A DNA stretch of 36,425 nucleotides from Candidatus Zixiibacteriota bacterium (GCA_040752595.1 JBFMGX010000017.1:1-36425); one strand, 5' to 3'; counted from the stretch's first letter, positions 1 through 36,425 are shown. Notes: generated by a model not told the origin, from the sequence alone. Made by a program: numbers and translations.

Positions 1-349
1 CGCATAAGTTTCAGGCTTTCGTTTATGCGCCTCGACCATAACCCGTTGCATAGCCGAGGATTGCGCGGGCAATCCCCGAGCAGAAGTCCGTTTTCTGCGC
101 AAAGGAATTTCTGGGACACGACACTAGGAGGTTGCTGACAAAGACCCATCCATGTCATTCTGAGCCCCGCCGCTCTTTGGCGGGGCGAAGAATCTGCTGT
201 TGGTTTCATGGAGAGAAACAACAGATCCTTCGCTTCGCTCAGGATGACAATGGTGGGATCGATCCACATTTTCTGCGTCTTTCAGCATCCTGCCAGGGTC
301 TTAGGGCCTTCGCCAATGCGGAGGATGATCGATGTCCCAGGACTCCCCG
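1..349. other. Gene-free left edge with a small inverted repeat
   Basis: No convincing gene is seen here. The first 29 bases hold the inverted repeat CGCATAA / TTATGCG with a loop of about 15 bases. The rest is a palindromic dispersed repeat (153-249, listed separately) and the sequence downstream of the last gene of the dsr run, which ends at 350. Reading frames in this stretch have unlikely protein composition and overlap the repeat. Confidence 0.5.
153..249. repeat. Palindromic dispersed repeat, copy 1
   Basis: The ends are inverted copies: TGTCATTCTGAGC at the left and GCTCAGGATGACA at the right. Inside is a second hairpin, CCCCGCC/GGCGGGG, followed by GAAGAATCTGCTGTT and, near the right end, CAGATCCTTCGCTTCGCTCAGG. 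A second copy lies at 9093-9188 between dsrC and dsrL. This type of non-coding palindrome (MITE-like or REP-like) is common in GC-rich bacterial genomes. It codes for no protein and could fold in RNA from either strand. Confidence 0.8.
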
Positions 350-985
350 CTATTCCACCATGTGCGCCAGTTCCCGATCAATGTCCTCTTCGCTTTTCTG
401 TTCGAGAAGACTCTTCCAATCCGCTTCCAAGAAGCGGTCGTAGCACGCCTCTTTCTTCTGAACGTCGGCGCCCCAGCGTTTCTGAACCCGTCGACGGAAG
501 TCCGCCGCGTGGTGCATCACTTGAGTCCAGTGCTCGGGGAATATCGACGCGAGGATCGACCGCAGGTGGCGCGCCATGAACGGCGCCTGCCCGTCGGTGG
601 CGATGGCCGCGGTCAGACAGCCCCGGCGAACCACGGCGGGAAAGGCGAAATCGCATCGCTTGGGGTCGTCCACGACATTCACCAGGACACCCGCGGTGCG
701 GCAGTCCTCGCTGACCCGGCGGTTGACATCGTTGTCGCCGCTGGCCGCAATCACCAGACCATAGCCCGCTACCTCGCCGGGACGATACGGACGCTTCTCC
801 CATGTGATCCAGCCCTGCTCGGCACACTGCACCAATCGGTCATCGACCTCCGGGGCAACCACAATGACCGAGGCCTCATAGTTCAGCAGCGCATCCACTT
901 TCCGGGCGGCGACCGCGCCGCCGCCAACCACCAGGCAGCGCCGCTGCGTCATGGCCAGGGTGATGGGCATGTAGGCATAGGCCAT
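350..985 (-). CDS. Precorrin-2 dehydrogenase / sirohydrochlorin ferrochelatase (Met8/CysG N-terminal type)
   Basis: A 211-residue protein that should oxidise precorrin-2 to sirohydrochlorin with NAD+ and possibly insert iron, giving siroheme, the cofactor of DsrAB. A Rossmann nucleotide-binding motif (CLVVGGGAVAARK, about residues 17-29) is followed by the family's NDVNRRV and ..VVDDPKRCDFAFPAVVRRG segment (about residues 100-130). The length matches stand-alone Met8-like proteins; the methyltransferase half of CysG is absent. The ATG at 985 follows a GGAG about ten bases upstream. It is the last gene of the leftward dsr run, 62 bases after the FAD/rhodanese gene, so it probably supplies siroheme for sulfite reductase. 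Whether it has chelatase activity cannot be told from sequence. Confidence 0.93.
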   Translation of the reverse strand: MAYAYMPITLAMTQRRCLVVGGGAVAARKVDALLNYEASVIVVAPEVDDRLVQCAEQGWITWEKRPYRPGEVAGYGLVIAASGDNDVNRRVSEDCRTAGVLVNVVDDPKRCDFAFPAVVRRGCLTAAIATDGQAPFMARHLRSILASIFPEHWTQVMHHAADFRRRVQKRWGADVQKKEACYDRFLEADWKSLLEQKSEEDIDRELAHMVE

Positions 986-1047
986 TTGTCTCTATCTCCG
1001 TTTCAGTTCCCGAGAGACGTGCCGGAGAATCTGTCTCTCGTATAGAA

Positions 1048-2745
1048 TCAAGACACGACGGCCTGCAGGCCGCCGCCGATGACCTCGACGTTCTCGAATG
1101 AGGCGGCTTTTAGCATCAGCGATGCCTGATAGGACCGTACCCCGCGCTGACAAACTACAATGACGCGCGCGCCGCGTTCGATCTCGTGGAGTCGGCGCGC
1201 CAGTTGATCAAGAGAAATATGCACGGTTTTCGTACTGGATTCCACCATCACGTCCGGCAATGGTCTGTCTGCTACCTCTTCATCCTGACGGACGTCGAGC
1301 ACCAGCGTCTGGCCCGGTGTACAGTCGTGGAAGTCAAAGCTCGGGCTGAGGAAACGCGTACCGCGTTGTTGTGCCCGCGCGATTGCGGCCAGATGGTGCA
1401 GCGGATCAAGCGCCTCGGCAAAGGGCGGCGCGTATCCATGCTCGAATGCCAGAAGCGCCCCGAGCCGGGCCTTCTGCTGCAGAAACGATGAGAAGACATC
1501 GATGCGCCGGCAGATGTCTCCGGTGCCGACCGCCTGCAACCCGAGAAGTCGCTCGCTGCCGCGATCGTACACCAGCTTGAGCACCATGGTCCCGACCTCC
1601 GGCAGGTAGTCGGGTTTGTCGGCGAATCCGCCCCACACGGCGGCGGCATCGAATCCGGCCCTGTGGGCTTCTGTCTCGGTGAGCCCGACAGCGCCGACGT
1701 TCAGATCATAGACCTTCAACAGCCGTGCCCCGAGAACGCCGGGGAACTGGACATCGCCTCCGGCCAGATTCTCGGCGATGACGCGACCGTGGCGATTGGC
1801 CAGCGATCCCAGGCAGAGGTTCAGCGCCTCGCCCGTGATCTGGTGTGTCGACTCGACGCAGTCACCGCCGGCGTAGATGTCGGGATCCGATGTCCGCATG
1901 CCGGCATCGACAACGATGGCGCCGCTGGCGCCCAAGCGCAGCCCGCACTGCCGGGCCAGCGAGACTTCGGGGCGAAGCCCCAAGGCCACGAAGACGAAGT
2001 CGCTGGTGATCGCCGGCGCTGCCCCGAGCATGACCGTGGGTTTCCCGGCCGGGTCGAGATCGACCTTCTCCACCCGAGCGCAGGGGATGACCATGACATC
2101 ATGGCGGCTGAGTTCCTGCCGGACCAAGGCCGCCATTTCATCGTCGAGCATCCCGGGCAGAAGTTGTGGCTCCCGCTCAATCAGAGTGACCGTGATCCCC
2201 CAGAGACTTCCCACGGCCTCCGCCAGTTCGCAGCCGATGAAGCCCCCGCCCACGATCACGGCGCTGCCGATCTCTCCATGTTCCGCCATGCGCCGGAACA
2301 TGATGGCGTCCTCGGGGACATGAAACGGCCGGATGCGCGGACTGTTGGCCACAGGAAACGGCGGCCGTGCTGGAACGGCCCCGGTCGCCAGCACCAGCTT
2401 GCCGTAGCCGTGCTCAAAGCACTCGCCGGACGCGATCCTTCTGACTGTGACGACCTTGCGATCCCGCGCGATGTCGATCACTTCCGCCCCGGTCACGGCC
2501 TCGAATCCTCGCGCGTGCTTGAAGAAGGCGGCGTCGCGGGGCACGCCATATGACGTCAGCGTCAGTTCCTCGAACCGACCAACATCCCCCGAGGCAAAGA
2601 AAGGCAGGCCGCACGATGCATAGGAAAGGTGCTCGTCCCGCTGAAACAGCGTCACGGTGGCGCCGGGCAGGCGCCGCATCAGGGTGGCGGCTGTCTTCGG
2701 GCCGGCAGCGACGCCGCCGACGATGACAAAGTCAGATTGCTGCAC
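1048..2745 (-). CDS. FAD-dependent CoA-disulfide/persulfide reductase with C-terminal rhodanese domain
   Basis: A 565-residue protein of the CoA-disulfide reductase-like / NADH-dependent persulfide reductase (Npsr) group. The N-terminal FAD motif (VIVGGVAAG) is followed by SYASCGLPFF, whose Cys45 matches the single redox cysteine of the family. A second dinucleotide motif (VIVGGGFIGCELAE) binds NAD(P)H, and the pyridine nucleotide-disulfide dimerisation domain follows. The last 100 or so residues form a rhodanese domain with active loop CQRGVRS (Cys532). Such enzymes reduce CoA persulfides, polysulfide or S0. The GTG start at 2745 has GGAG about ten bases upstream. It follows dsrP in the same direction with a 117-base gap, so a role in handling persulfide or zero-valent sulfur next to the Dsr pathway is inferred. 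The exact substrate is unknown. Confidence 0.9.
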   Translation of the reverse strand: MQQSDFVIVGGVAAGPKTAATLMRRLPGATVTLFQRDEHLSYASCGLPFFASGDVGRFEELTLTSYGVPRDAAFFKHARGFEAVTGAEVIDIARDRKVVTVRRIASGECFEHGYGKLVLATGAVPARPPFPVANSPRIRPFHVPEDAIMFRRMAEHGEIGSAVIVGGGFIGCELAEAVGSLWGITVTLIEREPQLLPGMLDDEMAALVRQELSRHDVMVIPCARVEKVDLDPAGKPTVMLGAAPAITSDFVFVALGLRPEVSLARQCGLRLGASGAIVVDAGMRTSDPDIYAGGDCVESTHQITGEALNLCLGSLANRHGRVIAENLAGGDVQFPGVLGARLLKVYDLNVGAVGLTETEAHRAGFDAAAVWGGFADKPDYLPEVGTMVLKLVYDRGSERLLGLQAVGTGDICRRIDVFSSFLQQKARLGALLAFEHGYAPPFAEALDPLHHLAAIARAQQRGTRFLSPSFDFHDCTPGQTLVLDVRQDEEVADRPLPDVMVESSTKTVHISLDQLARRLHEIERGARVIVVCQRGVRSYQASLMLKAASFENVEVIGGGLQAVVS

Positions 2746-2862
2746 AGTGTACGACTCCGGCCATCAAAGAACCATCGATGCCGCTGGTGGATTCACAATC
2801 GGCTGGACCCGGACACGCCGCTCGTTGCGGAGGCAAGGCGCGTTCGGGCACCTCCCGCCACG

Positions 2863-4020
2863 CTACGCCGCCAGCTCGCGTCGCACCGACAGCGCGATCT
2901 TGTACAGTCCGGTGATCAAAAGCAGGCCAACCCCGTAGACGCCGGCGGAAATCAGCAGCTCCGGGAGCGTCGGCGAATACTCGGTCACGGCTTCCAGGGG
3001 GGACGGAATGAACCCGGTCACGACCATGCCGAGTCCCTTGTCGATCCAGATCGAGGCGAACACGGCGCAGCATGCCACGACCAGCGTCGCGGTGCGGTGA
3101 CGTGTGGCGGGGTTGAACAGCAGAATCAGCGAACCCACCGCCAACACCGCGCTCCCCCACATCCATGGCATCAGTGCATTTTTTCCATTCAGGCCGAGGA
3201 ACAAGTAGGCGAAGTGCGAGGTGTCATGCGGGATGTTGCTGTAAAGGGCGGTGAACAGCTCGACCAACACGAAGAACACGTTGATCGCCATCGCATAGGT
3301 GACGATCTCCGCCAGCTTCTGAATCGGTTTGTCCCCCGCGTCGAAACGGGTGAACCGCCGCAGGATCAGACAGAACAGAATCAGCAGGGCCGGACCGGAT
3401 GAGAAGGCCGACGCCAGGAAGCGCGGCGCCAGAATCGCCGTCATCCAAAAGGGCCGCGCCGCCAGGCCGCTGTACAGAAAGGCCGTCACCGTGTGGATGC
3501 TGATGGCCCAGGGAATGGAGAGGATGATGACCGGACGGATCCAACGGGGCGGCGCCACGGACTTCCGCTCGGCGCCCAGAGTCACATGGCTGATGATCAC
3601 ATTCAGAACGAGATAGCCGCCCAGGGAGATCGTATCCCAGAACATCAACGAGCGGGGCGACGGATGCAGAAAGACATTGAGAATCCGCAACGGCTGGCCC
3701 ATGTCGACGAAGATGAAGGTCATGCACATCACGACCGACGCGACCGCCAGAAACTCGCCCAGAATCGTAATCTTGCCGAACGCCTTATAGTCATGAAGAT
3801 AGTATGGCAAGACCACCATGACCGCGGATGCCGCCACGCCCACCAAGAAGGTGAACTGAGCGATATAGAAACCCCAGGTCACGTCGCGGCTGAGCCCGGT
3901 GATCCCCAGTCCATAGCCATACTGGCGGAGGTAGGCCAGAAATCCCAGGAAAATGACCGCCAACAGAACGGCAATCCAGCCCCAGTATCGTTTCCCACCT
4001 CTCAGGGCGTTTTCCAACAT
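2863..4020 (-). CDS. dsrP: DsrP, NrfD-family quinone-interacting membrane subunit of DsrMKJOP
   Basis: A 385-residue very hydrophobic protein with about ten membrane helices, of the NrfD/PsrC/HybB family. DsrP is the integral membrane partner of DsrO and DsrJ and is thought to exchange electrons with menaquinone. Typical features are the opening helix after GGKRYWGW, charged residues set in membrane segments (for example the FVDMGQPLRI stretch) and a C-terminal helix ending SVRRELAA. A GAGG lies a few bases before the ATG at 4020. It is the last gene of dsrMKJOP, but a 198-base gap with a palindromic repeat (4084-4169) separates it from dsrO, where tight coupling would be expected. Confidence 0.96.
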   Translation of the reverse strand: MLENALRGGKRYWGWIAVLLAVIFLGFLAYLRQYGYGLGITGLSRDVTWGFYIAQFTFLVGVAASAVMVVLPYYLHDYKAFGKITILGEFLAVASVVMCMTFIFVDMGQPLRILNVFLHPSPRSLMFWDTISLGGYLVLNVIISHVTLGAERKSVAPPRWIRPVIILSIPWAISIHTVTAFLYSGLAARPFWMTAILAPRFLASAFSSGPALLILFCLILRRFTRFDAGDKPIQKLAEIVTYAMAINVFFVLVELFTALYSNIPHDTSHFAYLFLGLNGKNALMPWMWGSAVLAVGSLILLFNPATRHRTATLVVACCAVFASIWIDKGLGMVVTGFIPSPLEAVTEYSPTLPELLISAGVYGVGLLLITGLYKIALSVRRELAA

Positions 4021-4083
4021 ATCCGCCTCACACTCTGTCGTCGCACTCTATGGCATCCAACAAAATGGCTGGAGACGCACGAT

Positions 4084-4169
4084 ACCCTCACCCCAGCCCT
4101 CTCCCTGAAAGTGAGAGGGGGATCAGATATTTCCCCTCTCCCCTGTGGGGAGAGGGTAGGGTGAGGGGT
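4084..4169. repeat. Palindromic dispersed repeat inside the dsrMKJOP run
   Basis: The left arm reads ACCCTCACCCCAGCCCTCTCCC and the right arm GGGAGAGGGTAGGGTGAGGGG, near-perfect inverted copies, with a smaller inner CCTCTCCC/GGGGAGAGG hairpin. This CCCTCACCC...GGGTGAGGG palindrome is a widespread intergenic repeat in bacterial genomes. It sits between dsrO (stop at 4219) and dsrP (start at 4020). In the transcript it would form a long stem and could lower read-through to dsrP or protect the upstream message. No tract of U follows it, so a classical terminator is not indicated. Confidence 0.8.
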
Positions 4170-4218
4170 TGTCATCAACGCATCGCACATGCCGTAACCC
4201 AAACTGACATGGAAGCCC

Positions 4219-5001
4219 TCACAGCTTGTAATACACTTCCGGCTGCGTGCCCAGACTCGGACGGCGCCGAATCGCAAAACCCTCCCGCAACAGCGCGCGA
4301 ACCTCGGAGTCCGGATCCTCCAGGTCCCCGAACGTCAGCGCCTTGTGCTTGCATGCCTCGACGCAGGCGAGGGGCTTTCCCCGCGCGAGCCGCTCCTCGC
4401 AGAACGTGCATTTCTCGACCACGCCGCGCATGCGCGTGGGAAACTCCGGCTCAAGTTCCTTGATGAACGGGCGCGGATCGCGCCAATTGAAGCTCCGCGA
4501 GCCATAGGGACAGGCGGCCACACAGTACCGGCAGCCGATGCACCGGTGCCAGTCCATCATCACGATTCCATCCGTCTCGCGCTTCCAGGTGGACCCGGTC
4601 GGGCAGACGCGCACGCAGGGGGGATTGTCGCAGTGATTGCACAGCACCGGCACCCCGGCGTGCTTCAGCGCCTCCTCCAGATGCTCGTATTCCTGATCGG
4701 CAAACACGCGCTCAAACGGTTCCTGCCAGATCCACTTGATCTCGTCCTTTGGGTTGCCGAAGTCGGGGACGTTGTGCACCCGATGACAGGCCAGCGTGCA
4801 GTCCCGGCAATCACCCGCCGCCAGGCACTTGCGAATGTCGACGACCATGGCCCAGCGCTGGGCCGTAAGCGGTGGCGACGGCGGTGTCGCCATCGTGCTG
4901 TCGGCCGCGTCGGCGGTCAGCGCCTTCCGGGCCGATCCGCTCGCAACCGCCAGCGTCGTCAGGCCCGCGATCTTCAGGAATCGTCTTCTGTCAACGCTCA
5001 T
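4219..5001 (-). CDS. dsrO: DsrO, periplasmic iron-sulfur subunit with Tat signal
   Basis: A 260-residue ferredoxin-like protein. The start at 5001 is preferred over an upstream start at 5103 because it overlaps the dsrJ stop as ATGA and gives a Tat signal directly (DRRRFLKIAG, residues 4-13, then a hydrophobic stretch). Cysteine groups for several [4Fe-4S] clusters follow: CLAAGDCRDCTLAC, CNHCDNPPCVRVCP, CIGCRYCVAACP and CTFC...CVEAC, the pattern of the NrfC/DsrO/HybA family. DsrO carries electrons between the DsrJ cytochrome and DsrP on the outer face of the membrane. Tail and length agree with the family. Confidence 0.96.
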   Translation of the reverse strand: MSVDRRRFLKIAGLTTLAVASGSARKALTADAADSTMATPPSPPLTAQRWAMVVDIRKCLAAGDCRDCTLACHRVHNVPDFGNPKDEIKWIWQEPFERVFADQEYEHLEEALKHAGVPVLCNHCDNPPCVRVCPTGSTWKRETDGIVMMDWHRCIGCRYCVAACPYGSRSFNWRDPRPFIKELEPEFPTRMRGVVEKCTFCEERLARGKPLACVEACKHKALTFGDLEDPDSEVRALLREGFAIRRRPSLGTQPEVYYKL

Positions 5002-5384
5002 GGACGCGGCTCCTCCGGGGCGATGTGGCAGTCCCAGCAGTACGGTTGCACACCCATATAGCTGTGGCATCGGTCGCAGAATCGCTCCTTGCTGGCATGA
5101 CAACCCAGGCAGGTCCGGGTCAGACTCCGCTCGCGCCGCTGACCGTCGGACCCGGTCTCGAACCGCGCCCCCTGCCGCACCACCTGATCACGCCACACGT
5201 TCAGAAGATCCATGTGGTGGGCCGCCATATAGGCGGAATCGCGCACACATTCCCGCGCGTCCGTCGGCCGCTCCAGTTCGGGCGTGTAACCCGCCTTCCC
5301 GGTCGCCAGGTTGTACCAGAACGGAAGTGTGATCACCAGCAGGAAGACCAACAGCCCGGCGATGATCTTTCCGGTGTCATACAT
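4998..5384 (-). CDS. dsrJ: DsrJ, membrane-anchored triheme cytochrome c
   Basis: A 128-residue protein with one N-terminal hydrophobic segment (about residues 7-25, an uncleaved anchor) and exactly three CXXCH haem sites: CLGCH (92-96), CDRCH (103-107) and CWDCH (116-120). A further cysteine, Cys46 in TDARECVRD, matches the position known in DsrJ proteins as the unusual cysteine ligand of one haem. DsrJ is the periplasmic cytochrome of DsrMKJOP. The gene overlaps dsrK by 8 bases and dsrO by 4, so the three are translationally coupled. Confidence 0.97.
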   Translation of the reverse strand: MYDTGKIIAGLLVFLLVITLPFWYNLATGKAGYTPELERPTDARECVRDSAYMAAHHMDLLNVWRDQVVRQGARFETGSDGQRRERSLTRTCLGCHASKERFCDRCHSYMGVQPYCWDCHIAPEEPRP

Positions 5385-6996
5385 TCCGGCTGTCCTCCTT
5401 TGCGGGATAGGGCTGCCCCCGCAGGTCGGTCGTCCTCTCCTTCTCCCCCTTCATCACCAGGGCATTGCCGACCATCTCGTGCACGCCCCCGACGTCCACG
5501 CCGGGAACCCAGTACTCCAACAGCGGCGTGAGGGTGGCCTTGTCGATGGCGCACATGCACAACAGAAGGTTGACATCGTGGCGGTCGTGGACGAACTGCA
5601 CGGCATTGGCACGGGGTAAACCGCCGCGCAGCCGCATCTCCATGTTCTCGTCGGTTCCCAAGCCGGCGCCGCTGCCGCAGCAAAACGTCTGCTCCCGGAT
5701 CGTGTTCTCCGGCATCTCGAAGAAGTGGTTGCAGACGGACTTGATGATGTAGCGCGGCTCCTCCAGGAGCCCCATGGCCCGGGCGGGATTGCACGAATCG
5801 TGGAATGTCGTCCGCCAGTGATCGTTGCGGGACGGATCGAGCTTCAACCGGCCGTGCTTGATGAGGTCGGCGGTGAATTCGGAGATATGCACCATCTTGG
5901 TCGAAGCGGCGTGCACAAACTCGGTCCCGGTGATCGGCGAACGCGGCACCTCGAGGAAATCCGCCGGACCGTTCATGGTTCCCATGTACTGGTGGATCAC
6001 CCGCCACATGTGGCCGCACTCGCCGCCCAGAATCCACTTCACCCCGAGACGGCGCGCCTCGGCGTACATCTTGGCATTGAGCCGCTTCACCATCTCGGCG
6101 GAGTGGAACAGCCCGAAGTTGCCCCCCTCGGAGGCGTACGAGCTCCAGGTGTAGTCCAGTCCGATCTCGTGGAAGAGCGCCAGGTAACCCAACAGCGTGT
6201 AGTAATGGGGCGAGGCGAAGTAGTCCGCCGACGGCGTGATGAAGAGAATCTCCGCGCCCTTCCTGTTGATCGGCGCATTGACGCGGACGCCCGTGATCTC
6301 CTCCAGCTCGTCGACCGCGAATTCAATGCTGTCCTTGAATCCATGCGGTTGCACGCCCAGGTGATTCCCGGTGCGGTAGCAGTTTGACATCGGCGTGCAG
6401 ATCCACTCGATGTTCAGCCCGACGAGACTCATCAATTCCCGGGCCATCATCGTGATCTCGGCCGTGTCGATCCCGTAGGGACAGAAGACCGAGCAGCGCC
6501 GGCACTCCGTGCACTGATAGAAGTAGTAGAACCACTCCTTCAGCACGTCGATGGTCAACTCCCGACCACCGGCCAGCTTGCCGAGAATTCTGCCCGCCGT
6601 CGTGAAGTCATTGCGGTACACGGAGCGCAAAAGCTCGGCACGCACGACGGGCATGTTCTTCGGATCGCCGGAGCCAATGAAGAAGTGGCACTTGTCGGCG
6701 CAGGCGCCGCAGCGCACGCAGGTGTCCATGAAGACCTGGAGGGAGCGATACTTCCGGAGGCGCTCCCGCAGACCATGGACGATGATCTCACGCCAGTTGT
6801 CCGGCAACTTCCAATCGTGATCGGTCGGCTGCCAGCGGCGCGGATTCGGCAGGCCCAGATATTCCAGGGTCTCCGGAACCGCCGAATAGCACCATGTCCC
6901 CTTGCGAAACTCGACGGTGGGATCCATCCATCCGCGCGGGGAGGGCGCGAACTCTACCTGGGCCAGCTCTTCGGGCTTCGGCTTGTGCTCCGACAT
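5377..6996 (-). CDS. dsrK: DsrK, HdrD-like catalytic iron-sulfur subunit of DsrMKJOP
   Basis: A 539-residue cytoplasmic protein related to heterodisulfide reductase HdrD. Two ferredoxin [4Fe-4S] sites are seen: C93/96/99/103 (CVRCGACADKC) and C162/165/168/172 (CTECRRCSVFC). Two CCG-type cysteine regions follow: GGECGHMWR and, further on, DSCN..., FCCGSGAG and CMCAIDK. These build the catalytic non-cubane-type cluster thought to act on the DsrC trisulfide/disulfide. dsrM ends 3 bases upstream and dsrJ overlaps downstream. Two more DsrK-like proteins lie on the other strand at 22327 and 26525; this one is the canonical DsrK by context. Confidence 0.97.
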   Translation of the reverse strand: MSEHKPKPEELAQVEFAPSPRGWMDPTVEFRKGTWCYSAVPETLEYLGLPNPRRWQPTDHDWKLPDNWREIIVHGLRERLRKYRSLQVFMDTCVRCGACADKCHFFIGSGDPKNMPVVRAELLRSVYRNDFTTAGRILGKLAGGRELTIDVLKEWFYYFYQCTECRRCSVFCPYGIDTAEITMMARELMSLVGLNIEWICTPMSNCYRTGNHLGVQPHGFKDSIEFAVDELEEITGVRVNAPINRKGAEILFITPSADYFASPHYYTLLGYLALFHEIGLDYTWSSYASEGGNFGLFHSAEMVKRLNAKMYAEARRLGVKWILGGECGHMWRVIHQYMGTMNGPADFLEVPRSPITGTEFVHAASTKMVHISEFTADLIKHGRLKLDPSRNDHWRTTFHDSCNPARAMGLLEEPRYIIKSVCNHFFEMPENTIREQTFCCGSGAGLGTDENMEMRLRGGLPRANAVQFVHDRHDVNLLLCMCAIDKATLTPLLEYWVPGVDVGGVHEMVGNALVMKGEKERTTDLRGQPYPAKEDSRNV

Positions 6997-6999
6997 ACG

Positions 7000-7992
7000 C
7001 TATTCCCTCTCCACCGGCATGCCCGCATCCTTCATGCGATCACGGAATTCATCTTCATACTCATCATAGGTGTGCACGGCCACGGGGTAGTCCCAGGGAT
7101 TGACATGGCGGCGGCGGCGGTTGGTGTTGGCCAGATTCCGCGTGGGTGAGAGAAAGACTCCGCCCATGTGCATCAGCTTGCTGAACGGGAAATACGCCAA
7201 CAGCGCGCTCACCAGGAACAGATGGACATAGAACGCCGTGCCCACGCCGTCGGGCAACACCGGGTGCAGACTCAGAAGCCCGGTGGCCAGCTCCTTGACG
7301 TTGGAGATGTCGATCTTGCCGAAGTACCGAACATAGACACCGGAGAGCGCAATCGCCAATAAGAGAAAGAGCGCGAAGTAGTCGGCGGGGAGCGACATAT
7401 AGCGCAGCTTGGGATCGAACACCCGGCGCAGGAGGAGAAACGACAGCGCCGTCAGAATGATCAGATCCGTCAGCAGAAGCACCGGCAGCCCGACCTGGAA
7501 GAAGCCGTCCAGACCCTGCAAGCCGAGGATCCAGGACGGCACCGGCTCGACGAAGTACTTGAAGTGCCTGATGAAGATGATCAGGAAGGACCAGTGGAAC
7601 GCCAGCCCCCCCGCCCAGAGCCACTTGTCGGGACCGTACACGAGACGCGGGCCGCTGCGGAGCTCGGCTCGTGTGTTCCGGAACAGCGAGCGAAAGAACA
7701 GCACTTCGAGCACCATCCGGCCGATGACCCCCGCCAGAGTGTGCGGGTTGTCCAGACGGGAAGACTTGATCCACGACAGCGACTTCTGCTGGCCGCAGGT
7801 GGTCGGGATACGGAATGGCACCGGCGATCGCGCCCAGCGGATCACGCGGTACACGACACCGATGACAAACGTCGCCATCGCCGCGTACGGCAGCACGACA
7901 CCCAAGATGTATTGCCAGCCGAGCACCGACGCTCCCGCAATGGACAATACCACGAGCGCAATGACGGCAAATAGAGAGACAAGGATGCTCAT
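7000..7992 (-). CDS. dsrM: DsrM, membrane cytochrome b (NarI-like)
   Basis: A 330-residue membrane protein with about six helices of the nitrate reductase gamma (NarI) fold, the haem b subunit that passes electrons between menaquinone and DsrK. Histidines in helices, such as those in LAFHWSFLIIFIRHFKYF and FPFSKLMHMGG, are candidate haem ligands. The C-terminal soluble tail with the NTNRRRRHVNPWD region is typical of DsrM. The start overlaps the stop of the RsbRD-type gene as ATGA, and dsrK begins 3 bases after its stop, so dsrMK are tightly coupled. Confidence 0.96.
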   Translation of the reverse strand: MSILVSLFAVIALVVLSIAGASVLGWQYILGVVLPYAAMATFVIGVVYRVIRWARSPVPFRIPTTCGQQKSLSWIKSSRLDNPHTLAGVIGRMVLEVLFFRSLFRNTRAELRSGPRLVYGPDKWLWAGGLAFHWSFLIIFIRHFKYFVEPVPSWILGLQGLDGFFQVGLPVLLLTDLIILTALSFLLLRRVFDPKLRYMSLPADYFALFLLLAIALSGVYVRYFGKIDISNVKELATGLLSLHPVLPDGVGTAFYVHLFLVSALLAYFPFSKLMHMGGVFLSPTRNLANTNRRRRHVNPWDYPVAVHTYDEYEDEFRDRMKDAGMPVERE

Positions 7993-8531
7993 AGTTCATC
8001 CCCTGAACGAAGGGCCGCGCCCGCGTTCGCGTTCTCATGCGGCCGGCTCATCCGTTCCAACAGCTTCGCCACCCGCATCTGCGCGGCGCGGGCGACGGCT
8101 TTGTGGATGCGTTCCCGGCAATCCGTGTAGCAGTCAAACGCCCGCAGAGTCAGTCGGTCGATCTCCGACTCGAGCGCCGACAACTCGTCACGGCTCCAGC
8201 CCGATTCCGGCTCTGATACCAACTCCGCGCGGATGGCCTGCTTCAAAAGGATGAACAACCCGGCCGCCTCGGAGGGCGGGCAGTCCTGCACCGCGCGGAT
8301 CTTGATGATATGGTCCAGCGACTCGCCGGTCGCATCCGAAGGCGCACGCCCGATCAGCTCACTCAGGATGACCGCCGTTTCCTGCCGGAACGTGTGTCCG
8401 ATCGGATTGCGAAACTGGTCGCGCTCCGACCGGAGGAAGGCCTGGCTGTCCGGAGGGAACTCGGCGAGAATCAGATCAAGCCACCGCTGGTGGATTCTCT
8501 CCCGTCGTGAATCGAGAATGTCGCGGAGCAT
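7989..8531 (-). CDS. RsbRD N-terminal-domain protein (putative stressosome/RsbR-like regulator)
   Basis: A 180-residue helical protein resembling the RsbRD N-terminal domain. The opening ILDSRRERIHQRWLDLILAEFP, a conserved FRNPIGHTFRQE segment and the acidic helices near residues 80-140 are characteristic. No catalytic motif or DNA-binding domain is seen, and the STAS domain of full RsbR proteins is absent. A small protein of this kind is commonly found just before dsrM in sulfate reducers; its job there is not established. Its stop overlaps the dsrM start by 4 bases, so it is probably made in step with DsrMK. A sensory or assembly role is only inferred. Confidence 0.85.
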   Translation of the reverse strand: MLRDILDSRRERIHQRWLDLILAEFPPDSQAFLRSERDQFRNPIGHTFRQETAVILSELIGRAPSDATGESLDHIIKIRAVQDCPPSEAAGLFILLKQAIRAELVSEPESGWSRDELSALESEIDRLTLRAFDCYTDCRERIHKAVARAAQMRVAKLLERMSRPHENANAGAALRSGDEL

Positions 8532-8593
8532 GATCTTCGTGTCTTGCGGTCGCTATCCGAGTCCCTGCCGCGCGCCGCCGCACAGGGCGGGAT

Positions 8594-8612
8594 GTCCGCC
8601 TGCGCGGCGGAC
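8594..8612 (-). other. Short GC-rich hairpin between dsrC and the RsbRD gene
   Basis: GTCCGCC and GGCGGAC pair around a 5-base loop in the 146-base gap after dsrC. On the minus strand it is followed by ATCCCGCC and not by a T-run, so it is more likely an RNA processing, stability or attenuation structure than a full terminator. Confidence 0.4.
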
Positions 8613-8677
8613 TTGGACCCATCACATTCCCGGCGACGCCCCGACAAACATACGCACAGCGACGTCGCCGACCGGCC

Positions 8678-8995
8678 TTACACGCATCCGGTCGGCTTGG
8701 CCAGACCCGCGACCTTGCAGGCGCCCTTCGCCGGACCGGAGGGAAACAGCTCATAGACCTTCTTCAGGGGGAAGCCGGTCTCCTTGCAGAGCTTCCGAAT
8801 CATCGGCGCGATTCCGAATTTGAGATAGTAGTCTCTCAAATAGTTGACCAACTTCCAGTGTTCATCGGTCATGTCGTTGACGCCCTCGGTCGTGGCCAGT
8901 GCCTTGGCGACCTCCTGATTCCACTCGGCGGGCTCATTCATGAAACCGTCTTCGTCGACTTCGATCTTGATGGTGCCGTGTTCAAAGACTGGCAT
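8678..8995 (-). CDS. dsrC: DsrC, sulfur-carrier protein of dissimilatory sulfite reduction
   Basis: A 105-residue protein of the DsrC/TusE family. The C-terminal arm has both redox cysteines, Cys93 and Cys104, in the C-X10-C-V arrangement (GACKVAGLAKPTGCV) that defines true DsrC rather than TusE-like paralogues. DsrC receives the sulfite-derived sulfur from DsrAB as a trisulfide, which DsrMKJOP then reduces. A GAGGAG ribosome site lies a few bases before the ATG at 8995. It sits in the same run as dsrAB, separated from dsrL by 233 bases that contain a palindromic repeat, so it may also have its own control. Confidence 0.98.
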   Translation of the reverse strand: MPVFEHGTIKIEVDEDGFMNEPAEWNQEVAKALATTEGVNDMTDEHWKLVNYLRDYYLKFGIAPMIRKLCKETGFPLKKVYELFPSGPAKGACKVAGLAKPTGCV

Positions 8996-9092
8996 GCCTA
9001 CTCCTCGCTTTCCTCATCACAGTTGGCACAATGTCGTGTTCGCGAATCTCACAGTCGTCCTGCACCTGTCACCGCGGGCGGAACGGCCCACG

Positions 9093-9188
9093 TGTCATTC
9101 TGAACCCCGCCTCTCTGGGGCGGGGTGAAGAATCTGCTGTTTCTTCGTGGGAGAGGAAAGCAGATGCTTCGCTTCGCCCAGCATGACA
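9093..9188. repeat. Palindromic dispersed repeat, copy 2 (between dsrC and dsrL)
   Basis: This matches the repeat at 153-249: it opens with TGTCATTCTGAACCCCGCC, then GGCGGGGTGAAGAATCTGCTGTTT, and ends with GCAGATGCTTCGCTTCGCCCAGCATGACA. The outer arms TGTCAT/ATGACA and the inner CCCCGCC/GGCGGGG are inverted copies. It is non-coding and lies in the gap between the dsrL stop (9229) and the dsrC start (8995), where it could affect the relative amounts of the dsrL and dsrC messages. Confidence 0.8.
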
Positions 9189-9228
9189 GACTGTCCTTCC
9201 GGCACGGTGATGTGCTCTTGTTCACCCG

Positions 9229-10911
9229 CTAATGCATCTCGATATATCCGCAAGGGCAGTTCTCGGCGCACTTCTTGCAACCGTTGCAGAACTCCATTTT
9301 GAACTTGTAGGGCTGGCCCTTGACGACCGGCTTCAGCACGGCGTTGTCTTGGCAATAGCTCCAGCAACTCCCGCAGTCGAAGCAATAGCCGCAACTCATG
9401 CATCGCTTGGCCTCGTGGACCGCATCCTCGCGGCCCAGCGTGCCGGTGATCTCCGCCTCTGGATGCCCCAGCCGTTCGCCCACCGGCAACTCCGGTGCCG
9501 CCACCCGCTGACTTTCCTCATAATAGGACAGTTTCATCCTGTCGGGTCTAATGACGGCCATCTGCGGGTGCTTGGGCATCGGCTCGCCGCTGATCATCTC
9601 ATGGATGGCGGCCGCCGCCATGCGCCCATGGGCGATGGCGTCGACGACAAGCCCGAGATTCGTGTTGTCGCCGCCGGAGAAGACATCGTGCTTCATGGTC
9701 CGGCCGTGGTCGTCGATCTTGATCCAATCCCGTCCCTCGCGGAGATCCTCGAAGCCATCGAAATCGGGGGCCTGGCTGATGGCGGCAATCAGCGCCGTGC
9801 ACTCCACATCGAACGTATCCCCGGGAATCGGCACCGGACGGCGTCGTCCCGATTCATCCGGCTCTCCCAGTTGCATGCGCTGACAGGTAATGCCGACGGC
9901 CCGGCCATTGGCGCGATGAATCGCGATCGGCGCCGCCAGGAGTTCGATGCGGACGCCTTCCGCCTCGGCGCCCGTGACTTCCTCATCGATCGCCGGCATC
10001 TCGGTCCGGGTGCGACGGTAGAGGATCGTCGCCTGTGCACCCAGGCGACGAGCCACTCGCGCCGCATCGATCGCCGTGTCGCCGCCGCCGATGACCACTA
10101 CACGGTCGCCGATCTCAACAGACTCCCCGGCATTCACTCGGTGCAAGAAGTCGGTCCCGGTGAACACGTTCGGCGCGTCCTCACCCTCAAGCTGCAATTT
10201 CAGCCCTTGGTGGGCGCCGATGCCGACGAAGATCGCCTTGTACTCCCGGCGCAGGTCATCCAGCGACACATCCGATCCGACCGCCGTGTTCAGCTTCAGT
10301 GCGACGCCCATTCCCAGGATGCGGTTGATCTCGCCATCCAGAATCGCAGGCGGAAGGCGGTAGTCGGGAATGCCATAGCGCAGCATGCCACCGGGCTTGG
10401 CGAACGCCTCGAACACGGTCACCGGGTATCCATGTCGCGCCAGATGGTAGGCACAGGACATCCCGGCCGGCCCCGATCCCACCACGGCGATCTTCTCGGG
10501 ACGCTTCCCGTCCGTCAGACGTCGCGGCGGCAGATTGTGTTCGAGACCGTAGTCGCCGATGACCCGCTCGATCTTGTTGATTCCGACCGCACCCTCTTTA
10601 TCCTTGCGATTGCACTCCGACTCGCAGGGATGAGGACAGACGCGCCCGCACACGGACGGGAACGGCGTCGTCTCCAGGGCAATGTAGAAGGCCTCTTCCA
10701 GCGCCTGATCGGTCGTCTTGCCGAGGTCTTCCGCCTGGGCGATGGTCGTCAGCCACTTCCGGATCAGATTGCTGTTCGGACACGTGTCGCCACACGGTGG
10801 TCTCTTCTCCACGAATACCGGTCGCAACGGCGAGGTCTCTACGCCGGAGCCGGTCCCCGATCCGCGAAGGCTCTTCAGCCCCTTCTTTTCTTTCTTGACC
10901 AACTTCGCCAC
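9229..10911 (-). CDS. dsrL: DsrL, iron-sulfur flavoprotein NAD(P)H:acceptor oxidoreductase
   Basis: A 560-residue protein homologous to glutamate synthase small subunit (GltD). An N-terminal cysteine domain (C40, C44, C88, C92, C96, C100) carries Fe-S clusters. An FAD motif (VVGSGPAGMSCAYHL, about 143-157) and an NAD(P)H motif (VVIGGGDTAIDAARVARRLG) follow. The C-terminal part adds cysteines 504-520 and a ferredoxin site at 542-554 (CNGCKKCAENCPC), the DsrL-specific extension. In sulfur oxidisers DsrL passes DsrAB electrons to NAD+; in some reducers a DsrL-2 form is thought to feed electrons from NAD(P)H to DsrAB. YRRTRTEMPA resembles NADPH-type GltD proteins, but cofactor choice is not proven. 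dsrN ends 16 bases upstream. Confidence 0.9.
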   Translation of the reverse strand: MAKLVKKEKKGLKSLRGSGTGSGVETSPLRPVFVEKRPPCGDTCPNSNLIRKWLTTIAQAEDLGKTTDQALEEAFYIALETTPFPSVCGRVCPHPCESECNRKDKEGAVGINKIERVIGDYGLEHNLPPRRLTDGKRPEKIAVVGSGPAGMSCAYHLARHGYPVTVFEAFAKPGGMLRYGIPDYRLPPAILDGEINRILGMGVALKLNTAVGSDVSLDDLRREYKAIFVGIGAHQGLKLQLEGEDAPNVFTGTDFLHRVNAGESVEIGDRVVVIGGGDTAIDAARVARRLGAQATILYRRTRTEMPAIDEEVTGAEAEGVRIELLAAPIAIHRANGRAVGITCQRMQLGEPDESGRRRPVPIPGDTFDVECTALIAAISQAPDFDGFEDLREGRDWIKIDDHGRTMKHDVFSGGDNTNLGLVVDAIAHGRMAAAAIHEMISGEPMPKHPQMAVIRPDRMKLSYYEESQRVAAPELPVGERLGHPEAEITGTLGREDAVHEAKRCMSCGYCFDCGSCWSYCQDNAVLKPVVKGQPYKFKMEFCNGCKKCAENCPCGYIEMH

Positions 10912-10927
10912 GGTGTCATGCCCCTGT

Positions 10928-12448
10928 CTATGAACGAGTTGTCAATACATGCGGCTTCAACCCGGCCGCGCCCTTCTGAATTCTACGGGCGCGCGACCGC
11001 TGTTCGCCTTCATGCGCCTGCCGGACACGCGCCGGATCGCCGGCAGCGTCCGCGCCGGACGGCCTTCCCTGACGATACTCCTGCGCGCATCGGACCATGG
11101 CCTCGGCCCAACCGGGCACCCCGAGCGCATGCAGGTGCGTGTAGCAGGCCAGAGTGTGGTTGCTCAGCAACCCGTCTCGCCCGTTGCCCAGCCCGATCCC
11201 CTCGACCATCTTCATACAACCGACCGACTTGGGAAGTCGCTCGGCGGCGGCGGAATAGTGGAACTCATGGCCGCGAATCTCCGTGCCATTCGGGAAGAAT
11301 GGACATGGACGGTCGACACGCACAGCCGTGTAACCGTGCCCCACGGGCGCTGCATGCATGGTCAGGGCGATGTCGAACACGCCGGACATCGGATAGGTCG
11401 TGCCCTGAAACGTGATCGCGCGGGACAGGTAGATGAGTCCGCCGCACTCCGCGTAGATCGGCAACCCCGTCGCCGATGCCCGTCGCACGGCATCCATCAG
11501 CGGACGGTTGCGCGCCAGCCGTTCGGCGTGCACTTCCGGGAATCCCCCGCCGATGTAGAGCGCGTCGATATCGGGCAGAGACGGATCGTGCAACGACGAA
11601 ATCGGCACAAGTTCGGCCCCCTGTGCCGCCAGCTCTTCGAGATTCTCCGGGTAGTAGAACGTGAACACGCTGTCCCGGAAGTACCCGACCCGCGCCCGTC
11701 TCACGGGCTCCGCCGAGACGGGCGGCGCCGGTTCTTCCATGGGTTCGGCGTCTCGGGCACACTCCAACAGACGATCAACATCGAGGTATCTGGCGCCGAT
11801 CTCGTCCAGACAGGACGCCATCTGGTGCGCGGCATGCCCGTGTTCGGCGGGAGTGACCAAACCCAGATGACGACTGGGAAGCAGCGCCTCGGCACAATCC
11901 ACCCGCGGCACGGCCCCCAGCACGGGAACCTCGCAGTACTGCGCGATCGAATCGATGATCGTCTTGCGGTGCCGTTCCCCGGCGACCCGGTTGAGTATGA
12001 CCCCCGCCACACGAAGCCGGGGCTCGAACGAGACACAGCCGTTGATCACGGCCGCCAGCGTGCGCGTCGCCTTGCCGGCATTGACCACCAGCACGACCGG
12101 CGCCCGCAACAGAAGCGCCAACTCGGCCGTGCTGTGGATGCCGGAACTCCCCCTCCCGTCATAGAGACCGCGGTTTCCCTCGATGATCGCGATGTCATGC
12201 CCGCGGGTATGATCGCAGTATGTCTGCCGCACCGAGTCGGAGGGAACGAGGTAGGTATCGAGGTTACGCGCTGTGCCCTGGGAGATCCAAGCCAGCCACG
12301 CCGCATCGATGTAGTCTGGGCCCTTTTTGAACGCCGACACCGACAGCCCGCGTCGCCGCAGAGCGGCAATGACTCCCAGACTGATCAGTGTCTTCCCTGA
12401 ATCTCCGGAAAGCCCGGCAACGACCAGACGCGGAACTTCCCTGGTCAT
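10928..12448 (-). CDS. dsrN: DsrN, siroheme amidase (cobyrinic acid a,c-diamide synthase family)
   Basis: A 506-residue CbiA/CobB-type glutamine-dependent amidase. The N-terminal P-loop-like ATP site is GLSGDSGKT (12-20). The C-terminal glutamine amidotransferase half has the nucleophile Cys335 in YAECGGLIYLS and the HEFHYS histidine near residue 394. In dsr clusters this family amidates siroheme to the siroamide form used by dissimilatory sulfite reductase. An unusual tail of about 45 residues rich in Arg, Gly and Ala follows the catalytic domain. It lies between dsrD and dsrL in the same direction, which supports the dsrN call over a role in cobalamin synthesis. Confidence 0.92.
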   Translation of the reverse strand: MTREVPRLVVAGLSGDSGKTLISLGVIAALRRRGLSVSAFKKGPDYIDAAWLAWISQGTARNLDTYLVPSDSVRQTYCDHTRGHDIAIIEGNRGLYDGRGSSGIHSTAELALLLRAPVVLVVNAGKATRTLAAVINGCVSFEPRLRVAGVILNRVAGERHRKTIIDSIAQYCEVPVLGAVPRVDCAEALLPSRHLGLVTPAEHGHAAHQMASCLDEIGARYLDVDRLLECARDAEPMEEPAPPVSAEPVRRARVGYFRDSVFTFYYPENLEELAAQGAELVPISSLHDPSLPDIDALYIGGGFPEVHAERLARNRPLMDAVRRASATGLPIYAECGGLIYLSRAITFQGTTYPMSGVFDIALTMHAAPVGHGYTAVRVDRPCPFFPNGTEIRGHEFHYSAAAERLPKSVGCMKMVEGIGLGNGRDGLLSNHTLACYTHLHALGVPGWAEAMVRCAQEYRQGRPSGADAAGDPARVRQAHEGEQRSRARRIQKGAAGLKPHVLTTRS

Positions 12449-12473
12449 GTATCACAGACCCCGACCGAATGCA

Positions 12474-12719
12474 TCAATCGTTGGCGGCCCCCTCTTTGTG
12501 TGGAATCTCGATGTAACTCCCGCCGAAGTATGTGTACACGCATTTTCCGGAGTTCATGAGTTCCTTGATGGCCGCTTTGCACAGGTCCTTGTCCACTTCG
12601 TCGCCGTACAACTCGATCATGGCCTTCGTCAGGTCAGTGGCTTTCAACTTCTTGACACCGAACGACTCTTTGACCATGCGGTACATGGCGTCGGCGACTT
12701 CTTCCACTGTCTTGGCCAT
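12474..12719 (-). CDS. dsrD: DsrD, small winged-helix activator of sulfite reductase
   Basis: An 81-residue protein of the DsrD family, a winged-helix fold. Characteristic segments are MAKTVEEVADAMYRMV, the KLKATDLTKAMIELYGDEV region and the closing CVYTYFGGSYIEIPHKEGAAND. DsrD raises DsrAB activity and is found almost only in sulfite and sulfate reducers, so it is a marker for the reductive direction. It follows dsrB by 9 bases and has an AGGAGG site just before its ATG. It probably acts on DsrAB protein rather than DNA. Confidence 0.97.
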   Translation of the reverse strand: MAKTVEEVADAMYRMVKESFGVKKLKATDLTKAMIELYGDEVDKDLCKAAIKELMNSGKCVYTYFGGSYIEIPHKEGAAND

Positions 12720-12728
12720 GAAGACCTC

Positions 12729-13811
12729 CTAAAAAGTCAGATGCGTCGAGCGTTTGAACGTCAGTCCGGCGTGCTTGAAGTCATCGATATGCTCCTTGCG
12801 GAACTCGATGCCCGCCATCCGGAAGAACTTCGGCCAGCCAATGCGCTCGATCCATTCGCCCATGCGTTCGTATTTGCGGGCGTTCTTGGCCCAGAGCTCC
12901 ACCAGGTTGCGCACCGCCTCGGTCACTTCCGGCCAGCGCGGCGGGGTGTTCGGCAGATAAGGGATCGCCAGCTTCGAGAACATCGGCTCATGCCGGGCGT
13001 TGGACACCTTCCCGCCCACCCAGATGGAGACGCCGTCATTCAGCGGATTGTTCAACGGCATCGCCGGGCAGACCGTGTAGCAGTTGGCGCAGAACATGCA
13101 GCGCTCCTCGATCACCTCAACCGTCTCCAAACCGTCGATGACCGTCGGCCGGATGGCCGCCGTCGGACAGGACGCGCTGACGTTGGGAATCTCGCAGGTC
13201 TTTTTCAGCCGGGAATGGTCGACGCGCGGCGGCCGACGGTGAATGCCGAGAATGGCGATATCCGAACAATGCACCGCCCCACACATGTTCAGGCAGCAGG
13301 CCAGGGCGATCCGCAGCTTGCCGGGGAGATCCGTGTGCGTGAAATGGCCGATCAATTCGTCCATGACCGCCTTGACCACTCCCGAGGCGTCGGTGGCGGC
13401 CGAGTGGCAGTGGACCCATCCCTGCGTGTGCACGATGCTGGAAATCGAATTGCCGATGCCGCCGACCGGGTGGCCCAGCTTCGCCAGGTCGGCGATCAAC
13501 GGCTCGATGTGGGCCCGGTCGGTGAGGAGAAACTCGACGTTGTGGCGGCTGGTGAAACGCAGATAGCCGCCGCAGTACTTGTCCGCCAGATCACAGTACA
13601 TGCGGATCTTGTCGATGCTCAGAAGCCGGCTCGACCCGGCCCGGACCGTGAAGAGCTGCGCGCCCGTCTCCGACACGTGCACCATCACACCCGGCTTTAG
13701 GATTTCATGGTATTTCCACTTGCCGTAGTTCTCCTTGATGATCGGAGGCAAGAACTGCTCATAATGAGGAGGCCCGTAATCGGTTCGCCTCTCCGTGGTC
13801 GCTTCAGCCAT
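12729..13811 (-). CDS. dsrB: DsrB, dissimilatory sulfite reductase beta subunit
   Basis: A 360-residue subunit of the reductive DsrAB enzyme. The siroheme/[4Fe-4S] cysteines lie in ACCLNMCGAVHC (C172, C173, C177, C182). The inserted ferredoxin domain has C238, C241, C244 and C248 (CMFCANCYTVCP). The ATG at 13811 is chosen because a GAGGTG site lies seven bases upstream and MAEATTERRTDYGPP starts like other DsrB proteins. An in-frame GTG at 13856 overlaps the dsrA stop (GTGA) and would add 15 residues; it cannot be excluded. With DsrA it forms the alpha2beta2 enzyme that reduces sulfite and loads sulfur onto DsrC. Confidence 0.98.
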   Translation of the reverse strand: MAEATTERRTDYGPPHYEQFLPPIIKENYGKWKYHEILKPGVMVHVSETGAQLFTVRAGSSRLLSIDKIRMYCDLADKYCGGYLRFTSRHNVEFLLTDRAHIEPLIADLAKLGHPVGGIGNSISSIVHTQGWVHCHSAATDASGVVKAVMDELIGHFTHTDLPGKLRIALACCLNMCGAVHCSDIAILGIHRRPPRVDHSRLKKTCEIPNVSASCPTAAIRPTVIDGLETVEVIEERCMFCANCYTVCPAMPLNNPLNDGVSIWVGGKVSNARHEPMFSKLAIPYLPNTPPRWPEVTEAVRNLVELWAKNARKYERMGEWIERIGWPKFFRMAGIEFRKEHIDDFKHAGLTFKRSTHLTF

Positions 13812-13852
13812 GGTATGCACCTCGAGTCTGCGCGTGGGTTCCCTATGGGTTG

Positions 13853-15067
13853 TCACCCTTTTTCTGTTTCACCTTCGGCGTCGTCCTCCTCGAAATACTC
13901 CTCGTAGAAGACGTATGGATTCTCGCGGGGGTGAGCGACCATCTCGGCGACCGGCTCAACTTCGAGGGCCTCCAGGAAATTGCCCAAGCCGACCCGCTGG
14001 ACGAACTCGCCGATTCTCTCCCGGTTCTTGCCCTCCTCGCACCAGATGTCCCAGATCTTCTGGACGAGATCTTTGATCTCCTGATAGGGGGGTTCCATCT
14101 TGATGAACGGGATGATCACGGAAGACAACAGGGCGCCTTCCACGATGGGCGCTTTCGATCCGAGCAGAACGGTGGCTCCACGGTCCTTGCCGGGCGCGAG
14201 CGCCTTGGGCATGGCATTGATGCAGTGCATGCACTTGCGGCAGTAGCTGTTGTCGATCGTCAGTTTCTGGCCGTCCCAATCCATGCACTTGGCGGGACAG
14301 TTCTCGACGACGTCCGCCCGAATGTCCATCCCCTTCTGGGCGTATTCGCGGACCGCGTTCTGATCGATCTGAATGTTGTCGCGCCAGATGCCGATGATCG
14401 ACATGTCCGAGCGCGCGATCGAGGCGACGCAGTCATTCGGGCAACCGCTGAATTTGAACTTGAACTTGTAGGGGAACGCGGGTCGGTGCAACTCGTCCTG
14501 AAAGGTCATCGTGAAGTCGTAGCAGGCGTTCATCGTGTCGTAGCACGCCCACTCGCAACGGGCCTTGCCGCAGCAACAACTGGGAGTCCGGACGTCGGAT
14601 CCCGAACCGCCGATATCGAAGTCGATCTTCTGCAATTCCAAGAAGACCGGCTCCAGCTCGTCGGTCTTGGTCCCCAGCAGAATGATGTCTCCCGTCGAGC
14701 CGTGCATATTGGTCAGCCCCGAGCCCCGCTTCTCCCAGATGTCGCAGATGCTCCGCAGCGCCTGGCTGGTGTAGAACCAGCCGGCGGGCTGGTTGATGCG
14801 CATGGTGTGGAAGTGCGAGATGTTCGGGAATTCTTCCGGCAGATCGGAGTAACGCCCGATGACGCCGCCACCGTATCCCATCACGCCGACGATTCCGCCG
14901 TGCTTCCAGTGGCCGATTCGTTCCCTGTAGGATCGTTCCAAAAGACCGAGAAGGTCGCGGCTCATCGGGCTCCGCTTCGCGGCCATCTTGATCTCGGTGA
15001 CAAAGCTGGGCCACTGTCCCTTTTCCAACTCATCCAGCATGGGTGTGTTGGGGAATTCACTCGCCAT
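13853..15067 (-). CDS. dsrA: DsrA, dissimilatory sulfite reductase alpha subunit
   Basis: A 404-residue subunit. Siroheme/[4Fe-4S] cysteines are seen at C171, C175, C182 and in [10 protein letters not shown] (C209, C213, the CX3C part). The ferredoxin insertion has C257, C261 and C276, C279, C282 (CRKCMHC). The start at 15067 ([17 protein letters not shown]) follows a strong AAAGGAG site; an open frame extends 70 codons upstream without family similarity and was not used. A very acidic tail ([14 protein letters not shown]) closes the protein. dsrB follows directly. The closeness to DsrD and the lack of dsrEFH in the window indicate the reductive type, which a DsrAB tree should confirm. Confidence 0.98.
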
Positions 15068-15244
15068 CGCATCTCCTTTGAACTGCTGCTGATTGTCGGC
15101 CTGTCGGGAAACACCGATGATGCCAATCGCCGGACGGACAACGACATCCGCCCTCAGCGGTCCCGGCACCGGGCTCTGGCACGCCGCACCGGGACATCGA
15201 TACTCATACACGCCAGATGGCCATTCAGAGTCGGACTGTCGCCA

Positions 15245-15272
15245 GGGGCCGGGCCGCAACCGGCCCGGCCCC
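15245..15272 (-). other. Perfect 12-bp GC hairpin between aprA and dsrA
   Basis: GGGGCCGGGCCG and CGGCCCGGCCCC pair perfectly around the 4-base loop CAAC. The hairpin lies 18 bases after the aprA stop, in a 222-base gap before dsrA. No T-run follows on the minus strand, so it may be a message-stability or processing element that separates sat-aprBA from dsrAB, or a weak attenuator. The rest of the gap shows no gene. Confidence 0.7.
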
Positions 15273-15289
15273 CGCATCGGGCTCCCTGA

Positions 15290-17161
15290 TCAATAGATCG
15301 GTTTGATGTCCCGTTTCATCATGCTCCACTGGTCGGTCTTCGGATCGTACTTGCAGTTGGCGAAGACCTTCCACTCGTCGCGGAGCGCGGGCTTGTCGGA
15401 GCGGAAGTAATACCCCGGCCAGCGCGTCTCCTCGCGGAAGAGGATCGTGCGCACGTGCGCTTCCGCCTGCCACATGCGGTGGATGTTCTCCCAGCAGCGC
15501 AACAGCTCGTGCAGGTCCTTGGCCGCCAGCTTCTCTGAGTCCTCCTTCAGGAAGGCCAAAAGCTCCAGACCCTTGGTCAACAGCTTGTCGCTGGTGGTGA
15601 AGTTGGTGGACACCCCGCCGGCGTACTCGTCCATGATCTTCTGGAGACGGAACATGAACTGCTTGGGACGGATGTACTGCGGGTTGACGTCCGGATCGGT
15701 GCTGGCATTCTGGTTCTTCTCGAACAGATCGATCGGCCGCAGGATGCGCTCTTTCAGCTTGTCGATCGTGCCCGCGGCAACGGCGCCGGGCTGCGCGTTC
15801 TCGACCGCGTAGCGGACCGCGGCCTTGGCGGCGATGCGACCTTCCGCATGCGACCCCGAGGAGAACTTGTGGCTGGATGCACCCGAGGCGTCACCCGCCG
15901 CAAACAGCCCCTTGACCGTGCACATGTTCTCGTAGCCCCAGAAATACTCCGACGGCGCGATGTCCTGCGGACCGCTCACCCAGGCACCGGAAGCGCCCGA
16001 GTGGGAACCGATAAAGTAGGGCTCGCAGGCCGCGATCTCGGAGGGCCGCTCCTCCGGGAACACGTTCGTCGCCGCCCACAGAAGCGCCTGGGAGATCGTC
16101 ATGTCGAGGAAGTCTTCCCACGCCTCGGATTCGAGTTCTTTCAGCTTCTTCTTCCGCTCTTTCTCATCGGGCACTGAGTCGGAGATCTTCTTGAGGGCCT
16201 CTTCGGTCCTCATGTAGATCGGCCCTTTGCCGTCACGGACGTCGAGCATCATCAGCCAGTTGCGCAGGTTGGCCGGGACCGGCTTCACCATCCCATACGG
16301 TTTCCACTTCTCCAGCTCGGCCTTGTTGGTCTGCATGTAGTCCTCATCGCGGGCGTTGGTGGCCCGTGACTTGAACAGCAGGAACCAGGCGCCGACCGGA
16401 CCGTAGGCATCCTTGAAACGCACCGGGATGAAACGCACTTCCTGGCAGGTCATCTCCGCGCCGGCCTTGATGGTGAAGTAGGCGCTGGCGCCGGAGTTGA
16501 ACGGCGGATACCACGAACGGCCCAGTCCTTCACCGCTGGAACGCGGTTTGAACACGTGGACGGCGCCGCCCATGGCCACGACCACGGCCTTGGCCTTGAA
16601 GACATAGAACTTGTTCTCGCGGACGCTGAAGCCCACGGCGCCGACGCAGTTGCCCTTGTCGTCGAGCAACGGCTCGGTGATGAACACGCGCTCGTAGATG
16701 TTGTCGGCGCCGATGGCGTTTTTGGCCGCCTCGGCCACGACGATCTTGTACGACTCGCCGTTGATCATCAGTTGCCAGCGGCCTTCGTGGACATACTTGC
16801 CGTCGGCGTCCTTCCAGATCGGCAGCCCCCATTTTTCGAACAGGTGCACGGTGGAGTCGACGTGGCGCGCGATGTTGGCCACCAGGTCCTCGCGGGTGAT
16901 GCCCATCAGGTCGTTGCGGACATACTCCACGTAATCCTTCACGGTGTTGGCGCCGGAGTTGACATCCACATACTGGTTGATCGCCGACAATCCCATGGCC
17001 ACCGCACCGGACCGGTCGACCGCCGCCTTGTCCACCAGGGTGACCTTCAGGTTGTTCTTCTTGGCCCAATAGGCCGCTTCGACGGCCGCTCCACAGGCCG
17101 CCATGCCACCGCCACAGATGAGCACGTCGGTGGTGACTTCTACGGTTTCGAAGTTCGCCAT
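15290..17161 (-). CDS. aprA: AprA, adenylylsulfate (APS) reductase alpha subunit
   Basis: A 623-residue flavoprotein that reduces APS to sulfite and AMP. The FAD motif is VLICGGGMAACGAAVEAAYWA (about 13-33), followed by the family's DKAAVDRSGAVAMGLSAINQYVD. The central AprA-specific segments include HEGRWQLMINGESYK, MTCQEVRFIPVRFKD and IGSHSGASGAWVSGPQ. The C-terminal end DPKTDQWSMMKRDIKPIY is that of AprA. Length fits the family. aprB ends 18 bases upstream and the two are co-oriented as aprBA. The usual partner genes qmoABC are not nearby. Confidence 0.98.
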   Translation of the reverse strand: MANFETVEVTTDVLICGGGMAACGAAVEAAYWAKKNNLKVTLVDKAAVDRSGAVAMGLSAINQYVDVNSGANTVKDYVEYVRNDLMGITREDLVANIARHVDSTVHLFEKWGLPIWKDADGKYVHEGRWQLMINGESYKIVVAEAAKNAIGADNIYERVFITEPLLDDKGNCVGAVGFSVRENKFYVFKAKAVVVAMGGAVHVFKPRSSGEGLGRSWYPPFNSGASAYFTIKAGAEMTCQEVRFIPVRFKDAYGPVGAWFLLFKSRATNARDEDYMQTNKAELEKWKPYGMVKPVPANLRNWLMMLDVRDGKGPIYMRTEEALKKISDSVPDEKERKKKLKELESEAWEDFLDMTISQALLWAATNVFPEERPSEIAACEPYFIGSHSGASGAWVSGPQDIAPSEYFWGYENMCTVKGLFAAGDASGASSHKFSSGSHAEGRIAAKAAVRYAVENAQPGAVAAGTIDKLKERILRPIDLFEKNQNASTDPDVNPQYIRPKQFMFRLQKIMDEYAGGVSTNFTTSDKLLTKGLELLAFLKEDSEKLAAKDLHELLRCWENIHRMWQAEAHVRTILFREETRWPGYYFRSDKPALRDEWKVFANCKYDPKTDQWSMMKRDIKPIY

Positions 17162-17179
17162 ATCCTCATCAGTCCTTTC

Positions 17180-17620
17180 TCACTTCACGCGTGGGAGTTC
17201 CGCGCACTTGGTCGACTCCGGTTCGGTGAACAAAAGCGGGCTCTTCAGATCATTCGTTCCGGTGGAATAGCCGCCGTCGGGAACAGCGGTCCCTTCCGGT
17301 GTGGTGCGGATGGGGAACTTGAACCGCTTCAGGGTGCCGTTCCGGAACTTGATCGTCCACAGGATGCTGTCCGAGGAACGCAGCGGCGTGACCAGGGCAT
17401 TGAGAGGGATGAAGTCCGCGTAGCCGCGCACCTCCATCGCCTGCACCGGACAGATCTTCACGCAGCACATGCACTCCCAGCACATCGCCGGGTCCTGGTT
17501 ATAGGCTTTCATCTTCTTCTTATCCAGGACCATCAGGTCGTTGGGGCAGATGTACTGGCACGCCGTCTTGTCCAGTGCCTTGCACCCATCGCACTTGTCG
17601 GGGATAACGTAACTCGGCAT
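17180..17620 (-). CDS. aprB: AprB, APS reductase beta (ferredoxin) subunit
   Basis: A 146-residue protein with two [4Fe-4S] clusters. The cysteines are C10, C13, C21, C25 (CDGCKALDKTACQYIC) and C47, C50, C53, C57 (CWECMCCVKIC), the diagnostic AprB pattern. A C-terminal beta-rich tail reaches around AprA in known structures and is present here (GTLKRFKFPIRTTPEGT...). It passes electrons to the FAD of AprA. An AGGA site precedes the ATG. The gap to sat is about 60 bases, so sat-aprB-aprA are likely one transcript. Confidence 0.98.
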   Translation of the reverse strand: MPSYVIPDKCDGCKALDKTACQYICPNDLMVLDKKKMKAYNQDPAMCWECMCCVKICPVQAMEVRGYADFIPLNALVTPLRSSDSILWTIKFRNGTLKRFKFPIRTTPEGTAVPDGGYSTGTNDLKSPLLFTEPESTKCAELPRVK

Positions 17621-17681
17621 GGATTCCTCCCGATCTGGTGATTGACTCGTTTTGTACGCCTATGACTATCAATGTTATGTG

Positions 17682-18908
17682 TCACTTCTTCGCTGCGTCG
17701 CCGGTGGCGTGGGCGTGCATCTTCACCTCGACTTTGTCCTCGTCACCGAGCTCGGCATAGTACTGCCGCAGGATCTCCAGGACCTCCTTACGGCTGAACT
17801 CGACCGGAACTTCGCCCCCCTCGGAGAGCGCCTTGCGCAACGCGGTCCCGGAGAGAAACAAACGATCCTCCTTGCCGTGCGGACAGGTCTTCATCGAGGC
17901 CATCCCGCCGCACTTGTAACACCAGAAGGTCCAGTCGATCGGCAGCATCTCGCACAACAGGGCGCCGTCCCACAGCTTGAAGAAGATCTCCTGCGCGTCG
18001 AACGGACCGTAGTAGCTGCCGACCCCGGCGTGATCGCGCCCGATGATCATATGCGTGCAGCCGAAGTTCTGACGGAACAGGGCATGGAGCAGACCCTCCC
18101 GTGGCCCGGCATAGCGCATGTCGAGCGGATAGCCGCCGGTCACCACGCGACTCTTGTCGAAGTACAACTCGACGAGCTTGTCAATGCAACGCACCCGCAC
18201 GTCCGCCGGGATGTCGCCCGGCTTGAGCTGGCCCACCAATTGGTGGATGTAGAGCCCGTCGGAGACCTCGATGGCGATCTTGGCCAGGTACTCGTGCGAA
18301 CGGTGCATCGGATTGCGCAACTGCAACGCCGCAATCGTCTTCCACCCCTTCTCCGCGAAGATCTTGCGACTCTCGGCGGGACGCTGGTAGATCCCCTTGA
18401 ACTTCTCCGGGAAGTAGCTCTCGGAGAGGACCTTCACCGGCCCGGCCAGGTTCCACTCCTTCTGCGCCATCACCATCTCGACACCGGGGTGTTCCTTGTC
18501 GGTGGTGGCGAAGACATGCTGGCACTCGAACGCCTTGTCGATCTTGTATGACTCGGTGACCTTCATTGTGCCCATGATCTCGCCGGTCTCACCGGACACC
18601 AGACAGATATCCGTGCCCGCGGCCACCTTCTCGTCGTGAGACAGCGTGATCGGAATCGGCCAGAAGATGCCGTTCGCCATCTTCATCGATTCACAGACGC
18701 CCTTCCAATCGGCCTGTCCCATGAATCCTGTTAGCGGGGTGAACCCCCCGATGCCCAGGAAGATCAAATCGCCCGTCTCGCGCGTGGACATGACGATCCG
18801 TGGAAGCGTCTTGGCACGTTTCAATTCCTCTTCACGCTCCCGACCCTCCAAGAGCAGAATCCGCAGCGTGTCACTCCCATGGGGAGAGATCAATTCCGAC
18901 TTGGCCAT
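17682..18908 (-). CDS. sat: Sat, dissimilatory ATP sulfurylase
   Basis: A 408-residue enzyme that activates sulfate with ATP to APS and pyrophosphate. The active-site motifs are QLRN (196-199), HRSH (202-205) and GRDHAG (290-295). A zinc-site-like group C330, C333, C342, H344 (CYKC...CPH) is typical of the prokaryotic dissimilatory form. No APS-kinase domain is fused. A GGAGGAG site lies before the ATG. It is the first gene of the leftward sulfate-reduction run and faces a large control region (18909-19773), so it is the natural point for transcriptional control of the whole pathway. Confidence 0.98.
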
Positions 18909-19061
18909 AGACTCAAACTCCTCCTGATTCGGTTACATATTGTCTCGTCGGCGAGTGACTCTCCCGTCGCAAGACGCTGTTTGCGCATTTTGCCATTCCA
19001 GACATGATCGCCTTTGCGGACCACTCCAGACCACCCGCGCCGGGCGATTGCGGACTTTGAT

Positions 19062-19079
19062 ACGTGACTTTATTCACAA
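19062..19079. promoter_or_regulatory. Rex- or CRP/FNR-like operator candidate upstream of sat
   Basis: The site ACGTGA-CTTTAT-TCACAA fits TTGTGA-N6-TCACAA in 10 of 12 defined positions, with the right half perfect. A second copy of TTCACAAGC begins 31 bases further on (19104), about three helical turns away. Rex (NADH-sensing) and CRP/FNR relatives such as HcpR bind this type of sequence and are known or predicted regulators of sat and apr in some sulfate reducers. Which factor binds here is unknown. Confidence 0.4.
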
Positions 19080-19330
19080 GCATACAGAACAGAAACACTT
19101 TTCTTCACAAGCCTCCGCCTCGCACCGGGCCCGCGACAGGTCCTCCACGTCGACCGCCCACCCGCCCGCGCCCCGGGCTCACTCCACACGTTTCGACCGG
19201 CGGCGGATCTGTACATACCACATTGCCTGCCAAGCTCTTAGCGCAACGAGTCCATCCGCCTTGTCGAACCCCCCTGCGGCTCGGAGAGCAATCGGAAGTA
19301 CTGGAGATCCCCACCGACCCGACCGCTTCG

Positions 19331-19359
19331 AACCTACAAGTCAAACGATGGTATGTCAA
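19331..19359 (-). promoter_or_regulatory. Possible sigma70-type promoter for the sat run
   Basis: On the minus strand a perfect TTGACA (19359-19354) is followed after 17 bases by TAGGTT (19336-19331), which matches TATAAT in only three positions. Another TTGACA lies just upstream (about 19390) beside a TTGTGA half site. This would give a leader of roughly 400 bases before sat. The weak -10 makes this a guess. Confidence 0.25.
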
Positions 19360-19773
19360 GCGTGCTTGTGAAAATTGTGCGGAAATTGTCAATTTTCATC
19401 GGTGCACCCGTGGAACGCATTGTGCGTTGACGGTCCACTCTCCCCCGTAGATGACAACAAACCCCGCCGCCGGTGCATCTGCGGCATACGCGCGCACGAT
19501 CAAAATCCCAAGAGTTTTTGTCTTTCGCGTCGGCCGTAAAGAGGGGAACCACTCCTCAAGCCGCGACGCGATGCGTATATTGCTTCCGGAGGGTAGCGGG
19601 ATGGTGAAAAAACTCAGAGCACACCATTCCGGGGAGAATCGATCCGGGATGAGCGGCGCGCAGAGCCGGTGCCACAGAATCCTGACGAGCGGGGAGTCGG
19701 CGCCGATGGGTGTCGGGCACGGCGGCGCCGGCCGCCCGGTACGTCCGGCGCATAGGGATCGCGGGGCACGGAT

Positions 19774-20037
19774 GTGACCGACCACGAGATGCGATGTCCG
19801 CATTGCGGCCAGCCGATGCGGAAGTGGCTGCCGCCGGACGACTCCGGCTGGGGCCCCGATTACCACTACGTCTGCTTCAATGACGATTGCCCTTACTATG
19901 TGAAGGGCTGGGAGTGGATGAAGGAACACTACCAGCAGAACGCGTCGTACCGCCATCGGTATGATCCCCGGACCGGCGAACAGGGACCGCTTCCGGTGTG
20001 GTCTCCCGCCGCCCACAGGGGACGAATCGTCGACTGA
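19774..20037 (+). CDS. Small zinc-ribbon protein (Ogr/Delta-like)
   Basis: An 87-residue protein with a CPHC pair ([10 protein letters not shown]) and a second pair in CFNDDCPYY, about 25 residues apart, forming a zinc ribbon like the Ogr/Delta finger family. The aromatic segment [13 protein letters not shown] is a strong feature of the group. It starts at GTG 19774; an ATG at 19789 is possible. It is the first gene of the plus-strand cluster, 11 bases before the YkgJ-type gene. Whether it binds nucleic acid or a protein partner is unknown. Confidence 0.75.
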
Positions 20038-20048
20038 GAGGAATCGGC

Positions 20049-20885
20049 ATGCAGGAGCTCGAACGGTTCAAAGAAGAGATCCTAAAGGACTATCCCCGGC
20101 TGTCGGCCCAGGACGCGTTCACATTCGCCTGCCATCCCGGCGTACCCTGTTTCAACCGGTGCTGCGCCGATGTGAACATCTTTCTGACACCGTATGACGT
20201 CATACGATTGAAACGGGCATTGGGGATCTCGTCCCAAGAGCTGTTGGACAGATACACGGCGATGCCGTTCGATCGCAACCTGAAATACCCGGTGTTGATG
20301 CTGCAAATGAATGCGGATGAAACGAAGAGTTGTCCCTTCGTCGGGCCGGACGGCTGTCGGGTGTATGAGGATCGCCCCTGGTCCTGCCGCATGTACCCGC
20401 TCGGCTTGGCATCCCCGAAGGCGTCCGACAAACAACCGCCGGGAGACTTCTACTTCCTCCTCAAGGAGGCGGTGTGCGAGGGATTCCGCGAGGCACGACG
20501 GCAGACGGTGAGCGAATGGCTGGCGGATCAGGGCATTCCCCAGTACAACGACATGGGCGAGCAGTTCAAGGAGTTGGCTCTCCATCCGTTCTTCGAAAAC
20601 GGCGACAACCTGACCCCGCAGAAGATCGAGATGTTCTTCCTGGTCTGCTACAACATCGACGAGTTCCGCGCGTTCGTGTTCAAGACCAGCTTCCTCGACA
20701 AGTTTTGCGTGGACGATGACACGCAAGACCGCATCCGCCAAGACGACGTCGAATTGTTGAAGTTCGGATACCGCTGGCTCCGGTTTGCCCTGTTCGGCGA
20801 ACCAACCATGACCATCCGAAGCGAGGTTCTGGAGGAGAAGAAGAAGGAACTGCAGATGCGACAGAAGCTTCCCGGCGCCCCGTAG
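20049..20885 (+). CDS. YkgJ-family cysteine-cluster protein
   Basis: A 278-residue protein of the zinc/iron-chelating YkgJ (CxxxCxxCC) family. The family cysteines are C28, C34, C38, C39 (CHPGVPCFNRCC) and then C95, C103 and C113 (SCPFVGPDGCRVYEDRPWSC, followed by RMYP). A long C-terminal helical region of about 150 residues is extra to the core domain. The ATG at 20049 follows AGAGGA and is preferred over an upstream start. The family is thought to bind a metal or Fe-S centre but its reaction is not established. Position between a zinc ribbon and redox genes suggests metal or cluster handling. Confidence 0.88.
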   Translation: MQELERFKEEILKDYPRLSAQDAFTFACHPGVPCFNRCCADVNIFLTPYDVIRLKRALGISSQELLDRYTAMPFDRNLKYPVLMLQMNADETKSCPFVGPDGCRVYEDRPWSCRMYPLGLASPKASDKQPPGDFYFLLKEAVCEGFREARRQTVSEWLADQGIPQYNDMGEQFKELALHPFFENGDNLTPQKIEMFFLVCYNIDEFRAFVFKTSFLDKFCVDDDTQDRIRQDDVELLKFGYRWLRFALFGEPTMTIRSEVLEEKKKELQMRQKLPGAP

Positions 20886-21041
20886 GAACCGGTCGTGGTC
20901 GGCCGGGATCGACCGGCGTCGCGGCGATGGAATCCGACACAGTCCCGGGAAGCGAAAGCCGCATGCCCAGGCGTCTTCTCGTGAATAATGTCACATGACC
21001 GACCCGGCGATGTTGATGTGCGGTGATTCAGTCGGGGACAC

Positions 21042-21614
21042 ATGGCAGCAAGAGGTGGGGAATTGGCAGACGAATTGACGATCGGGGCGCACACGCTGCG
21101 GCTGACGGTGGGCGACATCGCGGACATGGAGATTGACGCGTTCGTCTACTATGCACGGCATGATCTGGTTCTGGGGTCGGGGATCGGCACCGCGATCAGC
21201 GTGCGCGGCGGCCCGACGATTCAAGAGGAACTGGAGAAATTGGCTCCGATAAAAACAACGGAGGCGGTCGTTACGGCCGCCGGCGGCATGAAGGCCGGCC
21301 GGATCATTCACGCGGTCGGACCCCGCTTCCAGGAGGAGGACCTGGAGGCGAAGCTCGAGATGACCGTTCTCAACTGCCTCAAGAAAGCCGATGAAAGCGG
21401 GATCAGGACCGTCGCCTTTCCCGCCATGGGCGCGGGATTTTACGGCGTGCCGCTCGACGTCAGCGCCCGTGTCATGTTCTCGACGATCCGGGACTACCTT
21501 GCGGGGACGACCGGAATCGGGGACGTCATCATCTGTCTGGGTGACAACCGGGAACACGAGGTCTTTCGGCGTCGGATGTCGGAGTTGAACCAAGCAACGG
21601 GAGTCACAGGATGA
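21042..21614 (+). CDS. Macrodomain protein (ADP-ribose-binding family)
   Basis: A 190-residue single macrodomain. The signature parts are LTVGDIADMEIDAFVYYA, the substrate loop GSGIGTAISVRGG, VTAAGGMKAGRIIHAVGP and the second loop FPAMGAGFYGVP. Macrodomains bind ADP-ribose or related nucleotides and some remove ADP-ribose from proteins. Its stop overlaps the start of the next gene (ATGA at 21611), so it is translationally coupled to the NarI-like cytochrome b. That coupling points to a link between NAD+-derived signals and the redox module, by inference. GGGGA lies five bases before the ATG. Confidence 0.92.
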   Translation: MAARGGELADELTIGAHTLRLTVGDIADMEIDAFVYYARHDLVLGSGIGTAISVRGGPTIQEELEKLAPIKTTEAVVTAAGGMKAGRIIHAVGPRFQEEDLEAKLEMTVLNCLKKADESGIRTVAFPAMGAGFYGVPLDVSARVMFSTIRDYLAGTTGIGDVIICLGDNREHEVFRRRMSELNQATGVTG

Positions 21615-22294
21615 GCGACGCACTGCACTTCGCCGAACACCGTTTGCAGGAGGGGGCACTGCTGTTCATGGCCCTGGTCTACACCACGCGTCTGATTTGG
21701 CTTCTCCGCCACAAGGCCGGCCGGGAACGACAACCGAAGACGGGCCTGCCGGGAACCACTCCGGCCAAAGGCGTTCTCTATTCCTGGGCCAATATCGCGA
21801 TGCCCTGGGCAATGGAAAGCACGCGCACCAAACCCCTTCTCTATGCCCAGTTCGTGATCTTCCACCTGGGCGTGGTCGCCGCCATCCTACTGTCGTTCGT
21901 CATTCCCTACAATCCGTCTCTGCTGGATTGGCCGGGTGTGACGCCGGCGTTTCAGATTGCCATCGGCGCGGCGTGTCTCGTCGGCCTGCTGCGCATCATC
22001 CGGAGGGTCGGCGACAAGTACATACGGGCCATCAGCAGCCCCGACGACTATTTCTCGCTCGTCCTTCTGACCGTGTGGTTCTTCTTCGCCGCGTTGGCGG
22101 TGGCCAATGATCCAACCTCCGGCGAGGGCATCCTGTTGACGTACTTCTACATGACCGCCTTCTTCCTCGTGTACGTGCCGTTCAGCAAGATCTCACACTA
22201 CCTGTACTATCCGTTCGCCCGCTATTACCTCGGGAAGACCCTGGGATACCGCGGTGTCTACCCGATCAGACACGTGCCGGCCGGGCACGAATAG
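21611..22294 (+). CDS. NarI/DsrM-like membrane cytochrome b subunit (module 1)
   Basis: A 227-residue membrane protein with about five helices resembling the nitrate reductase gamma/DsrM fold. Histidines in FVIFHLGVV and in FSKISHYLYYPF fall where haem b ligands are placed in the family. It lacks the longer soluble tail of the canonical DsrM at 7000. The next gene encodes a DsrK-like protein, giving a second DsrMK-type pair. The likely role is electron exchange between menaquinone and the Fe-S partner. TmcC/HmeC-type relatives are an alternative name; only a tree can decide. Confidence 0.85.
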   Translation: MSDALHFAEHRLQEGALLFMALVYTTRLIWLLRHKAGRERQPKTGLPGTTPAKGVLYSWANIAMPWAMESTRTKPLLYAQFVIFHLGVVAAILLSFVIPYNPSLLDWPGVTPAFQIAIGAACLVGLLRIIRRVGDKYIRAISSPDDYFSLVLLTVWFFFAALAVANDPTSGEGILLTYFYMTAFFLVYVPFSKISHYLYYPFARYYLGKTLGYRGVYPIRHVPAGHE

Positions 22295-22326
22295 ACGGAC
22301 GAACCTTCCGCCGGATGGAGCACGAG

Positions 22327-24081
22327 ATGGACACCCGTATGACAACGACCCGATCCCACAAGGCCCAGAAGGTGCTGGAGCGCTTCGAAAAGAAGCTCAG
22401 CCGGCAGATCGTCAGTTCCCTGGTGGCCTGTGTGCATTGCGGCAACTGCACGAAGGCCTGCCATTATGTCCTGGCCAACCCCGACGATCCGACCTATGCG
22501 CCCGCCTACAAGGCCGACCGCATCCGGCGCATTTTCAAACGGCATTTCGATTGGACCGGGCGCCTCTTTCCCTGGTGGGTCCATGCCCGGAGCGTCTACA
22601 CCGATGAGGACCTGGAGGAGCTCAAGGACGTCGTCTTCGGCAAATGCACCAATTGCCGCCGCTGCTCCATCAACTGCCCCATGGGCGTGGATTTCGCGGT
22701 ATTCAACCGCATGGCCCGTGGTCTGCTCGTCTCGGTCGGCGTGATGCCCGAAGGCGTCGCCGTCGTCAGCAAGGACCAATGGGAGATCGGCAACCAGATG
22801 GGCGTCCTCAAAGAGGAGTATATCGAGACGCTCGAATGGCTCGCCGAGGAGCTGCAGGCGGAGTTGGACGATCCGCGGGCCACGATCCCGATCGACGTGC
22901 CGGACTGCGACGTCGTCTATTCCATCAACCCCCGCGAGGTCAAGTACGACCCGCGCACGATTTCCGATGCGGCCAAGATCTTCTACGCCGCTGCCGAGCG
23001 CTGGACGATGCCGTCGGAGGGCTGGGACATGACCAACTTCGGCCTGTTCTCCGGCGACGACGAGCTGGGCGGCGCTGTCGCTCGCCGACTCTATGAGAAA
23101 GTCGAGGCGCTGCGCGGCCGCATGCTGGTCATCTCCGAATGCGGCCACGGTTATCGCTCGACGCGATGCGAGGGTCCCAACTGGGCGGCGCGTGACATCA
23201 AGGCATTTGAGATGGAGAGCTCCGTGATCACGATGCTCCGCTACATTAGAGAAGGGCGGATCACGGTCGACAAGTCCCGCAATCAGACGCCGGTGACCTT
23301 CCATGACTCCTGCAACAACGCCCGCAGTTGCGGGCTGTTCGAGGAGCCGCGCGAGTTGTTGCAGTTGGTCTGCACGGATTTCCGCGAGATGTATCCCAAC
23401 CGCGCCGAGAACTACTGCTGCACCGGCGGCGGCGGGGCAATGTCCATGTCGGAATACACGCCGCGCCGCCTGAAGTCGGCCAAAATCAAGGCCGACCAAC
23501 TGAAGTCAACCGGGGCGGAGATCGTCGTCACCTCATGCCACAACTGCGTCGACGGCCTGACCGACCTGATCCGGCATTACAAACTCGGGATACAGGTGAC
23601 ACAGTTGGTCAATCTGGTCGCCAACGCTTTGGTCATCGAGCCGCGGAAGGTGGAGGTCGTCGTGGCGCCGCCGGTCGCCGAAGCGGCGCCGCTGGCCGGC
23701 TACCGAATCCTCGTGGCCGATGATGAACCCGATTTCGCCGCCTTCGTCTCCACTGTCCTGCAGGACAACGGCGCCACCGTCTTCGAGGCGTACGATGGTG
23801 ATGAGACGATCGACCTGGCCCGCCGCGAGAAGCCCGATCTGATCACCCTCGATATCAACATGCCGGGGCGCTCCGGTGACGAGGTCTTCGAGTTCATGCG
23901 CCATGACCATGACTTGCGGTCGATCAGAGTCTGCATCATCACCGGCAAGCCGGAGTTGCGCCGGTTGATCTATGAGCGTCCCGTCCCGCCGCCCGAAGGG
24001 TATGTGGACAAGCCCGTCAGCGACGAAGCGCTTCTGCTCAACGTCAAGAAGATTCTGGAGGTCACGACGGAGAAGGGATGA
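22327..24081 (+). CDS. DsrK/HdrD-like iron-sulfur protein fused to a response-regulator receiver domain
   Basis: A 584-residue fusion. Residues 30-120 hold two ferredoxin sites (C35/38/41/45 and C107/110/113/117). CCG-type cysteine regions follow: C272 (SECGHGYR), C329, C364-C365 (NYCCTGGGG) and C404/C407 (CHNC). After a short linker rich in Ala, Pro and Val, residues 459-584 form a complete receiver domain with acidic pocket D465-D466, phospho-acceptor D509 (ITLDINMPG) and K562 (YVDKP). The ATG at 22327 has GGAG six bases upstream. It follows the NarI-like gene and precedes a histidine kinase by 17 bases. Control of DsrK-type electron transfer by phosphorylation, or the reverse, is inferred. 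Confidence 0.93.
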   Translation: MDTRMTTTRSHKAQKVLERFEKKLSRQIVSSLVACVHCGNCTKACHYVLANPDDPTYAPAYKADRIRRIFKRHFDWTGRLFPWWVHARSVYTDEDLEELKDVVFGKCTNCRRCSINCPMGVDFAVFNRMARGLLVSVGVMPEGVAVVSKDQWEIGNQMGVLKEEYIETLEWLAEELQAELDDPRATIPIDVPDCDVVYSINPREVKYDPRTISDAAKIFYAAAERWTMPSEGWDMTNFGLFSGDDELGGAVARRLYEKVEALRGRMLVISECGHGYRSTRCEGPNWAARDIKAFEMESSVITMLRYIREGRITVDKSRNQTPVTFHDSCNNARSCGLFEEPRELLQLVCTDFREMYPNRAENYCCTGGGGAMSMSEYTPRRLKSAKIKADQLKSTGAEIVVTSCHNCVDGLTDLIRHYKLGIQVTQLVNLVANALVIEPRKVEVVVAPPVAEAAPLAGYRILVADDEPDFAAFVSTVLQDNGATVFEAYDGDETIDLARREKPDLITLDINMPGRSGDEVFEFMRHDHDLRSIRVCIITGKPELRRLIYERPVPPPEGYVDKPVSDEALLLNVKKILEVTTEKG

Positions 24082-24098
24082 TGGAAGGAGGTCATTCG

Positions 24099-25550
24099 AT
24101 GACGGATGCCTACCGGCGTTACTTCGATTCCATGCCCTGTTTTCTGACCGTGCAGGACCGAAATCTCCGCGTCATCGATGCCAACGACCGCTTCCGCCGC
24201 AACTTCGGTGATTTCGAGGGGCGCTATTGCTATCAAGTGTACAAACAGCGGCCGGAGAAATGCGAGGGTTGTCCCGTCGAGCGGACGTTCCGCGACGGCG
24301 AATCTCACCGCAGCGAGGAACTGGTCCGGACGATCCACGGCGATGAGGTCTGGGTCATTGTCTACTCGACGCCGATCCGGAATGAGTCCGGAGAGATCGT
24401 CTCCGTCATGGAGATGTCGACCGACATCACCGATATCAAGCTCCTCCACAGACACCTGCGCGAGAGCCAGGAACGGCACCGCCTCCTCTTTGAGGAAGTT
24501 CCCTGTTATATCTCAATCCAGGACAAGGACCTCAATATCGTCGCCGCCAACCGCATGCACCGGGAGGCCTTCGGCACCGGCTATGGGCGCAAGTGCTACG
24601 AAGTCTACAAGCATCGTGCCAAGGCCTGCACGCCCTGTCCCGTGCAGGAGACCTTTGCCGACGGTCGGGTGCGCAGCCACGAGGAGGTGGTCACGTCGCA
24701 GGACAACACCAAGATCAATGTCCTTGTGGTCACCTCGCCGTTGCGCAATGCCGACGGTGACATCGAGCACGTCATCGAGATGAGCTCGGACATCACGGCC
24801 ATCCGGCAGCTTCAGGACAAACTGACCTCGGTCGGGCTTTTGATCAGCACAGTCTCCCATGGGATCAAGGGACTGCTGAACAGTCTGGACGGCGGCATCT
24901 ACCTGATCAACTCCGGCCTGAAGAAGAACGACCGTGAGCGCGTGGACCGCGGCTGGGACATGACGCAGCGCAATCTTCACCGCATCCGCTCTCTGGTGAT
25001 GGACATCCTCTATTATGCGAAAGACCGCGAGCCGTACTGGGAAACGGTGTCGGGCCGGGACGTCCTGCGCGATGTGATCCAGTCGATGCACGAACGCGCC
25101 GGGGAGTCGCAGATCGAACTTGTCGCCGACGGCTCTGCCACCGGTGAATTCCAGGGGGATCCACAGATGATCCGTTCCCTGCTGGTCAACCTGATCGAGA
25201 ACGCCTTCGATGCCTGCCGCATCGACAAGAAGAAGCCGGAGCATCATGTCGCCATCGGTCTGGAGGAAGATCCGGAAACCGTCCGGTTCACGGTCACGGA
25301 CAACGGCATCGGCATGGACCGGGAAACACGCGAGAAGGCATTCAGTTTGTTCTTCTCATCCAAAGGCGCCGGCGGGACAGGCCTCGGCCTGTTCATCGCC
25401 AACAAGATCGCCCAAGCGCACGGCGGCAAGGTCACGCTGACCTCAGAGGAAGGCCAGGGGAGCTGCCTGACTGTTGCCCTGCCGCGCCTGCGACCACAGA
25501 CCGACGCGCCAGGGACCCGGTCAGATGACGGATTGGGGCCGCCGAAGTGA
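24099..25550 (+). CDS. Histidine kinase with two four-cysteine PAS domains
   Basis: A 483-residue soluble kinase. Two PAS domains (about 1-115 and 122-235) each hold four cysteines at the same spacing: C14, C44, C55, C58 and C136, C166, C177, C180 (C-X29-C-X10-C-X2-C; CYxVYK...C..CPV). The phospho-acceptor is His254 in VSHGIKGLL, a variant H-box without the usual HE/D-x-P pattern. The ATPase part has N364/N368 (NLIENAF), DNGIGM (401-406) and GTGLGLFIA. The start at 24099 has a perfect AGGAGG seven bases upstream. No membrane segment is seen. The cysteines suggest an Fe-S or thiol redox sensor; this is inference. It sits between the two DsrMK-like modules. Confidence 0.93.
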   Translation: MTDAYRRYFDSMPCFLTVQDRNLRVIDANDRFRRNFGDFEGRYCYQVYKQRPEKCEGCPVERTFRDGESHRSEELVRTIHGDEVWVIVYSTPIRNESGEIVSVMEMSTDITDIKLLHRHLRESQERHRLLFEEVPCYISIQDKDLNIVAANRMHREAFGTGYGRKCYEVYKHRAKACTPCPVQETFADGRVRSHEEVVTSQDNTKINVLVVTSPLRNADGDIEHVIEMSSDITAIRQLQDKLTSVGLLISTVSHGIKGLLNSLDGGIYLINSGLKKNDRERVDRGWDMTQRNLHRIRSLVMDILYYAKDREPYWETVSGRDVLRDVIQSMHERAGESQIELVADGSATGEFQGDPQMIRSLLVNLIENAFDACRIDKKKPEHHVAIGLEEDPETVRFTVTDNGIGMDRETREKAFSLFFSSKGAGGTGLGLFIANKIAQAHGGKVTLTSEEGQGSCLTVALPRLRPQTDAPGTRSDDGLGPPK

Positions 25551-25599
25551 GTATTCCCGGACGGTCGTCTTCCCGCACGCAACTGAGTCGGAGGTTTGA

Positions 25600-26532
25600 A
25601 TGAGCGGACTGCAAGTGATCAGCTACCTGTCCATCGCCGTCTTTCCGGTGCTCCTGATCGCCAAGATGGTCAGAATCGCGCGGATGCCGGTCCACCTACG
25701 GTGGGACCTCTATCCGATACCGCACGAAAAGGGCAAGAGTGCATACGGCGGCTCCTACTTCGAGGAGGTCGACTGGTGGACCAAACCGAGAGTACGGTCC
25801 TTGATCAGTGAACTCCGGGAAATGGCCAAGGAGATCGTCTTCATACATTCGGTGTACAAGCACAACCGCCCGCTGTGGGTGTTTTCCTTCCCCTTCCACA
25901 TCGGGATGTACTGCCTGATCGGTCTGATGGCTCTGCTGGTCATCGGTGCCATTATGGGCGCCGCCGGGATCGTGGTGTCGGCCGACTCGGCCAACGGCTT
26001 CGCCGTCCTGGTGCAGCATCTCACGCGGATTCTGGGCGCGGCCGGTTGGATTTTGAGCGTCGTCGGCGTCCTCGGCCTGTTGTTCAGTCGCTTGCTCAAC
26101 CGCGAGCTGCGCGTGGCCACGATCCTCAGCGACTACGTCAACCTGCTGGCCCTCCTGGCCGTGTTTGCAACCGGACTTGTGTCATGGATCACCGTCGACC
26201 CGTCCTACGCAATCATGCGCGGGTTTGTGCGGTCCCTGATCACCTTCCAGCCGGTGACGGGACTTCCGGCGGCAACGGCGACGCACCTGTGGCTGATGGC
26301 GGGGTTGCTCTTCTACTTCCCGTTCACCCACATGACCCACATGGTCGGCAAGTACTTCACCTATCACAAAGTCCGCTGGGAGGACGAGCCGAACATCCGG
26401 GGTACGCGGATCGAGCAGGCCGTTCAGGCGGCCTTGGGATACAAGATCACTTGGTCCGCGCCGCATATAAAGACAGGGAGCACTTGGGCCGACGCCGCGA
26501 TGACGACCGGGGAGGTCAAGAACCATGAGTAA
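25600..26532 (+). CDS. NarI/DsrM-like membrane cytochrome b subunit (module 2)
   Basis: A 310-residue membrane protein with a first helix (about 5-27), a cytoplasmic loop of about 65 residues, then about five helices of the NarI type. Candidate haem ligands are His in FSFPFHIGMYC and in HLWLMAGLL / FTHMTHMVGKYF. A C-terminal soluble tail ends at the overlapping DsrK-like gene (8-base overlap with 26525). GGAGG precedes the ATG. The size and layout are closer to the canonical DsrM than module 1. It likely feeds the DsrK-like partner with quinol electrons or drains them; direction is not known. Confidence 0.88.
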   Translation: MSGLQVISYLSIAVFPVLLIAKMVRIARMPVHLRWDLYPIPHEKGKSAYGGSYFEEVDWWTKPRVRSLISELREMAKEIVFIHSVYKHNRPLWVFSFPFHIGMYCLIGLMALLVIGAIMGAAGIVVSADSANGFAVLVQHLTRILGAAGWILSVVGVLGLLFSRLLNRELRVATILSDYVNLLALLAVFATGLVSWITVDPSYAIMRGFVRSLITFQPVTGLPAATATHLWLMAGLLFYFPFTHMTHMVGKYFTYHKVRWEDEPNIRGTRIEQAVQAALGYKITWSAPHIKTGSTWADAAMTTGEVKNHE

Positions 26533-28138
26533 AAGGCGGACAACCTTGAAGGACTTCTCCCACAAACCGGGACAGCTTGTGGAACTGGATCGCAGGCAGT
26601 TTCTCCCTTTGCCCCCTCCCTATGACAAGTGGGACACGGAGCCGGAGATCAAACCCCTCTCGGAAGAGCGACAGCGGCAGTTGGAATGCGACTTGGACGG
26701 CATCAGCGCCTTCAAATTCCCCCGCCCCCAGTCCGAGGAGGAAAAACGCCGGCTGGTGGAGCAATTCCTCGCCGGCCTCAAGAAGCTCTTTGAGAGAGAG
26801 AACAACTGGACCTTCCAGCAGGCGCTCTTCTTGACCATGGAGTACTGCGCCCGCTGCCAGACGTGCGCCACGGCCTGCCCCATCTATGCGGAATCGGGTA
26901 AGATGGACATCTATCGGCCGACGTTCCGCTCCGACATCGTGCGCCGCCTCTACAAGAAGTACGTCAAGGCGGGCGGGAAGTTCTTCGCGGTGGTTTCCGG
27001 CAACGACATCGACGTGACGTGGACCATGGTCGCCCGCCTGATGGAGTTATCCTACCGGTGCACGCTCTGCCGCCGTTGCGCCCAGTCCTGCCCCATCGGT
27101 GTCGACAACGGTCTTGTCACCCACGAGCTGCGCAAGATCTTCAGCCAGGAAATGGGCGTCGCGGTCGAAGCCCTGCACACGAAGGGATCGGTCCTGCAAC
27201 TCGAGGCCGGGTCTTCGACCGGGATGACGCCCGCCGCCTTTCTCGACAACGTCGAGTTCATGGAAGACGAAGTGAAAGAGCGCACCGGCCTGTCGTTCAA
27301 ATGGCCGATGGACAAGGCCGGCGCCGACATCCTTCTGATTCACAACGCCGGAGAATATCTGGCCTGGCCGGAGAATCCCGAGGCGTTTGCCATCATTCTC
27401 GAGGCCGCCGGCATCAGCTACACTCTCTCCAGCGATATCGTGGCCTACGACGGCGTCAACTACGGCGTGTGGTACGATGATGTTCAACTGGCCAAGGTGG
27501 CGCTCAAGCACATGGAGACCGCGCGCAAACTGGGCGTCAAAAAGGTCGTCATCGGCGAATGCGGCCACGCCCACAAGGCGCTGACCGTCATCGCCGACCG
27601 CGTCCTGGCCGGCGACCTGAACATTCCCCGCGAGAGCTCCATGACGCTCCTGCGCGACATCATCACCAGCGGGCGGATCAAAGTGGATCCCTCGCGCAAC
27701 GACGACATCACCACCACGCTGCACGACCCCTGTAATCTCGTGCGGCTCATGGGCGTGGTGGAGCCGCAGCGCGAGGTCCTCCGCGCGGTCAGCAATCACT
27801 TCCGGGAGATGACGCCGCACGGCGTCGACAACTACTGCTGCGGCGGCGGCAGCGGCTTTGCCATCACGCAGGATCTGAACTTCCCGGATTTCCGCGAGAT
27901 CGTCTCGGGTCGGGCCAAGCTGCGCCAGATCCTGAACGTGTTCCAGGACATCATCGGTCCGGAGCACAAGAAGTATGTCTGCGCCCCCTGCTCCAACTGC
28001 AAGGGCGCCATCCGCGACATGTTCGCCGCCTATGGTCTGTTCGAGCGCTGCAATATCCTGTACGGTGGTCTGGTCGAGCTGGTCGTGAATGCGATGCCGG
28101 AGATCGAGCGCCCATTCCTGGAGTGGGATTGGCACTGA
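26525..28138 (+). CDS. DsrK/HdrD-like iron-sulfur protein (module 2)
   Basis: A 537-residue protein with the full DsrK layout. An N-terminal region of 100 residues is followed by ferredoxin sites C108/111/114/118 (CARCQTCATAC) and C179/182/185/189 (CTLCRRCAQSC). The CCG regions are GECGHAHK, DPCNLVR, NYCCGGGSGF and CAPCSNCKG, so the residues for a catalytic cluster are complete. It overlaps the DsrM-like gene by 8 bases and is followed by a receiver-only protein 20 bases later. No DsrJOP-like genes accompany it. It is a paralogue of the canonical DsrK (5377), possibly using a different thiol/disulfide partner. Confidence 0.92.
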   Translation: MSKRRTTLKDFSHKPGQLVELDRRQFLPLPPPYDKWDTEPEIKPLSEERQRQLECDLDGISAFKFPRPQSEEEKRRLVEQFLAGLKKLFERENNWTFQQALFLTMEYCARCQTCATACPIYAESGKMDIYRPTFRSDIVRRLYKKYVKAGGKFFAVVSGNDIDVTWTMVARLMELSYRCTLCRRCAQSCPIGVDNGLVTHELRKIFSQEMGVAVEALHTKGSVLQLEAGSSTGMTPAAFLDNVEFMEDEVKERTGLSFKWPMDKAGADILLIHNAGEYLAWPENPEAFAIILEAAGISYTLSSDIVAYDGVNYGVWYDDVQLAKVALKHMETARKLGVKKVVIGECGHAHKALTVIADRVLAGDLNIPRESSMTLLRDIITSGRIKVDPSRNDDITTTLHDPCNLVRLMGVVEPQREVLRAVSNHFREMTPHGVDNYCCGGGSGFAITQDLNFPDFREIVSGRAKLRQILNVFQDIIGPEHKKYVCAPCSNCKGAIRDMFAAYGLFERCNILYGGLVELVVNAMPEIERPFLEWDWH

Positions 28139-28158
28139 TCGACGGGGAGGAATGCGCC

Positions 28159-28533
28159 GTGTCCAAGAAGATCATGATCGTTGACGATGAAGCGGATCCG
28201 CGGACCTATCTGGAGGCGTTGTTTCAGGACAGCGGTTACACGACGCTGACCGTCGCCGACGGCGATGAGGCCTGGGACAAAGTCGCGGAGTTCCAGCCCG
28301 ACCTGATCACGCTCGACATCATCATGGCCCGCGAAACCGGCGTGAAGTTCTACCGCCGCCTGTGCAAAGACCCGATGCTGTCGAAGATCCCGGTGATCAT
28401 CTGCAGCGGCGTGACCCAGTACAAAGACCTCTTCAGCCGCGATCATCACACGATGCCGAAGCCGTTGGCCTTTGTCGACAAACCGATCGACAAGACGTCG
28501 CTGCTTGAACTCGTGCGCACGGCGATCGGCTGA
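28159..28533 (+). CDS. Single-domain response regulator (receiver only)
   Basis: A 124-residue CheY-like receiver with acidic pair D9-D10, phospho-acceptor D53 (TLDIIM) and K108 (FVDKPI). The GTG at 28159 is chosen for its GGGGAGG site eight bases upstream; another GTG at 28123 overlaps the DsrK-like gene. No output domain is present. It lies directly behind the second DsrMK-like pair and resembles the receiver fused to the module 1 DsrK-like protein (shared DLITLDI and VDKP). It may play the same part in trans for module 2; this is inference. Confidence 0.93.
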   Translation: MSKKIMIVDDEADPRTYLEALFQDSGYTTLTVADGDEAWDKVAEFQPDLITLDIIMARETGVKFYRRLCKDPMLSKIPVIICSGVTQYKDLFSRDHHTMPKPLAFVDKPIDKTSLLELVRTAIG

Positions 28534-28579
28534 CCACTGGGTCGGCCTTCCGAGTCGGGTTCACAACCCCTGAAGTGTA

Positions 28580-28633
28580 CGGTCGGGTGCCCACACCCGA
28601 CCGCCACGCCGGGTGTGAACACCCGGCGCCACA
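28580..28633. repeat. Double GC hairpin repeat, copy 1
   Basis: Two adjacent hairpins: CGGTCGGGTG-CCCA-CACCCGACCG, then CGCCGGGTGT...ACACCCGGCG followed by CCAC. The same pair, with a longer spacer, lies inside the element at 36304-36424. Here no TGTTGAAAAA ends are seen. The hairpins sit between the receiver gene (stop at 28533) and a broken porin gene, and may end transcription from both sides, although no T-run follows. Confidence 0.75.
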
Positions 28634-28635
28634 GG

Positions 28636-29151
28636 CTATGAGGTATGCCTGGCGGTCGTGCGACCGGTTGATGGCTCCGTCAGACTTACAAAGGCGTCTT
28701 TGAGCACGACCCCCGATGCCGAACCGTCCAGAGAGACGGCGCCGAGCGCGTGGGGATTGGCCTGATAGGCGGCCTTCAGACGGCCGCGGCGAACATAGAA
28801 CCGATCCAGCAACTTCGCCTGATTCTTGCCACTGGACCCAGTGCCTGCGCTTGGACCATTGGCGGCATCTTGATGGTGCTCGTACCGAACCTGCACAAAC
28901 CCGGACAGCGTGATCTTCTTCAGATTGCGGAGATCCGCATCGACCGTTGACCGCCGTGCCTCGGCGGCGCTCACGCTGTCGGCCGTCGAGACCGGTTGGG
29001 ACCGGAGTGTGTCCACCGCCGGGTTTTGGCCCGGTGACGCAACCGGCATCGAAGCGACGACAAGACACGCCACCCAGACCGGAAGCGCAGCCGGCACGTC
29101 CCGCGGTTTCCGTGGGTTCATTCTGTCGATACTGGCACAACTTGGCATCAT
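28636..29151 (-). pseudogene. Truncated outer-membrane porin (phosphate-selective porin O/P-like), 5' part
   Basis: A 171-residue remnant. It starts at ATG 29151 with GGGAG six bases upstream, has a signal peptide (hydrophobic VWVACLVVASMPVASPG) and then the start of a porin barrel: KITLSGFVQVRYEHHQD, then FYVRRGRLKAAYQ and VVLKDAFVSLTEP. Family members run to about 350-450 residues, but this frame loses similarity after SLTEPSTGRT and stops at 28636 beside the double hairpin repeat. The C-terminal barrel strands are missing, so a working porin is unlikely. It points toward the repeat, opposite to its neighbours. Confidence 0.75.
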
Positions 29152-29504
29152 GGGCTGCTCCCTCGTTGCGGGCGGCTTGGTCTCAGAGTGTTGCGCTTCC
29201 CAGGGATGACGGCGCCACCACAGACCGTGGACGATTCGGACACGGGGCATGTGAAACCAATAACGTGCTGTGGGATGAGCAAGAACATCCATCCGCCCTC
29301 AAGGTACGGACGGACGATGTCCGTCCCTTGTAGTCCGTCAGAGAGTTGCCCGCAAGATCCTCCCGACCACGTGAGACGCCAACGCTGTCCGGCACCCGGC
29401 TGCCTCCGTCGCATCTGTCACAATCGCCCCCTGGATACAGAAGGCACTTGATTCTTGGGCCGTTGCCGCTTTCATGCGGGGGGAACAAACAGTCTGGGGA
29501 CATC
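29152..29504. other. Gene-free gap with a perfect 8-bp hairpin
   Basis: A 353-base gap between the porin remnant and the next plus-strand gene. At 29308-29326 GGACGGAC and GTCCGTCC pair around the loop GAT, flanked by CAAGG/CTTG that extends the symmetry. No T-run follows. No gene or clear promoter is seen, though transcription of the next gene group may begin here. Confidence 0.5.
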
Positions 29505-30038
29505 ATGCCCGTCGTGAGCATCTTCAGCGGAACGTACTGCCTCGACGAAGAGGTGACCGCCGGGGTCGCACGGAACCTGGACCATCGCCTGATCGCAGAC
29601 GAGGAGGTGATCGCCCAGGCGGCCGGCCACTGTGATCTTCCGGAGGAAAAGCTGCGCCAGGCGATGCACGGCCAGCTCTCGATCTTCAGCCGGTTCACCC
29701 GCGAGAAGGAGCGGGCGGTCGCGTACTTGCGGGAAGCGATCGCCGAGTTGGCGCTCGCCGACAACGTCGTCCACCGGGGTTTTGCCGGCCATCTTCTCCC
29801 CGGCTACATCTCCCATGTGTTGAAGGTGTGCCTCGTGGCCGGGCAGGAGTTCCGCATCGCGCGGGCCGCCGGAGACGCCGGTCAGGCCAAGGGAAAGGTT
29901 AAACGCCGGATCCAGCAGGAGGATCTGGCGCGCAGCCAATGGACGGCCTTTCTCTTCCAACGGGGCCCGTGGGACAGACGGCTCTACGACATCAAGATCC
30001 CATGCACACGACCCCGGTGGTCGATGCCGTCAATATGA
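29505..30038 (+). CDS. Cytidylate-kinase-like protein, 5' part of a frameshifted gene
   Basis: A 177-residue frame of the cytidylate kinase-like family seen in sulfate reducers: MPVVSIFSGTY at the nucleotide site, IADEEVIAQAA, FAGHLLPGYISHVLKV and the closing SQWTAFLF...WDRRLYDIKIP. The usual P-loop is not clear, so kinase activity is doubtful. True similarity ends at about 29999; the last 12 or so codons are out of frame. One extra base in the C-run at 29999-30001 would join it to the next frame (DIKI-P-MHTTPVVDAV), exactly where the family sequence continues. GGGGA precedes the ATG. It may be a real mutation, an assembly error or a programmed shift. Confidence 0.8.
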   Translation: MPVVSIFSGTYCLDEEVTAGVARNLDHRLIADEEVIAQAAGHCDLPEEKLRQAMHGQLSIFSRFTREKERAVAYLREAIAELALADNVVHRGFAGHLLPGYISHVLKVCLVAGQEFRIARAAGDAGQAKGKVKRRIQQEDLARSQWTAFLFQRGPWDRRLYDIKIPCTRPRWSMPSI

Positions 30039-30739
30039 TCTGCGACAACGCCCGCGCCACGATCGTGCAGTCGACGCCGGCGTCTCGGAAGGCGATGGAA
30101 GACTTCCTCCTGGCGGCCCGCGTCAACAGGGCGCTGGTGGAGGAGGGGCATGATGTGGCGGTGACCAGCCGGGACGGCGACGTCACCGTGGCCATCAACA
30201 AGTATGTGCTGCGCCTGGATCATCTGCGCGAACAGTTCCGCAAGGTCGGCGCCCGGGTCGCGGGGGTGAAGAGTGTTCAGGTACGAGAGCAACCGGATCT
30301 CCGAGCGAGTCTTGTCATGAGCAACCAGGAATTCGACCTGCCCGCCAAGGTCCTGCTGATCGACGACGAGAAGGAGTTTGTCCAGACCTTGTCCGAGCGG
30401 CTGCAGATGCGGGATATCGGGACGGCGGTGGTCTTCGATGGCGAGCAGGCCCTCTCGGTCATCGACAAGGAGGAGCCGGAGGTCATGATCCTCGACCTGC
30501 GCATGCCGGGCATCGATGGGATCGAGGTTCTCCGGCGCGTCAAGCAGACCCGTCCGCAAGTGGAGATCATCATCCTGACCGGCCATGGCAGCGAGAAGGA
30601 CCGTGAGTTGGCGATGAGCCTGGGCGCGTTCGCCTATCTCGAGAAGCCGGTCGATATTCAAAATCTGACCAACGTGCTTCGGGACGCCTACGAGAGAATC
30701 AAGCGAAACCAAAAGCTCCGCGAGAGTCCCGGCGCCTGA
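30002..30739 (+). CDS. 3' part of frameshifted gene: kinase-like C-terminus, BON-like domain and receiver domain
   Basis: From ATG 30002 the frame encodes the rest of the cytidylate-kinase-like fold (VVDAVNMICDNA), a BON-like segment (FLLAARVNRALVEEG...VAVTSRDGDVTVAIN) and, from about 30346, a receiver domain with IDDEKEF, phospho-acceptor in MILDLRMPG and YLEKPVD. An ATG at 30317 (MSNQEFDLPAKVLL) could start the receiver alone, as in related gene sets where it is a separate protein. Read in full, 29505-30739 would be one kinase-like/BON/receiver fusion. There is no DNA-binding domain. Confidence 0.8.
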   Translation: MHTTPVVDAVNMICDNARATIVQSTPASRKAMEDFLLAARVNRALVEEGHDVAVTSRDGDVTVAINKYVLRLDHLREQFRKVGARVAGVKSVQVREQPDLRASLVMSNQEFDLPAKVLLIDDEKEFVQTLSERLQMRDIGTAVVFDGEQALSVIDKEEPEVMILDLRMPGIDGIEVLRRVKQTRPQVEIIILTGHGSEKDRELAMSLGAFAYLEKPVDIQNLTNVLRDAYERIKRNQKLRESPGA

Positions 30740-30878
30740 CCACAGCGGCGCGACGGGGCCGCGCCCCCGGTGGTGGTGGCGCCGGCTCCCCGTCCGGCCG
30801 CCGGAGGATTCGGGCGCACGCGCACCGGCCAGGCATTACCGCCGGCTGTGGTGGTACACGGTCCTGCTCACGTCCTTC

Positions 30879-31727
30879 GTGGCCATCGCGCCGCTCGGCA
30901 TCATCACCGCCGTCAGCTACAATCAGTACAAAGCGGCGTTTCGCGAGGGACTGATTCAGCCCGCGCAGCGGCTGACCTCCTCGATGAAACGATCGATCGA
31001 GTTCTTCCTCGAGGAGCGTCGCGCGGCGATGAAGTTCATCGTCCGGGATCGGTCATTCGCCGAGTTGGCGGACCAACAGCAGATGACGCTGATCTTCCGC
31101 AATATGCGCGAGGCCTTCGGCGGCATCATCGATCTGGGTCTGATCGGCTCGGCGGGTGTGCAGCGCAGCTACGCCGGTCCCTACGAGCTGCGCGGCGTCA
31201 ACTATGCCCACGAGAATTGGTTCCGGGAGGTCCGTCTCCGGGACGTCTACGTCAGTGACGTGTTCCTGGGTTACCGCGCCTTCCCTCACTTTGTCATCGC
31301 CGTGCGGCACGAAGACCGGGATGGCGGCTTCTACGTGCTGCGGGCCACACTGGACCTCAAGATTTTGGAGCGTCAGATTGCCGCCCTCGACCTCGGCCCA
31401 TCCAGCGACGCGTTCCTGATCAACCACAACGGCGTCCTGCAGACCAGCTCCGGATCCGGGTTTCACGTGCTGGAGTCCTACCTCCGGGTACCCGACTATA
31501 CCGAAGGGGCGAAAGTCAGCGAGGAACGGGACGAGGGCGGGAATCCCTACATCTTGGGTTACGCCTATATTGAATCGTCTCCCTTCATCTTCGTCATGCT
31601 GAAGAAGCCCGACGCGCTCCGGCAGGGGTGGGGAGCGATGCGAAACGAATTGCTCGGGTTTCTGGCCACCAGCATCGTCCTGATTCTACTGCTCGTGGTC
31701 GGCACGTCGTCGTACATGGTGGCGTAG
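30879..31727 (+). CDS. Membrane sensor histidine kinase, N-terminal sensor part (ends at in-frame TAG)
   Basis: The sensor half of a kinase: a first membrane helix that begins before the GTG at 30879 (the same frame upstream reads RRLWWYTVLLTSFVAIAP), a dCache-like periplasmic domain (about 30930-31610; NYAHENWFREV, VRHEDRDGGFYVLRATLD, FLINHNGVLQTSSG) and a second helix (LLGFLATSIVLILLLVVG). It stops at TAG 31725-31727, right where the coiled linker to the kinase core should begin. The frame continues unbroken after the TAG. No good start codon is found in frame before 30879, so the N-terminus is unresolved. Confidence 0.8.
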   Translation: MAIAPLGIITAVSYNQYKAAFREGLIQPAQRLTSSMKRSIEFFLEERRAAMKFIVRDRSFAELADQQQMTLIFRNMREAFGGIIDLGLIGSAGVQRSYAGPYELRGVNYAHENWFREVRLRDVYVSDVFLGYRAFPHFVIAVRHEDRDGGFYVLRATLDLKILERQIAALDLGPSSDAFLINHNGVLQTSSGSGFHVLESYLRVPDYTEGAKVSEERDEGGNPYILGYAYIESSPFIFVMLKKPDALRQGWGAMRNELLGFLATSIVLILLLVVGTSSYMVA

Positions 31728-31805
31728 CTGCAAGAGTCGGACCGACGCCAGGCCGCGGCCGTCCACCAACTCGAATACTCCAGCAAGCTGGCGTCCCTGG
31801 GTCGG

Positions 31806-32468
31806 TTGGGGGCCGGCGTCGCCCATGAGATCAACAACCCCCTGGCGATCATCGCCGAGAAGGCCGGTCTGTTGAAGGACATCCTCTCGGCGGACCAGTC
31901 CCAGCCCGATTGGAACAAGTTTCTGAAGCACGTCGACGCCATTCTCTATTCCGTGGAGCGATGCAGCAAGATCACCCGTCAGTTGTTGGGGTTCGCCAAG
32001 CGCATCGATGTGCAAAGGAGGCCGGTCGACCTCAAGGCCCTGATCACGGAGGTCATCGGCTTCTTGGCCCGTGAGGCCGAATACCGCAGCATTACGATCC
32101 CCGTGACCGCCCTATCTGACATCCCCACCATCGAGAGCGACCCCGGGCAGTTGCAGCAGGTCTTCCTGAACATCATCACCAATGCGCTGGAGGCGGTTGA
32201 TGTCGGAGGGCGGATCGCGATCGCCTTGGAGGCGAACATGTCCGGCCGCGTGGCGGTGACCGTGTCCGACAACGGTCCGGGTATCCCGGCGGACGTTCTT
32301 CCCCACATCTTCGAGCCGTTCTTCAGCACCAGGAAAGAACATGGAACCGGGTTGGGGCTGTCCATCACGTATGGGATCGTCGAGAAGCTGGGGGGACAGC
32401 TGGACGTCCGAAGCGAGCTGGGGCGCGGGACGAGTTTCACGGTGACGCTGCCGATCCTGATGCCTTGA
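31806..32468 (+). CDS. Histidine kinase core, C-terminal part of the same interrupted gene
   Basis: In the same frame as the sensor half, the sequence after the TAG reads QESDRRQAAAVHQLEYSSKLASLG and then the H-box GVAHEINNPLAIIAEKAG, with the phospho-acceptor His. The ATPase motifs are NIITNALEAV, SDNGPGIP, FEPFFSTRK and GTGLGLSITYGIV, all intact. The only start offered is a TTG at 31806 that would begin inside the H-box helix, so free translation is doubtful. The catalytic core looks undecayed, which argues for a recent mutation, a sequencing error or read-through of the TAG rather than an old pseudogene. Confidence 0.8.
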   Translation: MGAGVAHEINNPLAIIAEKAGLLKDILSADQSQPDWNKFLKHVDAILYSVERCSKITRQLLGFAKRIDVQRRPVDLKALITEVIGFLAREAEYRSITIPVTALSDIPTIESDPGQLQQVFLNIITNALEAVDVGGRIAIALEANMSGRVAVTVSDNGPGIPADVLPHIFEPFFSTRKEHGTGLGLSITYGIVEKLGGQLDVRSELGRGTSFTVTLPILMP

Positions 32469-32483
32469 CTGGAGTGAATCGAC

Positions 32484-32849
32484 ATGGGTGCTTTGCGCGT
32501 ACTCTTGGTTGATGACGAGGCCGAGTTCGTCTCCACGGTCGAAGAGCGCCTGCGCATCCGGGGGATCGAAGCCGAGGCGCTGACCAGCGGCGCCGAGGCG
32601 GTGCGGCGGCTGACGGAGCGCGAATTCGACGTCGTCGTGGCCGACATGCGAATGCCCGGCATGGACGGGCTGGAGCTCCTCCGACAGGTCAAGAAGATCC
32701 GCCCGGCGACCCGTGTGATTCTGCTCACCGGCCGGGGCTCGGAACAAGACAGCGAATCCGGCCTGGAACACGGTGCCAGTGACTACCTGATTAAGCCGAT
32801 CAACATTGACGATCTAATAGACAGAATGAAGAAAGCCGTTGGTGCGTGA
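32484..32849 (+). CDS. Single-domain response regulator
   Basis: A 121-residue CheY-like receiver with acidic group D10-D11-E12, phospho-acceptor D54 (VADMRMPGMDG), T81-type switch region (LLTGRG) and the lysine in YLIKPIN. There is no output domain. It starts 15 bases after the kinase core and ends 9 bases before the next gene. It is similar to the receiver at 30346-30739 (TGxGSExD motif), so the two probably share the interrupted kinase as phosphate donor. Confidence 0.93.
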   Translation: MGALRVLLVDDEAEFVSTVEERLRIRGIEAEALTSGAEAVRRLTEREFDVVVADMRMPGMDGLELLRQVKKIRPATRVILLTGRGSEQDSESGLEHGASDYLIKPINIDDLIDRMKKAVGA

Positions 32850-32858
32850 GTCACAACG

Positions 32859-33530
32859 ATGAAAGACACTCCCCGCCCGGAACAGGAACTGCGGAGATCG
32901 GGACTGGCGTTCTTCGGCCGGATCACGGCCGCCGTCTCACACGATCTGAACAACGTGTTGTCGACGGTGGGTGAGTTGTCCGGTCTGCTGCAGGATTTCA
33001 TCCAGGACGGACGACAGGGAAGTCGGATACCGCCGGAAAAACTCGAACGGGTCGCCGGCAGCTTGGCCGCCCAAGTGCAGCGGGGAGCGGAGATCGTCCG
33101 GCATCTGAACCGTTTCGCCCACAGCGCCGACGATCCGACCCGGACCGTCGACCTGGCCGGTCAACTGCAGGCCGTAGCCCAGTTGGCGCGGAGCTTCGCG
33201 GCCCGCCGACAGATTCTTCTCCAAACACAGTCGGACTTCGAAGCGATCTCGCTGCGCACCGACCCATTCCTGTTCCAGCAGGCCGTGTTCCTGTGCATCG
33301 ACGCCGCTCTGTTGTCCGGCGAGCGCGGCGACACGATTGCCATCTCCGGACGCGGGCATGACGCCGACGCGGAGGTCATCGTGACGGCGCGATCGATCAC
33401 GTCCTCCGAAGAAGTCGATGCACGTCTCTCCCTGTTGACCCTGATCGCGACGGAATTGGGCGGAACGATCGCGCATCGCCGGGATGAGGCGGACGGACAC
33501 CATTTGATCCTGGCTATTCCCCGGGAGTAG
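32859..33530 (+). CDS. Degenerate histidine-kinase-like protein
   Basis: A 223-residue soluble protein. An H-box-like helix is present (FFGRITAAVSHDLNNVLSTVGELSG, His near residue 27) with the paired helix for dimerisation. The ATPase half keeps the outline (TDPFLFQQAVFLCIDAALL where the N-box should be) but lacks the Asn residues and the DxGxG and GxGxG motifs. It cannot be a normal kinase; a phosphotransfer, phosphatase or scaffold role is possible. It is 9 bases behind the receiver gene and ends the plus-strand signalling run. Confidence 0.8.
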   Translation: MKDTPRPEQELRRSGLAFFGRITAAVSHDLNNVLSTVGELSGLLQDFIQDGRQGSRIPPEKLERVAGSLAAQVQRGAEIVRHLNRFAHSADDPTRTVDLAGQLQAVAQLARSFAARRQILLQTQSDFEAISLRTDPFLFQQAVFLCIDAALLSGERGDTIAISGRGHDADAEVIVTARSITSSEEVDARLSLLTLIATELGGTIAHRRDEADGHHLILAIPRE

Positions 33531-33840
33531 CCGGGCGTCCGCCGGCGACCCGGAGCCATCAAAGGAAATGCTACGGGCCGCCCGCCGAGGCCCAAGATGT
33601 GGGGAGAACCTCATTTGCCATCCTGCCCGACCGCCACCTGATCTTCAACACGAAAACCGGATACCACTTCAGCACCGTGGACACCTATTGCGGCAGGAGC
33701 GCTGCCGCGACTTGTTCTCAGAGGCACATAGTAATACCGAACACCCTGCCGAGAGATACGGGACCCGCGAAAATCACAGCGGGCCGGGCGGCACGGTCCG
33801 GGATACGGCTTTGGTGAGTCGACAGAATGGACGATGACGG
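33531..33840. other. Convergent gap with a palindrome at the chrA end
   Basis: A 310-base gap between convergent genes without a convincing reading frame. A perfect hairpin, GGACGATGA-CGG-TCATCGTCC (33829-33849), covers the chrA-type stop codon and may act as a weak terminator; no long T-run follows. Nothing else is recognised. Confidence 0.5.
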
Positions 33841-35001
33841 TCATCGTCCGAAGACCAGCGTCACCACCATCGCGCCCAACACGACCCAGATCGGGTTGGA
33901 GACAAACCGCAGTGCAATAACTGATCCGATGGCGAGAACCAACGTCAGGGGCTCGGTCATGCCGACCGAGGCCACCTGCCACAACACAAAGAGGAGCATG
34001 CCGATGAAGGCCGCCAAAAGACCGCGGACCACACGGCCCATGATGTCGATCCGGCGCAGGCGCACGAATTGCGGCGCGAGCACGACTAGCAGGACCGCTG
34101 ACGGGAGAATGACGCAGACGGTGGCGAAGACAGCGCCGATCACCCCCCCAACCTTGTAACCGATGAAGGTGGCCGTGATGATGACTGGCCCTGGCGTGAT
34201 CTGGCCAAGCGCCAACCCATCCAGAAACTCCGGCCGGGACAGCCACTTGTACGCGGTAACCACCTGATCGTACATCAGGGCAATGGCCGTATAGCCGCCC
34301 CCGAAGGCCAACAGATTGACCTTGGTCATGGCCGTCCCGAGGGACGGATAGGACGGTCCCAACTTCCCTGACAGCACAATCAGCATGACGAAGGCCACGA
34401 CGACGACGACGGCCCAAAGCACCACGCGCCGGTACCGCACGGCGGGCGCCGCGCCGTTGACCGATGTCTGTGCTCCGACCCGACCCCGGGGCAACAACAA
34501 GGCCCCTGCCACCCCCGCTCCAGCCAACACGAGGATGACGTTCACGTGCAGCAGGAATCCCGCCGCGCTCGCCAACGCGATGGGAATGGCGCGCCAGTGC
34601 GAGATCGCCGGACGACTCATGGAGATAATGGCATTGACGATGATCCCGACTGTCGCCGCCCGCAAGCCCTTCAAGACGGCGACCACCAGCGGGACCTCCC
34701 CGATCCGAAAGTACACCGCCGACAGGACCAGCATGAGAATGAACGTCGGCAGCATGTAGAATACCAGGGCCACAACCGCGCCCCGACCGCCGCGCAGACG
34801 CCAGCCGATGTGCTCGCCAAATTGAACCGCCACCGGCCCCGGCAACATCTGGCAGAAGGCCAGAGAATCCTGCAGATCACTGTCTGTCAGCCAGCCCTTG
34901 CGCAGAATGGTCTGACGAATCTGCGCCACGATGGCCGGTCCCCCGTATGAAGTCAGGCCGAGGAAGAAGAATGTGCGTGCAAGCTCGCGAAGCGTTACCA
35001 A
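33841..35001 (-). CDS. ChrA-type chromate/anion transporter (CHR family, two-domain)
   Basis: A membrane protein of about 386 residues with two homologous CHR halves. The first has LGLTSYGGPAIVAQIRQ and CQMLPGPVAVQFGEHIGW; the second has VNLLAFGGGYTAIALMYDQVV and ALGQITPGPVIITATFIGYKVGG, the family's signature GG and PGP motifs. About ten to twelve helices are expected. The frame is open to a GTG at 35115, but family members begin a few residues before the ELARTFFFLG segment, so the TTG at 35001 is preferred; no strong ribosome site is seen. Family members export chromate, but the substrate here is unknown and its place beside dsr genes may be chance. Confidence 0.85.
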   Translation of the reverse strand: MVTLRELARTFFFLGLTSYGGPAIVAQIRQTILRKGWLTDSDLQDSLAFCQMLPGPVAVQFGEHIGWRLRGGRGAVVALVFYMLPTFILMLVLSAVYFRIGEVPLVVAVLKGLRAATVGIIVNAIISMSRPAISHWRAIPIALASAAGFLLHVNVILVLAGAGVAGALLLPRGRVGAQTSVNGAAPAVRYRRVVLWAVVVVVAFVMLIVLSGKLGPSYPSLGTAMTKVNLLAFGGGYTAIALMYDQVVTAYKWLSRPEFLDGLALGQITPGPVIITATFIGYKVGGVIGAVFATVCVILPSAVLLVVLAPQFVRLRRIDIMGRVVRGLLAAFIGMLLFVLWQVASVGMTEPLTLVLAIGSVIALRFVSNPIWVVLGAMVVTLVFGR

Positions 35002-35081
35002 AGTCTCTGCCTGTTCCTGGTGATCATCGCCGCGTACGAAGTGCCAGGGGGATCTGACTCGCTGTCTGAGATTCGTAGCGC

Positions 35082-35753
35082 TCAGGTCGCCCACTCGGCC
35101 GAACGATGAGTGCACAAAAGGAAGATGTACAGCGCCAGCACGCTGAGCAAAGAGACATCAGGAAGATCGATCGCCTCGGGCGCCAGCGCCACCGAACCTC
35201 GTTCCCGGGTCGAAAGCACATCGGCCGACAGCGTCAAAAGGGAGCTCCCGTCGGCCGAAGTGAGCGACCACAGGGGAGGGACCCATCGCACCATTGTCCA
35301 ATGGTAATCACGGTCATCAGAGAGACTGAGCAGGCAACCCCTGAGTGGTCTCTTCACAAGCCAAGCGGCCTCGGTGCCGGTTTCGGCGGTCCGTGCCACC
35401 ACATGGTTCGCCCTGGGACCCTCACGCTCGAAAGCAATCCCCCAGTCGCCACTCGCTGTACGGACGCAACAGATCGAGGCGAGATCGACCTCTCCGCACA
35501 GAAACGCAACCACCTCCCCGGCCGCTCTCAACTCATAGGCGGTGGGCGAGGTCTCCACTCGTTCCCACTGGAGCTCGAGTAAGCCGGTGTCGGGGATGTT
35601 CCGGACAACGCGCTGGCTCTTGCGACCACATGGGAACGGGCGGCCGTTTTGATCACGACCGGGGCATTCCCACTTCTTGTCGCGGCCCACAAACGCCCGA
35701 ACCCAGTGACCGGCGGACTCGATAGCCTTCAGGACACCGTTTCGGACCGTCAT
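35082..35753 (-). CDS. Unrecognised protein with beta-rich (Tubby/LURP-like) middle and C-terminal membrane helix
   Basis: A 223-residue protein not assigned to a named family. The N-terminal part has cysteines in KWECPGRDQNGRPFPCG. The middle is a run of short beta-strand-like segments with Trp and Gly turns (GDWGIAFEREG, YHWTMVRWVPPLWSL), which recalls scramblase/Tubby C-terminal-like barrels. The last 25 residues include a hydrophobic helix (VSLLSVLALYIFLLC). The ATG at 35753 has AGGAG eight bases upstream. Composition and codon use look genuine. It precedes the chrA-type gene in the same direction with an 80-base gap. No function is proposed. Confidence 0.6.
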   Translation of the reverse strand: MTVRNGVLKAIESAGHWVRAFVGRDKKWECPGRDQNGRPFPCGRKSQRVVRNIPDTGLLELQWERVETSPTAYELRAAGEVVAFLCGEVDLASICCVRTASGDWGIAFEREGPRANHVVARTAETGTEAAWLVKRPLRGCLLSLSDDRDYHWTMVRWVPPLWSLTSADGSSLLTLSADVLSTRERGSVALAPEAIDLPDVSLLSVLALYIFLLCTHRSAEWAT

Positions 35754-35943
35754 GGTGAGGCTCCTCTGGCTACGGCAATACCGTCCGGGCGTCCACCCCG
35801 ACATCCCGGTCCAACAAATGTACGAAAACTCTCCGGCGCGGCGTGTCAAGAGATGTCCATGCCGGGTGAATCACAATCAGGCGGCGAGACGACCATGCCG
35901 ACATGGCGTACGTGTTTGCCGGCCGGGAGAACCGCGTCCGTAG

Positions 35944-35966
35944 GTCAGGAGCCCTGTGCTCCTGAC
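35944..35966 (+). terminator. Hairpin followed by a T-rich stretch
   Basis: GTCAGGAGC and GCTCCTGAC pair perfectly around CCTGT, followed on the plus strand by GGGTTCTTGTTTCATCATTT. This has the shape of an intrinsic terminator, but there is no plus-strand gene just before it, so it could instead be a dispersed hairpin repeat. Confidence 0.35.
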
Positions 35967-36089
35967 GGGTTCTTGTTTCATCATTTGGCAATCCTCAATA
36001 AGATGGCAGGAATCCGGTCGTGACTATGACCCCATTGTAACTGCGCTCGTCGCGGACGGCGGCACATGTGACAAACATTAGCAATGTGC

Positions 36090-36107
36090 TTGTGAAACGC
36101 GTGACAA
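36090..36107. promoter_or_regulatory. Rex- or CRP/FNR-like operator candidate
   Basis: TTGTGA-AACGCG-TGACAA matches TTGTGA-N6-TCACAA in 11 of 12 defined positions. It lies 61 bases before the ATG at 36169. The same half sites occur upstream of sat (19062-19110, 19366), so one regulator may act at both places. Which family binds is not known. Confidence 0.45.
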
Positions 36108-36168
36108 AGCGATTGTCCGAGGGAAGAACGGCGTCTATCTTGCCGGGTCGGCCTCCGATGGAGTGACG

Positions 36169-36309
36169 ATGAGACGATTCGTGAGAGGCTTCCGATTCCT
36201 GACGGCACTGGCGCTCGCGCTGCTTCCCGGGCGGGCGCTGGGAGGCGGGGAAGGTCTGGACGTGCCGGAGGCGCTCAACCACAAAGTACCGTTGGAAGGG
36301 GCTTGTTGA
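36169..36309 (+). pseudogene. 5' stub of a secreted-protein gene cut by a small element
   Basis: A 46-codon frame with GGAG before the ATG and a clear signal peptide (RRFVRGF then LTALALALLPGRALGG), followed by only about 19 residues (DVPEALNHKVPLEGAC). The stop codon TGA lies inside the left end of the 36304-36424 element, so the element appears to have broken the gene. What follows beyond the window is unknown, and the original product cannot be named. Confidence 0.55.
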
Positions 36310-36424
36310 AAAACCTCCCAATTCCGCACATGTGCGGTCGGGTGCCCACACCCGACCGTTGATGCACAGCCACTTGCGCCGGGTGTGGGCACCCGGCGCC
36401 ACGGAAACGGTGGCTTTTTCAACA
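36304..36424. mobile_element. MITE-like element with 10-bp terminal inverted repeats
   Basis: The ends TGTTGAAAAA (36304-36313) and TTTTTCAACA (36415-36424) are perfect inverted copies enclosing 101 bases. Inside are two hairpins: CGGTCGGGTG-CCCA-CACCCGACCG, and CGCCGGGTG/CACCCGGCG followed by CCAC. It has no coding capacity, so any movement would need a transposase from elsewhere. The window ends one base after the right end, so a target duplication cannot be checked. The inner hairpins also occur at 28580-28633. Confidence 0.65.
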
Positions 36425-36425
36425 C

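Follow-up and report, generated by a model that had tools for sequence, protein, structure and literature searches.

A conserved gene cassette of Dsr-pathway bacteria that joins a receiver-fused FeS/CCG protein to a histidine kinase

Why a histidine kinase and two receiver domains should be encoded among membrane and iron-sulfur electron-transfer subunits, and what these two sets of proteins might accomplish together, is the question raised by a plus-strand operon of a Zixibacteria genome (size 2.94 Mb). The window analyzed here comprises 36,425 nucleotides of a Candidatus Zixiibacteriota bacterium (GCA_040752595.1, JBFMGX010000017.1:1-36425), and profile searches identified the whole of it as a dsr/apr/sat island. 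The genes dsrP, dsrO, dsrK, dsrM, a dsrL-like oxidoreductase gene, dsrN, dsrB, dsrA, aprA, aprB, and sat occupy the minus strand, most of them scoring above curated cut-offs; the plus-strand operon lies head to head with sat. The true dsrMKOP genes (2863-7992, minus strand), whose DsrK (5377-6996) scores 737.1 bits against the NCBIfam DsrK model, are located apart from the DsrMK-like pair of the operon. A sequence-only reading of this DNA had placed at 21611-28533 two DsrMK-like modules wired into two-component signaling, each DsrK-like protein having its own receiver, and had regarded the arrangement as a candidate for an undescribed system.

Layout of the operon and nature of its parts

The operon opens with a gene for a macrodomain protein (21042..21614, 190 aa; Pfam Macro, 93 bits), followed by M1, a NarI/HmcE/TmcC-like membrane cytochrome b subunit (21611..22294, 227 aa), K1R, an FeS/CCG protein fused to a receiver (22315..24081), a cytoplasmic PAS-PAS-HATPase histidine kinase (24078..25550; Pfam HATPase_c, 87 bits), M2, a DsrM-like membrane subunit (25600..26532, 310 aa), K2, a DsrK-like (DsrK2-type) FeS/CCG subunit (26525..28138), and R2, a receiver-only protein of the DVU0259 type (28123..28533). 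All are on the plus strand, co-directional as first read, and the intergenic distances of -4, 20, -4, 49, -8, and -16 nt from the macrodomain gene to R2 fit a single operon of seven genes. Six of these fall inside the region originally delimited, with the macrodomain gene just outside it, and the starts proposed at 22327, 24099, and 28159 are in frame, being alternatives to 22315, 24078, and 28123. A CxxCxxCC-domain protein encoded upstream on the same strand (20049..20885; Pfam CxxCxxCC, 37 bits) is possibly cotranscribed with the cassette; its gene is rarely conserved with it (loci L017, L044, and L067 only). A search for sigma-54 promoters returned four sites with one mismatch, where 2.3 would be expected, and none of these immediately precedes the operon in the same orientation.

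M1 scores below cut-off with both HmcE (54.2 bits) and TmcC (50.6 bits) and probably carries one heme b, since H85 and H196 are its only conserved histidines (79/80 and 80/80, respectively). K1R contains two 4Fe-4S motifs (C39/42/45/49 and C111/114/117/121) and one complete CCG site (C333, C368-C369, C408-C411), the full set of these cysteines being invariant in the alignment, and its receiver (residues 464-582) bears the phospho-site residues D469, D470, D513, T543, and K566. Against the NCBIfam models, K1R reaches 325.7 bits for HmcF (cut-off 750), 307.5 for TmcB (735), and 237.7 for DsrK (400), thereby falling short of all three, and a quick K tree, in which some branches are long, places it outside the DsrK and K2 clades in a clade of its own, sister to HmcF/TmcB. 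The scores and the tree rule out module 1 as a copy of DsrMK, so that this part of the sequence-only reading gives way, while the receiver fusion it described is borne out. Judged by their sequences, M1 and K1R form an electron-transfer pair related to HmcEF/TmcCB. In the AlphaFold model of K1R (mean pLDDT 88.3), the linker between the CCG domain and the receiver (448-455) is of low confidence and predicted to be flexible; therefore, no fixed contact between the two domains can be claimed from the model. Foldseek matched the model to the receivers DivK, PhoB, and RR468 and, as the best solved fold match, to the quinone-linked FeS oxidoreductase EtfD (PDB 9ojn; TMq 0.54), which has no receiver and is 19% identical to K1R. 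EtfD, the ETF:menaquinone oxidoreductase, functions with ETF as one fused protein of the membrane.

The second pair is DsrMK-like, as had been proposed, but it is not DsrMK itself: M2 scores 43.1 bits with NCBIfam DsrM (cut-off 300) and 42 bits with Pfam Nitrate_red_gam, and K2, at 333.6 bits against the DsrK cut-off of 400, forms a distinct clade beside DsrK in the K tree, joined there by the K2 proteins of four Acidobacteria loci (L035, L047, L088, and L090). Among 97 Zixibacteria, K2 and dsrA occur together in 31 genomes, K2 alone in 6, dsrA alone in 3, and neither in 57; K2 is thus present in 31/34 dsrA-positive genomes and co-occurs with dsrAB. M2-K2 is probably the dsrM2K2 paralogue of Hausmann 2018 (PMC6018796), to which it is likened by description, both being DsrMK-like pairs that occur in addition to DsrMK and are tied to the dsr pathway; the main text of that paper makes no mention of a response regulator, a two-component system, or a macrodomain. 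R2 retains all phospho-site residues and groups with the receivers of the unfused clusters L113-L116 (support 91, in a receiver tree of few columns and many weak forks). The DVU0259-type model NF045717 is the best receiver model for both R2 (112.4 bits) and the K1R receiver (68.5 bits), although both remain below its cut-off of 160. Each module of the window does have a receiver, fused in K1R and separate as R2; as a rule for module 2, this is ruled out, for a receiver adjoins M2-K2 in 10/30 Zixibacteria loci.

The kinase, modeled by AlphaFold with a mean pLDDT of 86.1, has no recognized membrane or periplasmic domain. Its second PAS domain carries the four cysteines ascribed to it in the original reading (C143 in 63/64 rows; C173, C184, and C187 in 64/64), whereas the first has three that are invariant (C51, C62, and C65; 64/64) and a fourth in 38/64 rows. 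HisKA kinases normally use an acidic residue after the phosphorylated His and an Asn or Thr four residues on. Here, H261, invariant in the 64 rows, lies in an SHGIKGL H-box that reads SHG[IL]KG in most rows and has neither an acidic residue after the His nor Asn/Thr at His+4. The HATPase domain and phosphorylatable His are those of a two-component kinase; nevertheless, the atypical H-box (SHGIKG) means that kinase activity is not assured and that autophosphorylation, or the phosphatase function, may differ from the usual.

The macrodomain protein, whose nearest solved structure is TTHA0132 (2dx6), is a core member of the cassette rather than a bystander, lying upstream of M1 in 75/75 loci with enough upstream DNA (L016-L095). 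Throughout the alignment, the NAAN catalytic-type motif, the mark of a macrodomain ADP-ribosyl hydrolase, is replaced by [FY]YA, and the Gly-rich nucleotide loops are retained; the protein probably binds an ADP-ribose-like nucleotide and would not hydrolyze it. Sensing of APS by the macrodomain is not favored, as the cassette genomes G037, G045, and G061 have dsrA without aprA.

Spread of the cassette and its link to the Dsr pathway

With each species represented by one genome, a scan returned 154 K1R relatives, the best 80 of which are 64-82% identical to the K1R of the window, span more than 10 phyla (Zixibacteria, Acidobacteria, Calditrichaeota, Deltaproteobacteria, Gemmatimonadota, Planctomycetota, Ignavibacteria, Myxococcota, Elusimicrobia, and Poribacteria, among others), and, according to their record titles, appear all to be metagenome-assembled or uncultured. 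The loci of these best 80 share a fixed core, macro-M1-K1R-kinase(-receiver): M1 is nearly always upstream of K1R, the kinase is downstream in nearly all loci with room, and a standalone receiver follows the kinase in 58/70 loci with room, a count that takes in some same-species loci from a second collection. Regulatory genes of three kinds precede the cassette in 15-22 loci each, encoding an Rrf2 regulator, a sigma-54 activator that contains a PAS domain, or a MerR-HTH/cysteine/receiver-like protein. The gene order thus recurs far beyond this genome, where the original reading could have failed, and a redox and two-component unit is indeed conserved; the wiring together of two modules, by contrast, is a lineage-specific layout around that core, because M2-K2 is, in Zixibacteria, usually apart from receivers and lies near the cassette in only about 17 of these 80 loci.

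All five phosphoacceptor residues (DD, D, T/S, and K) are present in 82/82 fused receivers, which rules out decayed (pseudo) receivers, and the phosphoacceptor D and K are present in 80/80 standalone ones. Fused receivers constitute one clade (20/21, support 99) within a family to which the standalone receivers of the cassette belong as well. The fusion itself is not universal: some Desulfobacterota encode module 1 with the receiver as a separate gene, L118 has M1, K1, receiver, and kinase as four genes, L113, L114, and L116 have the order M1-K1-Usp-HEAT-REC-HK and M2-K2 close by on the opposite strand (the L115 locus being incomplete), and L117 has an unfused and a fused unit side by side. 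As the unfused L113-L116 nest among fused rows in the quick K tree, the fused gene was either split or formed a second time. Redox subunits of this type are tied to two-component proteins beyond the cassette as well, since kinases and receivers of the cassette type also flank Hmc-like operons of Desulfobacterota (L140, L141, and L150).

The hosts of the cassette are consistently Dsr-pathway organisms, with dsrA and/or aprA in 50/50 tested cassette genomes (DsrA above cut-off in 45, AprA in the other five). As eight of the 50 carry DsrA but no AprA, the trait common to cassette hosts seems to be the reduction of sulfite and not of sulfate. Across 97 Zixibacteria genomes with a completeness of 85% or more, 23 contain both K1R and dsrA, 3 only K1R, 11 only dsrA, and 60 neither of the two (Fisher p 4e-11, not corrected for phylogeny). 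A close K1R relative was found in only 13 of 296 sampled Desulfobacterota, so that classical sulfate reducers mostly do without K1R, and the cassette is not essential for sulfite reduction, since 11/34 dsrA-positive Zixibacteria and most Desulfobacterota lack it. Genes of the dsr, apr, or sat type occur in the fetched flanks of 13/80 loci (the best 80 of the 154) against one or two expected by a rough estimate, and the cassette lies within a dsr operon in five loci (L021, L041, L052, L077, and L095). The three Syntrophaceae loci among them (L041, L052, and L077) read dsrA-dsrB-dsrN-macro-M1-K1R-HK-R-M2-K2-dsrM-dsrK, followed by dsrO-dsrP if the contig extends that far, and the Zixibacteria locus L021 has dsrABN-dsrL, the cassette, and dsrMKOP. 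Use of dsrD as a marker of pathway direction was abandoned: Pfam DsrD was found in only 9/62 genomes, and its absence is uninformative, since the model misses the 81-codon ORF that sits in the dsrD position of the window.

Possible functions of the cassette

Our preferred explanation, held tentatively and at a little short of an even chance, is that of a conserved redox-signaling cassette of Dsr-pathway bacteria in which the K1R receiver, once phosphorylated by the kinase, gates electron flow. M1-K1 would transfer electrons between menaquinone and a thiol/disulfide or trisulfide carrier of the sulfite pathway in the cytoplasm, perhaps DsrC, by analogy with DsrMK, or a similar protein. The PAS cysteines may let the kinase detect redox or sulfur state; it would then phosphorylate the K1R receiver and thereby change electron flow through M1-K1R. 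R2 and its counterparts, standalone members of that receiver family, would draw on the same kinase and relay the signal to other targets. Gating by phosphorylation is plausible on what the sequences offer. A fuller and more doubtful version would have an electron-transfer enzyme of the Dsr pathway switched directly by phosphorylation, with a thiol/redox-sensing kinase acting through the K1R receiver on flow between quinone and a sulfur carrier, and with the macrodomain adding a nucleotide (NAD-state) input.

The invariant FeS and CCG cysteines of K1R are expected of an enzyme rather than of a sensor, and they bear on the strongest rival, wherein M1-K1 would chiefly sense quinone or thiol redox state, its receiver docking on the kinase to set the output to standalone receivers and nearby transcription factors, and would carry little electron flux, yielding the phosphoryl signal instead. 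The frequency of standalone receivers after the kinase and of Rrf2, MerR-like/receiver-like, or sigma-54 regulators before the cassette is consistent with this proposal; the operon of the window, however, is without a transcription factor, and we consider the proposal unlikely, if still worth weighing. Receivers fused to enzymes usually regulate the enzyme to which they are fused, and the phospho-site is strictly kept in the fused receivers. Both points argue against a second rival, by which the kinase and receivers would control how the electron-transfer genes are transcribed or assembled and the fusion would be only a localization or stability device; although receivers are known near Hmc/Tmc complexes, rrf1/rrf2 regulate hmc expression (Keon 1997, as cited in PMC10924467), and like kinases and receivers flank the Hmc-like operons mentioned above, this rival is improbable. 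Coincidental neighborhood of unrelated electron-transfer and signaling genes, which the density of the dsr/apr/sat island might suggest, is refuted by the K1R-receiver fusion and by the conservation of gene order in the best 80 of 154 loci, most of them without a dsr gene in the fetched flanks, and deserves next to no credence.

Relation to known systems and significance

The nearest known relatives are the Hmc and Tmc complexes of Desulfovibrio, whose HmcEF and TmcCB likewise pair a NarI-like with an FeS/CCG subunit, belong to the clade nearest K1R, and have receiver genes as neighbors, joined in some lineages by genes for kinases and universal stress proteins; the two-component tie of hmc is known through Rrf1/Rrf2 (PMC10924467). 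Unlike these complexes, the cassette has no NrfD-type subunit and no periplasmic cytochrome c (no multiheme periplasmic cytochrome c was found among the operon genes of the window, whereas Tmc/Hmc loci, L140-L150 for example, do encode one), and it adds a receiver-fused CCG subunit, in a separate clade with scores below half the family cut-offs, and a macrodomain. DsrMK(JOP) is likewise related, given the resemblance of M2 and K2 to DsrM and DsrK and the adjacency of the cassette to dsrMK(OP) in several loci, but K1R stands outside the DsrK clade and K2 in its own. By the tests made, the cassette is thus not DsrMK, Hmc, or Tmc and is apparently undescribed: the open-licence literature yielded no description of it, in keeping with the initial expectation, and no paper on a DsrK or heterodisulfide reductase joined to a receiver domain, and the main texts of Neukirchen 2023 and Diao 2023 make no mention of response regulators, histidine kinases, or macrodomains. 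The apparently metagenomic origin of all the best 80 of 154 records may explain this lack of earlier description.

These observations touch on two open questions, namely how electron flow is tuned in Dsr-pathway organisms and what the cytoplasmic partners of Hmc/Tmc/DsrMK-like modules are, those of Hmc and Tmc being stated as unknown (PMC4215793). A receiver-fused CCG subunit with an adjacent kinase makes regulation directly testable. Beyond the cultured sulfate reducers, the cassette also offers a practical marker for dissimilatory sulfur metabolism and a candidate for its regulation. Finally, it suggests that respiration itself may be under phosphorylation control, which, if gating proves true, could represent a new category of mechanism.

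Relatives of the cassette in other genomes and in the same genome

At 22 loci, a MerR/excisionase-like HTH regulator lies just 5' of the macrodomain gene; in its representative at L019 (a locus with a K1R relative; L019:2454-3236), the HTH is followed by a central region rich in cysteines and a C-terminus that weakly resembles a receiver. Fused and unfused units occur side by side at L117 (G170:C168:34000-51980), where an unfused M-K-receiver-HAMP kinase unit, with a second type of K, and a fused M1-K1R-kinase unit occupy opposite strands, each near an Rrf2-type gene. At L139-L140 (G217:C15:1-38000), an unfused K1 cluster, an M2-K2 pair, and an Hmc-like operon all fall inside ~22 kb; the operon encodes a cytochrome with 17 CxxCH motifs and has a kinase and a receiver of its own. 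The genome containing the window also carries another K1R-like FeS/CCG gene (L002, G000:C4:82504-83724; 34% identity), whose single in-frame TGA may represent either selenocysteine or a frameshift.

Signalling genes downstream of the cassette

A cytidylate-kinase-like protein overlapping a receiver protein (window 29502-30739) forms an additional signalling cluster, the receivers of which are not close to those of the cassette. An in-frame TAG at 31725 divides the gene for a dCache-type histidine kinase (window 30879-32468); the gene may be broken, there may be two genes here, or the assembly may be at fault.

Neighbours of the dsr genes

Immediately upstream of dsrM on the minus strand, an RsbRD_N-domain protein (Pfam PF14361; window 7992-8531), which likewise adjoins dsrM at L021, L062, and L148, is perhaps DsrT. 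The dsrD position, after dsrB, is occupied by a winged-helix-like ORF of 81 codons (window 12430-12760, minus strand); because Pfam DsrD fails to recognize this ORF, DsrD searches may overlook a divergent form of the protein in Zixibacteria.
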